A DNA stretch of 64,000 nt from contig NZ_JAWLJU010000001.1 of assembly GCF_037120705.1 (NCBI RefSeq), positions 620,001 to 684,000 on the forward strand, given 5' to 3'. Under the pieces are notes generated by a model. The model was not told the origin of the DNA. It worked only from the letters and a program-made list of their open reading frames with translations, and did no database searches. The stretch comes from Pseudoalteromonas sp. UG3-2 (GTDB lineage: Bacteria > Pseudomonadota > Gammaproteobacteria > Enterobacterales > Alteromonadaceae). The stretch's first letter is position 1; the number at the start of each line of letters is the position of its first letter. Positions 1 through 64,000 of this stretch are shown here, piece after piece. The translations under genes and the position numbers were made by a program.

Positions 1-177
1 AATGATGGACTAGTTTCGGCATGCTCAAGTAACCTCGGCTTTGTGATCGGCAATCAGTTCAAAATGAATCATTTAGATCAGGTTAATCAGACGCTTGGGA
101 TCCACCACTTATTTGAAACGGATCCATTAACCTTATATCGCCAACATGTCGCTCGGCTAAAAGCATTAAATCTATGA
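1..177 (+). CDS. Secreted triacylglycerol lipase (family I), C-terminal fragment
   Basis: The window opens inside this gene; only the last 58 codons are present. The reading begins NDGLVSACSS and continues to MNHLDQVNQ. In Pseudomonas-type family I lipases these two stretches carry the catalytic Asp and the catalytic His, and the Cys is the second half of the conserved disulfide. The match runs to the last residues (YRQHVARLKALNL). The enzyme is an extracellular esterase that folds in the periplasm before type II secretion. Its stop codon overlaps the start of the next gene (ATGA), which encodes the dedicated foldase, and that supports the identification. The nucleophile serine lies outside the window. 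Confidence 0.85.
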   Translation, partial: NDGLVSACSSNLGFVIGNQFKMNHLDQVNQTLGIHHLFETDPLTLYRQHVARLKALNL

Positions 178-1019
178 AGTACTGGATCACGGCATTGATA
201 GTCTGCCTCACCATCGGCTGGTGGGGCGGACTCTCTAAAAAAGCACCACCGATTGCAAGTAACGACAGTGATAACAGAGTGGACACAGAGCTTAAGCTCA
301 GCCAAGCACCTCTAGTGAGCTTGAAGGTTCATAACCCAGATACATGCCCAGCAATCACTTTAGCAGATAAGCATACGCTGGATGACTGGGTGCTACAGCT
401 ACAACAGCAGCAACGCACCGCGCAGTGGCAAACACAGCTATCATCACTGCCTCAGTGCTTACAGCCTCTGGCACAGCGTTATTTGAGGTATCGACAAGCG
501 CTTACCAGTGTTGATGATACCCTCAATTTAGTCGAGCGCTTGGAACTACTCACCAGCCTACAACGGCAGTTTTTTTCAACCCAGCTCATAGCGGTTTGGT
601 TTGCAGACGAAAATGACTGGCACCAGCACGCATTAGCGCGTTGGCAGATTTTGACTGATCAGAGCCAAAGTGATGCACAAAAGGCACAATTAATTGCCAC
701 CCATATAAGCCAATTAAATGAAGATGACCAAGCTATTGTGGCTAAACAACAGCACTTACAACGGCTCGCTAAGGAATGGCAAACAATGAGTTATAATGAG
801 CTGGCCGATAAGGTGGGAACAGCGGCTGCTACTCGATTAATGAAAGCACAGCAGCAGCAACAACTATGGCAAAGTAGAGTGCAAGCTTTCGTCACCCAAA
901 CAGCGCAAATACATGCTCAGTATGGTGATACTGCTAGGGCAAAGCAGGAAATAGCACGGCTTAAGCGCAGCGACTTTAGTCCAAATGAACGTAAACGCTT
1001 GGCGGTGCTTGTGCCTTAG
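174..1019 (+). CDS. lifO: Lipase-specific foldase (Lif, lipase chaperone)
   Basis: A 281-residue protein with one N-terminal membrane anchor (residues 4-20) followed by a low-complexity, Gln-rich linker and a helical domain. It is anchored in the inner membrane, with the body in the periplasm, and acts as a steric chaperone for the lipase encoded just upstream. Family signs are the HALARWQIL stretch, matching the ALxRxxIL repeat of Lif proteins, and the C-terminal FSPNERKRL, matching the FSxxERxRL ending of the family. The length is at the short end for the family. Translation is coupled to the lipase by the ATGA overlap. The sequence is divergent, so the call rests on these motifs and on the neighbour. 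Confidence 0.83.
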   Translation: MKYWITALIVCLTIGWWGGLSKKAPPIASNDSDNRVDTELKLSQAPLVSLKVHNPDTCPAITLADKHTLDDWVLQLQQQQRTAQWQTQLSSLPQCLQPLAQRYLRYRQALTSVDDTLNLVERLELLTSLQRQFFSTQLIAVWFADENDWHQHALARWQILTDQSQSDAQKAQLIATHISQLNEDDQAIVAKQQHLQRLAKEWQTMSYNELADKVGTAAATRLMKAQQQQQLWQSRVQAFVTQTAQIHAQYGDTARAKQEIARLKRSDFSPNERKRLAVLVP

Positions 1020-1066
1020 TGATTTTGCTTTATTGCTAGTAAGCTATCAAATATAAAACACCCAAT

Positions 1067-1516
1067 TTGAGCCAACTTATGATTATCGAGCCGTCACGCT
1101 GGGAAGTTTATACTGACTGTTTTTTTCGCCCCATTAAGCCATTAAGCCCCGATAGTGAAGGGGCCATTATCAGTTTGTGGAATCCGCTTGGCCAGGTTTA
1201 CTCTGTAGCGGCTAACCGTCGCATTACGCGATTTTGGCAAGGGGCTTTACAGCGCCAGCAAAGTCCCCATCAACTGTTGTGGGGTGGTGATAAGCACATG
1301 CAGTACCGTGAACTCAGTGTGCTGCTAGCATGCAACTTAAACGACGCTATTCATTGGTCACAGCGTATGCAACAACTGGCGTTTTACTTTGTCGAGGACC
1401 ACAGCATCACCTTGTTCAATACCCAGTTTCCGAGTCAACATCAGCAACTCAAAGGCACCTTTGCAGAGCGCATTGGTTATCAGCGTCTGCCTAAGCGCAA
1501 CCAGGCCACGACGTAA
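1067..1516 (+). CDS. DUF3293 family protein
   Basis: A 149-residue soluble protein, or 145 if translation starts at the ATG at 1079 rather than the TTG at 1067; no convincing Shine-Dalgarno sequence separates the two. The stretch AIISLWNPLGQVYS followed by an Arg-rich helix (ANRRITRFWQ) is the typical core of DUF3293 proteins, whose function is unknown. There is no signal peptide or membrane segment. It lies 47 bases after the foldase gene on the same strand but has no evident link to lipase. It converges on the LysR gene at 1530 with only 13 bases between the stops. Confidence 0.65.
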   Translation: MSQLMIIEPSRWEVYTDCFFRPIKPLSPDSEGAIISLWNPLGQVYSVAANRRITRFWQGALQRQQSPHQLLWGGDKHMQYRELSVLLACNLNDAIHWSQRMQQLAFYFVEDHSITLFNTQFPSQHQQLKGTFAERIGYQRLPKRNQATT

Positions 1517-1529
1517 AGCACATTTATTA

Positions 1530-2411
1530 TCATGCTGATTTTGTCAGTAATGCGGTGATCATATTGCACACCGTTTCTACGCGACGGGGTAAACTCGCCA
1601 TGCGTTTGGTACACAAATACAGGGGTTCGCTCACCGGATGTGCCAAGGTATGAAGGCTAATTTTATGCTGATTAGCGTAGCCGGCCAGCGCTTGGCTCGG
1701 CAATACCGTAAACCCAAGCCCCCGGCTAACAGGCTCAGCTATTAAACTAATTTGATTACAAAACCCCGATTTTTTTATTCCCTCAATACGCTGAAACTCG
1801 GCAAAGTTTTGACTTAATAACAGACTGGCATGATGGCCACCATCAGGGTGGTCGATAAACCCAAGTTGTTGTAATTTTTCCCACGTGGGGTTGCATAGCT
1901 TTGCTGGCGTTACTAGCACCAGAGTGTCCTCACCAATAAGCTCGCTGTCAATATTAGGCTGTGCATTAGAAGCAGTCATCAATCCAATATCAACTCGGTT
2001 ATCGAGTATCGCTCGCTCTATGTCTTGGTTTGGCGCAAAGCGGTGATCTATTGTCAACTCAGTATGTTGTTGTTGCAATTCAAGGAGTGCAGGGTAGAGT
2101 TTCAGTCCGATGCTTCCGGGGCTCATTACCTTTACTTCTCCGATATAAGGGGAATCGACCCGTACACTTTGCGCCAAGTTTTCTAGTGCCAGCAATACAT
2201 CAGGGGCTTGCTGATAGAGACGTTTGCCAGCATCAGTTAAAGAAAACTGCTTACCCTCTCTTATCAGCAAGCCTGTGCCGACTTGCGCTTCTAGCTTGCG
2301 AATGTGCTGACTGACACCCGATTGCGTCATATAAAGCTGCTCTGCGGTACGAGTAAAGTGCTCAAGCTCTACCAAGGTACAAAATGTTCGCAGCCAAGTG
2401 GTATTTATCAT
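1530..2411 (-). CDS. LysR-family transcriptional regulator
   Basis: A 293-residue regulator. Residues 1-60 form the winged helix-turn-helix (FTRTAEQLYMTQSGVSQHIRKLE is the recognition region), followed by a periplasmic-binding-like effector domain from about residue 90. It is divergent from the VOC gene that begins at 2504; the 92-base gap between them is AT-rich and is the natural place for a shared LysR operator. By the usual LysR arrangement it probably controls the VOC gene and itself. The effector cannot be told from sequence. Confidence 0.9.
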   Translation of the reverse strand: MINTTWLRTFCTLVELEHFTRTAEQLYMTQSGVSQHIRKLEAQVGTGLLIREGKQFSLTDAGKRLYQQAPDVLLALENLAQSVRVDSPYIGEVKVMSPGSIGLKLYPALLELQQQHTELTIDHRFAPNQDIERAILDNRVDIGLMTASNAQPNIDSELIGEDTLVLVTPAKLCNPTWEKLQQLGFIDHPDGGHHASLLLSQNFAEFQRIEGIKKSGFCNQISLIAEPVSRGLGFTVLPSQALAGYANQHKISLHTLAHPVSEPLYLCTKRMASLPRRVETVCNMITALLTKSA

Positions 2412-2503
2412 TACAAAATGTACTTAAAAATATAAAAAATGATAATTTAACTTAATAGCACAACAGAATTAAGCTGTCACCAACATCAATGAGGAGACAG
2501 CAA

Positions 2504-3004
2504 ATGACTAACACTTACCCGAGAAGTTTTTCACATATCGGTATCTCAGTGCCAGACCTTGAAGCCGCAGTAAAATTCTACACTGAAGTCTTAGGTTGGT
2601 ATTTAATTATGAAGCCAACTGAAATCATCGAAGATGACAGCGCCATCGGTGAAATGTGTACCGATGTATTCGGTGCTGGCTGGCAGAAGTTTAAGATAGC
2701 CCACTTGTCGACAGGGGATCGAATTGGCGTTGAACTGTTTCAATTCCAACAACAACAAAACCCCGAAGACAACTTTGAATACTGGAAGACTGGCGTATTT
2801 CACTTTTGCGTTCAGGACCCAGATGTAGAAGGTCTAGCAGAGCGGATCGTCGCGGCGGGAGGTAAAAAGCGCATGGCAAAGCCGAGATACTACTACCCTG
2901 GTGAAAAACCCTATCGCATGATTTATATGGAAGACCCGTTCGGCAATATTTTAGAAATTTACAGCCATAGCTATGAACTAACTTACAGTGACGGGGCTTA
3001 CTAA
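2504..3004 (+). CDS. VOC-superfamily (glyoxalase/dioxygenase fold) protein
   Basis: A 166-residue protein starting at the ATG at 2504, which has GAGGAG seven bases upstream; an in-frame ATG at 2489 has no ribosome-binding site. It shows the two beta-alpha-beta-beta-beta modules of the vicinal oxygen chelate fold: HIGISVPDLEAAVKFYTEVLGW near the N terminus, and YMEDPFGNILEIY near the C terminus with a likely metal-ligand Glu. The first-module His and the terminal Glu suggest a metal-dependent lyase or dioxygenase of the lactoylglutathione-lyase type. The substrate is unknown. It is divergent from a LysR gene that probably regulates it. Confidence 0.8.
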   Translation: MTNTYPRSFSHIGISVPDLEAAVKFYTEVLGWYLIMKPTEIIEDDSAIGEMCTDVFGAGWQKFKIAHLSTGDRIGVELFQFQQQQNPEDNFEYWKTGVFHFCVQDPDVEGLAERIVAAGGKKRMAKPRYYYPGEKPYRMIYMEDPFGNILEIYSHSYELTYSDGAY

Positions 3005-3025
3005 TGTAACTCTCACCTTGCCATG

Positions 3026-3054
3026 GGTTGCCTCAATCAAATAGTGAGGCAACC
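3026..3054. terminator. Hairpin after the VOC gene
   Basis: A perfect 10-base-pair stem (GGTTGCCTCA with TGAGGCAACC) and a nine-base loop, between the convergent VOC and GGDEF-EAL genes. No T tract follows it on either strand, so it may stabilise 3' ends rather than act as a strong intrinsic terminator. Confidence 0.5.
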
Positions 3055-3101
3055 GACCTAGATTGATGGCTCCGTGATTAATCTAGCGATGAGCTTTTTC
3101 A

Positions 3102-6100
3102 TCAGCCCAGCCATAGTTTATGGACGGGTTTTTCTTCTTTAATGGCAAACTCGTCTACCCATACTTTAAGGTTTTCTATACTCATGGGTTTAGCAAAGTA
3201 AAAACCTTGAACGTGCTGGCAGCCTAGCTCTTTCAAACGCGCGAGTTGTCCTTCTTGCTCCACCCCTTCTGCTATCACATGCAGCGATAGGCTTCGCGCC
3301 ATAGATAAAATAGCATTAACCAGCACGGCAGCATCTTGGCATTGGTCGAGGTCTTGAATAAACCCTTGATCGATTTTTAAGGTATTGATGGGGAAGTGTT
3401 TTAAATAACTCAGTGAAGAATAACCGGTACCAAAGTCATCGATTGCTAAGCTTACACCCGTTGCCCTTAAGCTCTGTAACCAATCGGTAACGGCATTGTC
3501 GTCTTCCAACAGGATACTTTCAGTGATCTCGAGAGTTAAATTATGGGCCCGAAATCCTGAGGATTGCATGGCCTTTTTGATGGTGGTGGCATTAAACCCT
3601 AAACGATATTGCTGACTGGAAACGTTTACTGTAAGGTAACAGTTCATGCCCAATTGCACGTTCATACTCTGAATGTCGCGGCACGCCTGTAACAATAGCC
3701 ACTCTCCAAGTGGTGCAATTAAGCCACTTTCTTCAGCAACGGGGATAAACTCAGCCGGTGAAATAAAGTCCCCAAAGTCAGTCGGCCAGCGCATTAAGGC
3801 TTCAACGCCATACAATTTCCCAGTGGCAATATCAATGATCGGCTGATAATACACTGTGAGTTTTTGCAGCTCTAATGCCGCACGTAAATGCTGCTCTAAC
3901 TCAACACGTCGATTGACCTGCTCTTGCATTTCTTGGGCAAAGAAATGATATTGGTGCCTGCCGGCTTCTTTGGCTTTATACATGGCCAAATCAGCTAAGC
4001 GTAACAACTCTTTATGATCTTGCGCGTCTTCTGGCAAAATGGCAATACCAATGCTGGCTCCGGTAAAGACTTCAAAGCCACTAATATCAAACGGCGCACT
4101 GAGCGCTGCAATAATTTTATCCGCCACTTGTGCTGCGTGGTCGGGGTGAGCAACTTGGCTAAGCAATAACACAAATTCATCGCCACCAAAGCGGCTTAGG
4201 GTATCACTTTTACGGATAAGATCACTCAAGCGGTCGGCGACCGCGATCAATAAGGCATCGCCAGCTTCATGTCCCATGGTATCATTGACCCGCTTGAAGC
4301 GATCTAAGTCGATAAATAACACCGCGCTGTGATGGTTAGTACGTGACATGCGCTTAATGTCTTGCTCGATGCGCTCAAGCAGTAAAGTACGATTAGGCAG
4401 CCCTGTTAGGACGTCGTAATAGGCCTGATATTCAATTTGTTCTTCTTGCGCTTTGCGCTCTGTCATGTCCGATAAAATGGCGACATACTGCTGTACTTGG
4501 CCTTTGTCATCGTTTACCACACTGATGGCCAACCACTCTGGATAAATAGAGCCGTCTTTGCGCTTGTTCCAAATTTCACTGGCCCAATGGCCTTTACTTT
4601 CCAGCGTTGCCCACATCTGCTCATAAAAGTGTTTGTCATGTTTGCCAGAGCTTAAAATACTGGGCTTCTTACCAATCACCTCGTGCTCTTGGTAGCCAGT
4701 TATTTTAGTGAAAGCAGGGTTAATGGCGGTTATTTCCAACTTAGCATTAGTGGTCATAATGCCCTCTTGGGTGGCATTAAACACCGCAGCCGCGGTTTTG
4801 AGCTGAGCACTGGCGCGTTTTTGTGCTGTGATATCTTCATTAATGGCAATAAAGTTAATCACTTCACCTTGCTGGTTCTTAATGGGCGATATGGAAGCAT
4901 ACTCCCAATAATAATCCCCTGATTTTCTGCGATTATGGAACTCCCCTCGCCACACCTCACCGCTATTTATCGCTTGCCACAGTTGCTTATTATCGGTAAA
5001 GCTTTGCTCCGCACCGAGCATTTTGGGCGTTTTACCTTTCACTTCATCGAGGCTGTAACCGGTTATCTTTTCAAATTTAGGGTTAACGTATTCGATTCGC
5101 GCTCGGGTGTCGGTAATGACAATGGAGGAGGGGCTTTGCTCAATGGCATGACCCCATTTGCGTAGCTCTTCTTCGGCTTGCTTAAACAAAGAAACGTTGA
5201 CGCTAACATACACTTGTCCGCCATTGTGGGTTTCAGTCTGTTTAACCTGTAACCAAGCTCCTTTGTCGGTTTTATGCAGGTTGGCATTATCACAAAAAAA
5301 CGCCGCAAAACGTTGCTGCCAGTCACTGAGCTTTTGCGGTAACTCGTCTTCGTCAGTAAAGCCAAAATGACTGCGCCAAGCTTTGTTGCATAACATTAGG
5401 TTCCCAGCGCGGCTAAATAACGCAAAGCCCTCAGTTAATCTTGCTACGGCGTCGGAGAGTGTTTGGCTGGTACTTTGAATCTTTCTTTTCGCTGCGTTTA
5501 AGCGATTAGCAGCAATGATCAACACCAAAAACAATAATATGGCGATGGCCAATAACACCTCACTTAGGTGTCTAGCATCTTCAATGGTTGTGGTATAAAA
5601 ATGATTATAGGCGCTGTTGAGTTCACTAAAGGTTTGCTCGGTAGGAATAGCTAAAAAAGCCTGCTTGGCGTCGCTCAGCTCAGTACCTGCAGCGGTAGCC
5701 ACATCAAAATGGCGGTTAACCAATTGGCTAAGTTGCGTGCCAGACAAAGGCGTCAGGGCCTTTGCTTGGGTACCTTGGTAGAGTTCACTCAGCATCAGCT
5801 GAGTTAAGTTTTTATTTGCAAGCTCTGCATGTTCTGGACTAATTTGTTCCAGCTCAGCAATAAGTTCAGGAAGATACAAGACACTGTTACGAATCGTAGC
5901 TGCGGCTGTTTTAATTGACTCGAGTTGTTCAGACTTTTGCTGCAACAGCTGCAGATACTGCTTGAACTGATGTTGAATGGCGCTTGGGGTTTGCTCGAAT
6001 AACTCCACCGACTCTGGCCGTGTTAGTTGCTCTACAGCGTGGGTCAGTTGCGCCAAACTGTCGTACTGGTTGAGTTGCGCACTGAGCATTTGCAGTACCG

Positions 6101-6263
6101 CAGTATCCAATTTGGCATCTAAGCTTTTGGCCTCAATTAACAAGGCCACTCGCGCCTTATGAGCTTGTCCGCTCACCTCTTGCTGAGAGTAAAAATAGGA
6201 AAACAAGGCCACAGGCACACACAATAAAAGCGCCTGCACTCCAGCGAATGCTTTATTCTTCAT
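3102..6263 (-). CDS. Membrane GGDEF-EAL cyclic-di-GMP protein with three PAS domains
   Basis: A 1053-residue inner-membrane signalling protein. Order: membrane helix 8-25, a helical periplasmic sensor region of about 200 residues, membrane helix 235-253, PAS-like domains at about 268-365, 370-490 and 492-605, GGDEF about 610-775 with an intact RFGGDEF (GGDEF at 693-697), and EAL about 790-1040 with intact EAL at 821-823. Both the diguanylate cyclase and phosphodiesterase motifs look complete, so it could make or degrade cyclic-di-GMP. Its start overlaps the end of the cytochrome c peroxidase gene by 11 bases, so the two are translationally coupled. The periplasmic region may therefore read a peroxide or redox signal; that is inference. 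Confidence 0.93.
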   Translation of the reverse strand: MKNKAFAGVQALLLCVPVALFSYFYSQQEVSGQAHKARVALLIEAKSLDAKLDTAVLQMLSAQLNQYDSLAQLTHAVEQLTRPESVELFEQTPSAIQHQFKQYLQLLQQKSEQLESIKTAAATIRNSVLYLPELIAELEQISPEHAELANKNLTQLMLSELYQGTQAKALTPLSGTQLSQLVNRHFDVATAAGTELSDAKQAFLAIPTEQTFSELNSAYNHFYTTTIEDARHLSEVLLAIAILLFLVLIIAANRLNAAKRKIQSTSQTLSDAVARLTEGFALFSRAGNLMLCNKAWRSHFGFTDEDELPQKLSDWQQRFAAFFCDNANLHKTDKGAWLQVKQTETHNGGQVYVSVNVSLFKQAEEELRKWGHAIEQSPSSIVITDTRARIEYVNPKFEKITGYSLDEVKGKTPKMLGAEQSFTDNKQLWQAINSGEVWRGEFHNRRKSGDYYWEYASISPIKNQQGEVINFIAINEDITAQKRASAQLKTAAAVFNATQEGIMTTNAKLEITAINPAFTKITGYQEHEVIGKKPSILSSGKHDKHFYEQMWATLESKGHWASEIWNKRKDGSIYPEWLAISVVNDDKGQVQQYVAILSDMTERKAQEEQIEYQAYYDVLTGLPNRTLLLERIEQDIKRMSRTNHHSAVLFIDLDRFKRVNDTMGHEAGDALLIAVADRLSDLIRKSDTLSRFGGDEFVLLLSQVAHPDHAAQVADKIIAALSAPFDISGFEVFTGASIGIAILPEDAQDHKELLRLADLAMYKAKEAGRHQYHFFAQEMQEQVNRRVELEQHLRAALELQKLTVYYQPIIDIATGKLYGVEALMRWPTDFGDFISPAEFIPVAEESGLIAPLGEWLLLQACRDIQSMNVQLGMNCYLTVNVSSQQYRLGFNATTIKKAMQSSGFRAHNLTLEITESILLEDDNAVTDWLQSLRATGVSLAIDDFGTGYSSLSYLKHFPINTLKIDQGFIQDLDQCQDAAVLVNAILSMARSLSLHVIAEGVEQEGQLARLKELGCQHVQGFYFAKPMSIENLKVWVDEFAIKEEKPVHKLWLG

Positions 6264-7209
6264 TTATACTGTCCACGTCCATCTCTTTGTGTTTTCCTGC
6301 TAAGCTACCAATAAATGCGGCGATTTTGCTAATGTCAGAAGCAGGTAAAGAGCGACCAAGTTGGTACTTTGCCATTGTGGCTATCGCCGCTTCTAAACTG
6401 GCATGACTGGCATCATGAAAAAAATAAGATTGCTTGCTGGCGAGTCGTAGACTCGGCACTTTAAAAACAAATTTATCTTTTTCCTTTCCTGTTACATTAT
6501 AGCGGCCAAAATCAGATTGCGTCACACGTGTTCCTCGATCGGCAAAATAATCACCAAAGGTCCCCATTTTAGCAAACATATTGCCACCAACATTTTGCCC
6601 TTGGTGACAACTAATACAACCATAACGCTTAAACAGATCATAGCCAGCTAACACTATCTCAGGTAAATTATAGCCCTTATCTTGTAACCAGAGGTCAAAA
6701 GGCGCATCGGTCGTTACTAGGGAGCTTTCGTAAGCGGCAATAGCATCTTTAATACTGTGTTTGGTTAATCCATTGGGGTAAATTGCATTAAACTTTTTTA
6801 CCAAGGTCTTATCTTGGTTTAACTTCGCCACCAGCAAAGGCCACTCCATGTCGTGTTCGTTGCGATTTTCAATCGGTGACTCAACTTGTTCATACAGTGA
6901 CCCGGCACGACCATCCCAAGCCTGGCGTACATTCCACACCACATTATAAATAGTTGGGGTTTTTAACTCGCCAGTGCGACCATTAACCCCAGTGGAAAGG
7001 GGCTTTACATCAGCACCATGAAGCGCCAAGCGGTGACATGAAGCACAGCTGATCTGGTCACCTTTTGATAACCGCCGATCATGAAATAACGTTCGGCCTA
7101 ATGCCACTTTATTAGCGTCGAGTGTGGCTATTGGCTCGAGTGGCAGGATCGGTTCACTTGCAAATACCCATACAGGAAACAGCCCAAGTAATACTATCCA
7201 AATACCCAT
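6253..7209 (-). CDS. Periplasmic di-heme cytochrome c peroxidase (CcpA/MauG family)
   Basis: A 318-residue protein with an N-terminal signal peptide (about residues 1-17) and two c-type haem sites: C55-A-S-C58-H59 and C198-I-S-C201-H202. The sequence after the first haem (TPTIYNVVWN, then AWDGRAGSLYEQVESPI) is typical of bacterial di-haem peroxidases, which reduce hydrogen peroxide in the periplasm with electrons from cytochrome c. It is the first gene of a two-gene operon whose second gene encodes a cyclic-di-GMP protein. The family also includes MauG-like oxygenases, so peroxidase activity is likely but not proven. Confidence 0.9.
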   Translation of the reverse strand: MGIWIVLLGLFPVWVFASEPILPLEPIATLDANKVALGRTLFHDRRLSKGDQISCASCHRLALHGADVKPLSTGVNGRTGELKTPTIYNVVWNVRQAWDGRAGSLYEQVESPIENRNEHDMEWPLLVAKLNQDKTLVKKFNAIYPNGLTKHSIKDAIAAYESSLVTTDAPFDLWLQDKGYNLPEIVLAGYDLFKRYGCISCHQGQNVGGNMFAKMGTFGDYFADRGTRVTQSDFGRYNVTGKEKDKFVFKVPSLRLASKQSYFFHDASHASLEAAIATMAKYQLGRSLPASDISKIAAFIGSLAGKHKEMDVDSINEE

Positions 7210-7447
7210 ATATTCACCGAAGTTACTGTCTTGATGTTCAAGATAACAGCAATTTAAGCACTAAATTTTGATTTAAAATAAGCTTGTTGGATTCAGCTCA
7301 GCGACCCGAGTCCCGCTAAAAGAACCATGGCTTATCACTTCCTCTGAGTAGCAAAAGAAAATTCAACCGCTGTTTTTGTTATTAATACTGTCAAAATAAG
7401 TAATTCAGCCTAAGCTTGAAGGAGTCACCTGCATCCAAGGAGGATAA

Positions 7448-7816
7448 ATGGAACATCTAGTGAAAGGCTATATATCAGCCTACAACCAGTTCGATATTGA
7501 CAGCATGCTGGAGAAGCTGACCGACGATATCATTTTTGAAAACCACGCCAATGGCGAAGTGATCACTAGAACAACCACTAAAACGCAGTTTGCCGAGCTC
7601 GTAAAGCAAGCCGCTGAGCTGTTCTGTGAGCGCCAGCAAACCATCTCGAGTACCACCGCAGACAACGACATGGTTATTGTGCAATCTAGCTACCACGCGA
7701 AGTTAGCCCATGATTTAGCGAATGGCATGAAGGCAGGACAAACCGTCTCACTGCAAGGTCGCTCAGAATATGCCTTTCGCGATGGCAAAATTTGTTTTAT
7801 AAAAGACTTTCTGTAG
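7448..7816 (+). CDS. SnoaL/NTF2-like small protein
   Basis: A 122-residue soluble protein with the SnoaL-like cone fold pattern: an N-terminal helix pair (LVKGYISAYNQFDIDSMLEKL), then beta strands (DDIIFENHANGEV), and a C-terminal strand pair ending in the FRDGKICFIKDF motif common to this family. An excellent Shine-Dalgarno sequence (AAGGAGG) precedes the ATG. Family members are isomerases, hydratases or simple ligand binders; no activity can be assigned. It appears to be transcribed alone. Confidence 0.7.
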   Translation: MEHLVKGYISAYNQFDIDSMLEKLTDDIIFENHANGEVITRTTTKTQFAELVKQAAELFCERQQTISSTTADNDMVIVQSSYHAKLAHDLANGMKAGQTVSLQGRSEYAFRDGKICFIKDFL

Positions 7817-7960
7817 TTATTTACAGCGCATTACGATGCTTTGTTAAGAGGTCGCCAAATCGCGTTGATAACCACAGAAAGTATCTCGCTAAAATGAATG
7901 GCGTAATTAACTTAACACAGTGCTGACAAGCAACAGCAAGCATAGATTAGGAGCAAGGCA

Positions 7961-8335
7961 ATGGGACTATTGAGTGGATTAATGGGAAATGCCAGTGAAG
8001 TAGAAGGCAAGGACATCGACGAGTTATTGGCCGATACGTTAATTGCAGATGAAGAAGTCGCGCAAGCCTATAAGGTTATCCGAGACTTATTTATTTTTAC
8101 CAATAAGCGTTTAATTTTAATCGATAAACAAGGCATGACTGGCAGTAAAGTGGAAATGCTCAGTATTCCTTACAGTAAAATTACTAAATTCAGTAAGGAG
8201 TCTGCGGGCCATTTTGATTTAGATGCTGAGTTAAAAATTTGGATAGGCTCTGATCCCACCCCCATCAGTAAAGAATTTAAAGCGGGAGATAACATCAATC
8301 AAGTGTATAAAATTATCTCGCAATACTGCTTGTAA
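7961..8335 (+). CDS. Bacterial PH-domain protein (PF08000-type)
   Basis: A 124-residue cytoplasmic protein with the pattern of the bacterial pleckstrin-homology family: a helical start (ASEVEGKDIDELLADTL), then DLFIFTNKRLILIDKQGMTG, SIPYSKITKFSKE and a late ELKIWIG strand. The TNKRLILIDKQG stretch is the family hallmark. Function is unknown; members are usually small, free-standing and single-copy. The gene is preceded by TTAGGAG about ten bases before the ATG. Confidence 0.8.
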   Translation: MGLLSGLMGNASEVEGKDIDELLADTLIADEEVAQAYKVIRDLFIFTNKRLILIDKQGMTGSKVEMLSIPYSKITKFSKESAGHFDLDAELKIWIGSDPTPISKEFKAGDNINQVYKIISQYCL

Positions 8336-8347
8336 AATAAGCCACAT

Positions 8348-8388
8348 AGCCCGTATCGATGATTACAGCCTGTAAGCATCATCGGGCT
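8348..8388. terminator. Imperfect hairpin after the PH-domain gene
   Basis: AGCCCG and CGATGAT, separated by three bases, pair with ATCATCGGGCT further on. A short A-rich stretch follows but no T tract, so terminator function is only possible. Confidence 0.35.
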
Positions 8389-8511
8389 GCAAAAATCGCT
8401 TTGTCTTACTATGCGAAACAGTGATTACTAATAGCGATGACCCCTTACCCTAGGCATAATGACACTTTGCACTCGTGACTTGCATTTACGGGCTTTGTCC
8501 CCCACAATTAT

Positions 8512-8557
8512 GTAACCATTTTTAGTTACCTTTTAAAAAGTAACCAATATAAGTTAC
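8512..8557. promoter_or_regulatory. Two matched palindromic operators before the SatD-like gene
   Basis: Two 18-base palindromes share the form GTAAC-N8-GTTAC: 8512-8529 and 8540-8557. Their centres are 28 bases apart, and the second ends five bases before the ATG at 8563. There is no Shine-Dalgarno sequence between it and the ATG. The duplicated spacing suggests cooperative binding by a dimeric regulator, most simply the helix-turn-helix protein encoded directly downstream. Confidence 0.65.
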
Positions 8558-8562
8558 ATAAA

Positions 8563-9192
8563 ATGATACCATCACCTTTTTATGCCGTGATCACCGCCGA
8601 TATAGTTGCCTCGCAAACCCTATCTAGGCAGCAATTAGAGCAACTACAACAACAGTTAGCAATATACTTAGCGGAGCTGGCGCAGCGGTATCAAGGCAAT
8701 TACCAGTTTTATCGTGGCGACGGCTTCCAACTTGTGATTGCAGCGACCAGCGAAGTGTTTCGCTGTGCAGTCTGTATTAGGTTACTGCTGCGCAGCTTGG
8801 CCAGTGATGCTAGGTTGAGCTTAGCAACAGGCAGCATCACCAGTGACATAACCGATTTAGCTACCGCCTCTGGGGCTGCATTAACCGCAGCAGGGCGGGG
8901 CTTAGATACCATTGGCCAACATCGCTTAACCTATCATGGCGATTGCTGTGACCACTTTGCACTTAACATTGCCTTTATTGATCAGAAAATAAGTAGCTTA
9001 ACTAAACGCCAAGCTGAAGCACTTTTTATTCATCTGTCAGAGCCGCAGTTAAACCATGCAGGAATTGCTAAGCGGCTTGATAGCAGCCGTGTCAATGTCA
9101 CTAAATTGCTCAATAGCGCACACTATGATTTGTTCGACGCGTTTTTACGCCTTGCCAGCAAGGTGACCCAGAGCCAGTACAAAGGTGTATAA
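8563..9192 (+). CDS. SatD-like protein with C-terminal helix-turn-helix
   Basis: A 209-residue protein. Residues 1-140 resemble the SatD family, a fold akin to nucleotide cyclase domains, starting YAVITADIVASQTLS and containing FYRGDGFQLVI. Residues 144-200 look like a helix-turn-helix (SLTKRQAEALFIHLSEP, then HAGIAKRLDSSRVNVTKLL). The pairing with a DUF3307 membrane protein directly downstream is a recurrent arrangement in gammaproteobacteria as I recall it. Two palindromic operators lie immediately upstream, so autoregulation is likely. The stop codon is directly followed by the next start. Ligand and targets are unknown. Confidence 0.7.
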   Translation: MIPSPFYAVITADIVASQTLSRQQLEQLQQQLAIYLAELAQRYQGNYQFYRGDGFQLVIAATSEVFRCAVCIRLLLRSLASDARLSLATGSITSDITDLATASGAALTAAGRGLDTIGQHRLTYHGDCCDHFALNIAFIDQKISSLTKRQAEALFIHLSEPQLNHAGIAKRLDSSRVNVTKLLNSAHYDLFDAFLRLASKVTQSQYKGV

Positions 9193-9948
9193 ATGAAAGA
9201 ATGGTACGTTTTACTGTTATGGTTGGTTATCGCCCACACCTTAGCAGACTTCTACTTGCAGCCAATGAGTTGGGTTAATCACAGAAATAAACAACATTAC
9301 CGCTCAATTAAGCTTATTTGGCATGCTTTGCTGCATGGTGCAGCGGCCTGTAGCGCTGTGGCCGTTTGGCAAGCCACGCTGGGATGGGGACTGGCGATTT
9401 CAGCGCTGTATTATGCGCTGGGTATTGCCGCGTCCCATTACCTGATTGACTTAGCAAAATCCTATTCCAATAAAGGCGTGATACCATTTTTACTGGATCA
9501 ACTCTGCCACCTGCTAGTCATCTTGTTCGTTGCTTGGCACGCTGCAGAGCCGCCGGTGACTCTAAGCGCACTACTGCAGCCGCTCAATAACATCTCCTTT
9601 TTGGTGCTCATTACCGGTTATTTGTTGGTACTACAGCCTGCCTCGGTATTTACCCGAATGTTATTAGAGCGCTGGCAGTTTACTAACCCAGATAGCACCA
9701 GTCTTCCGCAAGCAGGTAGCCTTATCGGGCAGTTAGAGCGACTGCTATTATTAAGTTGCGTGCTGTTAGACAGCTGGGCTGCCATTGGCTTCATCTTGGC
9801 TGCCAAATCTATTTTCCGATTTGGTGACTTAACGCAAAGTCGAGACCGCAAGCTCACCGAGTATGTGATGCTTGGCACACTCATCAATGTCTTAATTGCT
9901 TTGGCCATTGGTACCGCAGTTAAATCATTTCTGACGCTCACGCCATAA
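9193..9948 (+). CDS. DUF3307 integral membrane protein
   Basis: A 251-residue protein with about six to seven membrane segments. The opening LLLWLVIAHTLADFYLQP, the later HALLHGAAACSAV and the SHYLIDLAKS motif are DUF3307 hallmarks (His/Asp residues inside membrane helices). The ATG follows the preceding stop with no gap, so it is co-translated with the SatD-like protein. Function is unknown; the conserved polar residues in helices could bind a metal or a lipid head group, which is speculation. Confidence 0.8.
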   Translation: MKEWYVLLLWLVIAHTLADFYLQPMSWVNHRNKQHYRSIKLIWHALLHGAAACSAVAVWQATLGWGLAISALYYALGIAASHYLIDLAKSYSNKGVIPFLLDQLCHLLVILFVAWHAAEPPVTLSALLQPLNNISFLVLITGYLLVLQPASVFTRMLLERWQFTNPDSTSLPQAGSLIGQLERLLLLSCVLLDSWAAIGFILAAKSIFRFGDLTQSRDRKLTEYVMLGTLINVLIALAIGTAVKSFLTLTP

Positions 9949-9965
9949 CACTTGACATTGCCTAG

Positions 9966-9993
9966 GATGCCTGCAAAATATTCTGCAGGCATC
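9966..9993. terminator. Strong hairpin after the SatD/DUF3307 operon
   Basis: A perfect ten-base stem (GATGCCTGCA with TGCAGGCATC) and an eight-base loop. No clear T tract follows, so it could be a terminator or a processing hairpin in the leader of the ABC-F gene. Confidence 0.5.
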
Positions 9994-10179
9994 GACCTCA
10001 CCATTCTATTTCAGGAGCCGCCATCACCATGAATAACTAAGCCTATTGTAACTGTCGAATGTATTTTTCTTTCCAGTGCAAGGCTTTGGTATTTTTGTGA
10101 TGCCCACCTTCTTAAACCAACGTAACTTTGGGTCTAATACTACTCGCTTATGCACGCCTTTAACTAGGAGCATATTGGT

Positions 10180-11721
10180 ATGCCAAGAATACAGTTAAAA
10201 GATGCAGGGATCATGCTGGCTGATGGCCGCCCCCTTTTTCAACACCTCGATGTTAATCTCACCCAACAGTTTATTGCCATCACCGGGCCCAATGGCGCAG
10301 GTAAGTCACATCTACTTGCGGCGATGGCAAAACAAACGCCACTAACTTCAGGGCATCAGCAAATCCAAGGTCAATATTATTACCTGCCACAAGATGCCGC
10401 ACATCGCTTTAATTCGATTGCCGCAATGCTGGGGATCGAGCAAAAACTCAACGCGCTGCAGCGTGCTCAGTGCGGTCAAGCGGATCCCCATGACTTTGCT
10501 ATCATTGCCGATGATTGGCAGCTTGAGCACCGTTGGCAGGCGCAATTACAGCCACAGCAGTTAGCATTGACAACCCCCTTTACGGACAAAAGCCCAGGTC
10601 AACGAATGCAAAGCTTTATCGCCGCATTGCTTAGCGAGCCCGCTATCTTGTTGTTAGATGAGCCCAGTAACCACATGGACAGTAAGCATCGTCATTGGCT
10701 CGCCACGCAATTGCAGCAACACAGCGCTGGGGTCGCCATTGTCAGCCATGACCCTGTGTTATTAGATGCAGCGGATCATATTCTCTATCTGGAAAACGGT
10801 GCTATACAACATCATTCCCTAGGGTTTACCGCGCTGCAGCAAAGCCTTGCTCAACAACAGCGTAAGTTGCAGCAACATCATCAGGCACAAAAAGCCCAGT
10901 CTCGGGCATTACAACAGGCCTTACACAAAGCTCAAGCGCAACAGCAACGGCAACAATCAAAAGGCAAGCAAAAGGTACGTGCTGGCAGTCAAAACAAATT
11001 AGAGGCTGACTTTAAAGCAGATAGAAACGCAAAACGGTTGGCCCAGCAAAGCCATAAATTGCAGCAGTCACAGCAGCAACTTAAGCAAGACTCACAGTAC
11101 TATAACGATAAACAGCAGCGGTTTTACTTTAACCAATCAACTCAGAGTAGGGCCGTTATTGAGCTGGCCGATGCGCAACTGCCTTATGTACAGCAGCCAC
11201 CGCTAAATGTGCGTTTTACCACCGCTCACCGTCTGCGCTTGTTAGGAGGCAATGGCACAGGAAAGTCTGTATTACTAAAAACTCTGGCAGGGCAATTGGA
11301 TATTGTCCACGGCCGCATTGCTTGTCCTACTGAGATGATCTACCTCGATCAACATTGCAGCTGGTTAAGCGATGAGTGCAGTTTACTTGATGCCGCTTGT
11401 CGCCGACTCGATAAACCGCAACATGAAATCATCACCGCTTTTGCCAGCGTCGGGATCACTGTAAATCAGGTATCTCAGCCCATAACGCAATTAAGTGGTG
11501 GAGAAAAAGTAAAAGCGGCAATCATTATCGCCATCCAGTTAGAGGGTTACTTATTGCTCGATGAACCAGACAATCACCTCGATATTAACGCGCAGCTCGA
11601 GCTTGCGGCGGTGTTAAACCAAATCCCAAACGGTTTTATGCTGGTCAGCCATAATGATTATTTTTGTCAGCAACTCGAGGAGGTTAGGACAATGACTTTG
11701 ACCACAACTGGGGTGTTATAG
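10180..11721 (+). CDS. ABC-F family ATPase
   Basis: A 513-residue soluble protein with two ABC ATPase domains and no membrane segments. Domain 1 has Walker A GPNGAGKS (36-43) and Walker B ILLLDEPSNHMD; domain 2 has GGNGTGKS (about 355-362), signature LSGGEK and Walker B YLLLDEPDNHLD. The linker between them (about 215-300) is a Gln/Lys-rich coiled coil, as in ribosome-binding ABC-F factors. The first signature reads SPGQR instead of LSGGQ. ABC-F proteins act in the ribosomal E site, in translation control or antibiotic protection. The subgroup here resembles the Uup/YheS-like or short unclassified forms. The 230-base upstream region holds a strong hairpin and a three-codon ATG-AAT-AAC-TAA frame at 10029. 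Confidence 0.85.
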   Translation: MPRIQLKDAGIMLADGRPLFQHLDVNLTQQFIAITGPNGAGKSHLLAAMAKQTPLTSGHQQIQGQYYYLPQDAAHRFNSIAAMLGIEQKLNALQRAQCGQADPHDFAIIADDWQLEHRWQAQLQPQQLALTTPFTDKSPGQRMQSFIAALLSEPAILLLDEPSNHMDSKHRHWLATQLQQHSAGVAIVSHDPVLLDAADHILYLENGAIQHHSLGFTALQQSLAQQQRKLQQHHQAQKAQSRALQQALHKAQAQQQRQQSKGKQKVRAGSQNKLEADFKADRNAKRLAQQSHKLQQSQQQLKQDSQYYNDKQQRFYFNQSTQSRAVIELADAQLPYVQQPPLNVRFTTAHRLRLLGGNGTGKSVLLKTLAGQLDIVHGRIACPTEMIYLDQHCSWLSDECSLLDAACRRLDKPQHEIITAFASVGITVNQVSQPITQLSGGEKVKAAIIIAIQLEGYLLLDEPDNHLDINAQLELAAVLNQIPNGFMLVSHNDYFCQQLEEVRTMTLTTTGVL

Positions 11722-11738
11722 CCTAACGTCTGATAAAA

Positions 11739-11768
11739 AAAGGGGGAGGAAGGAACGCCTCCCCCTTT
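11739..11768. terminator. Bidirectional terminator between the ABC-F and DUF4198 genes
   Basis: A perfect 11-base stem (AAAGGGGGAGG with CCTCCCCCTTT) and an eight-base loop. On the minus strand it is followed by seven Ts, so it is strongest for the leftward TonB receptor operon; on the plus strand it ends in TTT. Confidence 0.8.
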
Positions 11769-11857
11769 GGCACTTAGTGGCGTCTCTGTAATAACCACTA
11801 AACTGACGTAGCTTACGGCGACTGCTGTGCCGCTAGCTACTTTGGACGGTTACGGTA

Positions 11858-12685
11858 TTAAAGCGGTAATACCTCAAGTGTGGTGACATAACTGCCAACA
11901 CGCTTACTAGCAGGGGCTTGTGCGCGTTCATCTTGGTACTCAACTTCAAGCCAATACATCCCAGGTTGCGACAATGTCATGGTTACCTCACCATTGGCAT
12001 CCGCAGTGTATTTATTGGCCGAGGCCTTATCACGGTACTTTTCATCTTGGCGTACTAGGGTCATTTCAGCTCCCTTGGCCGCTTCTCCATCCATGGTGAA
12101 CTGTAAAGTAAAGGCTTCGCCAGTATATAAATCATTAGGGTGGCTAATGGGGTTAAGTTCCAATCCCTTACCTGTGGGTTTTAGAGCAGTTTGGTTAGGC
12201 GCGCCTAAGGTGACAAACACCTCCAGCCTTCTGGCGACATCGGTAACCTGTAAATCCTCTGCTGTTTTCGGCACTTGTTGATTAAAGTCAGCCAGCGTTG
12301 CCACTTTGCCACGACCTGGCCAATAACGCTTCTTGCCATCACTATCAGTCCAACGTGCCACTAGCGAGCGACTTTGATTGAAGACTTTATAGGTACCAGG
12401 CTGAGTGAGCTCTAGATCAAAGACACTGCGGTATTTCAACTTTGCTTTATTTTGCAGAGCCACGTTATTTCCCGAAGGAGATAGGGCAGTCAACCGCTCT
12501 ACAGGATAAGCGTAATGATCGGGATTAAAAATACCATTGGCAATTGCCGCGTCAAAGGTCACCCACTCACTGTCGCCAGATACCACCGTGGTGCTGGGTT
12601 TGATCCACACTCGGTGGGCTTCACTAAGTGGACTGTAGGCAGCGAGTGCAACTAAAACAGTAGAAACGAGTGATGAAATTTTCAA
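11858..12685 (-). CDS. DUF4198 periplasmic protein
   Basis: A 275-residue exported protein with a signal peptide ending near SEAHR (about residue 23). The mature start HRVWIKPSTTVVSGDSEWVTF and the later GEAFTLQFTMDGEAAKGAEMTL, a beta-sandwich domain, match DUF4198, which is often found with metal or iron uptake systems. It is the third gene of an operon with a TonB-dependent receptor and a PepSY/DUF2271 membrane protein, two bases from the latter, and so probably handles the imported metal or chelate in the periplasm. Confidence 0.75.
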   Translation of the reverse strand: MKISSLVSTVLVALAAYSPLSEAHRVWIKPSTTVVSGDSEWVTFDAAIANGIFNPDHYAYPVERLTALSPSGNNVALQNKAKLKYRSVFDLELTQPGTYKVFNQSRSLVARWTDSDGKKRYWPGRGKVATLADFNQQVPKTAEDLQVTDVARRLEVFVTLGAPNQTALKPTGKGLELNPISHPNDLYTGEAFTLQFTMDGEAAKGAEMTLVRQDEKYRDKASANKYTADANGEVTMTLSQPGMYWLEVEYQDERAQAPASKRVGSYVTTLEVLPL

Positions 12686-12687
12686 AA

Positions 12688-13791
12688 TTAGGGCTCCATA
12701 GTTAATATTATTGTGGCAAGCTCAGACTTACCTTCTGCAATCACAGTGACCGGTTTGGTGATCGGCAATGAGATAGGTAGCTTAATGACCTCGCGACCAC
12801 CCAGCTCACGGGCAGCTTCGACAAACAGGGTATAGTCACCGTTAGGCAGAGCCTTAAATTCCTCTTGCCACGGTGATAGATCTATTTTCGCCTTACCGGG
12901 CCGTCTGGTTGCGCCTGTGACACCGTCAATCGGTAGAGATAAGCTGCGGCCACTGCGACGCCACCATAAGCGCATATCTTTCAACCACTTTTCTCCCTCG
13001 CGCTGCGCTAGGTTAATGTCGTACCAAATGGCAATATCAACCACGCGGCGCTGTTTACTATTCGCTAGCCAAACGGCGACATAAGGAGGATGGTACTCCG
13101 CGACATTAAGACGCGGAATGTTCACTTCCAGCGTATCGGCTTTGGCATGAGCCGGAAACATCAACACCAAAGCCGGTAATACCAATCCTGCAGCCACCAG
13201 CGGCCAAGTCGACTTCCGGGCTCTGGAATGTTTATACAACAGCCATAACCCCGTTACTGAAAAAACCACACACGCTAGTGAAAAAACATCAATAAACATA
13301 CGCCATGCAAATCCTGTATTTCGTCCTTTATGAAGATCGTTGAGATAGGAAACCCAACCCCGGTCGGTTATTTCTTGATAAAACTCGCCACTGTCGAGGG
13401 CAACACTAAACCAACCATCGCCACCTGCACGCGGCATAGCAACATACAGCTCATAGTCACTCCACTGCAGCTGTTTTAGAGCAGGTAAGGTCGCGCCGGT
13501 TTGCGATTGATACCAGGACACAAAACTGTGCGGTAAGGTATTGTTTGCTGCCGATGCTTTTAATGCTGACAACAGCGCTTCCGGCACCACGGCTTCATGG
13601 GCCTGAGTATGAGGCTTGGCCTCAATCTCACTGGCGTGGTTCAAAGTGATCCCCGTCAGGGCAAATAGCAGCAAACCCACTAAGCAAACCGCTGAACTCA
13701 TCCAATGCCAAGTGCGCCAATCAAATAGCTTTTTCAGCCGTTTTTTTGGGCGCTTGGCTCGCTGACGTGAGGTCGTCATTAAAAGCTCCAT
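12688..13791 (-). CDS. PepSY-associated membrane protein with DUF2271 domain
   Basis: A 367-residue protein. An N-terminal membrane helix (about 29-50) carries the ALTGITLNHA motif of PepSY-associated TM proteins. A periplasmic part contains SYLNDLHKGRNTGFAWRMF, a second helix pair lies at about 165-215, and a C-terminal DUF2271 domain (about 220-355) includes YVAVWLANSKQRRVVDIAIW. Related proteins serve iron or haem uptake, sometimes as ferric reductases. It overlaps the end of the TonB receptor gene by 13 bases, so the two are coupled. A reductase role is inference from the operon and family. Confidence 0.8.
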   Translation of the reverse strand: MELLMTTSRQRAKRPKKRLKKLFDWRTWHWMSSAVCLVGLLLFALTGITLNHASEIEAKPHTQAHEAVVPEALLSALKASAANNTLPHSFVSWYQSQTGATLPALKQLQWSDYELYVAMPRAGGDGWFSVALDSGEFYQEITDRGWVSYLNDLHKGRNTGFAWRMFIDVFSLACVVFSVTGLWLLYKHSRARKSTWPLVAAGLVLPALVLMFPAHAKADTLEVNIPRLNVAEYHPPYVAVWLANSKQRRVVDIAIWYDINLAQREGEKWLKDMRLWWRRSGRSLSLPIDGVTGATRRPGKAKIDLSPWQEEFKALPNGDYTLFVEAARELGGREVIKLPISLPITKPVTVIAEGKSELATIILTMEP

Positions 13792-15773
13792 GCCAATGAG
13801 GCCCAGTAGCGACGACCGTCCTCAATGTAACCGTATTCCGCTTCTGTGATCTTTTCATCAAACAGGTTATACACCCCAACACCGAGTTTGATACTGCGGT
13901 TGAGCTGATAGTTGGCCCCCAGATCGGTTAAATTATAGGAAGGCGCAACTAAGCTACGCTGTGATGGCCCAGTCACAGGCTGACTTTCCTCGCCACGATA
14001 ATGGAAGCGCAGCCAGCTGCTTAAGGCATTGCTGTGTTGATAGTTCAATGAAGCTTGAAATAAATGCTTCGGCAACTGATTTAATGGGTTGCCAGCATAA
14101 GCACCGGTTTTTTGTTCCGAGTCGGTATAGGTGTAGTTGGCATTGAGTTTTAATTGCTTAGTTAACTGACCGGTAAAGCTGACTTCTCCCCCTTGGGTGG
14201 TGGCTTCATCGACATTGACATAAGTAGTTGGTAACGAACCAAATTCATTTGGGCCATCGGTGCACTTAGTTAACGGGCACGATACACGAGAAATCTTATC
14301 ATCGAATTCATTATAAAATACCGTCGCAGAGGCTGAGACACCGTCATTGAAGTCAACATACATGCCTAACTCGTAATTAAGCGACGTTTCTGGGTTTAGA
14401 TCTGGGTTGCCGTAAATGTTGCCGCCACGGCTTACCTGTCCCCATGCTGCGGTACTTTGCCTTAGGTTTGGTGCTCTAAACCCGCTTGATATGCCACCTT
14501 TTACGGTGACTCTATCTGACGCATTAAACACACCATATAAGCGTGGGCTAAGGTGACCACCAAAGTTACCATCTTTGTCATAGCGCAGTCCCATTGTCAG
14601 GGCAAAGGGCTCTACTAAACGCCATTCATCTTCAGCAAAAACCGACCACTGATCGTTATCAACTTGCTCTAGATCGCTGATCCGGTTACTGGTTTTGTCG
14701 CTTAGATCCTCTTTTAGATACGCCACACCAATAGAGCTGGTGTGCAGTTCACCCAGCGGCAGTGTCCACAACGATTGTAAGTTGGTGTTTTCAACCACCA
14801 TCTCACGAGATTTATTGTCAAACTGCTCATGCTTTAGGTAAGTTCGAGAGCTACCAAATGACCAATAACCATTGTGCGCCAGTGACACCGATTCACTGTC
14901 GTATTCGGTGGTGGCTGACTCAGGGCAACCGCGACGTCCACACGGTTCACCGGGTGCCAATGGGGCCACCGTCTTGCCTAATGTGGCATCTAGGGTTTGC
15001 GAGGCCATGCCGTAATCAAACAGCCACTCATGTTGCTCAGATGGGGTATAAGCCAACTTCACCTTTAGGGTGTCGGCATCACGGCCTCTAAAGCCGGATA
15101 CTAAGTCATCTTCATCTCGCTGAGTGGTCTGGCCGTAAACTTGTATACCTAAGGTGTCTTTTACCAAGGCGCCAGCGGTAAAAAAGTTTGCTTGGTAAAT
15201 ATTGCCAGAGCGACTGTCCTCTTGGCTGGTGGTATCAAGGCGGACCTCACCATGCCAGGCATCAGGCGTCTTTTTAGTAATAATATTGATCACCCCACCA
15301 ATGGCATCAGAGCCGTATAGAGATGACATCGGGCCGCGTATAACTTCAATGCGCTCAATCGCCGCAACAGGGGGTGTCCATGCGCCTTCCACGCCCGGAC
15401 CATCACTGTTGGGGCGAGTTTCACGGGAGTTTTGTCTCTGGCCATCCACCAAAATAAGGGTGTATTGGCTGCCCATGCCTCGTAGGCTGATATCCTCTCT
15501 GTCACCTCCACCGGTCACCACAACGCCAGGCACATCAGTCATTGCGTCAGTTAAGTCACGATAAAAACGTTGCTGTAATTCCTCTTGGTCGATAACACTG
15601 ATCGAGGCTGGAGCATTTTTTAACAGCTGTTCAAAACCAGAAGCCGAGACGACTATCACCTCTACCGCTTCTTTTGTGGGTGTTTTTACATCACCCTGAG
15701 CCAAGCTAGAACACGGCAATGCAGCTGCTATAGCTAAAGAAAGTGGCGCCAAACTACGACAGGCCATCAACAT
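13779..15773 (-). CDS. TonB-dependent outer-membrane receptor (iron or siderophore type)
   Basis: About 664 residues, starting at the ATG at 15773, which has GGAGG seven bases upstream; a longer in-frame ATG at 15821 lies inside the Fur-box region and is unlikely. It has a signal peptide (to about LAQG), a plug domain with PASISVIDQEEL, IERIEVIRGPMSSLYGSDAIGGVINI and the usual barrel, ending in the C-terminal aromatic F (SLAWSF). The plug wording is that of ferric-siderophore or colicin-I-type receptors. The Fur-like box just upstream and the downstream PepSY/DUF2271 and DUF4198 genes support iron uptake. The ligand is unknown. Confidence 0.9.
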   Translation of the reverse strand: MLMACRSLAPLSLAIAAALPCSSLAQGDVKTPTKEAVEVIVVSASGFEQLLKNAPASISVIDQEELQQRFYRDLTDAMTDVPGVVVTGGGDREDISLRGMGSQYTLILVDGQRQNSRETRPNSDGPGVEGAWTPPVAAIERIEVIRGPMSSLYGSDAIGGVINIITKKTPDAWHGEVRLDTTSQEDSRSGNIYQANFFTAGALVKDTLGIQVYGQTTQRDEDDLVSGFRGRDADTLKVKLAYTPSEQHEWLFDYGMASQTLDATLGKTVAPLAPGEPCGRRGCPESATTEYDSESVSLAHNGYWSFGSSRTYLKHEQFDNKSREMVVENTNLQSLWTLPLGELHTSSIGVAYLKEDLSDKTSNRISDLEQVDNDQWSVFAEDEWRLVEPFALTMGLRYDKDGNFGGHLSPRLYGVFNASDRVTVKGGISSGFRAPNLRQSTAAWGQVSRGGNIYGNPDLNPETSLNYELGMYVDFNDGVSASATVFYNEFDDKISRVSCPLTKCTDGPNEFGSLPTTYVNVDEATTQGGEVSFTGQLTKQLKLNANYTYTDSEQKTGAYAGNPLNQLPKHLFQASLNYQHSNALSSWLRFHYRGEESQPVTGPSQRSLVAPSYNLTDLGANYQLNRSIKLGVGVYNLFDEKITEAEYGYIEDGRRYWASLAWSF

Positions 15774-15805
15774 CGAGAAACCTCCATGATAGAATATAAA
15801 GTAAA

Positions 15806-15820
15806 TAGCAATTATTTTCA
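15806..15820 (-). promoter_or_regulatory. Fur-like box before the TonB receptor operon
   Basis: On the minus strand the site reads TGAAAATAATTGCTA, close to the 7-1-7 Fur core TGATAATNATTATCA (about 11 of 14 defined positions). It lies 33 bases upstream of the receptor start, where Fur would block the promoter under iron sufficiency. Confidence 0.55.
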
Positions 15821-15895
15821 TTTGTAATGGTATGATGATTGCGTCTTTTCGAGCAATGCGGTTTTTCTTAAAGGTATTTTAAGTAGGTCTTAACA

Positions 15896-16822
15896 ATGAA
15901 TCAGAAGTTAACACGAGGGCTCAGAGTGTTTGCCAAAACCGTTGAGGTGGGCAGTATGAGTAAGGCCGCGGAGTTATTACATATGACTACCTCAGCAGTG
16001 AGTCAGCAAATTAGTAAACTAGAACAAGACTTAGCCTTAAGTTTATTTAATCGCAATACCCGTAGCCTTACGCTTACCGAGGCAGGTAGCATTTACTACA
16101 AGTCAGCAATCCAAATCTTGCAAACCGCGGAGCAGGCCGAGCATGAACTGGAGCTGCTACAACACACGCCTTCTGGGGTACTAAAAATATCTGCCCCCAT
16201 AGGGTTTGGTGGCGGGTTGTTAAGCAAACCTTTGCAGTATCTCAGTGAGCAGTTTCCACAAATCAAGGTCGACTTAACTCTAACCGATGATGCCATCGAT
16301 ATTATCGCTAACAGCATCGATTTAGCCATCTGTATAGGCCCTTTACAAGATTCCGGCTTAATTGCCAGACACCTTGCTGACTGGCAGCTGATCCCCTGTG
16401 TGAGCTGCCATCACCCATTAGCAAAACTCAAGGTTTCACACCCTGAGAGCTTAGTTGCCCACGCGCTAATTGGTCACTCTAGTGCTAAGACTAACCCCTA
16501 CCAATTGCAACATCAGTCAAGCCAAGAGCAATTAACATTGTCGGCACCAAGGTTTATGGTCAACAACATGCAAGCATGCATTCAATTGACCCTAGACGGC
16601 ATTGGCTATGGTATCTTGCCGGAACCTGAGATCAGACACCACCTGGCCACAGGTCGCCTGAAGCGACTTTGCCCACAATGGAGTTTGCCTCACTACAGTG
16701 TCTATGCTGTGACTCCACATCGCGATACTGTGGCTGCAAAAACCACCGCGGCCATCGACAGTTTAAAGCAGTGGTTTACTCAGGTTTCAACGGATAACCA
16801 AGTCTTTGTTGGTAATGAATAA
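15896..16822 (+). CDS. LysR-family transcriptional regulator
   Basis: A 308-residue regulator with an N-terminal winged helix (residues 5-64; GSMSKAAELLHMTTSAVSQQISKLE) and an effector-binding domain from about residue 92. It is divergent from the iron-type TonB receptor operon, with 122 bases between the starts. It resembles the broad group of LysR proteins related to DsdC/GcvA/YafC-type regulators. It may regulate the receptor operon together with Fur, but it could equally control a distant target. Confidence 0.88.
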   Translation: MNQKLTRGLRVFAKTVEVGSMSKAAELLHMTTSAVSQQISKLEQDLALSLFNRNTRSLTLTEAGSIYYKSAIQILQTAEQAEHELELLQHTPSGVLKISAPIGFGGGLLSKPLQYLSEQFPQIKVDLTLTDDAIDIIANSIDLAICIGPLQDSGLIARHLADWQLIPCVSCHHPLAKLKVSHPESLVAHALIGHSSAKTNPYQLQHQSSQEQLTLSAPRFMVNNMQACIQLTLDGIGYGILPEPEIRHHLATGRLKRLCPQWSLPHYSVYAVTPHRDTVAAKTTAAIDSLKQWFTQVSTDNQVFVGNE

Positions 16823-16855
16823 ATAATGAAGTTAAGCACGTTTGCGTGATGAAAT

Positions 16856-16899
16856 AATTTGCCGCAACAGCACTTCCTTTTATCTGGAGGCGGCAAATT
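16856..16899. terminator. Long-loop inverted repeat after the LysR gene
   Basis: AATTTGCCGC (16856-16865) pairs perfectly with GCGGCAAATT (16890-16899) around a 24-base loop. It is a possible terminator or protein-binding site. The rest of 16900-17108 is AT-rich with no gene seen. Confidence 0.4.
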
Positions 16900-17108
16900 G
16901 GGAGAATGGATAGTGGTGTTTAATAATCATGTTTACTACATGGTTCTGTAATTTAAAAATAACGGCACGGGTTACGCTCAACCACATCAACCGCTGTAAA
17001 GTCACTATTTAAGATACATAAAAAACAAACTCATGTAAATTAATTTTAACATTTAATATACATAACTTCCCTTTTAGATTCTCTTTCCGTTTTCGGCACA
17101 TAAACAAA

Positions 17109-17134
17109 AACGCCGACTTAAATAAGCCGGCGTT
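17109..17134 (-). terminator. Terminator of the BCCT-porin operon
   Basis: Read on the minus strand: a CGCCGGCTTA stem pairing with TAAGTCGGCG (one G-T pair), a two-base turn, then TTTTTGTTT. It lies 23 bases beyond the TorF-porin stop codon. Confidence 0.75.
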
Positions 17135-17156
17135 GCAATCAGGGTGTTATATTGAT

Positions 17157-17858
17157 TTATAGGTCAAATGTGCGCGACACAGATAACACCACACGCTCAT
17201 CAGCCGTGTCCCAATCTAGGTTGGTATTTTCTGCAGCCACTTCAATGTTGAAGCCTTTAAATGCGGTTTGGTAAGCCAAACGGTAATGGTGGTAAGAAGA
17301 GTCATTGCCATCCCATGCATACTTATTACCATCTAATGAGTTAGACACATCAAAGCTGGCTCTTAAGGCATGACCTTCAGCAATCTCGAACGTATGCGCT
17401 ACCATAGCAATGGTGTGACCTGCGCCAGTGCCGAAGTAATCCCAGCTGTACCAGAAATTAAACTCAGTTTGGCCGTATTCACTGGCATAACCAAACTTAC
17501 TGTATACTTCTGGGTAGTTACCATCACTGGAGTTATCACCACCATGATAGCTGTAGTAAGCGATACCGTAGTCAACACTCCAGTTCGAGTTTAGCTCTAG
17601 GTAACGGCCAACGTAAAAGTCCCACTCAAGATCGGTGTCACCACCAAAGTCAACATTAGACGCCCAGCTGCCAGCGTAAACGCCGTTGTCGAATGCTTTG
17701 TCAATGCTGCCTTGCAGTGCAGGGTCGTTTTGCGTTTGGCTTACACCGTTAAAGGTGTAATCAGATACCCCAGTTAGTGTTGCAGACCAATCCGCTGCAG
17801 CGTGCGATGATGCTAATACTAAAGGTAATGCGCAAAGTGTTTTCTTAAAAGTTGTCAT
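17157..17858 (-). CDS. TorF-family putative porin
   Basis: A 233-residue outer-membrane protein with a signal peptide (to about AAAD, residue 23). The mature start WSATLTGVSDYTFNGVSQTQNDPALQGSIDKAF is the diagnostic opening of the TorF/Gcw_chp family, and the protein ends in the aromatic residue pattern of a beta barrel (SRTFDL). It lies 12 bases downstream of the BCCT transporter gene in the same operon. A natural reading is that the porin lets the transporter's substrate cross the outer membrane. Substrate specificity is not known. Confidence 0.8.
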   Translation of the reverse strand: MTTFKKTLCALPLVLASSHAAADWSATLTGVSDYTFNGVSQTQNDPALQGSIDKAFDNGVYAGSWASNVDFGGDTDLEWDFYVGRYLELNSNWSVDYGIAYYSYHGGDNSSDGNYPEVYSKFGYASEYGQTEFNFWYSWDYFGTGAGHTIAMVAHTFEIAEGHALRASFDVSNSLDGNKYAWDGNDSSYHHYRLAYQTAFKGFNIEVAAENTNLDWDTADERVVLSVSRTFDL

Positions 17859-17870
17859 CTGGTTGTATCC

Positions 17871-19094
17871 CTAGTTTACTGATTCAATTTTGTTAAAGTC
17901 GACTAAATTATCTTTTGGTGAGCTATCGATATTGCTCACGGTCTTGAACTTGCTGTAGCCAATATAGGCAAAACAAGAGAAGAACAGACCGATCACTAAC
18001 GCACCAACCCACTGGATCTGCAGGAAGTTAAGCTTAAATAGCAAGGTCAATAGCGATAACGCGACGATATTAAATAAAATATAGTTTCTTTTTCCTAAAC
18101 GACTAACAGTTAGGTTCAAGTTATCGGTATAAAGTCGAATGAGTGAGTCAAGTGAGTTAATTACAAATACCACACCGACGAACACCATCGCGAAATTCTT
18201 GATACCCGTTGTTGGGATCCCCGCCTCATGGTAGTGATAAAGCACGCTGAACCAAGCTGCGATAGGAATAGATGGGAACACCAACATCGCCGCTAGCACT
18301 TGGTAGGTCTTCAAACCACCCACAAAGCGTGAGGTAAACTGACCAATCATGATGCTCCACGCGAACCACCAGAATAGGTAGAACTCATGGTAATCATTCA
18401 GTGGCAAGACAAACTGATGGATATTGGCAAAGTAATCACCAAGTAAGACTAGATTGTCCGTGTAAGCCGACATTTCACTGTCGCCAAACAAGAATGCAGC
18501 AGCCCACATAAAGGCGATTAAACCAATAAATACCCAAGTGGTAGTGATACTTAAAAAGCGCACATACTTAAGGCTAGTACTTGAATATACCGCAAACGCA
18601 ATAGCAGCGAATACAATCAAGTAGAAGGTCGGAATAACCGACTCGCCGTCACCCACGCTCGGTAAATACCAAGGCAGATTCGACAACAGTAAGAATGCCG
18701 TAAACGCACAAGTACCGATGATCACTAGGTTATTAATAAACTTCACCCAAGGAATTTCAAAGAATTTCACTTTGGGCTCTATTACGCAGAAATAAAAACA
18801 CGTAAGAAAGTAGAACCCCCAGATTAAGAACCCCCAGAAACCAAATTCAATGGCTAATGGGTTGGTAAATCCATATTCTGGGCTTGCTTTTATGTCTGCG
18901 TAACCCGCAAACTCCGTAAGCGGAAACATGATAAGGCCAACGTCGAGGCCAGAAGTAAATAAGATAGCAATAAACGTAAACGTTTTAACCGGTGTCACAC
19001 CGACGCACTGTAGGTTACCCCACTTCACTAAAATAAAGGCGATTGCCAATAGAGTGAAAATGATGCCTGCACTAAGCCATACTGTCATTATCAC
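17871..19094 (-). CDS. Short BCCT-family transporter (probable choline/betaine uptake)
   Basis: A 407-residue protein with about eleven membrane helices. BCCT hallmarks are the Trp-rich segment FYLFWWFAWSIMIGQFTSRF, corresponding to the substrate and sodium site of BetP/BetT, and ARIS-like residues after it. Family members are usually 500 residues or more with 12 helices; this one is clearly shorter and its Trp box is diverged (one Trp replaced). It is encoded just downstream of betIBA (150-base gap) and just upstream of a porin, so it probably brings in choline or glycine betaine. Assignment to BCCT is firm in outline; the exact substrate is inferred from context. Confidence 0.72.
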   Translation of the reverse strand: MIMTVWLSAGIIFTLLAIAFILVKWGNLQCVGVTPVKTFTFIAILFTSGLDVGLIMFPLTEFAGYADIKASPEYGFTNPLAIEFGFWGFLIWGFYFLTCFYFCVIEPKVKFFEIPWVKFINNLVIIGTCAFTAFLLLSNLPWYLPSVGDGESVIPTFYLIVFAAIAFAVYSSTSLKYVRFLSITTTWVFIGLIAFMWAAAFLFGDSEMSAYTDNLVLLGDYFANIHQFVLPLNDYHEFYLFWWFAWSIMIGQFTSRFVGGLKTYQVLAAMLVFPSIPIAAWFSVLYHYHEAGIPTTGIKNFAMVFVGVVFVINSLDSLIRLYTDNLNLTVSRLGKRNYILFNIVALSLLTLLFKLNFLQIQWVGALVIGLFFSCFAYIGYSKFKTVSNIDSSPKDNLVDFNKIESVN

Positions 19095-19244
19095 CCTCCC
19101 AAAATAGATAGAAGTAACTCATTTTTTCTCCGTTTTTATATTATAGATAAACTAAGCTCGCATTAATGCCGCACGAAATATTCATGCGGCATGCCACTGC
19201 AAGTCCCACATGAGGCACGAAACTTCCTCACACGGGTGGCAAAT

Positions 19245-20912
19245 TTAAATCTCCGAACTGCGCTGCACTTGTTGCCAATTTTGCGTCATCGCGACATTGA
19301 CGTTTTCTTCAGCTAAAGGTGGATTGCCCAAGATCATGTCCGCCGCTTTCTCGGCGACCATGATGGTTGGCCCGTTTAGGTTGCCATTGGGAATGGTTGG
19401 GAAAATCGATGAGTCAACGACTCGCAAGTTTTCCACACCACGAACACGGGTTTTCGAGTCCACCACAGCCATGTCGTCTTCACCCATTTTGCACGAGCAA
19501 GAAGGGTGATAAGCACTTTCCACCGCTTGGCGGACAAAGGCATCAATCTCTTCATCGCTTTGTACCTGCTCACCCGGTTGAATTTCGCTTTCACGGAACT
19601 CATCAAAAGCACTTTGCTCAATGATTTCACGGGTTAATCTGACGCAGGCTCTGAAGCCTTCAATGTCTTCTTGTGCTTGGAGGTAGTTAAATAAGATCTT
19701 TGGCGCCACCGTCGGATCCGCTGACTGGATCGTCACTTCACCGCGACTCTTAGGTTTATTGTGACCCACATGCACTTGGAAACCGTGCCCTGCAAAGGCA
19801 CTCTTACCATCGTAACGGATCGCTGCTGGTAAGAAGTGATACTGCAGGTCTGGCCACTCAACCCCAGCCTTAGAGCGAATAAAGGCACATGATTCAAAGT
19901 GGTTAGTCGCACCTAAACCAGACTTATTTAATAACCATTGAGCACCAATTAGGCCTTTTGAGAACAGCCCCAACTTGCCATTTAAGGTGATCGGCTGCTT
20001 ACACTTATATTGAAAGTAAAACTCCAGGTGGTCTTGCAGGTTTTTACCCACACCCGGTAAGTGATGTTTCACTTCCACACCAGCGGCTTCAAGCGCTTCA
20101 CGGTCACCAATACCAGATAACTGCAATAGGTGCGGTGAACCAACAGAGCCGGCACTCAGCACCACTTCTTTGTTGGCAGTGGCGGTTTTTACTTGACCCT
20201 TAACGCGATATTCCACCCCTTTGGCCACCTTGTTGTCATCCACAATGACTTTTTGCGCTAAGGCGCCAGTAACCACAGTGAGGTTACTACGGTGCTTAAT
20301 GGGGTCTAAGTAAGCGCGGCTAGATGAACAACGTTTGCCGTTTTTCACCGTCATGTGCATAGGGCCGAAGCCTTCTTGCTGCTCACCATTGTAATCTTTG
20401 GTGAAGGCATAACCTGCTTGTTCACCAGCGCTAATAAAGGCGCGGTAAAGCGGGTTGGCCATTTCATTACCATTATTGGTACCCAGTGGACCTTGGCCAC
20501 CACGGTACTCATCCTCACCTAAGTACCAAGACTCAGCACGCTTGAAGTAAGGCAAACAAGATTGATAATCCCACCCTTCAGCGCCATGTTGCTGCCACTC
20601 ATCAAAATCTTTAGCATGGCCACGTACGTACACCATGCCGTTAATCGATGATGAGCCACCTAAGACCTTGCCCCGCGGGCAGTGCATCACGCGGTTATCC
20701 AAATACGGCTCAGGCTCGGTGTGGAACTGCCAAGCGTATTTGTCGGTATTCATAGGGATCGACAAAGCGGTTGGCATTTGAATAAAAATACTCTTATCAC
20801 TGCCACCGGTTTCCAGCAGCAGTACTTTATGAGCCGGGTTTTCTGACAAACGATTGGCTAACACACAGCCAGCAGAGCCCGCTCCAACGATAATATAATC
20901 AAACTCAGTCAT
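19245..20912 (-). CDS. betA: Choline dehydrogenase
   Basis: A 555-residue flavoprotein of the GMC oxidoreductase family. FAD is bound at the N terminus ([17 protein letters not shown], residues 6-22). GMC signatures follow: [19 protein letters not shown] near residue 80 and the second signature [15 protein letters not shown] near residue 255. The C-terminal part carries [13 protein letters not shown] with the active-site His, and [17 protein letters not shown]. It oxidises choline to betaine aldehyde at the membrane. It lies 12 bases after betB in the betI-betB-betA order. It is full length for BetA. Confidence 0.95.
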
Positions 20913-20924
20913 AGTACTCCTCGA

Positions 20925-22388
20925 TTAAAATGGGCTTTCGATATCACACATGCCAACGTATACCGACTTTGTCTGGGTATACTGGTCTAGTGTCTCGACG
21001 CCATTTTCACGGCCAATACCGGACTGTTTATAACCCCCCACTGGCATTTCAGCAGGAGAGTTGCCGTAGCTATTAATCCAGCAGATCCCAGCCTCTAATT
21101 GATGAATTACACGATGTGCACGTTGAATGTTTTGGCTAAATACCCCAGCCGCTAAACCAAGATGGGTATTGTTAGCACGCTCGATAACCTCTTGCTCGTC
21201 GTCGAACACCAGCACTGACATCACTGGGCCAAATATTTCTTCTTTTACTATGGTCATATCGTCATGGCAGTCGACAAAAACCGTAGGCGCTACAAAATAG
21301 CCCTTAGGTGCAGACTCTGGCTGAATGGCTTCACCACCAGTAAGTACTGTGGCCCCTTCCGCTTTGCCTTTTTCGATGTAACTCATGACTAGCTCATGGT
21401 GAGGCTTGGAAATAAGCGCGCCAAGATTGACATTAGGGTCTAACGGATCGCCTGCAACAATATTATTTTCTGTGCGCTGCTTCAGTTCAGCAAGGAAGGC
21501 ATCGTAGGCATCGCGGTGCACAAATACGCGCGTACAGTTAGTACACACTTCACCTTGAGTGTAGAAATTACCGAGCATAGCAGCACTAACCGCTTGAGAA
21601 ATGTCGGCGTCTTCAAAGACGATAAGCGGTGACTTACCACCTAGCTCCATGGTCACTTCTTTGAGATTGCTAGCAGCGCTTTGCATGACCTTTTTGCCTG
21701 TACCCACTTCACCGGTAAACGAAACTTTTTCAATCTCAGGGTGAGTCGTAAGCCACTGACCAACCTCTGCAGCGCCTTGCACTACGTTGAATACGCCAGC
21801 AGGAACACCTGCTTCAATAAAGATTTCAGCCAGTTTAATCGCACCACGCGGGGTTTCTTCTGACGGTTTAAAAATTAACGCGTTCCCCGCGGCAAGAGCA
21901 GGGCCTGACTTCCAGCACGCAATCTGTAGCGGGTAGTTCCAAGCCCCAATGCCAGCACAAATGCCTAATGGTTCTTTGCGAGTGTAAAAGAAGTCATCGC
22001 CTACAGGCTGTTGTGAACCAATTTGTGCAGGTGCAAGTCCAGCAAAGTACTCAATCACATCGGCGCCTGTTTGAATGTCAACGCACTCAGCCTCTTGCCA
22101 TGGTTTGCCAGTGTCTAGCACTTCAATCTTTGCCAGCTCATCATTGCGTTCGTGCAATAAAGCAACGGCTTTATGTAAAATTCGGCTACGTTCAATTGGA
22201 GTCATTTTTGACCAAACAGCAAAGCCTTCTTTGGCACTGTTAATGGCAGCTTGTTGAATGCTTTCATCGGCGACTTCGACTTCGTAAATCACCTCATCTG
22301 TTGCAGGGTTTTTAACAGCAAACGTATCGCCTGAACGATTCGCCAAAAACTGGCCATGAATAAAATTTTGGTATACAGGGACTGTCAC
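20925..22388 (-). CDS. betB: Betaine aldehyde dehydrogenase
   Basis: About 487 residues from a GTG at 22388, with GGAGG in the end of betI just upstream; a TTG four codons earlier lies inside that ribosome site and is unlikely. Aldehyde dehydrogenase hallmarks are present: [15 protein letters not shown], the catalytic-Glu motif [12 protein letters not shown] and the nucleophile region [11 protein letters not shown]. It oxidises betaine aldehyde to glycine betaine with NAD(P)+. It almost abuts betI (stop TAA, one base, then GTG), so the two are coupled. Glycine betaine is the usual osmoprotectant of marine bacteria. Confidence 0.94.
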
Positions 22389-22389
22389 A

Positions 22390-22980
22390 TTATCCTCCAA
22401 ACTGCTCTATTAGTGATTGAATGTAGCGCTTAGCCAGTGCTTCGCTGTGTGCAAAGGCTTGATGGTCGGCTTTACTGAGAACGGCCCTAAGCCATAAACC
22501 ATCAATCATACCCGCAGCCAACTCAGCGGCTTCTTGTGCTTGGGTACGGGTCATAAATGCTGCAAATGACACCGTTAAGTTACTTTGTAAACGTTTGCTA
22601 TTGACCCGTTGTAGTCGGTGTAACTCTTCGTCGTGCATGGACTGCGCCCAGAAACTCAACCAAGTACGCGTGGCATTCGATTGCTGTTGAACCATGGCAA
22701 AGTTCGATTCAACGATAAACATCAACCGCTCCAGGGGGCTGCAGTTGTGGCTGGTTTTATCCAGCAGGGCATACTTAAGGTTATTTAATAAGTAGCGCAC
22801 TGTTGCTTCAATTAAGCCTTGTTTACCACCAAAGTAATGGCTAATGATCCCTGATGAGAGACCCGCCCTTTTACTAATACTGTTGATGGTCGTTGCTTGT
22901 AATCCGAGTTCCGCAACAGACTCTAATGTGGCGTCAATTAGCTGCTGACGACGAACAGGTTCCATTCCGACTTTTGGCAT
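22390..22980 (-). CDS. betI: TetR-family repressor BetI
   Basis: A 196-residue regulator starting [18 protein letters not shown], the typical BetI opening, with the TetR helix-turn-helix at about 27-47 ([21 protein letters not shown]). It is the first gene of betI-betB-betA. A perfect palindrome lies ten bases before its start codon and is the probable BetI operator, so the operon should be released from repression by choline. Confidence 0.93.
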
Positions 22981-22989
22981 AGCTTTTTA

Positions 22990-23009
22990 TTAATTGACCG
23001 TTCAATTAA
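22990..23009. promoter_or_regulatory. Probable BetI operator
   Basis: Perfect palindrome TTAATTGA-CCGT-TCAATTAA, ending ten bases before the betI start. Its size and position fit a TetR-type dimer site, and the TTGA...TCAA core is the sort seen at BetI-controlled promoters. Confidence 0.7.
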
Positions 23010-23418
23010 AATAAATGGTAGAGTGATAAAAATGAGACTTCAAGGTTGACTTTTTGTAAAAAGCCAATTTTTTGACGTGTGTACCTAGCTTAATCCCATG
23101 ATAGCTAAGGGGTTTCGCGGGTTACAAAAAATATTAAAAAAATTTCAAAAATTCGGGAATTTGCAGCAATTTGAGGGCATAAATCTTAAAATTCTCGAAA
23201 AATTATGCGCTGAAAGGGCTCATCGCCAGATCAAAGGCAGTATGAAATGAGAGTAAAAAAGCCAAAATGGCTGCCATAATCTAAAGGGAAAGCTAAACGG
23301 TGGGAAATAACGGCGAGGCGAATTAGCAATGCAGCCACATTGAGCCAAACGATTTAATATCCAATCAACTAAAATAACAGGCAACATAAGAACCATATGC
23401 TGCAGTGAAATCACGTGG
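23010..23418. other. Intergenic region, AT-rich, no gene supported
   Basis: Between betI and the solute-binding protein gene. It contains runs of A/T near 23125-23150 and two short minus-strand frames of under 80 codons that lack ribosome sites and recognisable domains. Promoter elements for betI are expected at its left end. Confidence 0.5.
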
Positions 23419-24225
23419 CTATGGCGGTGGTGAAATACCGCGAAAATGACCATCACTGCGGTAGCTATTCACCAGCAGCTCTATCTGAGGCTTTAGTTGG
23501 CCAATCGCATCGTTAATACGGGCTTGTTCGAGCTGATTAAAAGCCCCTTTACGCAACAACATATGCACTTGATTGTCATGCACCACATATGGCCATACTT
23601 CCGCTTCTTGGTTGCCCAGCTCATTAATGAAGTAACTTCCAGTAATAATATCGTCAACAATGAAATCAACACGGCCTTTCATCAGCATCTCAACTCGGCT
23701 TTTTGCACTGGCAATACTGACAAAGTTGTCTTGATAGCTCTCTATCTGCTTTAGCTTTTTTAATTCGTCACCATAATACGAACCAATACTTAAACCGATA
23801 CTTCGTTGCTGTTTCAGCAAGCTTTCTAAGCTCGTTATTGCAGTGGCAGGGCGCAGCGAAAACAACCGCATCCTTTCAAAGCGGTAAGGCCGAGTAAAAT
23901 CACCGTATTGCTCGCGCTGTTTGGTATAACTGGTCATCAAGGCAACGTCAATAACGCCTTTAGACATTTCCTCAAACGTTCTTGCACTGGAGGGAAGGCG
24001 GATGTAATTGGTGCAGATGGTAGTATGCTGGAAAACTAATTCCGCTATTTCAACGTCCAGCCCCCATGGACCATGCTGATCAAATACCGTCAAGGGTGGC
24101 CAATCGGCAACCACACCAATATTTATGGTCTTCTTGCAGGCACTCGCGGCGCTACAAAACAACATCAAGCCACAGCAAAGTAGTAGCCATTGGAGCTGTT
24201 TTGTCAGACAATCGAATTTCGTCAT
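23419..24225 (-). CDS. Periplasmic solute-binding protein, amino-acid type (SBP_bac_3)
   Basis: A 268-residue exported protein with a signal peptide ending near SAASA (about residue 28). The mature part opens with TINIGVVADWPPLTVFDQHGPWGLDVEIAEL, the standard first lobe of extracellular solute-binding family 3, and continues with VDVALMTSYTKQREQYGDFTRPY. No permease or ATPase gene is adjacent. Many such orphan proteins in Alteromonadales act as sensors or have lost their transporter. The ligand is unknown. Confidence 0.82.
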   Translation of the reverse strand: MTKFDCLTKQLQWLLLCCGLMLFCSAASACKKTINIGVVADWPPLTVFDQHGPWGLDVEIAELVFQHTTICTNYIRLPSSARTFEEMSKGVIDVALMTSYTKQREQYGDFTRPYRFERMRLFSLRPATAITSLESLLKQQRSIGLSIGSYYGDELKKLKQIESYQDNFVSIASAKSRVEMLMKGRVDFIVDDIITGSYFINELGNQEAEVWPYVVHDNQVHMLLRKGAFNQLEQARINDAIGQLKPQIELLVNSYRSDGHFRGISPPP

Positions 24226-24633
24226 AGTGCCTCTGTTATTTGCTCGACAACGTACAAAAGCAGTTCTTAAAACCCATCGGTGTTATCTCAAAGCGACTTA
24301 ATTACATGGGTGGAAATAAAATTAGGTTGCGACTTTCAGGGTTATTAACAACTTAGCAATAAGAAGAGAATAGATGACAAGCGCATATAATGACACCCAG
24401 TGCCTTAAAAAAGTACCGGGATGACATCAGATCAAGGTTTTATTAACTGCGCGAAAATGTTCAGTATCACTGAGATTAATTATGCAGTGGCAGTCAAATA
24501 GCGGATTGAATATGCCACATCGAGTAATGTAAAAATAAAAAATGCACGAGCCTAGAGCGGCAGCGGCAAAAAGCAAAAATCCTGATCCAAGCCGTATTTG
24601 GGATTAAACATCAACGGTTCAGTGACTGGCGTC
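24226..24633. other. Intergenic region, no gene supported
   Basis: About 400 bases between the solute-binding protein start and the XRE regulator stop (both genes on the minus strand). It is AT-rich, and no frame with both a start site and a recognisable domain was seen. It should hold the promoter of the solute-binding protein gene. Confidence 0.4.
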
Positions 24634-24846
24634 TTACCTCTGATACTCAAACACCGACTCAATGGAAGTATTAAACACCTTGGCAATTCGAAAGGCCACT
24701 TCAAGAGAAGGGGAGTATTTCGCCGCTTCAATGGCCATGATGGTTTGTCGCGTAACACCAACTAAATCGGCTAATTGTTTTTGCGTCATTTCATCATGTA
24801 AGAAGCGCAGTTTTCTAATATTGTTTTTTATTGGCAACTCAGCCAT
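24634..24846 (-). CDS. Small XRE-family transcriptional regulator
   Basis: A 70-residue Cro/CI-type protein starting at the ATG at 24846 (GAGGAG upstream), not the earlier in-frame ATG. Nearly the whole protein is one helix-turn-helix: NIRKLRFLHDEMTQKQLADL, then VGVTRQTIMAIEAAKYSPSL. Its start overlaps the end of the upstream membrane-protein gene by eight bases, so the pair is coupled. This compact YgzD-like type, with VTRQTI in the recognition helix, usually controls the partner membrane-protein gene. Confidence 0.88.
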   Translation of the reverse strand: MAELPIKNNIRKLRFLHDEMTQKQLADLVGVTRQTIMAIEAAKYSPSLEVAFRIAKVFNTSIESVFEYQR

Positions 24847-25339
24847 AACTGGCTCCTCTATGCGCCTGCACAAGTTGCGTTCCATAGCCCACCAGCTCCG
24901 CCAAAAGAAAAGACACCACTAAGATGTGTAACGCTAAAAATGGAACCGCAATAGTCGCCCCTTGCGGCCAACCATGTGCTTCTGCAGTATATTGGAATAT
25001 GGCTACACACACACCAGATTGTAATACCCAGTAGGCTGGCTTAAGCCCAGCTAAGGCAATAAGTCGTTGGCGTTCATCTAAGGGTTTATCGACATTATCA
25101 TCACTGACAAAAGCTAATAAGACACGCCCTGCAATAGAGACAATAATTGAAATAACAACGACCTTTAGCAGCAACCCGGAGACCCAGCTTGGGTCTTCAC
25201 GCATAACGTCACTGGCGCTAAGCAACTCAGTGGCATAAAAGTAAAGTACATAGCCGGTAACCAGTAACTCCACCGTAATGGTTAAATCACGAAAACTAAG
25301 AGAGTCTAAAAAAGCCTTGAGCTTATTGTCATTATCCAT
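24839..25339 (-). CDS. Four-helix membrane protein paired with XRE regulator (DUF2178-like)
   Basis: A 166-residue membrane protein with about four helices: 20-38, 52-75, 100-118 and 130-150. A cytoplasmic loop carries DKPLDERQRLI, the DERE/DERQ motif often seen in DUF2178-like proteins encoded next to small XRE regulators. Function is unknown. It is co-transcribed and overlaps with the XRE gene. Confidence 0.65.
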   Translation of the reverse strand: MDNDNKLKAFLDSLSFRDLTITVELLVTGYVLYFYATELLSASDVMREDPSWVSGLLLKVVVISIIVSIAGRVLLAFVSDDNVDKPLDERQRLIALAGLKPAYWVLQSGVCVAIFQYTAEAHGWPQGATIAVPFLALHILVVSFLLAELVGYGTQLVQAHRGASYG

Positions 25340-25451
25340 GTTAAATACACCATACTCTAAGTTAAATATTTTTTACATTGATAGGTTAGAATTCAACCAA
25401 GACAATGTCAAATAAATTTTACCTCAAGAAAAATAAGTTTGACCTATCACC

Positions 25452-25477
25452 AAAAAAGGCCGGGAAACCCGACCTTT
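25452..25477 (-). terminator. Terminator of the malate synthase gene
   Basis: On the minus strand, AAAGGTCGGG pairs with CCCGGCCTTT (one G-T pair) around a three-base loop, ending in six Ts, 46 bases past the glcB stop. Confidence 0.8.
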
Positions 25478-25522
25478 GCTCTGACATCAAAAATAAATTT
25501 AACAGGGTGCTTAGCTAAGCCA

Positions 25523-27700
25523 TTATCCCAGTTGGCGTTTGTACGCTTGACGATATGCATGCAGCAGCGGCTCGGTATAGCCATTGGGCTGCAGCTTGCC
25601 TTCAAACACCAGTGCAATCGCCGCTTTATAGGCCAAGTTTTCGCCTAGCGGCTTACCTTCTTGCACCATAGGCTGGTAGTGTGAGTCATGCTGACTTTGA
25701 CCATCTACGACCACTGCCATACGCTGAAATGTTTTCTCAACTTGCTCGGCAGTACAAATGCCGTGATGTAACCAGTTGGCGATATGCTGACTGGAGACCC
25801 GTAAAGTAGCTCGGTCTTCCATTAAACCAATATGATTAATGTCAGGCACTTTTGAGCAGCCGACGCCTTGGTCTATCCATCTCACCACATAGCCTAAAAT
25901 CCCTTGCACATTATTATCCAATTCCGCCTGAATATCTTCTGCCGAGAGACGGTTGTCTAGCATTAATGGTGGCGTTAACAGACTGTCTAACGAGGCTTGC
26001 TGACGGGTTTTAATTTCTAGTTGCCGAGCAAAGACATCAACATAGTGATAGTGCATGGCGTGTAAGGTTGCTGCGGTAGGTGACGGCACCCAAGCAGTAT
26101 TCGCTCCCGACTCTGGGTGACCTTGCTTTTGCTCCATCATCAAGGCCATCTTGTCTGGCATTGGCCACATGCCTTTGCCGATCTGGGCCTTTTTGCTAAA
26201 GCCCGTTTTTAAACCAATATCGACATTTTGATCTTCATATGCCGCTATCCAAGCCTGGCCCTTGATTTGCGCTTTAGGCAGCACAGCGCCGGCAAGCATC
26301 GAAGTATGGATTTCATCACCGGTTCTATCTAAAAAGCCAGTGTTAATAAAGACCACCCGTTGCTTTGCAGCTGCGATACACGCCTTGAGGTTCACTGAAG
26401 TACGGCGTTCTTCATCCATAATCCCCATTTTTATGGTGTTTTTAGGTAACGCTAGGAGCTGCTCTACCGCACTGAATAATTGTTCGGTAAACGCCACCTC
26501 TTCGGGACCATGCATTTTTGGCTTCACAATATTAATGCTGGCCGCGGTGGAGTTTTTAAATGGGCTGTTGCCTTGCAGATCATGCAGCGCAGCCAAACTG
26601 GTCATTATTGCATCTAAGATCCCTTCAAACTGCTCATTCCCCTGCTGATCGAGCACCGCCGGTGTGGTCATAAGGTGGCCAACGTTTCGCACAAACATCA
26701 TCGAACGCCCCTTAAGACTAAAACGCTGACCGTTTAAATCATAATAGCTGCGGTCAGCATTTAAGCTACGGGTCATGGCTTTACCCGATTTCGTAAAGGT
26801 TTCAGATAGGTCGCCACGCATAAGTCCTAGCCAATTACGATATACCAGCACTTTGTCCTCGGCATCAACCGCGGCAACCGAGTCCTCACAGTCCATGATG
26901 GTAGTTAACGCCGACTCTAACACCACGTCTTTGATCCCCGCTTTATCTGCCTGACCAATAGGGTGGTGAGGGTCAATTTGAATTTCGATGTGCAAATCGT
27001 GATGACGCAATAAAATGGCACTGGGATTTTGTGGCTCGCCTTGATACCCCACCAGCTGCTCTGGTTGCTTCAGTGTGACCTGAGATGAGTCGTTTAAGGT
27101 AATAATCAACTTGCCATCGAGAACCGCATAGTTACTGCTTTCAATGTGTGAACCTTGCTCAAGTGGCAGGGCGCGGTCGAGAAACTGCCTAGCGTAAGCC
27201 ATGACCTTAAAACCCCGAGTGGGGTTGTATTGTGCAGTGCGCTCAGCGCCATCCTCTTCAGATAAGACATCCGTGCCATACAAGGCATCATAGAGCGATC
27301 CCCAGCGGGCATTAGCAGCATTGAGAGCAAATCGCGCATTATTAACAGGTACCACTAGCTGTGGCGCGGCGGCGGCTGCTATTTCCGGTTCGACGTGTTG
27401 CGTTTCAATAGTAAAATCTTCTGGCTGTGGCTGTAGGTAACCAATCTCTTCAAGAAATGTCCGATACTCTTCAGCCTGCCAATCAGGGTGTTCACTGTGA
27501 TAGTCATCAATTTGTTGTTGCAAGCTATCTCTTTTCGCTAATAGTGCCTGATTGATGGGCGTCAGCTTGGTAAAAATATCAGCCAGTCCTTGCCAAAACT
27601 GCTGACTTTCAATGCCTGTGCCGGGAAGAAGTGACTGCTCGACAAATTGCGCAAGTGGGGTCGCGATTTGAAAGCCGGAGTGAGAGACGTACTTGCTCAT
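25523..27700 (-). CDS. glcB: Malate synthase G
   Basis: A 725-residue enzyme, the normal length for the G isoform. Typical stretches are TTIMDCEDSVAAVDAEDKVLVYRNWLGLM, MRSLNADRSY-like residues after it, and GIMDEERRTSVNLKACI in the barrel. It condenses glyoxylate with acetyl-CoA to malate in the cytoplasm. It is divergent from isocitrate lyase across 241 bases, so the glyoxylate shunt is encoded here as a back-to-back pair, likely under a shared control for growth on acetate, fatty acids or alkanes. Confidence 0.96.
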   Translation of the reverse strand: MSKYVSHSGFQIATPLAQFVEQSLLPGTGIESQQFWQGLADIFTKLTPINQALLAKRDSLQQQIDDYHSEHPDWQAEEYRTFLEEIGYLQPQPEDFTIETQHVEPEIAAAAAPQLVVPVNNARFALNAANARWGSLYDALYGTDVLSEEDGAERTAQYNPTRGFKVMAYARQFLDRALPLEQGSHIESSNYAVLDGKLIITLNDSSQVTLKQPEQLVGYQGEPQNPSAILLRHHDLHIEIQIDPHHPIGQADKAGIKDVVLESALTTIMDCEDSVAAVDAEDKVLVYRNWLGLMRGDLSETFTKSGKAMTRSLNADRSYYDLNGQRFSLKGRSMMFVRNVGHLMTTPAVLDQQGNEQFEGILDAIMTSLAALHDLQGNSPFKNSTAASINIVKPKMHGPEEVAFTEQLFSAVEQLLALPKNTIKMGIMDEERRTSVNLKACIAAAKQRVVFINTGFLDRTGDEIHTSMLAGAVLPKAQIKGQAWIAAYEDQNVDIGLKTGFSKKAQIGKGMWPMPDKMALMMEQKQGHPESGANTAWVPSPTAATLHAMHYHYVDVFARQLEIKTRQQASLDSLLTPPLMLDNRLSAEDIQAELDNNVQGILGYVVRWIDQGVGCSKVPDINHIGLMEDRATLRVSSQHIANWLHHGICTAEQVEKTFQRMAVVVDGQSQHDSHYQPMVQEGKPLGENLAYKAAIALVFEGKLQPNGYTEPLLHAYRQAYKRQLG

Positions 27701-27941
27701 GAGAAATCCTTGATAATTTTTTGAACGGATAGGTCAAACATAAAACAAATCTGACAAAAACAAACCCCTTTTACCATTCATGTTAAATATACTCACAATA
27801 ACAACTATAAATTTAAAAAATCTAAAAGTTCGGCCTAGTGTTTAATTAAGCGCGGCATCGACACCTCTCACTCTGCTCAATGCCGCAAACTAAACAACCA
27901 GAATTAATTTGATTAATGCACCCGTTCAAAGGAAGTTTATT

Positions 27942-29546
27942 ATGTCTCAGTATCAAACTCAGTTAGACCGCTTCGCAAGCCTTTGCCAAAGCCAAGGAGC
28001 AACATGGCAGTCAATCAACCCAGAATTTGCCAGCCGTATGCATTTGCAAAACCGTTTTAAAACCGGCTTAGACATTGCCAAATACACCGCGAAGGTGATG
28101 CGCGAAGACATGGCGGCCTACGATGCTGATAGCAGTCAATATACTCAGTCACTAGGTTGCTGGCATGGCTTTACGGCACAGCAAATGCTAATGGCCATTA
28201 AACGTCACCAAAAAACCACCAAACGCTCTTATGTGTATTTAAGTGGCTGGATGGTCGCAGCACTGCGCTCTGAGTTTGGTCCGTTGCCCGATCAAAGTAT
28301 GCATGAGAAAACCGCGGTGTCGGCACTCATTGAAGAAATTTATACTTTCTTGAAGCAAGCCGATGCCCGTGAACTAGACCACCTTTACAAAGCGCTAGAT
28401 GCCGCTAAAGCAAGTGGTCAAGACACCAGCGAGATCATTAGCCAAATTGACAACTTTGAAACTCACGTGGTGCCGATTATTGCCGATATTGACGCCGGTT
28501 TTGGTAACGAAGAAGCAACTTACTTACTCGCTAAACAGATGATCGAAGCGGGGGCATGTGCAATCCAAATTGAGAACCAGGTTTCTGATGCCAAACAGTG
28601 TGGCCACCAAGCAGGTAAAGTCACCGTGCCGCACGAAGACTTTTTGGCCAAAATAAACGCCGTTCGTTATGCCTTCTTAGAACTAGGTGTTGAAGACGGA
28701 GTGATCGTTGCCCGCACAGATTCATTAGGTGCAAGCCTGACACAAAAAGTACCAGTATCAAAAGCGCCAGGTGATTTAGCGAGTCAATACACCAGCTTCT
28801 TGGATACCAGCCCGATTAACTCAGCTGCGGATCTAAACGATGGTGAAATGGCAATAAAACTCAATGGCGAACTGCAAAAACCGGTGCGTTTGGATAATGG
28901 CTTGTATCAATTTAAAGCCGGCACTGAAAAAGACCGCGTGGTACTTGATTGCGTAACCAGTTTGCAAGCAGGTGCCGACTTGCTCTGGATTGAAACCGAA
29001 AAGCCCAACATTGAGCAAATTGCTGAGCTGGTAAATCGAGTGCGCGAGCAAGTACCTAATGCTAAGTTGGTATACAATAATTCACCGTCGTTTAACTGGA
29101 CGCTGAAGTTCCGTGAGCAAGTTTATCAACAGTGGCAAGAGCAAGGCAAAGACGTAAGCGCTTACCCGGATCCAAGTCAAGATGCTAAAGTCTTGATGGC
29201 ACCTGAGCTTGATAGTTCGGAGCTGGCAACAGAAGCGGATCAGCTGGTACAAAGCTTCCAGCGCGACTCAGCCAGAGAAGCGGGTATTTTCCACCACCTG
29301 ATCACCTTGCCAACTTACCACACCGCAGCGTTGAGTACCGACATTCTGGCAGAGGGTTACTTTGGCGAGGCAGGTATGCTGGCTTATGTGCGCGATGTTC
29401 AACGTCAGGAAATCCGTCGCGAGCAAGCCTCAGTTAAACACCAAGACTTAGCAGGCTCTAACATTGGCGATACCCACAAAGAGTACTTTTCCGGTGAAAA
29501 TGCACTCAAAGCCGGTGGCGAAGCCAATACCATGAACCAGTTCTAG
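27942..29546 (+). CDS. aceA: Isocitrate lyase (long form)
   Basis: About 534 residues from the ATG at 27942, preceded by AAAGGAAG. It carries the active-site loop KQCGHQAGKVTVP, the substrate-binding VVPIIADIDAGFGNEEATYLLAKQMIEAGA, and the NSPSFNW motif. It is about 100 residues longer than E. coli AceA, as in the Pseudomonas-type subgroup. It cleaves isocitrate to glyoxylate and succinate. It is divergent from glcB and followed by a clear terminator. Confidence 0.96.
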   Translation: MSQYQTQLDRFASLCQSQGATWQSINPEFASRMHLQNRFKTGLDIAKYTAKVMREDMAAYDADSSQYTQSLGCWHGFTAQQMLMAIKRHQKTTKRSYVYLSGWMVAALRSEFGPLPDQSMHEKTAVSALIEEIYTFLKQADARELDHLYKALDAAKASGQDTSEIISQIDNFETHVVPIIADIDAGFGNEEATYLLAKQMIEAGACAIQIENQVSDAKQCGHQAGKVTVPHEDFLAKINAVRYAFLELGVEDGVIVARTDSLGASLTQKVPVSKAPGDLASQYTSFLDTSPINSAADLNDGEMAIKLNGELQKPVRLDNGLYQFKAGTEKDRVVLDCVTSLQAGADLLWIETEKPNIEQIAELVNRVREQVPNAKLVYNNSPSFNWTLKFREQVYQQWQEQGKDVSAYPDPSQDAKVLMAPELDSSELATEADQLVQSFQRDSAREAGIFHHLITLPTYHTAALSTDILAEGYFGEAGMLAYVRDVQRQEIRREQASVKHQDLAGSNIGDTHKEYFSGENALKAGGEANTMNQF

Positions 29547-29575
29547 TTCATCTTACTTAGGTAGTTCCTTATAGC

Positions 29576-29596
29576 AAAGGGCCGCAAGGCCCTTTT
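29576..29596 (+). terminator. Terminator of aceA
   Basis: AAAGGGCC pairs with GGCCCTTT around a GCAA tetraloop, followed by TTTTAT, 30 bases past the stop. Confidence 0.88.
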
Positions 29597-29619
29597 ATCG
29601 TTACCAGCAAAGCAACCGA

Positions 29620-29892
29620 GATCACGATTTTACCAAGCAACATTAAGGGATCAGCTTTTAACTAACTAGAGCGTATTAGATCATCATTTTACTAAGTAAA
29701 ACACGAAAGATCGCGATCATCGATTTAAGATCATTGATCTCCATAATAATCTGGGCAATTTTAACCCATCCTCACTGCTACAAAACAAATTTTTACTAAC
29801 TAGATGGGTCACAGGTCACATTTTTACTAACTTGGTTAGTAAAAAACTGTTCTGTATTTGAGTTACGTCATAAAGCAAAATTTTACCAACTG
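29620..29892. repeat. Cluster of iteron-like repeats resembling those at the replication origin
   Basis: About seven elements share the form of the origin iterons (GATC, three or four bases, TTTTACTAA). Those on the plus strand start at 29620 (GATCACGATTTTACCAAG), 29649 (GATCAGCTTTTAACTAAC), 29679 (GATCATCATTTTACTAAG), 29785 (AAATTTTTACTAACTAG), 29814 (GTCACATTTTTACTAACTT) and 29878 (AAATTTTACCAAC). One on the minus strand spans about 29834-29850. The elements at 29821-29831 and 29835-29845 form a perfect inverted repeat with 11-base arms and a three-base spacer. Extra GATC sites fill 29709-29740. No gene fits here. The cluster lies 14 kb from the origin and directly before the histidine kinase gene. 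Confidence 0.7.
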
Positions 29893-29979
29893 GAAATGTA
29901 AACCCCCTTTACATGCTCCATATTTCCACCACTTTTTTCGCGCAATATTATTGTGAACTTTCCCAATTAAAAGCAAATT

Positions 29980-32040
29980 ATGAGCGCGCTATCTATATTA
30001 ATACCTCTAACCATGTTGTGTTTGGCATTTCGCTGCGATGCCAATCAAGCAGTCATCGATGAATTAAGAAGCCTTGAAAAAGCCGGTCACTATGAACAAG
30101 CCTTGGCTAAAATTGAACAATTTCAACAACACCAAGATGACACGGTTCGATACGAATCCTTACTGATTAAAGCCATGATCCATAGAAAGCAGGGGAATCA
30201 TGCGAAATCCATTTCTACTTTACAGTTTATGGAACAAAGCTTTTATCTAACTGATAACAGGAAGTACCATATATACAAGGAGCTCGGCATTAACTTGCGG
30301 CGGCAATCGAAACTAGAGCAAGCCGAACAAAATTACTTAAAAGCCTTGGCAATTGCACAAACCCTAGAAGACCAAGAGAAAATCGCACAAACCTACAATA
30401 ATTTAGGTGTGGTGGCGGAGAACAGAGAGCTATTAGCACAAGCGCTACATTATCACATGCAAGCCTATGAGATGCTCAAACACAGTGATGATCATGAAAA
30501 ACGCGGCGCAAACTTTTATAATCTCGGTGACATATCACTGCGGTTAGGGGATTTAGACAACGCCGAGTACTTCTTCTCAGAGGCGCTCATTGCCGATAAA
30601 GCGAGCAAGGAGGTACGTAATATTGCCGGCACAGCATTGCGACTTGCCGAACTTAAGTTTCGTAACAAAAAATACCATGCCGCCAACACTCAGATCGATG
30701 AAGCCATCGATTACCTTAAACAAATCGGTGCCAATGCGGCGTTAAGTCGCGCTTATCGCACTGCGGCATTGGTTGCCCGGGAACAACAACGGCTTGATTT
30801 AGCGCTAACTCATGCCCAAGCAGGCCTTAAAGCGGCACAGACCACCGATTCTCATATACAGCGCTTTTATGCCAACCTCACCGTGCTAGAAATTTACATA
30901 GCCAGACAAGAGACGGAGCATACCGCAGCACTGCTCACCGAGCTTGATAAAATCACCGCAAAAGAAACAGCAGACACATTACTAGAGCGGTATTATTACG
31001 CTAAAGCACAGGCCTTAGCGATGACCAAGCAGCACTCACAAGCGTATGAATTAATGTACTCCGTGGCCAATTTACAACGCCAAAATAACGAAGCACTGCT
31101 ACAAAAACGAATCAATAGTTATAAAAAGAGCCTCGATGTCCTAGTGCAACAACAAAAACTGGATCAGGCTAAAAGCGAGCAGGCATTAACGCTAGTGAAC
31201 TTAGAAAATGCTCAGCTTTCAAGAAAGCTTTGGGTTATTGCTGCGCTCGCCATTTTATTTGCCGCCCTAATGGTTATTGGGTTCTTTGTTTTCAAGCATC
31301 GTAATGCCACCTTACAGGCAAAAATGTATCAACATAATATTGAGCACAAAGATAAAATGCTGGCCGACATTTCTCACGAGTTGCGTACGCCACTGAGCGT
31401 ACTGAAGCTGCATATCGAAGCCATGGAGCATAACCTCATTGATGATGACACCTTAGCTTACGCCAAGATAAATAATAAAATAGACCAGTTAAATCAGCTT
31501 ATCGCAAACGTGTATCAATTGTCGCAAGCCGACCATGACGCATTAAAGCTATCGGAACAACAGCACTGTGGCCGTACCGTCATTAATAGCTACGTATATG
31601 ATGTCGAGCGTTTAGTAAGCAGTTACCAACTGCAGTTTATTGCAGACATTCAGGCCGATGATATGAGCCTGTATATCGATAAGCCTAAGCTCGACCGCGT
31701 TATTGATAACTTGGCTAAAAATGCCTGTTTATACACCGATAAACCCGGCAAAGTGCGGCTCAAAATTCGCTTAAACACTCAAGGGCTCTTTATTCAAATG
31801 GATGATAGCGCTCCTGGGGTGCCAGAAGCTGAGCAAATGAAGTTATTTGAAAGGCTGTATCGCGTTGAATCCTCTCGAAGTCGCGCCACCGGAGGGTCGG
31901 GACTTGGGTTGTCAATCTGTCAGAGTTTAATTACCGCTATGGCAGGCAGCGTTAGCGTTAAAACCGGCAAAATGGGGGGCTTGTGTATTCGTATCGAGCT
32001 ACCAAAGGCGGTAACAAGCGAAGCGCTGCGAGCAAGCTAA
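29980..32040 (+). CDS. Histidine kinase with N-terminal TPR sensor domain
   Basis: A 686-residue protein: a signal-like N terminus (1-20), tetratricopeptide repeats over about 25-400 (for example AQTYNNLGVVAENRELLAQALHYHMQAYE), a coiled coil, a membrane helix at about 416-437, the phosphoacceptor region DISHELRTPLSVLKLH with His466, and an HATPase_c domain with the G box GGSGLGLSICQS at about 638. The TPR part is predicted to be periplasmic. No response regulator is adjacent; the nearest is the OmpR-type gene at 37072. Its upstream region is occupied by Rep-iteron-like repeats, so the initiator protein may bind at its promoter. Confidence 0.9.
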   Translation: MSALSILIPLTMLCLAFRCDANQAVIDELRSLEKAGHYEQALAKIEQFQQHQDDTVRYESLLIKAMIHRKQGNHAKSISTLQFMEQSFYLTDNRKYHIYKELGINLRRQSKLEQAEQNYLKALAIAQTLEDQEKIAQTYNNLGVVAENRELLAQALHYHMQAYEMLKHSDDHEKRGANFYNLGDISLRLGDLDNAEYFFSEALIADKASKEVRNIAGTALRLAELKFRNKKYHAANTQIDEAIDYLKQIGANAALSRAYRTAALVAREQQRLDLALTHAQAGLKAAQTTDSHIQRFYANLTVLEIYIARQETEHTAALLTELDKITAKETADTLLERYYYAKAQALAMTKQHSQAYELMYSVANLQRQNNEALLQKRINSYKKSLDVLVQQQKLDQAKSEQALTLVNLENAQLSRKLWVIAALAILFAALMVIGFFVFKHRNATLQAKMYQHNIEHKDKMLADISHELRTPLSVLKLHIEAMEHNLIDDDTLAYAKINNKIDQLNQLIANVYQLSQADHDALKLSEQQHCGRTVINSYVYDVERLVSSYQLQFIADIQADDMSLYIDKPKLDRVIDNLAKNACLYTDKPGKVRLKIRLNTQGLFIQMDDSAPGVPEAEQMKLFERLYRVESSRSRATGGSGLGLSICQSLITAMAGSVSVKTGKMGGLCIRIELPKAVTSEALRAS

Positions 32041-32044
32041 AGAG

Positions 32045-32074
32045 CAGCAAGGTCAAAGGGATTTGACCTTGCTG
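32045..32074. terminator. Hairpin between the convergent kinase and TonB receptor genes
   Basis: A perfect 13-base stem (CAGCAAGGTCAAA with TTTGACCTTGCTG) around a GGGA loop. Placed between two convergent genes, it probably serves both. Confidence 0.75.
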
Positions 32075-32092
32075 AAAGCTTGTATCAAATGT

Positions 32093-34636
32093 TTAGAAGC
32101 GGTAACTGATATTACCGTAAACAAATCGCCCGTCGGTGTTATAGGCGGAGAAGCCAGAGTAAGGGAACACCTGATTAAAGGTGCTGTAACCAATATTACT
32201 CACCGTGTCCTGTGGGTATTGATCGAATAAATTGTTCGCCCCAAGTGCTAACTTCCATTGTTCATCAATGGTGTAAGCCACTTCAAGGTCAGTTATCCAT
32301 TTTGCTGCCAATACCTCATCGTTTTCAATGCTACTTGAAGAGTCCACCGTTTCCCCATAGCGCGTTGCACGCAGCGTGGTTTGCAAGTCGCCATATTGCC
32401 AAATCGCAGCAAGGTTCCACTTGTCTTTTGGCGTACCATCTTCAAAACGCGCGATTTCGCGACGTGCAAAGTACTCATAACTATCACCTAACGCTTCCAG
32501 CTCCGCAGGATTTGCCTTAACGTCTGTGACTTCAGTGTCATTAAGGTTTAACGCGGCGCTCAATCTGACATTACCGTAATCAGCCAAATCCAAGCTGTAG
32601 GTCGCCACGATATCGACGCCTTGGGTGCGCGAATCGATGGCATTGGTAAAGTAGCGAACGCGTTGAGTATTAAACTCACCGGCTTGTTGTAAAATCGCTT
32701 CCACTTCAGGGCCGCTCAGATTTTCCGATAACACGATGCGGTCATCAATCTCTATGCGGTAGGCATCCACAGTAAACGATAATGCCCCTTGGGTGTACAC
32801 AAACCCAGCGGTCATATTAACGGATTCTTCCGGCTCTAACTCCTGCGCTCCCAGTGCTTGCGCCGCAGCAGTATCAACTGGGAACAAGCCAACTTCGTTA
32901 GGCACGCCGTTTTCGAATACCGTAGCAATCGATTTGTATGAGGTTTGCGCTAATGAAGGCGCTCTAAAACCAGTACTTAAGGCGCCGCGCAGTGATAAGT
33001 TATCCGTCATCACATAACGTGTGGCCAATTTCGAGGTAAAAGTACTGCCAAAGTCACTATAGTCCTCAAAACGACCCGCTAGAACTAGGTTCCAGTCTTG
33101 GCTCAAATAAGTATCGAGTTCTGCGAATAACGCGACATTGTGGCGTGACTCGTCCACCGCACTCTCAGGCCCAAAGCCCGCCAATACTTGCGCACCACCA
33201 GCAGCAACAGGATTGCCTTGTTGATCGAGCACAGTCTGATACGATGCCAGCTCACCCATTTCGATTTCATATTGCTCGCGGCGATATTCGGCGCCAACGG
33301 TGAAGAAAACATCATCAGGCAAGCCTAAATCGAGTACCGTCTTAGCGTCTGCATTCACCAACCACTGCGAGTAAATAAGCGCACCATTGTCAAACTCAGT
33401 CTGACTATTAGCCCCTAATGAGGTGTTAAGGCTGTTGATAACGCCTAAAGAGAAGTCATTAGCACCATAGTTGCTACTGATGTCATAGTCCCACTCACCG
33501 CGACTGCCTTTAATGCCTAAAGCCAACGAGTAATCATCAACATCGCTGACAATTTGCGGCAAAAAGCCATTGGGATAAATGCTAGGCGTGTTACGGCTGT
33601 CTTTTGCACGGCGGTAAAAACCACCAGAGTTGCCTTCACGGGTTGAGTAACTGCCAAAGGAGTAGACTTGAGTGTCATTGTCTAAGTCATAACCGGCGTT
33701 AAAAAATAGCGCAATATCTTCAATTTCCGCTTTACCGAAACGGTGATTATAGCGGTCAAAAGTAAACTCTCGAGGGTCTAGAGCACCATTTTCATCGCGC
33801 TCATACTGCTCTCTGGGATCAAAACCGGAACGGTTCGTTGGTTTTTTATCACGCAATTCAGCGGCAATATTGATAAAACCATCATTGCCTAATGCAAAAC
33901 CAGCATTGGCGCCCAGCGTCGTGGTGCCACCATCATGGCGGGTACGATCGTCACCAAGCACGAAGTCTAGGTTGCCGTCGCCATCGGCTCGTGTTTCTAA
34001 TAGCTGCGCAGCACCGGCCATTTGAGTATTGTGCTCACCATAGGTCAAGCTCACGCTACCGCCTTCGCTGGCATCTTTTAAGACAATGTTGATGACCCCG
34101 GCAATGGCGTCAGAGCCGTACTGCGCAGCAGCGCCGTCACGCAACACTTCAACACGTTTAATCGCAGCAGCAGGAATCGTATTCAGGTCAACGGCAGTAG
34201 AGCCACGACCAACGGTGCCATTGAGGTTTAATAAGGCGCCAGCATGGCGTCGTTTTCCATTAACCAATACCAGTGTGTGATCCGGTGCTAAACCACGTAA
34301 AACTGCAGGTCTTGCGTGGTCAGTGCCGTCTGCTAGCGTCGAGTTAGGAAAGTTAAAGCTAGGGATAAGCGTGGTTAAAACTTGGCTTAACTCCAGTTGC
34401 CCAGTGCTATTAATATCATCAAGTGAAATCACATCCACAGGTACCGTACTTTCGGCGACGCTACGAAGGCTGCGTCGCGTGCCGGTTACTTCGATGACTT
34501 CAACATTTTCCTGAGCTTGTGTTTGCGAATCCTCTGCCATGGCTTGTGGCACGAGTGAAGCAAATAGAGCCGTACCAATGGCTAAAGAAAGCGGCTTTAC
34601 AAAAAGGTTACTCTGGTTGTGTCGTGTTCGTTGCAT
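32093..34636 (-). CDS. TonB-dependent outer-membrane receptor
   Basis: About 847 residues from the ATG at 34636; a GTG 15 codons earlier is also in frame. The signal peptide ends at QAMAE. The plug contains VIEVTGTRRSLRSVAESTVPVDVIS and a GDGAAAQYGSDAIAGVINIVL-type segment. The large barrel ends in YGNISYRF. This is the Xanthomonas/Alteromonas-type subgroup (long plug, EVTGTR box) that takes up carbohydrates, peptides or metal chelates. No Fur box or partner genes are adjacent, so the substrate is open. Confidence 0.9.
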   Translation of the reverse strand: MQRTRHNQSNLFVKPLSLAIGTALFASLVPQAMAEDSQTQAQENVEVIEVTGTRRSLRSVAESTVPVDVISLDDINSTGQLELSQVLTTLIPSFNFPNSTLADGTDHARPAVLRGLAPDHTLVLVNGKRRHAGALLNLNGTVGRGSTAVDLNTIPAAAIKRVEVLRDGAAAQYGSDAIAGVINIVLKDASEGGSVSLTYGEHNTQMAGAAQLLETRADGDGNLDFVLGDDRTRHDGGTTTLGANAGFALGNDGFINIAAELRDKKPTNRSGFDPREQYERDENGALDPREFTFDRYNHRFGKAEIEDIALFFNAGYDLDNDTQVYSFGSYSTREGNSGGFYRRAKDSRNTPSIYPNGFLPQIVSDVDDYSLALGIKGSRGEWDYDISSNYGANDFSLGVINSLNTSLGANSQTEFDNGALIYSQWLVNADAKTVLDLGLPDDVFFTVGAEYRREQYEIEMGELASYQTVLDQQGNPVAAGGAQVLAGFGPESAVDESRHNVALFAELDTYLSQDWNLVLAGRFEDYSDFGSTFTSKLATRYVMTDNLSLRGALSTGFRAPSLAQTSYKSIATVFENGVPNEVGLFPVDTAAAQALGAQELEPEESVNMTAGFVYTQGALSFTVDAYRIEIDDRIVLSENLSGPEVEAILQQAGEFNTQRVRYFTNAIDSRTQGVDIVATYSLDLADYGNVRLSAALNLNDTEVTDVKANPAELEALGDSYEYFARREIARFEDGTPKDKWNLAAIWQYGDLQTTLRATRYGETVDSSSSIENDEVLAAKWITDLEVAYTIDEQWKLALGANNLFDQYPQDTVSNIGYSTFNQVFPYSGFSAYNTDGRFVYGNISYRF

Positions 34637-35017
34637 AAATTGTCCCGTGTCCTGAACTTGGCATTTGAAACCGTGTGGCACTTAGCCACGGTATGAGACT
34701 CATCAAGGCATGGTCTTGAGCCTCTGATTTAATAACATACATTGTGCATTCATGACTATGCGACTTCTGGCGCATAACCCAAATTGCTTCATGGCAATTT
34801 TTTCATTACTCATGACGCAGCAGTAATATGAAAGGGAGCGGATTTTAGATCTGTTTTAAGGGACAAGTTAAAGAACTTTTTTGTCTAGCTTATGACGCAT
34901 GGTTTAGTTCCTTAGGTCACTATAACGCCTGCCGTTACTGGTCTGATGTTTATTAACTCCATTTTTACTCCACATTGCCACGTTTAAATACAGTCATAAC
35001 GAAAACGGAGCATCACC
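34637..35017. other. Intergenic region between divergent genes
   Basis: About 380 bases upstream of both the TonB receptor and the small membrane protein. It includes the alternative GTG start of the receptor (34681). TGACGC/GCGCAT-like words recur near 34745-34910, but no clean palindrome was found. It should hold both promoters. Confidence 0.4.
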
Positions 35018-35521
35018 ATGGCACAACGGACAATGAAACATTCAGATTGGCTGAAAGTAGTGGAATCAAGAACCAAAACTAAGCCAAGCAAAACACCATC
35101 TAAGCCAGTAAAGCATTATAAGTTACTGGTATTAACACTTATCTTCACTTGTATTGGTGTGGTTGCAAGCCAGTATAACAATACTGAAAGCGTAAATGTA
35201 AAGGGGCTTGACGCCGCCGCAGAGCAACGCATTTATCGCTATTTTTCGAAGCAGTATATGATGGGAAGCTGGCAGTTTTCTCATTTAAAAACCAGCACTA
35301 GCGAAGTCAATGTCTATATCAGAATACCAGAGCGCTTGGCATTGCAAGGCGAAGCCTTAAATGGGTATATCTCACAATCTTTATGCCCTCCTAGCAATAG
35401 TGCTATTTGGCATGACGTCGGCAGCTTAACGGTATTTATTCACCTTTACAGCGAAAGTCCTAGACGCAGCGATTTTGCAGCCTGCCGTCCTAAAGAGCAG
35501 ACTTTGCTTAGTGGCGCATAG
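35018..35521 (+). CDS. Hypothetical single-span membrane protein
   Basis: A 167-residue protein with a basic cytoplasmic N terminus (rich in Lys/Thr/Ser up to about residue 33), one membrane helix at 35-54 (LLVLTLIFTCIGVVA) and a periplasmic domain of about 110 residues containing two Cys residues (LCPPS and AACRP) that may form a disulfide. CGGAG precedes the ATG. No family is recognised. It converges on rmuC with 13 bases between the stops. Confidence 0.6.
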   Translation: MAQRTMKHSDWLKVVESRTKTKPSKTPSKPVKHYKLLVLTLIFTCIGVVASQYNNTESVNVKGLDAAAEQRIYRYFSKQYMMGSWQFSHLKTSTSEVNVYIRIPERLALQGEALNGYISQSLCPPSNSAIWHDVGSLTVFIHLYSESPRRSDFAACRPKEQTLLSGA

Positions 35522-35534
35522 TGACGGCCGAGGC

Positions 35535-37010
35535 TTATTCTTTGCTCTGTGAGTTATCGGCTATTGCTTCATTTGGCTCAAGTTCCAGCTTGGCTTTATC
35601 TTGCAGTTCGGTCGGTAACTCTTTTACCACAGCAACGCCTAACTCTTTAAATTCGCTGGCTTGTTTTATCAGGTTGCCTTTGCCCATGTACAACTGTGAG
35701 AATGCCTTATCATAACTTTCTCTGGCTTTATCGAGCTGTTTGCCAACCCCTTCCATACTGTGGAGAAAGTTATTGAGTTTGTTATAAAACTTCTCCGCCC
35801 GTAAGGCCAATTCGCGAGTATGCTTGCTTTGTTCCTCAAAACGCCACAGCTGCTTAACGATATTTAAGCTGGTTAATAAAGTAGTGGGGGTCGCCACTAA
35901 CACATTATTTTGTAGTGCATCTTGATACAAGGTGGGTTTGTGTTTCACGGCTTCGACAAAGGCGGATTCCACCGGGATGAACATGATCACCACCTCGGGC
36001 GAATTAAGACCTGGTAAGCGCTCATACGATTTACTTCCAAGCTCTTTTATACGCGCGGTGACCGCCTCACAGTGCGCTACGATGGCTTGATTGGCTTCAC
36101 TGTCAGTGGCGGCATTAATATAACGGGTATAGGCATTTAAAGAGGTTTTAGCATCGATTACTAAGTGCCTAGACTGGGGAAGGTAGACCACCACGTCGGG
36201 ACGAAAATTGCCCTCTTCGGTAGTAAAGTTCACTTCTCTTTGGTAATCGCTTCCAGCTCTTAGGCCTGCACTGTCCAGCACATTTTCGAGCATCAACTCG
36301 CCCCAGTTGCCTTGCGCCTTTTTTTGCCCTTGTAAAGCACTGGTGAGCTTGTCGGCTTGCTCGGTCATGGCTTTGTTGTTGGCTTGCAGGTGCAGCAATT
36401 CGGTTTGCAGTGAAGCCCGCTGTTTTAACTCTTCACTGTGGATAGCTTCCATTTTATCACGAAAGCCTTTGAGTTCACCTTGAACTGGCTGTAGCAGCTG
36501 TTGTAGCTTTTCTTTGCTTTGATGGCTGAAACGCTCACTTTTCTCTTCGAAAATTTGATTCGCTAAGTTGTGAAACTCTTCTTTGAGCTGCGCTTTTGCT
36601 TCTTGTAATTGCGATAACTGTTGCTCAAAACCGATCTGCTTTTGCTCAAGTGTGGTTCGCAGGTTTGCCATTTCGACTTCTAATTCATGAGCATGAACCT
36701 GTATTTCCTCTTTAGCATCTTGCTCACGCTGCCACAACTGTTGATATTCGCTACTTTGCCTTTGCCGCTCGGCCAGTCGCGCTTGCAATTGTTGTAGTTG
36801 ACCGTGATTTTGTAGTTGTTGGGTTTGCAGCTGTTGCACTTGCTGTTGGGCCAAGTCAACTTCAGCTTGTTTGGCGGCGCTCAGATCCGATAACTGTTGC
36901 TTGGCTCGAGCTCGTGTGAGCCACAACCAAGGCGCCGTGACTGCAACGCCAGCAGCAACTAAACTGAGACTGTACCAAAGAGGGGTGTTTAAAAGCATAG
37001 ACCAAAGCAT
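35535..37010 (-). CDS. rmuC: DNA recombination protein RmuC
   Basis: A 491-residue protein: N-terminal membrane anchor (about 10-30), a long coiled coil (35-230; Gln/Leu-rich), and the conserved RmuC nuclease-like domain (about 235-440) with QGNWGELMLENVLDSAGL, FRPDVVVYLPQSRHLVIDAKTSL and LLTSLNIVKQLWRFEEQ. RmuC limits inversions at short inverted repeats in E. coli. The PDxxVxL-x-DAKT arrangement fits a PD-(D/E)xK-type active site. It is downstream of a response regulator gene on the same strand with a 61-base gap. Confidence 0.94.
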   Translation of the reverse strand: MLWSMLLNTPLWYSLSLVAAGVAVTAPWLWLTRARAKQQLSDLSAAKQAEVDLAQQQVQQLQTQQLQNHGQLQQLQARLAERQRQSSEYQQLWQREQDAKEEIQVHAHELEVEMANLRTTLEQKQIGFEQQLSQLQEAKAQLKEEFHNLANQIFEEKSERFSHQSKEKLQQLLQPVQGELKGFRDKMEAIHSEELKQRASLQTELLHLQANNKAMTEQADKLTSALQGQKKAQGNWGELMLENVLDSAGLRAGSDYQREVNFTTEEGNFRPDVVVYLPQSRHLVIDAKTSLNAYTRYINAATDSEANQAIVAHCEAVTARIKELGSKSYERLPGLNSPEVVIMFIPVESAFVEAVKHKPTLYQDALQNNVLVATPTTLLTSLNIVKQLWRFEEQSKHTRELALRAEKFYNKLNNFLHSMEGVGKQLDKARESYDKAFSQLYMGKGNLIKQASEFKELGVAVVKELPTELQDKAKLELEPNEAIADNSQSKE

Positions 37011-37071
37011 ATCGACTTCTCTGCAACGAACCTGCTTTAATCATACCTTAGATAATAATTTCAATCACTTA

Positions 37072-37758
37072 TCATTTGTCTATGTGGTCGCCATTGAAGC
37101 GATAACCGGCACCATAAACGGATTCAACGACTTTAGTCGATACACCTAGTAACTTGATTTTTTTACGAATATTTTTTATGTGGCTGTCTATGACCCGATC
37201 TGAAATATCGAAGTTATCGGGCTGGATATGATCGAGGATCTGCTGTCTGGAAAACACTCGGTTCGGCGCGTGATAGAGCAGGGCAAAGACATCAAACTCA
37301 ACCTTGGTTAATGGTAATGGCTGACCATTTAACTTGACGTTGAGCGCCGCGTTATCTACCTCAATCGGCTTTTGATAGGCGTTGGTATTGGCACAGCGAC
37401 GCAAAATCGCCCTCATCCGCATCACCAGCTCAGCGGCACTAAATGGCTTACAGACATAATCATCAGCGTCAAATTCCAAGCCTTTTAAACGGTCGCCTTC
37501 CGTCACTTTTGCCGTCAGCATGACTATCGGAACCTCCGAAAAAGCGCGAATTTGTTGTAAACAACTCACGCCATCTTGGTTAGGTAGCATGATGTCCATT
37601 AAGATAGCATCTGGCTGGTTGCGCTTTACCCAGGAAACCACTTCAGCACCATCATCGATGTGGTGCATATCAAAGCCTGAGGCACGGAAAAACAGCAGTA
37701 CTTGTTCGGCAATATCAAGATCGTCCTCAACAAGTAGGATCTGGGCAGGGGTCGACAT
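37072..37758 (-). CDS. OmpR-family response regulator
   Basis: A 228-residue regulator: receiver domain 1-120 with phosphoacceptor Asp55 (AILMDIMLPNQDG) and the conserved Lys (DDYVCKPF), then a winged-helix DNA-binding domain (about 130-225; RVFSRQQILDHIQP, DSHIKNIRKKIK, VYGAGYRF). No kinase gene is adjacent. It follows a short open frame by four bases that may be phase-variable. The TPR kinase at 29980 is the only histidine kinase in the window and could be its partner, but that is a guess. Confidence 0.92.
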   Translation of the reverse strand: MSTPAQILLVEDDLDIAEQVLLFFRASGFDMHHIDDGAEVVSWVKRNQPDAILMDIMLPNQDGVSCLQQIRAFSEVPIVMLTAKVTEGDRLKGLEFDADDYVCKPFSAAELVMRMRAILRRCANTNAYQKPIEVDNAALNVKLNGQPLPLTKVEFDVFALLYHAPNRVFSRQQILDHIQPDNFDISDRVIDSHIKNIRKKIKLLGVSTKVVESVYGAGYRFNGDHIDK

Positions 37759-37762
37759 GAAC

Positions 37763-37982
37763 TTATTTACTCTTTGCTTTTAACTGTTGTAATTGTTGTT
37801 TGACTTGATTTTTTAGCTTATCGGAAAGCGTTTCATCAAACAATAACATGGTTAATATACTCGCTAAGTCTTCTGAGCTGGCGACTTCATGCAAAAGATC
37901 ATAGTCTGTTGTTGATTGCGTCTCAATAAAGTTTAGCTGTGAAAGCGTAGTGGCGTAGTGGCGTAGTGGCGTAGCAAAGCAT
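37763..37982 (-). pseudogene. Short open frame before the response regulator, out of frame with its ATG
   Basis: A frame open from about 38080 down to a stop at 37763, four bases before the regulator start, has no ATG or GTG near its beginning. The ATG at 37982 (GGAA eight bases upstream) is one frame off and stops after about 19 codons. Between them lies an 8-base tandem repeat. One extra repeat unit would join the ATG to the downstream frame (about 75 codons, ending in LKNQVKQQLQQLKAKSK). It could be a decayed gene or a switch in the off state. Confidence 0.4.
37945..37975. repeat. 8-base tandem repeat
   Basis: Three exact units of GCGTAGTG followed by a partial fourth (GCGTAG). The unit length is not a multiple of three, so changes in copy number shift the reading frame of the short gene that spans it. 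Confidence 0.9.
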
Positions 37983-38102
37983 AATTTCAGTTCCAGTTGT
38001 GTGATATCCGTTATAGCTATTAAAAGCCAAGAATATGGAACAAAAATGGAGCAGCGAAAAAAACCAACTTTTTTGTCGAGTTAATTTGTGACATCGGATT
38101 GA

Positions 38103-38134
38103 TGAAAAAAGAAAAGCCAGCTTTTCAGCTGGCT
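38103..38134 (-). terminator. Terminator of the SNF2 helicase gene
   Basis: On the minus strand, AGCCAGCT pairs with AGCTGGCT around GAAA, followed by TTTCTTTTTTC. It lies about 110 bases past the helicase stop. Confidence 0.8.
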
Positions 38135-38241
38135 CATTACAATCAGTAACAAAGGGGAAATCAACATATGCCTACTGCTAAACGATTTCGCAACAAGCAT
38201 AACAATAGACTTAGCCACTCAGCGATAGTTCAAAATTATTT

Positions 38242-41200
38242 TTAATTTTTTATCAACGCCAGCATTTGCGATTCGTCGAACTGGTTTAATTTCACTCCAG
38301 CGTCGGCAAATAGAGCATCAACTAAGGCTTGTTTGTCTCTTTGCATCTTGAAAACTTTTTCTTCTATGGAGCCTGCCATCAGTAGCTTATAGACAAATAC
38401 CGGTTTATCTTGGCCAATTCGATAAGCGCGATCCGTTGCTTGATTTTCAACAGCTGGGTTCCACCAGGGATCAAAGTGGATCACCGTATCGGCCTGCGTT
38501 AAATTTAACCCCGTACCACCAGCTTTTAGGCTGATCAGAAATATATTACAACGACCTTCGGTAAAAGCGGCAATGGCATTATCGCGCTGCCGAGTTTGTC
38601 CTGTGAGCATAGTGTATTTTAGTGCCTGCTCCTGACACTGCTGCGCAATTAACTCTAAGACACTGGTAAACTGGCTAAAAATAATAATTTTCCGGCCTTC
38701 TTTTAGTAACGTTGGCAGATGTTGCGCCAGCCATTCAAATTTCGCCCCACGGTACTCGGTTGCGGTTTTGTCCACTAACTGAGGATGACAGCAAATTTGT
38801 CTCAGCTTGAGCAAAGCGTCTAAAAAGGCCAGCTTGCTGCGCTCAACTCCCTGCTCATGGAATAAAGTAACCAGTTTATTTTCCACTTGCCGTTGCACAC
38901 TTTGATACAGTGCATGCTGGGATTCAGAGAACTCCAGCTCTTTTACCAGTTCGGTTTTGTTTGGCAGCTCTTGCACCACTTCAGATTTCGTCCGGCGCAA
39001 AATAAATGGCGCGATAAGACTACGTAACTCTCTCGCTTTAGCGCTGTCTTGCTCTTTTTCAATAGGAATTTGAAAATGCTGTTTAAACTGTTGCTTAGTA
39101 CCCAAAACATCGGGCATAACAAAGTCCAACAAGGACTTTAGCTCCAATAAATTGTTTTCCACTGGCGTACCACTTAAGCACAGTTTAAACCGCGCCGCTA
39201 AACTTTTAACGCATTTTGAGATTTGCGCCGCTTCGTTTTTAATGTATTGCGCTTCATCTAATACAATGGAATCAAACGCCAAGTTTTTATAAAAGCTAGC
39301 ATCTCTTTTCAGCAGCGGATAAGTGGTAAGAATAAATTTCGCCCCTTGCACCTCATTTAGCGCTTTATCACGATGTGCACCATGAATAATCGTTAGCGGT
39401 AAATGCGGCGCAAAACGCTTAAATTCATCACGCCAATTACCCACTAAACTGGTTGGGCATACGATTAAGCTCGGTTGCGATACTAGGGTATTATGCTGAG
39501 CAATAAAATAGGCAATCACCTGCAAGGTTTTGCCCAGCCCCATGTCATCGGCAAGAATACCACCGAGCTGATGGCGATTAAGAAACTTCAGCCAATTTAC
39601 TCCCTGTATTTGGTAATCACGCAAAGTAAAGTTTTGCCCTTCGCTGGCCGGAATAACTTGTTGCTCTTTAATGGGCTGCTCAATTTCAGCTAAATAATCG
39701 AGCAGCTTGGGATCGTCAGACACCGCCTCAAGGTGGTCCAGCTGGAACAGCTGCTTAGCGTATGACAAAGGAAATTTAAATTGCCCGCTCGAAAGGTAAT
39801 AACTAAAACGGGCTTTTAACCCCATCAGGGCATCATATACGGCCTTAGGTAAGGCATAGAATTGCTCACCAATGCAAACATAATGATAGTCATGTGCCAG
39901 GTTATTGAGCTCGTGGCTCTCAGACTTCTCCCAGTTAAGAGTGATGGGTTTGTCATCAAACATCACTTTACCTAGCACATGATGCTGCTTATCACGCTTG
40001 AGGTAGATTTTCACCGTAGGCGTAATTACTTGACTGTCACCGTGCAACTCATCAACCACCCAGCGCTTAACTTGGAGATATGGCCGCACTTCTTGATTGA
40101 ACCAATGAATGGATACGCCATCGTTACTTGGCAGTGAAAAGGTATCTCCCTCATGGCTGAAGCCTAAGCCGCTGAGCAGTTGTTCACAGCGCGCTTTGTG
40201 TTTGCTCTTGGCAGATTTTGCTAATGGCTCAATTCGAAAGCCTGCCGGTCCTGCTTTATCTAACTTTATCAGTCGTGCCACCTGAGCTTGCTGCTGGGCA
40301 AGCTGCATTAATCCTTGCGGCGCAGCGATGACATCGTCATTAAAGATATCCTGAAAACGTGCCATCACTTGCTCTATTTTTTCTTCGCTGACGGCGGGCA
40401 TGGTATGTAAATGGGCAATTTCTTGAGCCGTTAAATCGGTTTCAATGCGCCCGACAACAAGCTTATCGGTATCAAGATAAACTGGGGGGTCGGTTTTTAT
40501 TAAACGCCATTGTTCCACCCCGGCTAGGCGGCTACGTAGCTGATACTGGCTGCCTTGTTGATGCCAGTAGAAGTCTAGACTTTGTTTGTGACCAAATAGC
40601 AGAGGCTGGCGGTCGTTTTGATAGTAACAACGATGGCTGTGAATAAGTTGCGTTAAGGCATTAAAGCCCCAGCTGCCAAATAATTCAAAATGACCTGGGG
40701 TATTTTGTGAGCGGATCCAACTGAATAATCGAAAATCACTTTCCAGCAGTCCTGAAGGCGCCACCTGACTGTTCAATTGTTGCTCAGTTAAGGCTCTACC
40801 CAAAGGATACTGACCGTCTGGACGGTTAGGTGACACCTTGGGGTTGACCAGAATTTCATTGGCCCGAGGCTCCAAAACAAACAGTAACACGTTATCAGCA
40901 TCTTGATGCTCTATTGACTGTAACTGTGCTAATTCATTAAACCAGTCATTGACTAAAAATGCCTCACCGAAACCGCCAGAGTGTTCAATTTTGAGTTTTA
41001 ATAATACCGCAGCAATATGCCGGCATTTGGGATTATTGGAACATGAACAGTTGGCTTCAACGTGCGCAGATCCTTGTTTGTGGGTAATTTTGATGTGCTG
41101 GGTAAAAGTATTGCCATAGTTACCTAAGACTTGGGCGTCGATTTGGGCAAAATTGTCGCTGTGATGTAAGTAACAAACCTGATCGTCTTGCAGATACTCT

Positions 41201-41334
41201 TTGGCCTTATTTAATAAAGCCGAGTTAAAGTACTGTCTAAGAAAGCGCTCAGACAATGGAAACTGGTTCGCTTGCTCTTGTTTGATCTCTTCAAATAAGG
41301 CGAAAAGTTGCTCTTTTGATAACTGCGATGACAT
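38242..41334 (-). CDS. SNF2-family helicase with SWIM zinc finger
   Basis: About 1030 residues from the ATG at 41334; an in-frame GTG three codons earlier is weaker. A SWIM zinc finger lies at about 90-115 (CSCSNNPKCRHIAAVL). The SNF2 ATPase core has motif I DDMGLGKTLQ near residue 590, motif II DEAQYIKN near 690, LSGTPVENNLLELKSLLDF, and the helicase C domain with SLKAGGTGLNLTQADTVIHFDPWWNPAVENQATDRAYRIGQ. These RapA-like DNA translocases are common in gammaproteobacteria, with roles in DNA or nucleoprotein remodelling. It lies just beyond parB on the same strand but is separated from it by an inverted repeat. Confidence 0.92.
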   Translation of the reverse strand: MSSQLSKEQLFALFEEIKQEQANQFPLSERFLRQYFNSALLNKAKEYLQDDQVCYLHHSDNFAQIDAQVLGNYGNTFTQHIKITHKQGSAHVEANCSCSNNPKCRHIAAVLLKLKIEHSGGFGEAFLVNDWFNELAQLQSIEHQDADNVLLFVLEPRANEILVNPKVSPNRPDGQYPLGRALTEQQLNSQVAPSGLLESDFRLFSWIRSQNTPGHFELFGSWGFNALTQLIHSHRCYYQNDRQPLLFGHKQSLDFYWHQQGSQYQLRSRLAGVEQWRLIKTDPPVYLDTDKLVVGRIETDLTAQEIAHLHTMPAVSEEKIEQVMARFQDIFNDDVIAAPQGLMQLAQQQAQVARLIKLDKAGPAGFRIEPLAKSAKSKHKARCEQLLSGLGFSHEGDTFSLPSNDGVSIHWFNQEVRPYLQVKRWVVDELHGDSQVITPTVKIYLKRDKQHHVLGKVMFDDKPITLNWEKSESHELNNLAHDYHYVCIGEQFYALPKAVYDALMGLKARFSYYLSSGQFKFPLSYAKQLFQLDHLEAVSDDPKLLDYLAEIEQPIKEQQVIPASEGQNFTLRDYQIQGVNWLKFLNRHQLGGILADDMGLGKTLQVIAYFIAQHNTLVSQPSLIVCPTSLVGNWRDEFKRFAPHLPLTIIHGAHRDKALNEVQGAKFILTTYPLLKRDASFYKNLAFDSIVLDEAQYIKNEAAQISKCVKSLAARFKLCLSGTPVENNLLELKSLLDFVMPDVLGTKQQFKQHFQIPIEKEQDSAKARELRSLIAPFILRRTKSEVVQELPNKTELVKELEFSESQHALYQSVQRQVENKLVTLFHEQGVERSKLAFLDALLKLRQICCHPQLVDKTATEYRGAKFEWLAQHLPTLLKEGRKIIIFSQFTSVLELIAQQCQEQALKYTMLTGQTRQRDNAIAAFTEGRCNIFLISLKAGGTGLNLTQADTVIHFDPWWNPAVENQATDRAYRIGQDKPVFVYKLLMAGSIEEKVFKMQRDKQALVDALFADAGVKLNQFDESQMLALIKN

Positions 41335-41453
41335 TAGTAGCACGTAGACTGAAAACTAAAGAACCAGTATATGAAATTCGGGTTTTGAGCTAAAGAGAGA
41401 AATGCGAGAAAAAGGGTAAAAATAAACTGGTTGGAGCTCAAGTGTTGCTAAAT

Positions 41454-41490
41454 AACCCAAGTTGGCCGTAAATTTGACCAACCTGGGGTT
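41454..41490. terminator. Inverted repeat after parAB
   Basis: AACCC and GTTGG on the left pair with CCAAC and GGGTT on the right around a 12-base spacer, eight bases past the parB stop. No T tract follows, so it may be a weak terminator or a parS-like centromere, which P1-type systems place after parB. Confidence 0.45.
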
Positions 41491-41497
41491 AGGGTAA

Positions 41498-42460
41498 TTA
41501 ATTGTAACTACCGAGCAGCTTTTGCAGCTGTTCTAAACGCTTATCGGTTAAGACGCGATTATCAATTTTAACCGTAATATCACCGCTTTTAAGATTGCGC
41601 TGCAGCTTGACGTAATCGTTCTCAAGGATCGATTCAACTCGACTGCTGTTTTCACCAAAGGTGGTCAAAAATTTAGTGATCTGCAGTGCGCGCTTTTCGT
41701 CGCTCATCGATTCATTCATAAAGCTTTGCTCTGGAAGCGCGCGTACTCGCTCAGCAAAGTTTTCAGGTGAATCAGACTTGGCGTTAATCAACTTTTTCGC
41801 TGCTTCTCGGCCTAAATGATTGGCGGTAGGGTATAACTTCAAAACATCAACCGGAATGCTTTCAAAGGCTTTAATGGCATCAGCGATGGCGGTATGTGAT
41901 ACGCCTTCGACAGCAGCGATTTCACGGTAAGATCCTTTTTGTCCCTGCGCTACTAGACGCTGCTTTGTAGCCGCATACGCCTGACCTAATTCCCATAAGC
42001 TTGGAGCAATGTATTGATCCGAAGACACAGCCAAGACTTTGGCGTCTTCATCACTAAAGTCCGCTGAGCTTAGAACGACATAATCGGCTTTTGCCAGCAT
42101 ACAGGCTTTTCTGCGACGCGAGCCTGACAACACTTGTAACTTGCCATTATGCTCCCAACACAACGCAGGATGAAGGTTGCGCTTATCCTTTTCAATTGCA
42201 GGCAATATGTCTGCGACGGCTTTTTCACCAAGCAAGGTTTGCTCTCTGCGGTTTTGACCATACACACAGGTACGAGACTCTATTTCAGAGAAAGGAATGA
42301 TCTGACAGGTTAAAACAATGGTTTTATTAGGATCGCTTGGTGCGGGCATGGTAACCACATCACCGACTTTTGCCTGATCCAGTAGATCATCTAAACTGCT
42401 TCCTTCCACAGCAGTGGCGAAAGGATCCATACGGGTATCATTTTTACGTTTTCTAGCCAT
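41498..42460 (-). CDS. parB: Plasmid/chromid partition protein ParB
   Basis: A 320-residue centromere-binding protein: ParB/Srx-like N-terminal part with the CVYGQNRREQT motif (the CTP/phosphate-binding box reads G-x-x-R-R-x-Q), then SGSRRRKAC, a helix-turn-helix at about 170-195 (SYREIAAVEGVSHTAIADAIK) and a C-terminal dimerisation region. Length and layout fit P1-type (type Ia) ParB of low-copy plasmids and secondary chromosomes. It is encoded 13 bases after parA. No clear set of parS palindromes was identified. Confidence 0.9.
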   Translation of the reverse strand: MARKRKNDTRMDPFATAVEGSSLDDLLDQAKVGDVVTMPAPSDPNKTIVLTCQIIPFSEIESRTCVYGQNRREQTLLGEKAVADILPAIEKDKRNLHPALCWEHNGKLQVLSGSRRRKACMLAKADYVVLSSADFSDEDAKVLAVSSDQYIAPSLWELGQAYAATKQRLVAQGQKGSYREIAAVEGVSHTAIADAIKAFESIPVDVLKLYPTANHLGREAAKKLINAKSDSPENFAERVRALPEQSFMNESMSDEKRALQITKFLTTFGENSSRVESILENDYVKLQRNLKSGDITVKIDNRVLTDKRLEQLQKLLGSYN

Positions 42461-42473
42461 TTTTTAACCTTTA

Positions 42474-43706
42474 TTATTCTGCTAGTGAAGATTGCGTTGA
42501 CGGCCAGTTAGAGCGGATCAGCATCTCTAATTCATCAACCACATCTTTGATGTTTTCCTGTGCTTTTAATAGCGCTTCTCTACTGGCTAAGCTATCAGAA
42601 GTTTTTTGATCAAAAATAGTGTTAAACGAGGATGAACTGGCGGTGATTGCAGAGCTATGGTTAATTGGGTAGCTCATTACTTGGCGTCCAAACGCACTTC
42701 TTACATCTTTGACAATATCGCGTTGCGAGTGATTACCTTTTACATAATTGGTCACTAGAAATTGCATAAAGTCCCAACCTTCATGACCGAGTGCAGCAAC
42801 GGTATGGTAAATTTCCCCCAAACGCTTGAGGTATTTGTTGTTGGCATCAAAGTCTACGGCTTCCGGGTGAACCGGTATTAGCATCGCGGTTGAAGCCATT
42901 AAGGCGTTGTAGAACATGAAGTTTAACGACGGTGCCGTATCGACCAAAATAATGTCGAACTGATCCGCTACCGGGTCGATGACTTTTTCCTTAAGCTTAT
43001 GGTAATGCCTGGTTTTTTCATAGCTTGAGCTTTCTTTTAATTCCGTTGCGGTTTCATGCTCAAAGTAAAAGTCATCCATGCCAGAGGGCAGTACTCGAAT
43101 ATTAGGGATATGAGTGGTTTGAAATGAATTAGACACTAAATCTTGCCAGGTCTCACCCTCATCTAGTTCGATGCAGTCACGCATTAGATCGCCCACAGTA
43201 ATGGGTTCGTGCTCTTTAGCAGGAAAGAAACTGGAGGACGATCCTTGCGGATCTAGATCAATGATACCAATTCGATAGCGTTTAATATTGGTAGTGGCCA
43301 ACGCGGCTGCAATATTAACCAAGCTGGTAGTTTTACCACAACCACCTTTTAGACTGTTGATGACAATAACTTGAAGCTTATCATCTGCTTTTCTTTGATC
43401 AGCCTCGACACCAAGCACTTCAGCCATGGCAAAAATATTGGCTAATGTATAAGCATAGTGACCATTGGCACCTTTTTTAATATTGATATCATCGAAATCG
43501 CCTTGATCATGACGACGTTTCAAAGTCCGGTTATTAACACCAAGCAGGTCGGCCGCGGCTTTTTGCGTGTAAGTTCTTAGTTCCTTATCTTCAGTTTTTA
43601 GGTGTGCCCTATAATGTTGGATACGACCTGCTAAAGATTTTTCTGCAACTTCTGCCGTTGCTTTTAACAAACGGTAAGTTGATAGCGCGTTGTTATTTAT
43701 CGACAT
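42474..43706 (-). CDS. parA: Partition ATPase ParA, type Ia
   Basis: About 410 residues from the ATG at 43706 (AAAGGA eight bases upstream); an ATG two codons earlier has poor spacing. The N-terminal region (about 50-85) holds a helix-turn-helix (YTQKAAADLLGVNNRTLKRRH), which marks type Ia ParA proteins that repress their own operon. The deviant Walker A KGGCGKTTSLVNIAAALA follows, with DLDPQGSSS and LVDTAPSLNFM further on. It moves ParB-bound DNA. It is divergent from rep across the origin. This set is typical of low-copy replicons such as P1 and Vibrio chromosome 2. Confidence 0.93.
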   Translation of the reverse strand: MSINNNALSTYRLLKATAEVAEKSLAGRIQHYRAHLKTEDKELRTYTQKAAADLLGVNNRTLKRRHDQGDFDDINIKKGANGHYAYTLANIFAMAEVLGVEADQRKADDKLQVIVINSLKGGCGKTTSLVNIAAALATTNIKRYRIGIIDLDPQGSSSSFFPAKEHEPITVGDLMRDCIELDEGETWQDLVSNSFQTTHIPNIRVLPSGMDDFYFEHETATELKESSSYEKTRHYHKLKEKVIDPVADQFDIILVDTAPSLNFMFYNALMASTAMLIPVHPEAVDFDANNKYLKRLGEIYHTVAALGHEGWDFMQFLVTNYVKGNHSQRDIVKDVRSAFGRQVMSYPINHSSAITASSSSFNTIFDQKTSDSLASREALLKAQENIKDVVDELEMLIRSNWPSTQSSLAE

Positions 43707-43864
43707 ACACATTATCCTTTATTTGATGCCGTTTATTATAATGTCCATATATTTACCTGTAAACACAAAAAAATAAAGACATTTATTGATTACCTTGCCT
43801 CTAAGTATAAATAAAGAAGTTTAGATATGGTTAAATATATAGGTATTAAAGGCTAAGGTACCAA

Positions 43865-44344
43865 GATCTTGTTTTTACTGATTGTTTTATATGAATATTT
43901 TTTAAAATACCAGATCGCTTTTTTACCTAGTTAAGATCCGATCTTTTATAACTAACAGATCACCTTTTTACTAAGCCATATTTCATTTTGCTATATATAA
44001 ACAGTTTATACACAGGGTTATCCACTTCTGTGTTCGCTGAGATCAAAATATTACTAAGTAATATCAGTGAGTTATTCACACTCAGCAGATGATCTACCGA
44101 TGTTCACTAGATAAGGATCTGATCTCTACTTAGAAGAGATCAGATCTTTACTAATCAGAAAGCTATTTTTCCACAGCTTCCTTGCGATGACCACTAAATT
44201 CAGAGGCTTACAGCCTGTAAAAAGGGCTGGTTAACTGTAAAGATCTCTCTTAGTTAGTAAAATTTTGATCTCTAAGCCTCACACAGTTAGTATAATCATG
44301 ATCTCGATAAAAAAGTGTTCTCAGATCACTTTTTTACTAACTTT
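43865..44344. repeat. Rep iterons with GATC
   Basis: Elements with GATC followed by TTTTTACTAA or variants. On the plus strand they start at 43865 (GATCTTGTTTTTACTGA), 43913 (GATCGCTTTTTTACCTAG), 43940 (GATCTTTTATAACTAAC), 43958 (GATCACCTTTTTACTAAG), 44041 (GATCAAAATATTACTAAG), 44143 (GATCTTTACTAATC) and 44324 (GATCACTTTTTTACTAAC). One inverted copy lies at about 44251-44272. The last lies 66 bases before the rep start, where it may also act in rep autoregulation. Confidence 0.75.
44006..44175. other. DnaA boxes in the origin
   Basis: Four matches to TTATNCACA: TTATACACA (44006-44014), TTATCCACT (44018-44026, one mismatch), TTATTCACA (44072-44080) and TTTTCCACA (44167-44175, one mismatch). 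All are on the plus strand. Confidence 0.75.
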
Positions 44345-44409
44345 AATAATTAACTTTTTTCGTTGAATATGTTGTTATTAAGCGTCACGATTTTTTGGAA
44401 GTAAAAACA

Positions 44410-45621
44410 ATGAGCCGAAAGGTGAACATTTCTGTAGACAACCTGCCAGATTCACTGCGTGGACAGATCCATGGAGTTGAAAGTGCAATCGATAACGAAA
44501 GCTTGGCATTGTTCACTGATAATAAAGATGTTCGAGTATCTCTTGAAACTGCACATGGGTTAAGAGCCTACTCAAATACGTTTAATCATTATGACCTTTG
44601 GGGTCGTTTTGTTCGTTCTGGACATAAAAAACTGGCGTTGGAAGATGCTCCGAAGAAAACAATCGTAACCAGAAAAATATCAGAAAAAGTTGATGGTATT
44701 CTTTACGAAGGTGAAATTAAGATAACACCGGCTGTAGTAAGCACTAAAAAAGATGGTGATGAAGAAGAATTCTTAGTTTGGCCGTCTGATAGAGAAGAAA
44801 AAGTTGAACGAGCTCTCATTCGTTTAGCTTCAAAAGGAAAAATCGTAAAAATTAATTTTAAGTCCGGTATTCAATACGCGGTTATTTTTTCCATGAATGA
44901 ACTGGCGCAAGAACTAAAAGCGGTTGGTCAATCAATGCCATATCCGCAAATCAAAGAATCGTTGGAAGCGTTGCAAGGTTCAAAACTCTCTTTTAAATAC
45001 ACTGCGACAGACACTAAAAACCCAGATATTGATGACTCGTTTTATGAGTCGAACATGAACTTTTTATCCTCATTGCATTTTAGTGGTAAAAAAGGGCAGG
45101 GCGGTAACATCAAATGCGTCGCTTGTTTAAATGCGTTTGTTCATAATATGATCGATAACCTTGAATATAAGGGTTACTACTTTAATAGCGCGCAAGAATT
45201 GAAACGAGGTTTATCTCGTTGGATGATGCTTCGCCTTTATCACCTTTGGCGTTATGCGGCACCGGGTAAAACTTATCACTTCAGGCTCATTTCCATTATG
45301 GAAAAATACGGCTCAATTTATGCGGATGACAAAATTACCGATAATAAGTTAAAAGCATTGCGTCGTGATATGACCACAACGATGAAAGATTTAATAGAAA
45401 AAGGGGCAATCTCAGAATATAACATTTCCAATGTTAAAGATGAGAAAACCGGTAAAATTATTGACTACGTCTATGAAATGCATCCATCGGCACAGTTTTG
45501 TGATGAAATTTTGGCATTGAACAAACACCATAAACGCATTGAGATTCAAGGCGGAAAGCGGATAGTTGAAAATGCCGAAGTCATTGACGAAGACACCCTC
45601 GAAGAAATTGTAAAAAAATAA
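44410..45621 (+). CDS. Plasmid-type replication initiator (Rep)
   Basis: About 403 residues from the ATG at 44410 with GGAAG eight bases upstream; an in-frame TTG five codons earlier overlaps that site. The protein is basic and shows two winged-helix-like segments: about 135-200 (ERALIRLASKGKIVKI, then PYPQIKESLEALQGSKLSF) and about 260-330 (RWMMLRLYHLWRYAAPG, then LRRDMTTTMKDLIEKG). It resembles RepA-type initiators of large plasmids and Pseudoalteromonas chromids; I recognise the type, not an exact relative. It should bind the iterons upstream and open the origin with DnaA. Its promoter region holds an iteron, so autoregulation is likely. Confidence 0.82.
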   Translation: MSRKVNISVDNLPDSLRGQIHGVESAIDNESLALFTDNKDVRVSLETAHGLRAYSNTFNHYDLWGRFVRSGHKKLALEDAPKKTIVTRKISEKVDGILYEGEIKITPAVVSTKKDGDEEEFLVWPSDREEKVERALIRLASKGKIVKINFKSGIQYAVIFSMNELAQELKAVGQSMPYPQIKESLEALQGSKLSFKYTATDTKNPDIDDSFYESNMNFLSSLHFSGKKGQGGNIKCVACLNAFVHNMIDNLEYKGYYFNSAQELKRGLSRWMMLRLYHLWRYAAPGKTYHFRLISIMEKYGSIYADDKITDNKLKALRRDMTTTMKDLIEKGAISEYNISNVKDEKTGKIIDYVYEMHPSAQFCDEILALNKHHKRIEIQGGKRIVENAEVIDEDTLEEIVKK

Positions 45622-45622
45622 C

Positions 45623-45652
45623 TTAGCGTGGAAAGGCGCTAATTATTTTTTT
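45623..45652 (+). terminator. Terminator of rep
   Basis: TTAGCG pairs with CGCTAA around an eight-base loop, followed by TTATTTTTTT. It begins one base after the rep stop codon. Confidence 0.75.
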
Positions 45653-45654
45653 GC

Positions 45655-45735
45655 AAAGTGCCAAAGAATGTTCTTACCATACCCTATGAGTACAATGTCA
45701 TTACAGTCATTGTACTTTCTTCTTTATGGCACTTT
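45655..45735. repeat. Nested inverted repeats after rep
   Basis: Outer arms AAAGTGCCA (45655-45663) and TGGCACTTT (45727-45735); inner arms AGTACAATG (45689-45697) and CATTGTACT (45708-45716). All arms are perfect nine-mers. The whole can fold into one long interrupted hairpin. It lies on the rightward side of the origin, between rep and the Ter sites. Confidence 0.7.
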
Positions 45736-46959
45736 TCTATCTTATCTTTATCATTCCTTCCGAGTTAATACCTACTGACCAATAAGTATTGTTATTCGTG
45801 TAAAAATCGCGGATCACTGAACTGCCAAACATTGCGAAGCAGAGTGACTTTGCTGTTTTATTTCAATTATGGATCATAGCCAATTGTCATCCATTTTTGG
45901 GTTATTTGAAGCAGTAAGTTTGCTGCAAGTGGTGGACAACTCAAGACAAAATTACCGACTTGCTTGTATAAATGAGAGTAATACTTTGCCAACAAGACAT
46001 GAGAGCTGTGTTACCGACAAAAGTTTCTTCTCTCAAACCTTCTTCATGAGGCAAATGAGTATCAAAGCAATATCAACAGTAAGGTTTTGGCTTTTATTGA
46101 GGTAAAACAGAATAACGAAATTGCTCGACTCGCGGAGTATGACTAAGAAATAAAAATATGATTGTGTTCTACTTTTGACACTCATAGCAGGCATTATTAT
46201 TTTTTTATCTGAGGGAGTAGCAAAGGCGTTAAACGTTTCTTACTTAAAATAACTTACTTGCAGAATGACTTGTTCTAGATGCAAGGGAGCTGACTGGCAA
46301 AATTATTCTTGTCAGTAACTCGATGACGAAATTAAGCAAACTGCTATTAGGTATTGCTCTACTGACTAAATGCATTGCATTTAAAGTCAGTTAGTACCAA
46401 CAAACCAATGCTTTGCTTTTGAGTTTATTTGCGTTCATTTTATGAGACTAATTAGTCTAACCTCGATTTCCTAAGTTTATAAATTATTAGCTATTAATAC
46501 TCTTTATTTTAAAGTAAGTGTGTACTCACTATAAAATATGCTATACCATAACAGCAATATTTATGAAGCAGATGTTGCCACACAACTTTATAATATTTAT
46601 TCGCTGTAACGCTAAAAAATACACCTTAGTTCAGTTCTGTGAGTGGCCACCTGAAAATAAGTTTATTTTTAAGTTGTTTGAAAACTTGCTAATGGTGGAG
46701 ATTCTTTTGCTATTTATGTTTTGGCATATATACAATAGCTTGAAGCAGTGTAACTAATGGCCATTATGTCTTAAATGCTCAAAGACAAGGGAGTATATGA
46801 TGATTCATACCGATATAAGTATGTAAGTGCTAACTATAAAAAGATGCTTTAGACTTACTCGTTAATACGACTCATATATAATCAACACCTATACTCGCTT
46901 TTATAACTAGAGGAATCTAACAGCAACCACTACGAGAGAGTTTGCATACAGCAAGATGT
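45736..46959. other. Gene-poor stretch between rep and tus
   Basis: About 1.2 kb, strongly AT-rich. Two short plus-strand frames (78 codons at 45869, 79 codons at 46518) have poor composition, no ribosome site and no recognised domain. The stretch looks like decayed or non-coding sequence rather than genes. Confidence 0.5.
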
Positions 46960-46974
46960 AGAACACATCATACT
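46960..46974 (-). other. Ter-like replication fork barrier, minus orientation
   Basis: Minus strand reads AGTATGATGTGTTCT. By E. coli polarity (the AGTATG end is non-permissive) this copy should stop forks moving leftward, that is, the fork arriving after a trip round the replicon. It lies 77 bases past the tus stop codon and is the only copy seen in this orientation. Confidence 0.8.
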
Positions 46975-47050
46975 TATATTGATAAAGCATATGATTATGT
47001 TAAATCGTATGCTTGAACAGGTTATCAGACCATAGGTGTTAAAAATGCTT

Positions 47051-47914
47051 CTAAAAACGCTCGAGGTAGATGCGGTCAACTAAGAAATTATATTGGCGTT
47101 TTCTTGGATGGCTTTCATTTTGAGTATAATTACTGAGCTCGCCAAGTTTGGTCTCTGGATTCGGATTCAAAATGATAAAAGGCAATGCCGCACTCACATG
47201 GTAGCGATTTTGGGCTGAGAACCGAACATTCACTTCTGGGGTTACGCGAGTGGGGCGACGTATCCGTAATTTGGTATCTTCGGCTAAACTGGCAACTCGG
47301 TATTTTTCTTGTTCAACTAACTGTAACCATTGCTCTTGGTCTATCCTTCTTGGGTTAGCATAGTTAGATGAACGGTTTAGCATTTCAAGTGCGACCTTTT
47401 TGCTTAATACTTTTGTTGCGTGCTTTTTCATCCATGTAAACCTAACGGAGTAAGGGGTTTCTGATTCAAAGTGGATCTTTCGATATGCGGCTAAAGTAAG
47501 TAAGTCGGGAACGGCAGCATGGACGGCCTCAAATCGGGCATCGTTATTTTCTATTTCTAAAATTGCTTTTTTAAATTCATCTTTCGCTTTATTCACGGCT
47601 TGAAGTCGAGACTTTATATTGTTGTTTCGATCGTTAATTAGCAGCAAACCAGGGTAACGTTGCACTAATTTTCCGCTTGCTTTGTCTTGCAAAAATAAAT
47701 CTTGATATGCTTGCAAACAAAACTTCAATGCTTGTTCACCTTCATACTTTTTAACTTGGATTTCTTCAGGAGCTACTTTTTCATCTTCTTTTGTTGCTTT
47801 GGGTAAAGCATAAAAAGACGCTTTTTTTACGTCGGCATTTTTGATTTCAGCAACGAGTTGATTAATATGTGTGTTTAAAATATCAAAGGTTGAACGTATA
47901 GAAAATGTTGTCAT
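47051..47914 (-). CDS. tus: Replication terminator protein Tus
   Basis: A 287-residue basic protein; E. coli Tus has 309. Similarity extends along the length: FYALPKATKEDE against FSLPEVKKEDE, RFEAVHAAVPDLLTLAAYR against RFEWVHRHLPGLITLNAYR, VRFTWMKKH against LRFGWANKH, and TKLRIRRPTRVTPEVNVRF against AKLKIKRPVKVQPIARVWY. The E. coli residues that hold the flipped Ter cytosine (Phe140, His144, Gly149, Leu150) correspond here to Phe128, His132, Asp137 and Leu138, so three of four are kept. Tus binds Ter DNA and stops replication forks from one side only. Ter-like sites lie on both flanks, one of them in the gene's own leader, five bases before the ATG, which implies autorepression. Confidence 0.92.
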   Translation of the reverse strand: MTTFSIRSTFDILNTHINQLVAEIKNADVKKASFYALPKATKEDEKVAPEEIQVKKYEGEQALKFCLQAYQDLFLQDKASGKLVQRYPGLLLINDRNNNIKSRLQAVNKAKDEFKKAILEIENNDARFEAVHAAVPDLLTLAAYRKIHFESETPYSVRFTWMKKHATKVLSKKVALEMLNRSSNYANPRRIDQEQWLQLVEQEKYRVASLAEDTKLRIRRPTRVTPEVNVRFSAQNRYHVSAALPFIILNPNPETKLGELSNYTQNESHPRKRQYNFLVDRIYLERF

Positions 47915-47918
47915 ACTT

Positions 47919-47935
47919 GTATGATGTGTTCTTTT
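47919..47935 (+). other. Ter-like fork barrier in the tus leader
   Basis: GTATGATGTGTTCTTTT on the plus strand, ending five bases before the (leftward) tus start codon. It should stop rightward forks and is the first such barrier met by a fork leaving the origin to the right. Tus bound here would also cover the tus ribosome site or promoter. Confidence 0.82.
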
Positions 47936-48078
47936 AATAAGACAATTATATCAAATTTTCCGTATTTAGGGGGTAGTTAATCGTTTAATTATCGAAATCA
48001 TTAAGGTTTACTTATGCACTGCTTTTTGAATATCTACCTAACTATAGCTTCAATTTAAAATTCTTTAAGAATTAAGTG

Positions 48079-48094
48079 GTATGATGTGTTCTTT
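48079..48094 (+). other. Ter-like fork barrier, plus orientation
   Basis: GTATGATGTGTTCTTT, 160 bases beyond the tus-leader copy and in the same orientation. Predicted to stop rightward forks as a second barrier. Confidence 0.8.
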
Positions 48095-48663
48095 ATTCTC
48101 ACGCGATGATAAGCCAATCCTTAAAGGCTCGCAATCGCTTAATGCAAATATTCATATCTGCCACAGTTGGATACCAAAAAAACGATATCGGACATAGTGG
48201 TTAAGAAGATATAGTAAGACAGCTTGTCTCGCTGCGATTAGTTAACGCGATTCTAAATAGGGTATAGACCTTGCAATTTTTAAATACAAAAAGCCTGGTC
48301 AATTCAGTACCTTTTAATCTTCGGGGGTAATAACAACAATAGGATTTGCATTGGGGGTTATTAATCAGCAAAACTCCCATAGGTCTTACAACAATACTTC
48401 CAACAAGGCAGAAGCTACAAAAGCGCAGAATCACTTAAGAAATAAAAGCCCAAGAACTTTTTAAGGATCTGCGCTAATACATTGAAATGGCTTCAGGCGA
48501 TACGACGTAAAACATCCACTTACTGCTACTTATTTGCTCAAAGCCCGTTGCTTTTTTAAACTCAGATTAACTAAGCATGCATATTTAAATCGCAAAGCGA
48601 ACCTTTGCTTTTGTCAAATGTATAAAAAACAAATGACATACTAGCTATAATATAAAGTTAAAT

Positions 48664-48679
48664 AGTATGATGTGTTCTT
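48664..48679 (+). other. Ter-like fork barrier, plus orientation
   Basis: AGTATGATGTGTTCTT, about 85 bases before the DAHP synthase start. A third barrier against rightward forks. It sits in the likely promoter or leader region of the gene, so Tus could also affect its transcription. Confidence 0.8.
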
Positions 48680-48763
48680 GATTTACTACATTTCTCTTGA
48701 TGTAACAGGTCACATGGGGTAGTGTTCATGTGTGGTAACACATATAGGAATGAGGAAATTATA

Positions 48764-50113
48764 ATGGCCAATTGGAGCCCAAGTAGCTGGAGAGATAAGC
48801 CTATCCTGCAGCAGCCTGAATACCCAGATTCAGAGCAGTTAAAAAAAGTCGAATCCGAACTGAATGCCGCACCACCTTTGGTGTTTGCTGAAGAAACAAG
48901 AAGCTTATATAAAAGTTTAGCGGATGTTTGTGAAGGCAAGGCATTTATATTACAAGGTGGTGATTGTGCCGAGTCTTTTTCAGACTTCAGTGCAGCAAAT
49001 ATTCGCGACACCTTTAAAACCCTTTTGCAAATGGCCGTTGTGCTTACCTACGGTGGCAAATGCCCAGTGGTAAAAATTGCCAGAATGGCAGGGCAGTACG
49101 CAAAACCACGTTCTTCTGATTATGAAACAATTAATGGCGTGTCTTTACCATCATACCGTGGTGACATTGTTAATAGTTTTGAATTTACTGAAGATGCGCG
49201 GATACCCGACCCACAGAGGTTGATGAAGGCCTATCATCATAGCGCAGCGACGCTTAATTTACTTCGCGCATTTGCCCAAGGTGGTCTTGCTGATTTACAC
49301 CAAGTCAACCGCTGGAATATGAGTTTTGTTGCTGCGAATCCACTTAAAGATAAATTCCAGATGCTCGCGGAGCGAATTCAAGAAGCGCTTGAGTTCATGG
49401 AAGTGTGTGGTGTGGATTCAACCGTAGCCCCTAGTCTAAAAGAAACTCAGCTTTATACTTCCCACGAAGCCCTATTGCTAGGATACGAAGAAGCGTTAAC
49501 TCGCCGCGACCACTTAAGCGGTGACTGGTATGATTGTTCTTCGCATTTTGTTTGGATTGGGGAGCGTACAAGACAATTGGATCATGCTCATATTGAGTTT
49601 TTCCGCGGTATTAAAAACCCAATTGGGGTTAAAGTCGGCCCAGGTATGCAAGAAGATGAGCTTATCAATCTTATTGACGCGCTAAACCCAGACAATATTC
49701 CAGGTCGCTTGACGCTTATTACGCGGATGGGTGCCGATGTATTGCCGGAAAAACTACCAAAACTAGTGCGCCGAGTGCAGCAAGAAGGACGAAAAGTCAT
49801 TTGGACGTCCGATCCAATGCACGGCAACACAGAAAAGTCCAGTACTGGCTACAAGACCCGTAGTTTCAATAATATTTTACGTGAAATTAGCCAGTTTTTT
49901 GCTGTTCACAAAGCAGAAGGCAGCTACCCAGGTGGCGTTCACTTGGAAATGACTGGTCAACACGTCACGGAATGTACTGGCGGTGCCTATGGTCTTTCTG
50001 ATGAAGATTTATCACAGCGTTATCGCACCCAATGTGATCCGCGTTTAAATGCAGACCAAGTACTTGAACTTGGCTTCTTAGTTGCGGATCTTTTAAAAGA
50101 CGCTAGAAAATAA
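48764..50113 (+). CDS. Class II 3-deoxy-7-phosphoheptulonate (DAHP) synthase
   Basis: About 449 residues from the ATG at 48764 (GAGGAA upstream). It opens [19 protein letters not shown] and contains [33 protein letters not shown] and [14 protein letters not shown], the signature of plant-type (AroA-II) DAHP synthases, unrelated in sequence to E. coli AroF/G/H. It joins phosphoenolpyruvate and erythrose 4-phosphate in the first step of aromatic synthesis. The next two genes make phosphoenolpyruvate (ppsA) and regulate that step (ppsR), so the cluster links substrate supply to the shikimate pathway. Confidence 0.95.
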
Positions 50114-50136
50114 TAATACCTTTTAGTGGTTAAAAG

Positions 50137-50161
50137 AAAGGCTGCAGCAGCAGCCTTTTTT
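50137..50161. terminator. Terminator between the DAHP synthase and ppsR genes
   Basis: AAAGGCTGC pairs with GCAGCCTTT around AGCA, with six Ts on the plus strand. It overlaps the ppsR stop codon at 50160 and lies between convergent genes. Confidence 0.88.
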
Positions 50162-50969
50162 AATACTTATGGCGTTTAAGTCCTGTCTCTGAAATAATCT
50201 TGGCTGATATTTCTTCAACAGAATATCGCGTGCTGTTGAGAAAGGGCACCTTATATTTTTTGAATAACATCTCAACTTCCCGTATTTCAATACGACATTG
50301 TCTTATTGATGCATAGCGAGAGTTGGCCATACGTTCCTGTCTTATAGCGGCAAGACGCTCTGCGTCTATGGTTAGGCCAAATAGTTTCTTTCTATATTTA
50401 TCTAAACATTTTGGTAAGCGGCCACTTTCTAAATCCTCTTCAGTCATAGGGTAGTTTGCAGCCTTAATGCCATATTGTAATGCCAAATATAAGCTAGTAG
50501 GTGTCTTACCGCTACGGCTTACTCCCACCAAAATAATATCTGCTTCGTTATAATCTTTTATATTTGCGCCGTCATCATTGGCTAAAGCATAATTAACCGC
50601 ATCGATTCTAAAGTCGTAACTGGATTCGTGAATACTGTGTGTTCGGTGCATTTTAGGAACTGGTTTTACTTTCAATTCGCGTTTTACTATTTCACTGGCA
50701 TAAGATAAAAAGTCATAACACACTCCTTGCGAAGACGCGATAATGTCAGATAACTCTGGATTAACAAAAGTAAAAAATACCAGCGGCTTTTGCCCAGAAG
50801 ATTCGGCTATTGAATCGATTAAGGTTTTAATTTCATTCGCTTTATTAGTTGTCTCAACAAACGGAATGGTCTGATGATTAAAATCAACAGGAAACATAGA
50901 AAGCGTTGCATGACCGAAGACTTCAGAGGTGATGGCGGTGCCATCCGATATATAAAATGCGGTTCTCAT
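50160..50969 (-). CDS. ppsR: PEP synthetase regulatory protein (kinase/pyrophosphorylase)
   Basis: About 269 residues from the ATG at 50969 (MRTAFYISDGTAITSE), the typical family start; an ATG five codons earlier is also possible. The P-loop is IILVGVSRSGKTPTSLYLAL near residue 150. Proteins of this family (YdiA/PSRP, PF03618) inactivate PEP synthase by ADP-dependent phosphorylation and reactivate it by phosphate-dependent dephosphorylation. It is divergent from ppsA, its expected target, across about 140 bases. Confidence 0.95.
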   Translation of the reverse strand: MRTAFYISDGTAITSEVFGHATLSMFPVDFNHQTIPFVETTNKANEIKTLIDSIAESSGQKPLVFFTFVNPELSDIIASSQGVCYDFLSYASEIVKRELKVKPVPKMHRTHSIHESSYDFRIDAVNYALANDDGANIKDYNEADIILVGVSRSGKTPTSLYLALQYGIKAANYPMTEEDLESGRLPKCLDKYRKKLFGLTIDAERLAAIRQERMANSRYASIRQCRIEIREVEMLFKKYKVPFLNSTRYSVEEISAKIISETGLKRHKY

Positions 50970-51112
50970 ATGGCAATTATTCATTCAGAAATTAGTGAAA
51001 ATAAGCCGTCGTGGTTTACGAAGACTGCCTTACCGTTGTAGAATGCACTCGACCTAATGGAAAGGTCAAATAATCTCTCACATTTAATACAATTTGTTTT
51101 GGAGACAGTTCC

Positions 51113-53488
51113 GTGCAAGACTACGTTCTCTGGTATCAAGAGTTAGGTATGCAAGACGTACCTCGAGTTGGTGGTAAAAACGCTTCTCTAGGTGAAATGA
51201 TATCTAACCTTGCTAACGCTGGTGTACAAGTGCCAGGTGGATTCGCTACAACCGCTGAAGCATTTAATGAGTTCCTTGAACAATCAGGGCTCAATGAAAA
51301 AATCCACAGTATTTTAGATTCCCTCGATGTTGACGATGTCAACGAACTGGCCAAAGTCGGCGCCCAAATACGTCAATGGGTCATCGACACACCTTTCCAA
51401 CCAGAACTAGACGCAGCAATTAAAGACGCCTATCAGCAACTTCACGGTGATGCTAACCAAGATGTGTCATTCGCAGTTCGCTCCTCAGCCACCGCAGAAG
51501 ACATGCCTGACGCCTCCTTCGCAGGCCAACAAGAAACCTTTTTGAATGTTCGTGGTATCGATGCCGTTATGGTAGCGATTAAACACGTTTTCGCATCACT
51601 CTTTAATGACCGTGCAATTTCATATCGTGTTCACCAAGGTTATGACCACCGTGGTGTAGCACTTTCTGCAGGTATTCAGCGCATGGTTCGTTCTGATAAG
51701 GCCGCTTCTGGAGTCATGTTCTCTATTGATACAGAATCTGGTTTTGAGGACGTGGTTTTTGTCACCTCGAGCTATGGCTTAGGTGAAATGGTAGTACAGG
51801 GCGCCGTTAACCCGGATGAGTTTTATGTTCATAAGCCAACGCTTGCCAATGCCAAACCCGCGGTGTTAAAACGCAATATTGGTTCAAAAGCCATTCAAAT
51901 GATTTACTCAAGCGATGAGTCGCACGGTAAACAAGTTGAGATTGTGGATGTTGACTCTGCACTTTCAAACCGCTTCTCAATCACTGATGCTGAAGTAGAA
52001 GAGTTGGCAAAACAAGCGGTAATCATCGAAAAGCATTATGGTCGTCCAATGGACATCGAGTGGGCTAAAGATGGCAATGACGGTAAGCTTTACATCGTTC
52101 AGGCTCGTCCAGAAACCGTTCGCTCTAACGAAGACGCTAACGTCATGGAGCGTTTCCAGCTTAAACAGAAATCCAACGTTATTGCCGAAGGCCGTGCCAT
52201 TGGCCACAAAATCGGTAGCGGTGTTGTCAAAGTGTTGAGCTCGATTGATGAAATGGACTCAGTTAAACCTGGCGATGTATTGGTTACTGATATGACCGAC
52301 CCTGATTGGGAACCTATCATGAAACGCGCCTCTGCTATTGTAACTAATCGCGGCGGCCGTACTTGTCATGCTGCAATTATAGCCAGAGAGCTTGGCATTC
52401 CAGCCGTTGTAGGTTGTGGTAATGCTACGGATTTAATCACTAACGGTACACAAGTTACGGTATCGTGTTCAGAGGGTGACACAGGTTACATTTACGAGGG
52501 TGAACTTGAGTTTGACGTGATTTCTTCACGCATTGACTCTATGCCAGACATTCCCATGAAGATCATGATGAACGTCGGTAACCCAGACAGAGCATTCGAC
52601 TTTGCCAAGCTACCTCATGCCGGTATTGGCTTAGCGCGTCTTGAATTTATCATCAACAGAATGATTGGTATTCACCCCAAAGCACTGTTACATTTTGATA
52701 AACAAGACGCTGCGTTGCAGGCCGAAATAACAGACATGATTGCCGGTTATGATTCGCCTGTTGAATTCTACATCAATAAACTGGTTGAAGGCATTGCCAC
52801 CTTAGGTGCTTCTTTTGCACCAGAGCGTGTTATTGTGCGTATGTCCGACTTTAAGTCGAACGAATACGCCAACCTGGTAGGTGGTCAACAGTTCGAGCCG
52901 GAAGAAGAAAACCCAATGATTGGTTTCCGTGGCGCATCACGTTATATCTCTAAAGACTTTAGAGAATGTTTTGCTCTCGAGTGTGAAGCCATCAAACGTG
53001 TTCGCAATGACATGGGTTTGACCAATGTCGAAATCATGATCCCGTTCGTGCGCACATTAGAAGAAGCCGCTCAAGTCATCCAATTACTTGAAGAACACGG
53101 TCTAAAACGTGGTGAAAATGGCTTAAAAGTAATTATGATGTGCGAACTGCCATCGAATTGCTTATTAGCGGAAGAGTTCCTTGAGTATTTCGATGGCTTC
53201 TCTATTGGCTCGAACGATTTAACTCAGCTAACTCTTGGCCTTGATAGGGATTCTGGCTTAATCGCACATTTATTCGATGAGCGCAATCCTGCGATTAAAA
53301 AGCTACTGTCAATGGCGATTCAAACTGCAAAAGCCAAAGGTAAGTACGTTGGTATTTGTGGTCAAGGCCCTTCTGATCACGAAGACTTTGCAGCCTGGTT
53401 GGTAGAACAAGGTATTGATTCGGTCTCACTCAATCCAGATACGGTATTAGAGACTTGGTTATACCTAGCAGAGAAATTTAAAGCATAA
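51113..53488 (+). CDS. ppsA: Phosphoenolpyruvate synthase
   Basis: A 791-residue enzyme starting at a GTG (GGAGAC upstream). Order: PEP/pyruvate-binding ATP-grasp domain (about 5-345; [39 protein letters not shown]), the phosphohistidine swivel domain with [14 protein letters not shown] (catalytic His419), and a TIM-barrel PEP-utilising domain (about 480-785; [19 protein letters not shown]). It converts pyruvate, ATP and water to PEP, AMP and phosphate, for gluconeogenesis and for feeding PEP to aromatic synthesis. It is divergent from ppsR and ends in a strong terminator. Confidence 0.97.
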
Positions 53489-53495
53489 AAATAAT

Positions 53496-53521
53496 GGCCT
53501 CGATTTTTCGAGGCCTATTTT
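53496..53521. terminator. Bidirectional terminator after ppsA
   Basis: GGCCTCGA pairs with TCGAGGCC around TTTT, followed by TATTTTTTA. It overlaps the end of the convergent small gene at 53515. Confidence 0.9.
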
Positions 53522-53721
53522 TTAAGTAGCTGGTCAAGTTTATAACAACCTTCTTTAAACATAACCTGAGTACGTCTTAACGGTTTTCTAGCATTTGGGT
53601 GATTAATCGCAAAGCACAGCAATGCGGCAAGTAAAAACACCACCGATGGACCCGGTACAATAATAAAGATTAGCGCTAACACGACAAACAAAGCACCTAG
53701 AAAGTCATAAAAATATTTCAT
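53515..53721 (-). CDS. Small PGPGW-type membrane protein
   Basis: A 68-residue protein with two membrane helices (about 7-24 and 28-42) joined by a VPGPS turn, followed by a basic tail (NPNARKPLRR). The ALIFIIVPGPSVVFLLAAL pattern fits the PGPGW family of small inner-membrane proteins of unknown function. CTCC/GGAG is present before the ATG on the minus strand. It converges on ppsA. Confidence 0.7.
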   Translation of the reverse strand: MKYFYDFLGALFVVLALIFIIVPGPSVVFLLAALLCFAINHPNARKPLRRTQVMFKEGCYKLDQLLKK

Positions 53722-53859
53722 ATTTCGTCTCCTCTAAATCTAAAGTATACAAAGCTTCGTAAAATATAATATTTCGATTTGTAACAAAGCATAAAATTCT
53801 CAATTTGATGTGACACGCTTCGTGTTACAATCACGCTAAACAAAGCAGTGTAGACCGTC

Positions 53860-56800
53860 ATGATCGCAAAAATTAGCCAACAAGATTCAGCCAACCAAGT
53901 AATTAATCTTTATCAGGAAAAGCTAAAATCCGCGGGGTTTCTTGGTGACATAGATACGAGTTATGCTACTCGACTGGTCACTTCAACTGACAATAGTATT
54001 TATCAGCAAGTGCCACAAGCGGTACTGTTTCCGAAATCAGATAAAGACATAAAACTCGCTTTAGACATTGCGCAACAAGACCCTTTTTTATCTTTAACGT
54101 TCGGGCCTCGTGGTGGCGGTACTGGTACCAACGGCCAATCACTAACACCCGGTATAGTAATTGATCTTTCACGGCACATGCGTGAAATTTTAGAAATTAA
54201 CGAAAAAGAAGGGTGGGTTCGTGTTCAAGCCGGTGTAATTAAAGATCAACTCAATGACTTTTTGCGCCCTTATGGCTATTTTTTCTCGCCGGATCTATCC
54301 ACCAGTAATCGCGCAACCATTGGCGGCATGATTAATACCGACGCATCAGGGCAGGGCTCTTTGGTTTATGGTAAGACAAGTGATCATGTTTTAGGGTTAA
54401 AAACATTTTTAGTGGATGGTACAGAACTAAACACGTCTCGTTTGGCCATAGACAAAGCACAACTGCTCGCAGAACAACCAGGGAAAGTGGCAGAAATCTA
54501 TCAGCAAGTTATTGATATCTGCAAGAATAAACGCGAACTTATTGTGCAAAAATTCCCCCGTCTAAACCGTTTCTTAACCGGTTATGACTTAGAGAATGTG
54601 TTTGATGATTCCCTTACCAGCTTCGATTTATCCAGGATCATCACCGGTTCCGAAGGGTCTCTTGGGATTGTAACGGAAGCGAAATTAAATTTAACACCAA
54701 TACAACCGTTTAAAACACTGATCAATATAAAATACGATTCCTTTGAATCAGCACTGCGCAACAGTCCCTTTTTGGTTTCGGCCCAAGCAACATCCGTAGA
54801 AACAGTTGATAGTAAAGTACTGAATCTTGCTAAAGAGGATATTATCTGGCATTCAGTATCGGACTTAATAACTGAGGTGCCTGGTGTTTCTATGCAAGGC
54901 CTTAACATGGTCGAATTTAATGGTGAGTCGGAAGAGGAAATACGCTCAAAAGTCGACAGCCTTTGCCAACGCTTGGATCAACTTATTGCCAATAAAGAAG
55001 CTGGGATCATCGGTTACCAATTAACTAACGATAAAGCGGATATTCTTAAAATTTATGCGATGCGGAAAAAATCGGTTGGCTTATTGGGAAATGTCAAAGG
55101 CGCAAAAAAACCATTAGCCTTTGCAGAAGATACGGCAGTACCACCCGAAAACTTAGCTGATTTTATTATGGAGTTTCGGGATTTACTCGATGCCCATCAA
55201 CTTGACTATGGCATGTTCGGCCATGTTGATGCTGGGGTGCTACATGTGAGGCCGGCACTTGATATGTGCGATCCGGAACAAGAAAAATTGCTCCGTACCA
55301 TTTCCGATGAAGTAGTTAAACTCACCGCAAAGTACAAAGGGTTAATGTGGGGTGAGCATGGTAAAGGATATCGTAGTGAATATGGCCCAGAGTTTTTTGG
55401 TGAAGAACTGTTTACCGAGCTGCGTAAAATTAAAGGCTTGTTTGACAAGAATAACCGCCTAAACCCCGGAAAAATTTGTACACCACTTGATTCAAAAGAG
55501 AGCCTAGTTTCTGTTGATGACCAAAAACGCGCTTGGTTTGATAAACAAATTCCTACTGCGGTTAAAAGCAATTATGAGGCGCCGATCAATTGTAACGGCA
55601 ACGGTCTTTGCTTTAATTACGATGATAACTCGCCAATGTGCCCATCTTATAAAGTCACCAAAGACCGTCGTTTTTCACCTAAAGGTAGGGCAGGACTATT
55701 TAAAGAATGGCTAAGACTACAAACTGAAAAGGGCATTGATTTAGTAGCAACAGAAAATCAGCTTATTGACGGCAACAAAACAAGCAGTTGGTGGCAACGA
55801 CTGCGTAATTCAAGAAACCCAGAAGATTATGATTTTTCCCATGAAGTAAAAATGTCCATGGATGAATGTTTAGCTTGTAAGGCATGTACCACTGCTTGCC
55901 CGATAAAAGTGGATGTGCCCACTTTCAGAGCAAAGTTTTTAAACTTCTACTACAGCCGCTACAACCGACCTTTAAAAGATTACTTAGTTGGTAACTTGGA
56001 GAAGTGCTTACCAACCATGGCTAAGGTCCCGAGCTTGGTTAATTTTATACAAAATTTACCACCAGCTAAATATATAATTGAAAACTGGATTGGCTATATT
56101 GATTCGCCACAATTAAGTAAAAGACAGCTGCAACAACGTATAGACAAAAAGTTTTTCTATCATCCACAACAATATACACAGTTAAGTAAAGAAGAGCAGA
56201 ACAAGGTTGTTTTTATTGTCCAAGACCCGTTTACCAGCTTTTATGAAGCCGAGCTAGTATCTGACTTTGTCGAACTAGTAACAAAATTAGGCTTTTATCC
56301 GCAAGTGTTACCATTTCATCCAAATGGCAAACCGCAACATGTGAAAGGCTTTTTACGTCAATTTAAACAAACAGCGAAGAACACCAGCGATTTTCTTAAT
56401 CAAATAAGTCAGCATAACAGACCACTTGTTGGTTTAGATGCTTCCTTAGTCATGTGTTATCGCGACGAATACAAAGACATTCTACAACATCAAGGTGATT
56501 TTGAAGTCAGTCTTGCTCACGAATGGTTGAGCACGGTTGAGCTGCCATCACTGCAAGCAAAACAAGACAATGATTATTTGTTGCTGACTCACTGCACAGA
56601 GACTACGGCTATGCCGGAGTCAAAACAAGTATGGCAACAAACTTTTGCCCACTTTGGTTTAACGTTGCAAGGCAAAAATACTGGTTGTTGCGGTATGGCG
56701 GGTACCTATGGTCATGAAAAGCAAAACCAAGAAAATTCCAAAGCCTTGTACGCCAGCTCTTGGCAACCTATGATTGAGCAAGCCGGTGAGAAACAAGTGT

Positions 56801-56895
56801 TGGCAACAGGCTTTTCTTGTCGCTGCCAAGTAAAAAGGTTTAGTAACAATAAACCTAAACACCCAATTCAAATTCTAAATCAATCTCTAAACTAA
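53860..56895 (+). CDS. ydiJ: FAD/Fe-S oxidoreductase, YdiJ-type D-2-hydroxyglutarate dehydrogenase
   Basis: A 1011-residue fused enzyme close to E. coli YdiJ in length and order. FAD-binding PCMH domain (about 40-270; FGPRGGGTGTNGQSLTPGIVIDLS, TIGGMINTDASGQGSL), FAD-oxidase C-terminal domain (about 280-540; GMFGHVDAGVLHVRP), two 4Fe-4S clusters (CNGNGLCFNYDDNSPMC region and CLACKACTTACPIKVDVP, about 660-690), and a CCG-type domain (GCCGMAGTYGHEKQ, near 945). YdiJ proteins oxidise D-2-hydroxyglutarate to 2-oxoglutarate and pass electrons to a membrane acceptor. It appears to be a single-gene unit with its own terminator. Confidence 0.92.
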   Translation: MIAKISQQDSANQVINLYQEKLKSAGFLGDIDTSYATRLVTSTDNSIYQQVPQAVLFPKSDKDIKLALDIAQQDPFLSLTFGPRGGGTGTNGQSLTPGIVIDLSRHMREILEINEKEGWVRVQAGVIKDQLNDFLRPYGYFFSPDLSTSNRATIGGMINTDASGQGSLVYGKTSDHVLGLKTFLVDGTELNTSRLAIDKAQLLAEQPGKVAEIYQQVIDICKNKRELIVQKFPRLNRFLTGYDLENVFDDSLTSFDLSRIITGSEGSLGIVTEAKLNLTPIQPFKTLINIKYDSFESALRNSPFLVSAQATSVETVDSKVLNLAKEDIIWHSVSDLITEVPGVSMQGLNMVEFNGESEEEIRSKVDSLCQRLDQLIANKEAGIIGYQLTNDKADILKIYAMRKKSVGLLGNVKGAKKPLAFAEDTAVPPENLADFIMEFRDLLDAHQLDYGMFGHVDAGVLHVRPALDMCDPEQEKLLRTISDEVVKLTAKYKGLMWGEHGKGYRSEYGPEFFGEELFTELRKIKGLFDKNNRLNPGKICTPLDSKESLVSVDDQKRAWFDKQIPTAVKSNYEAPINCNGNGLCFNYDDNSPMCPSYKVTKDRRFSPKGRAGLFKEWLRLQTEKGIDLVATENQLIDGNKTSSWWQRLRNSRNPEDYDFSHEVKMSMDECLACKACTTACPIKVDVPTFRAKFLNFYYSRYNRPLKDYLVGNLEKCLPTMAKVPSLVNFIQNLPPAKYIIENWIGYIDSPQLSKRQLQQRIDKKFFYHPQQYTQLSKEEQNKVVFIVQDPFTSFYEAELVSDFVELVTKLGFYPQVLPFHPNGKPQHVKGFLRQFKQTAKNTSDFLNQISQHNRPLVGLDASLVMCYRDEYKDILQHQGDFEVSLAHEWLSTVELPSLQAKQDNDYLLLTHCTETTAMPESKQVWQQTFAHFGLTLQGKNTGCCGMAGTYGHEKQNQENSKALYASSWQPMIEQAGEKQVLATGFSCRCQVKRFSNNKPKHPIQILNQSLN

Positions 56896-56904
56896 TCTGC
56901 AAAA

Positions 56905-56934
56905 GAAACCGAGTTCAAAGCTCGGTTTCTTTAT
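56905..56934 (+). terminator. Terminator of ydiJ
   Basis: GAAACCGAG pairs with CTCGGTTTC around a seven-base loop, followed by TTTAT, nine bases past the stop. Confidence 0.85.
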
Positions 56935-57000
56935 ATCATCAGCCCTTTGGAAATTCTCTAAAACACGCTTTTTAACATAACCTAGATGCGACTAACTTTT

Positions 57001-57018
57001 AGTATGATGTGTTCTTTT
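57001..57018 (+). other. Outlying Ter-like fork barrier, plus orientation
   Basis: AGTATGATGTGTTCTTTT, 8.3 kb beyond the nearest other copy and in the same orientation as the three near tus. It lies in the 430-base gap between ydiJ and the response-regulator gene. Predicted to stop rightward forks that slip past the first three. The rest of this gap is AT-rich and shows no gene. Confidence 0.78.
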
Positions 57019-57326
57019 AGCCCAACCAAAAGGCTATATTTTAGTTGCGGTAAAGGCGTCCTAATATTTTTTACAGCACAGTGTGAATCGAGGCCAACCC
57101 AGTGATAGAGTTTCTATACTTATTTAAACCAAATATACTCTTTTTAAAAGCTAATAGATAATTATAAAACTAATCTAATTAAACTCTCTTATTAAAAATA
57201 GCAAAGAAGTAATTACTGGTTAGGGTTAAATGCCACTGTATTACTATGAAATTATTAGTATCTAACATACTTGTTATTTTAAATAGAAACTGAAAAGGAT
57301 AGGGTGGTAAGATTAAAGAGACGCAA

Positions 57327-58673
57327 TTATTTTCCCACCATGATCCTAAATGGAATTGGCCTTTGACTCTCAAGTTGCTTTAACTTATCTATGGATTTTT
57401 CAGTGAAAACATGGCCCTTTGGCAACAATAAAATACCTTGATTACTATGTAGTGCAAGGCCAAGCTTCATGCCTACTTTAAGCTTATCCGTGGTTAGAAT
57501 ATCAATACTACCTACTTTTTCTGGCGCCAGCTCTTTGTTTTTGATTGCAGCTTCTAAGGCATCGACTACCTTCGGTGAATAGAAGCTGCCTTTATATGCC
57601 TTAATTAAGTCAGCAGCCGTTGTCGATTTTTCCTCATCGTTACCCACTGCATTTTCGATATTACTGTAGTAATCGCGAGCAACGGCAAGTATTTGTGAAC
57701 CAGTTGGTATTTCTTGTTGCTTCAACCCTTTAGGTATACCTTGGCCATTGTATTTTTCAAACTGATGATATATTGATTCAGACACTTCAGATAAATGCTG
57801 TGCTGGCATTAGCATAAGTTGTGCAATAGTAGGGTGGGTATAGTATATTTTCTTTTTTTCTTCAGAAAGGCGTCGCGGACTCGATTTATACAATTCAGGG
57901 TCCATCGCTAATAACCCGACTTCAGCAAGATAGCCTGCCATCATGACTGTTTCCGTGGTTTGCTGACTGGCCTGAATGTTTTTACTTATAATACGGCAGA
58001 GTTGCGCTACGTTTTTTGCTTTTTTACCATCTAAATACGGATTGGCATTAATAAAATTATATAACAGTTCAACCGTTGCTTTGTGTTCTTTCTTTTCTTT
58101 CTTATTGGCTTGCTCTAGCTGTGAGAGCACTTTTCTTATTTGCGCTGTGCGTTTTTGGACTAACTCTTCAAGGTTATTATTGAGCTGCTGTAACTCTTTG
58201 TTCTTCTCTTGGAGTTCAGTATTCAAGCTAATATTATGTTGTTTTAATTGATATTTTTCCGCACACTCTTTGATTGTATGAAGCAGCAAGGTGTTATCCC
58301 AAGGCTTTTGAATATACGCGTGGATTCCACTTTCATTAATTGCCTTTACTGTAGAAGCTAAGTCAGAATACCCCGTTAGTAGCACCCGTTGGGTATTCGG
58401 TTTTGCCTCTTTTACTAATTTTAAAAACCGAGCCCCATCCATTTCCGGCATCCGCATATCGCTTACAACTACATGAAAGTCCTCTTGCTTAACAGCATCA
58501 AGAGCCTCAGCAGCAGAAGTAAAAACGGTGGCTGAAATATTATGCTGACGAAAGAAACGAGCCAATGACTTAATCACGTTCGCTTCATCGTCTAAGCACA
58601 GTACTTTGATATTGCTCTGAGTTACAGCGGTAGTGGCCTCAACCTGCAAGGTAATATCTCCTAAAATCAACAT
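57327..58673 (-). CDS. Response regulator with degenerate HD-GYP output domain
   Basis: Up to 448 residues; a TTG at 58649 with GGAGA eight bases upstream may be the true start. A receiver domain (22-140) carries Asp72 (VVVSDMRMPEMDG) and Lys123. A coiled coil (150-200) follows, then an HD-GYP-like domain (about 205-350). The metal-binding HD dyad is replaced: LAEVG (249-253) stands where LHDIG is expected, and the GYP motif reads GQGIP (310-314), while HP at 280-281 and His303 remain. A cyclic-di-GMP phosphodiesterase role is therefore doubtful; it may be a binding or scaffold protein. The C terminus (350-448) is extra and unrecognised. Confidence 0.83.
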   Translation of the reverse strand: MLILGDITLQVEATTAVTQSNIKVLCLDDEANVIKSLARFFRQHNISATVFTSAAEALDAVKQEDFHVVVSDMRMPEMDGARFLKLVKEAKPNTQRVLLTGYSDLASTVKAINESGIHAYIQKPWDNTLLLHTIKECAEKYQLKQHNISLNTELQEKNKELQQLNNNLEELVQKRTAQIRKVLSQLEQANKKEKKEHKATVELLYNFINANPYLDGKKAKNVAQLCRIISKNIQASQQTTETVMMAGYLAEVGLLAMDPELYKSSPRRLSEEKKKIYYTHPTIAQLMLMPAQHLSEVSESIYHQFEKYNGQGIPKGLKQQEIPTGSQILAVARDYYSNIENAVGNDEEKSTTAADLIKAYKGSFYSPKVVDALEAAIKNKELAPEKVGSIDILTTDKLKVGMKLGLALHSNQGILLLPKGHVFTEKSIDKLKQLESQRPIPFRIMVGK

Positions 58674-59033
58674 TCTAAATTTAGTCTAGTGGTTCGATAA
58701 CACAAGCTCGTAGATGCAATTAATAGCCATAATAGGGTATTTCATTATTTTCAATAGCTAATTGTTATAAATAAGTAATACAACACCTTATCGATCACTG
58801 ATCAGAAAAGTTATCGATGATTAGGTCGTGCAAGAAACGCTCTTTGAAGCCAGCTAAATAAATTATCTATTTATTTATCAATACAATAGAAAAAGGTGAA
58901 AGCTTGGTTTGAACACGGGGGATGTTGACGTAAGCGGCAACATAAACACCAATACATCTTGCCATCTTGAATTTTTATGTTAGCTTTATGTTGTTATTGT
59001 TAATATTTTAAAACAAAAGGTCGGAGGACCAAA
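58674..59033. other. Intergenic region before the chitin locus
   Basis: About 360 bases, AT-rich, between divergent genes. TTATCGAT occurs twice, at 58788-58795 and 58811-58818, a 23-base step that could be a tandem operator for the chitinase genes. CGGAGG lies ten bases before the chitinase ATG. No gene seen. Confidence 0.45.
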
Positions 59034-62000
59034 ATGACACAACAACATGTAAAGACAACGGCGGTGAGCGTTATATCCAGTGCCATCATGGCATTGTTTG
59101 CAAGTAATGCCAATGCGCTCGATTGCGCCAGTATAGCTCCTTGGAATGCCGAGCAAGCTTACGTTAAAGGCGATACAGTTAAACAATCGCAACAAGCATT
59201 TGAAGCAAAATGGTGGACTAAAGATTCGCCCATTGAAAATTCGGGTCCCTGGGACAGTTGGAAAAAGCTGGCCGACTGTGACAGCGCTGTCAACAATCAA
59301 CCTCAATTGAATAGCCTTTTACCGCCGGACAATAGCCAATTTAACCCCAATGACAGCGTTGCCATATCGGTTAATGCTACTGACAGTGATGGTCAAGTAG
59401 AGCAGGTTGAATTTTTTATTGATGGCAACTCCATAGGCATTGATAACACGGCGAACAGCCAGGGAAGATACGAGGTAAACTGGATTGCTTTAACAGGCTC
59501 TCATGTTGTCTCGGCTGTAGCCACCGACGATGACCAAGCTACCTCAAGCGAGCTGAGTCACCGTATTGAAGTAAACGCGGCAAACAATGAATTGCCCACT
59601 GCGACACTGACTATCAATACTGACACCAATGTCGATAAAGGAAGCGAAGTAACAGTACAGCTGCAGGGTCAAGATCCTGATGGCCAAATAACCAAGCTAG
59701 AGTTATTTATCAATGACAACCTGGTGCTTGAAAGTGCCGTTGCGTCGGCGACCTATAACTGGACAGCAGACACACTTGGGCTGTTCGATTTTAAATTGAT
59801 TGCTCACGACAATGAAGGAGCGACACATCAAACAGTTCAACAGATAGAAGTTGTAAGCATTCCCCCTGTGGCCAACCGCTGCGTGCCTCATGGTCTATAT
59901 CAAACCCCAGGAACAACGCCTAATTATTGCGATATTTATGATCAAGATGGCCGCGAAAAAATGGCTGCGGATCACCCCCGTAGGGTAATTGGCTATTTCA
60001 CAAGTTGGCGCACAGGTAAAAACGGCCAGCCTGCCTATTTAGTTGATGATATTCCATGGGGCAAAATCACTCATATTAATTATGCATTCGCGCACGTCAA
60101 TGCCGACAATGAGCTTTCTATTGGCGACCCTAGTCGCCCAGGTAATCCGGCAACCAACATGACTTGGCCAGGAGTAACCGGCGCTGAAATGGATCCATCA
60201 CTGCCATACACTGGCCACTTTAATTTATTAAATAAATTTAAACAGCAATATCCAGACGTTAAAACGCTTATCTCTGTGGGTGGTTGGGCCGAAACAGGGG
60301 GATTTTTTGATGACAATGGCCAACGCGTCAACAGTGGCGGTTTTTATACCATGACCACCCACGCCGATGGCAGCGTCAATGAAGCTGGGATCGATGCCTT
60401 TGTCGCCAGCTCTGTAGAATTTATTCGTAAATATGGCTTTGATGGTGTTGATATTGATTATGAATACCCATCATCAATGAAGGATTCCGGTCACCCTGAT
60501 GACTTTGCCATTTCGAACCCTCATAGAAGTGCATTAAATGCTTCATATCAGGTACTCATGAAACGGTTGCGTGAGGCCTTAGATAAAGCAGGTGAACAAG
60601 ACAATACCCATTACCTGCTCACCATTGCGTCGCCTTCTTCAGGATACCTTCTGCGCGGAATGGAAACCTTCCAAGTCACCAAGTATCTAGATTACGTCAA
60701 TATTATGTCTTATGACCTTCATGGTGCTTGGAATCAACATGTCGGACATAACGCCTCACTGTATGACACCGGTGAAGACTCTGAATTAAAACAGTGGAAC
60801 GTCTATGGCACCAAAGAGTTTGAAGGGATCGGTTACCTTAATACCGATTGGGCGGTGAAATATTTCCGCGGCTCAATCTCGGCAGGCAGGATTAATATTG
60901 GTATTCCTTATTACACTCGTGGTTTCAGAGACGTAACTGGCGGCACTCATGGTTTGTGGGGGCAGGCCGCTTTGCCTAACCAAGCAGAGTGTCCGCCAGG
61001 CACCGGAAGTGGTGACAAGGACAAATGTGGTAACGGTGCGGTAGGCATCGACAACTTATGGCATGATAAAAATGATTCAGGCCAAGAAATACCGGCTGGC
61101 TCTAACCCACTCTGGCATGCGAAAAATTTACAACAGGGTATTGAACCCAGTTACCTCAATGTTTATGGCTTAAACCCAGACAGTAATCCAGCACATCAAC
61201 TGATAGGGAATTATGAACGCCATTACGATAGCGTTGCTGTTGCCCCTTGGCTTTGGAATGCAGATAAAAAGGTCTTTCTTTCAATGGAAGATCAACAGTC
61301 GATGGCCACCAAAGTCGATTATGTCATTGACCAAGGGCTTGGCGGCATTATGTTTTGGGAGTTGGCAGGCGATTATGACTTTGACGATAACAACAATGAA
61401 TATTTCATGGGTAGCACATTAACCACGCTAGCCTACGATAAGTTCAACCAAAATGGCGCCCCTTACAGTGTTATTCCTGGTAGCAAAGATTTTATTGTCC
61501 CGACTCAGGCAGTAGATGTTAGTTTCAATGCTAACAACTTCCCTTCTGGCGACGATAATTATCCCATCGCGCCAACCTTTTCATTTACTAACCACTCAAA
61601 TATTGATTTATCGGGGGCAAAAATCAGCTTTGATGTCCCGGTCGCTACCTCAGCCATATTTAAATCCAATTGGAATGCCCAAGAGAAACTGGGTATGGCA
61701 GTAGAAGTCAACGGTTCCAATACCGCAGGCAACAATATTGGCGGCTTTGAAAATGAATTCCACCGCTTTTCGATTACCTTGGTCAACGAGTGGGGTGGGC
61801 AAGTGAAATCGTTTGCCCCGGGCGAAACAGTCAATGCTGAAGTGATGTACTACATGCCCATTTCCGGCCCACAAAACTTTGTCATTGAAAAGGATGGTAA
61901 ACGCTACGCATTGGCTAGCGAGTATAAAGACTTACCAACGGCTCAGCCTGGTGATGATACTCCTACACCAATCACTTTATGCCAAGGAACCGCAATCAGC

Positions 62001-62150
62001 GACATAGTGATCTACCCAGAATTACCACAGGGGACACATGCCTTGCAAGGCGATCTAGTCATCGACGGTAGTGGCATTTATGAAGCCAAATGGTGGACCA
62101 ACAAACAGCCATCAACCTCCACTGACTATGAAAAAGTATGCCGTCTTTAG
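59034..62150 (+). CDS. Secreted GH18 chitinase with chitin-binding modules at both ends
   Basis: A 1038-residue exported enzyme: signal peptide (to about residue 28), CBM5/12-type chitin-binding module (about 33-82, with FEAKWWT), two Ig-like domains (about 84-180 and 185-275, each with an E-F-F-I-D/N-x-N strand), GH18 catalytic domain (about 315-800) with the DGVDIDYE motif at 470-477 (catalytic Glu477), an unassigned beta-rich domain (about 815-970), and a C-terminal CBM5/12 module (about 985-1038, with YEAKWWT). It hydrolyses chitin outside the cell. It is first in a row with an LPMO and ChiA genes. It corresponds in layout to the ChiC-like enzymes of Pseudoalteromonas. Confidence 0.94.
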   Translation: MTQQHVKTTAVSVISSAIMALFASNANALDCASIAPWNAEQAYVKGDTVKQSQQAFEAKWWTKDSPIENSGPWDSWKKLADCDSAVNNQPQLNSLLPPDNSQFNPNDSVAISVNATDSDGQVEQVEFFIDGNSIGIDNTANSQGRYEVNWIALTGSHVVSAVATDDDQATSSELSHRIEVNAANNELPTATLTINTDTNVDKGSEVTVQLQGQDPDGQITKLELFINDNLVLESAVASATYNWTADTLGLFDFKLIAHDNEGATHQTVQQIEVVSIPPVANRCVPHGLYQTPGTTPNYCDIYDQDGREKMAADHPRRVIGYFTSWRTGKNGQPAYLVDDIPWGKITHINYAFAHVNADNELSIGDPSRPGNPATNMTWPGVTGAEMDPSLPYTGHFNLLNKFKQQYPDVKTLISVGGWAETGGFFDDNGQRVNSGGFYTMTTHADGSVNEAGIDAFVASSVEFIRKYGFDGVDIDYEYPSSMKDSGHPDDFAISNPHRSALNASYQVLMKRLREALDKAGEQDNTHYLLTIASPSSGYLLRGMETFQVTKYLDYVNIMSYDLHGAWNQHVGHNASLYDTGEDSELKQWNVYGTKEFEGIGYLNTDWAVKYFRGSISAGRINIGIPYYTRGFRDVTGGTHGLWGQAALPNQAECPPGTGSGDKDKCGNGAVGIDNLWHDKNDSGQEIPAGSNPLWHAKNLQQGIEPSYLNVYGLNPDSNPAHQLIGNYERHYDSVAVAPWLWNADKKVFLSMEDQQSMATKVDYVIDQGLGGIMFWELAGDYDFDDNNNEYFMGSTLTTLAYDKFNQNGAPYSVIPGSKDFIVPTQAVDVSFNANNFPSGDDNYPIAPTFSFTNHSNIDLSGAKISFDVPVATSAIFKSNWNAQEKLGMAVEVNGSNTAGNNIGGFENEFHRFSITLVNEWGGQVKSFAPGETVNAEVMYYMPISGPQNFVIEKDGKRYALASEYKDLPTAQPGDDTPTPITLCQGTAISDIVIYPELPQGTHALQGDLVIDGSGIYEAKWWTNKQPSTSTDYEKVCRL

Positions 62151-62154
62151 CTCA

Positions 62155-62170
62155 AGGGGCCTCGGCCCCT
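62155..62170 (+). terminator. Hairpin between the chitinase and LPMO genes
   Basis: AGGGGC pairs with GCCCCT around a CTCG tetraloop, followed by only two Ts. It may attenuate transcription or protect the upstream message rather than stop it fully. Confidence 0.55.
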
Positions 62171-62187
62171 TTCACCGGAGAAGCGTA

Positions 62188-63615
62188 ATGAAAGTGATAA
62201 ATAAGCCACTGTTTTTATTTAGTATATTTAGTAGCGCCATGATGCTTTCTACACAGCTTATGGCACATGGCTATATGGATTTTCCCAAGGCTCGGCAAGC
62301 CTATTGTCAACAACAAGGCGGATATTGGTGGCCCAAGGATGGCTCTAACATACCCAATCAAGCTTGCCGTGCTGCTTTTTTACAATCAGGCCATTATCCG
62401 TTTGTACAACATCATGAGTTTGCTAAAAATGTCGCTGATTACCAAAGCTTGGCAGCAGTCAAGCGTGCCATACCGGATGGCACCTTGTGCGCGGCAGGCG
62501 ATGCTAATAAAGACGGTATAAATTTACCCTCTCGTCATTGGCAGCGTACGGCCCTTGAGCCTGATGGCAGTGGTAATATAGAGGTGAGATTTCGCGCCAC
62601 AACCCCACATAACCCAAGCTTCTGGCAGTTTTTTTTAACCAAAGCCGACACTGAAATCGGTACCAAAGCGCTTAATTGGCAAGACTTGCAACTAATTGCC
62701 GAGCTCGGTGATCAAGAGGTCGTTATCGACCCAAATGGCAACCGCTATTATGAAATGCAAGTGCCTATCCCTGCGGGTCGCACTGGCGATGCCATCTTGT
62801 ATACCCGCTGGCAGCGTGAAGACGCAGCGGGAGAAGGTTTTTATAACTGCTCTGATATCACTTTAGTTGACCCAAGCATGCCTACCACATGGTTTGATTC
62901 CGGTTTCTTTATTACACCGGGCCAACAAGCCGAGCCAGGAGATAGCGTAAGGTTTCGGGCTTTTGATGCGTCAGGCGATGAGTACATTAGTGCCAGCTTA
63001 GCCATTAATCAAAACAATCAAAACCAGTGGGTAACAAATTTCAGCCGTGTATTAACTGAGCGTTATGCCAATAAGCTGAAAATAGGCGTCAGAAACGAGG
63101 TCGGGGAAATTCATTTTGACTCAGATAATTTGCTCAGTAATGTGGTTTATCTCACCGAGCCACACTTTACCGCCACACTCTCTGTAATTAAAGCGCAAAC
63201 TAATACGCCGCCCGTTGTCGAGCCCATTGCGGATGTGGAATTAACTGCCAATGAGAGTGTCACTATTGTGGCGCAAGCATTTGATGAGCAAAATGACCTT
63301 CTCAATTATTCTTGGCAACTGCCTGCTGAGCTGCAATTCACAGCAAGTGGTGAGCAACTCGTCATTACTGCCCCAACTCTAGAACAAGACACTCGCTATA
63401 CCAGTACCTTAGCCGTCAGTGACGGTAAAAGCAGTTCAGAGATTGCGTTTTCGGTCTTAGTCACCAGTCCCAACACTCAACCCCCAGCCACATGGCAAGC
63501 TAATAAAGTCTATGTTGCCGGGGATAAAGTGACATTTGAAAACGCAGTTTACCAAGCTAAGTGGTGGACGCGTGGCGAACAACCAGGGGCTGCCTTGGTA
63601 TGGCAAGTATTATAA
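62188..63615 (+). CDS. AA10 lytic polysaccharide monooxygenase, chitin-active
   Basis: A 475-residue exported protein starting at the ATG at 62188 (GGAG upstream); an open frame reaching back into the chitinase gene is not the real start. The signal peptide ends so that the mature protein begins with His27 (HGYMDFPKARQAYC). His27 and His141 (TTPHNPSFW) form the copper histidine brace of AA10 enzymes. The catalytic domain runs to about residue 210, then an unassigned module, an Ig/PKD-like domain (about 345-425) and a C-terminal CBM5/12 (YQAKWWT). It cleaves crystalline chitin oxidatively and so boosts the two chitinases encoded on either side. Confidence 0.94.
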   Translation: MKVINKPLFLFSIFSSAMMLSTQLMAHGYMDFPKARQAYCQQQGGYWWPKDGSNIPNQACRAAFLQSGHYPFVQHHEFAKNVADYQSLAAVKRAIPDGTLCAAGDANKDGINLPSRHWQRTALEPDGSGNIEVRFRATTPHNPSFWQFFLTKADTEIGTKALNWQDLQLIAELGDQEVVIDPNGNRYYEMQVPIPAGRTGDAILYTRWQREDAAGEGFYNCSDITLVDPSMPTTWFDSGFFITPGQQAEPGDSVRFRAFDASGDEYISASLAINQNNQNQWVTNFSRVLTERYANKLKIGVRNEVGEIHFDSDNLLSNVVYLTEPHFTATLSVIKAQTNTPPVVEPIADVELTANESVTIVAQAFDEQNDLLNYSWQLPAELQFTASGEQLVITAPTLEQDTRYTSTLAVSDGKSSSEIAFSVLVTSPNTQPPATWQANKVYVAGDKVTFENAVYQAKWWTRGEQPGAALVWQVL

Positions 63616-63659
63616 CTAACCCGATACGGGTACAACATGTAAATCAAAAGGAAAACATT

Positions 63660-64000
63660 ATGAAAATCAAACAACTCAGTTGCGTTATTAGCTTAGCGCT
63701 ACTTTCAAGCGCAACAATAGCGGCACCATCAACGCCAACCTTAGACTGGCAACCGCAGAAATACTCCTTTGTCGAGGTAAACGTTGATGCCATCGGTTCT
63801 TACAAAGAGCTCGTCAAGGCGAAGGATGCGGTCAATATCAATATTAAATGGAATGCCTGGAGCGGCGAGGGTGGCGATAGTTATAAAGTGTATTTTGATG
63901 ACACCCTGGTCAACCAGGGTAACCTTGCACCAGGAACGAAAAGTGGCGTGATTGAATTCCCCTATACTGAGTCCGGTCGCCACACGCTATATCTAGAATT
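63660..64000 (+). CDS. chiA: Chitinase A, N-terminal fragment
   Basis: The gene runs off the window; 113 codons are present. It starts at the ATG at 63660 with AAAAGGAAAA upstream. A signal peptide (to about IAAP) is followed by a ChiA N-terminal Ig-like domain: PTLDWQPQKYSFVEVNVDA and VNINIKWNAWSGEGGDSYKV, aligning with the start of Serratia ChiA (PTIAWGNTKFAIVEVDQAA and VSVSWNLWNGDTG). The GH18 domain is expected downstream. It is the third gene of the chitin locus, 44 bases after the LPMO. Confidence 0.88.
   Translation, partial: MKIKQLSCVISLALLSSATIAAPSTPTLDWQPQKYSFVEVNVDAIGSYKELVKAKDAVNINIKWNAWSGEGGDSYKVYFDDTLVNQGNLAPGTKSGVIEFPYTESGRHTLYLE

Follow-up and report, generated by a model that had tools for sequence, protein, structure and literature searches.

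The chromid of Pseudoalteromonas sp. UG3-2 carries a tus gene close to its predicted origin of replication, accompanied by copies of a 15-mer, GTATGATGTGTTCTT, which, judging from its sequence, is almost certainly the Ter site of the genus. We propose that this origin-proximal Tus/Ter barrier imposes one-way replication on the chromid by halting the second of two forks; from the arrangement of the sites we regard this as likely. That the chromid replicates in one direction, leftward, is in itself very probable from its strand bias. The candidate sites make the role of ter on the chromid directly testable, and a likely mechanism is offered for one-way replication at chromosome scale.

The genome consists of two contigs, the chromid (C1, 812,891 bp) and the main chromosome (C2, 3,349,174 bp, with dnaA at C2:2382582). 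The whole stretch of DNA analysed here, 64,000 bp in length (C1:620001-684000), is called the window. Between 41.5 and 57.0 kb of the window, the order is parB2, parA2, the origin region, repA, a 1.4-kb gap, tus on the minus strand and then aroG/ppsR/ppsA/ydiJ. The last four names are taken in part from matching gene order in an annotated relative. The features, in window positions, are:

41498..42460, minus strand: parB2 (NF010252 90.6 bits, TIGR00180 50.4 bits, both under their cut-offs)
42474..43712, minus strand: parA2 (AAA_31, 92.3 bits)
43713..44394, no strand: predicted ori2, the 682-bp parA-repA gap with iterons
44395..45621, plus strand: repA, predicted chromid initiator (82.9% identity to its P. 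piratica counterpart)
46959..46973, minus strand: predicted Ter, GTATGATGTGTTCTA, last base changed (1 mismatch), facing the incoming leftward fork
47051..47914, minus strand: tus homologue, 287 aa (PF05472, E 1.6e-78, 264.2 bits against a cut-off of 22, residues 6-284)
47919..47933, plus strand: predicted Ter, exact GTATGATGTGTTCTT, lying upstream of tus at 4 bp from its ATG and predicted to be the first to block the rightward fork
48079..48093, plus strand: predicted Ter, exact GTATGATGTGTTCTT, second predicted barrier to the rightward fork
48665..48679, plus strand: predicted Ter, exact GTATGATGTGTTCTT, third predicted barrier to the rightward fork
51113..53488, plus strand: ppsA, terminus-side marker, named by gene order in the annotated relative
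57002..57016, plus strand: predicted Ter, exact GTATGATGTGTTCTT, fourth and outer predicted barrier to the rightward fork

The predicted ori2 contains iterons of the form AGATCA-N6-TACTAA in both orientations, 15 GATC motifs and two DnaA-box-like sites, TTATACACA and TTATTCACA. Replication from repA and the adjoining ori2 has been shown for P. spongiae and P. tunicata (PMC7858055). A large helicase-like gene (38242-41343) adjoins parB2 in the window. Its counterpart in the annotated relative is a DEAD/DEAH helicase, and the origin block of that relative, with the helicase-like gene and parB2, additionally contains rmuC.

The preliminary description of this DNA had claimed a tus homologue, and the PF05472 profile match, which spans the full protein, bears this out. 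In a phmmer comparison, the protein matches the E. coli Tus chain with an E value of 3.8e-28, at 30% identity. It misses the cut-offs of both NCBIfam equivalogs (TIGR02648, 132.8 of 178.3 bits; NF002810, 249.5 of 323 bits) and is a Tus homologue beyond these curated families. The pocket of E. coli Tus that locks C6 of Ter comprises F140 and H144, and also I79 and G149. In alignment with ten Pseudoalteromonas proteins, F140, H144 and the neighbouring R139 (E. coli numbering) are conserved in all ten, I79 in none and G149 in one; the window protein has L75 and D137 at the latter two positions. Four further residues of E. coli Tus, Q250, Q252, V234 and Q237, have site-contact roles. At the positions of Q250 and Q252 all ten proteins have H and S, respectively, and V234 and Q237 also differ in the aligned proteins. 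The gene itself was found in 107 of the 108 genomes of the genus. More distant tus homologues were seen on the third contigs of four genomes (G005:C3, G007:C3, G013:C3 and G037:C3), and the plasmid record of P. translucida TAC125 (NZ_MN400773.1) has its own, more distant tus homologue.

Five copies of the repeat around tus had been described at the outset. These stand, four of them being exact and on the plus strand, with two corrections: the outer copy starts at 57002 instead of 57001, and the minus copy starts at 46959 and has one mismatch. When up to 3 mismatches are allowed, the window contains 6 matches; shuffled versions have 1.86 on average, and 2 of 100 shuffles reach 6. It is therefore the exact copies that stand out. 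All five copies contain the GTATG-TGT core. Directly before the 15-mer, the copies at 46959, 48665 and 57002 have A; the copy at 47919 has T in this place and the one at 48079 has G. The match of AGTATGATGT to E. coli Ter at nine of ten positions, initially given for the repeat, holds for three of the five copies and fails for two. Elsewhere in the genome, exact GTATGATGTGTTCTT occurs only at C2:611933 (minus) and C2:634875 (plus). With 7 copies at no more than 1 mismatch in 4.16 Mb, all in consistent polarity, the scatter without orientation bias that would have spoken against a terminator site is absent.

Across the genus, the exact 15-mer is present in 106 of the 108 genomes (it is absent from G055 and G095), and the same 15-mer read backward, used as a control, in none of the 108. 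Outside the genus, the exact 15-mer is missing from all 147 genomes of the order that were searched, which include 9 from the same family. All of the 30 tus loci fetched first have copies within 1.5 kb upstream of tus. In Ter, C6, the partner of G6, locks into Tus, and both the G at position 6 and the GTATG-TGT core are strict. We tallied distinct sites with up to 2 mismatches at tus loci. In those of the barrier class, positions 3 and 5-13 of the 15-mer are near-invariant (99-100%), and the base matching Ter G6 is G in 333/333 distinct sites of the barrier class and 76/76 of the other class. The first half of E. coli Ter, AGTATGTTGTAACTAA, is common with the genus site and the second is not, the 3' half being GTTCTT in the window site and AACTAA in E. 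coli. This difference in the second half may be why Xie et al. (2021, PMC7858055), who used the E. coli ter consensus to look for sites around the place where ter was expected in P. tunicata, found none.

Which face of Ter halts forks is established background. The polarity of E. coli had been assumed for the repeat, and site orientation in E. coli K-12 agrees with it, with TerA (minus, 1341748) below dif (1590750) and TerC (plus, 1609161) and TerB (plus, 1684230) above. E. coli-type dif with up to 3 mismatches gave no match in the UG3-2 genome. A genus dif pattern was derived from the dif candidate inside the chromosomal Ter pair, and with it dif, and Ter at no more than 1 mismatch, were located in 32 few-contig genomes. 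We used 57 of the 59 dif matches; the two left out are second matches with 3 mismatches (G005:C2:771139 and G107:C2:133601). Both Ter and dif1 were located on 27 main chromosomes. These have 54 Ter sites, and all 54 show the E. coli trap polarity, one of them (G023, 1 mismatch, 1.46 Mb from dif1) probably by chance. The full order of minus site, dif1 and plus site is present on 23 of these chromosomes, and 4 are one-sided. Two Ter-bearing chromosomes (G055 and G102) gave no dif1, and three (G044, G061 and G099) have no main-chromosome Ter at up to 1 mismatch. In UG3-2, dif1 (C2:621931) lies within the 23-kb pair C2:611933 (minus) / 634875 (plus), 47% of the way round from dnaA. The polarity seen on the main chromosomes is independent of the chromid and is what is expected of a polar terminator site. 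A single-contig genome without tus (G003:C1) has a Ter pair, 2287512 (minus, 1 mismatch) and 2342679 (plus), around its dif at 2312578; either the assembly is incomplete or the sites are relics after tus loss. A TTATGTTAAA stretch between tus and repA, found in 30 of the 30 first loci, was not accepted as dif. A TTATGTTAAAT match at window position 46995, beside the minus Ter, was dropped as a candidate for dif2, which the genus pattern places at C1:767491.

On the chromids, the same sites are arranged around the origin. Among 123 tus loci, turned so that tus reads forward, 121 have repA, and in all of these repA, hence ori2, is on the right; 2 lack repA. Ter lies within 30 kb of tus on 29 of the 31 tus-bearing chromids, and of the sites so placed 99 face the ori2 fork that crosses tus and 17 are reversed. 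This count excludes nine chromid Ter matches whose distance to tus exceeds 30 kb (3 in G044, 2 each in G099 and G107, 1 each in G098 and G073); the one in G073 is truly about 11 kb from tus, across the contig end. When the loci are reduced to 90 non-redundant ones (tus DNA less than 97% identical), 86 have Ter, and each of these 86 has at least one barrier-facing site. In total, the non-redundant loci hold 245 barrier-facing and 53 opposing sites. As the genomes are related, neither these counts nor the others across genomes are independent. Each opposing site has a barrier-facing site further out, with no violation of this order. Where dif2 was located, it lies past the innermost barrier site as seen from ori2 (27 of 27 chromids; for G061, G073 and G086 the distance runs over the contig end). 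G041 has one outer barrier site past dif2. In UG3-2, dif2 lies 100 kb past the innermost barrier site.

The composition of the chromid points to a single leftward fork. Plain GC skew is negative in 39 of 41 20-kb intervals of C1, as for such a fork, and positive in 2; in 4-kb bins at 660-720 kb it is mixed. The bias at 4-fold sites, corrected for gene strand, is negative in 21 of 21 40-kb intervals, in one of them by just -0.002. We also scored eight segments near the trap. Six are negative, one remained unscored and one, 663.8-667.9 kb, is positive, and this is the segment from ori2 to the first plus Ter. It comprises two genes with 94 sites, repA (+0.111, 54 sites) and tus (-0.450, 40 sites). 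The opposite sign of this segment is the trace expected of a short second fork halted at Ter, seen here in few sites. Across loci, repA agrees with this, its bias being +0.039 on chromids taken as one-way (84 loci) and +0.057 on those taken as two-way (6 loci of 4 genomes); for tus the two modes do not match, with -0.144 and +0.022 (the latter from 6 loci of 4 genomes), respectively. The Tus homology, the Ter identity of the repeat, its polarity and the one-way leftward replication put forward in the preliminary description find support in the conservation and polarity of sites across the genus, in the dif1 traps of the main chromosomes, in the strand bias of the whole chromid and in the chromids without origin-proximal Ter described below.

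We suggest the following course of events. RepA would fire ori2 (43.7-44.4 kb) in both directions. The rightward fork would cross repA and tus, pass the minus Ter at 46959 via its permissive side and, by analogy with E. coli, be halted at 47919, about 3.5 kb out, with 48079, 48665 and 57002 as backups. Meanwhile, the leftward fork would copy the remainder of the 813-kb circle, come back past the plus sites, which it would meet on their permissive side, and join the halted rightward fork between 46959 and 47919. As a backstop, the minus site at 46959 would keep the returning fork out of ori2. Given the layout around dif1, the same Tus presumably serves an ordinary trap on the main chromosome as well.

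Chromids reported or predicted to replicate in two directions allow a comparison. G044 is P. piratica OCN003, and its chromid of 1,618,489 bp is chromosome II (PMC4299895). This strain is listed as bidirectional on the basis of skew, not depth (PMC7858055). G044 and G099 are the two exceptions among the 31 tus-bearing chromids, with no Ter near tus even at 3 mismatches (20 and 12 kb covered, respectively), and Ter is likewise absent at tus in the drafts P1-9 and G4, which have similar tus loci. In G044, Ter sites at 825064 (minus) and 926045 (plus) enclose dif2 (862568), the antipode of ori2 being at about 888 kb; a third exact Ter, 304186 (minus), turns its permissive face toward the outgoing fork. 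In G099, 737390 (minus) and 849851 (plus, 1 mismatch) enclose dif2 (819264), with the antipode at about 799 kb. The gene-corrected bias of G044 is positive in 10 of 11 samples at 100-870 kb; of the 12 samples from 880 kb onward around the circle to 20 kb, 11 are negative. It flips between 870 and 900 kb, within the trap at 825-926 kb; plain skew flips at about 800-815 kb, slightly outside. The initiator looks unchanged in these relatives, since RepA is 83% identical and the iterons are common to one-way and two-way chromids.

The terminus-side marker ppsA is far from tus wherever dif2 is far from tus. It is at most about 7 kb from tus in G000, G005, G007 and G045. In G044 it lies 21 kb outside the plus Ter, with dif2 85 kb away; in G099 it lies 22 kb beyond the minus Ter, and its distance to dif2 is 104 kb. 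In G044, aroG still adjoins tus. By gene position, the terminus neighbourhood is split from the origin in these two genomes. The position of Ter across the genus fits the chromids known or predicted to be one-way or two-way. The mode of a chromid correlates with the position of its Ter cluster, and a causal dependence on that position is likely.

One genome departs from this pattern. On G061:C2, exact barrier-facing Ter sites (150762 and 151298) are found at tus, and dif2 (1057938) and ppsA (1062645) lie about 410 kb from tus. Its plain GC skew looked two-way, but the gene-strand-corrected bias is mixed, which makes the genome ambiguous. G061 is possibly an evolutionary intermediate between the two modes, or an exception. 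Because it pairs origin-proximal Ter with a distant dif2 and mixed bias, the position of Ter alone may not fix the mode.

As an alternative, initiation itself might be one-way, with RepA loading a single leftward fork and Tus/Ter just ending the round and preventing over-replication. Theta plasmids are mostly one-way, and Xie et al. left one versus two initiating forks undecided (both PMC7858055). A one-fork replicon, however, needs sites that face the returning fork, yet the majority face the second fork from ori2 (the 99 against 17 and 245 against 53 given above), and the site facing the returning fork is frequently absent. From the coordinates, the minus site would, without a second fork, leave about 2.6 kb next to ori2 uncopied. 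Further, RepA and the iterons are conserved in the two-way relatives, and the bias between ori2 and Ter (94 4-fold sites) is opposite to that of the remaining chromid. We consider one-fork initiation unlikely. Much less probable still is that the chromid replicates in two directions, its skew being accidental and its Ter sites relics. G061, with its combination of origin-proximal Ter and distant dif2, would suit such an account, but 39 of 41 plain and 21 of 21 corrected intervals share their sign, the site cores are near-invariant, and published depth profiles show one-way replication in P. tunicata, in a further seven strains of the genus (PMC7858055) and in Chr2 of P. translucida TAC125 (PMC13342612). 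Finally, we give hardly any credence to the sites being mere operators, for tus autoregulation or for some other protein that binds DNA. It is true that the start of tus is 4 bp from one copy, that most loci have sites directly upstream of tus and that E. coli TerB itself lies 29 bases upstream of tus, yet copies occur up to about 10 kb from tus and fixed-polarity pairs surround dif1 on another replicon.

Returning to the two-forked scheme with an origin-proximal barrier, we lean, with some reserve, towards extending it to the genus. Initiation would everywhere be two-forked, and the mode would be switched by where the Ter cluster lies with respect to ori2. A Tus roadblock near the origin would cancel one fork, and movement of the Ter and dif2 neighbourhood to the antipode would make a replicon of plasmid type behave like a chromosome; G061 would stand in between. 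This suggests a simple route from a plasmid-like replicon to two-way replication.

One-way replication of a Pseudoalteromonas small chromosome had been mentioned as a published observation, and the report is real: in the measurements of Xie et al. (2021), the chromids of P. tunicata and of seven further strains replicated one way, and the authors describe this as the first time that such replication was demonstrated by experiment for a bacterial chromosome (PMC7858055). P. translucida Chr2 likewise gave a single depth slope (PMC13342612). Galli (2019) noted that tus adjoins the chromid origin (PMC6549158), an R1-like system was suggested for the chromid (PMC8347550, PMC10331603), and in a figure of a 2023 review a question mark accompanies the ter site of the chromid (PMC10331603). 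The chromid of strain BSW20308 has been called one-way (PMC8496264); we find Ter sites in the order minus, minus, plus upstream of its tus. Among open-licence PMC papers, judged by titles, opening lines of abstracts and selected passages, no report of these Ter sites was found. Our chromids share with those of Xie et al. the genus, the ori2-repA-tus block and the (here predicted) one-way mode, and a blocked second fork was among the two options of these authors (PMC7858055). The present analysis adds candidate sites with their polarity, and proposes a mode switch linked to Ter.

The closest parallel in layout is plasmid R1, where Tus acts at terRL/terRR, an opposed ter pair by the origin, so that one fork is blocked early and the other circles (PMC10331603). 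In contrast to R1, the replicon here is a chromid of 813 kb that carries a tus of its own. Its barrier copies are several and redundant, the 3' half of its Ter is different, and this Ter additionally frames dif1 of the main chromosome. With the chromosomal trap of E. coli the system has in common a PF05472 protein, the GTATG-TGT core, the '-, dif, +' layout and Ter adjoining tus. It differs in Tus, at 30% identity, in the site (GTATGATGTGTTCTT versus GTATGTTGTAACTAA in E. coli), and in the place of the chromid barriers, which are at the origin, whereas those of E. coli are opposite it. Dickeya paradisiaca has a chromosomal fork trap of type I (Toft et al., cited in PMC10331603), which that review places between the traps of R1-like plasmids and the E. 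coli type. We liken it to ours by description alone, its trap being chromosomal and the present one lying by a chromid origin. Taken as a whole, the arrangement likely represents R1 plasmid logic at chromosome scale; what would be new is the Ter sequence and the natural comparison of one-way with two-way chromids.

Some variation among the sites deserves mention. The site that opposes the barrier class is often absent or a variant, position 4 being A in 42% of the sites of this class. Where an opposing site lies 21-50 bp upstream of tus, it is often GTAAGATGTGTTCTT (for example L010, 1461), perhaps a weaker site tuned for autoregulation. With a looser core pattern, one mismatch against control gave 17 versus 9 matches in G044, 11 versus 7 in G099 and 6 versus 14 in G061; being near control level in some genomes, this pattern was used solely for rows of exact cores. 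Such rows of Ter-like [ATC]TATGATGTGTTCTT lie between tus and repA in G062:C1, G095 (L057), L159 and L169, all in barrier orientation, and single [ATC]TATGATGTGTTCTT sites occur in G052, G106, L145 and L154. On G007:C2 (L061), a 182-bp unit is repeated 11.2 times between tus and repA (11548-14075) and holds 11 Ter-like cores, also in barrier orientation.
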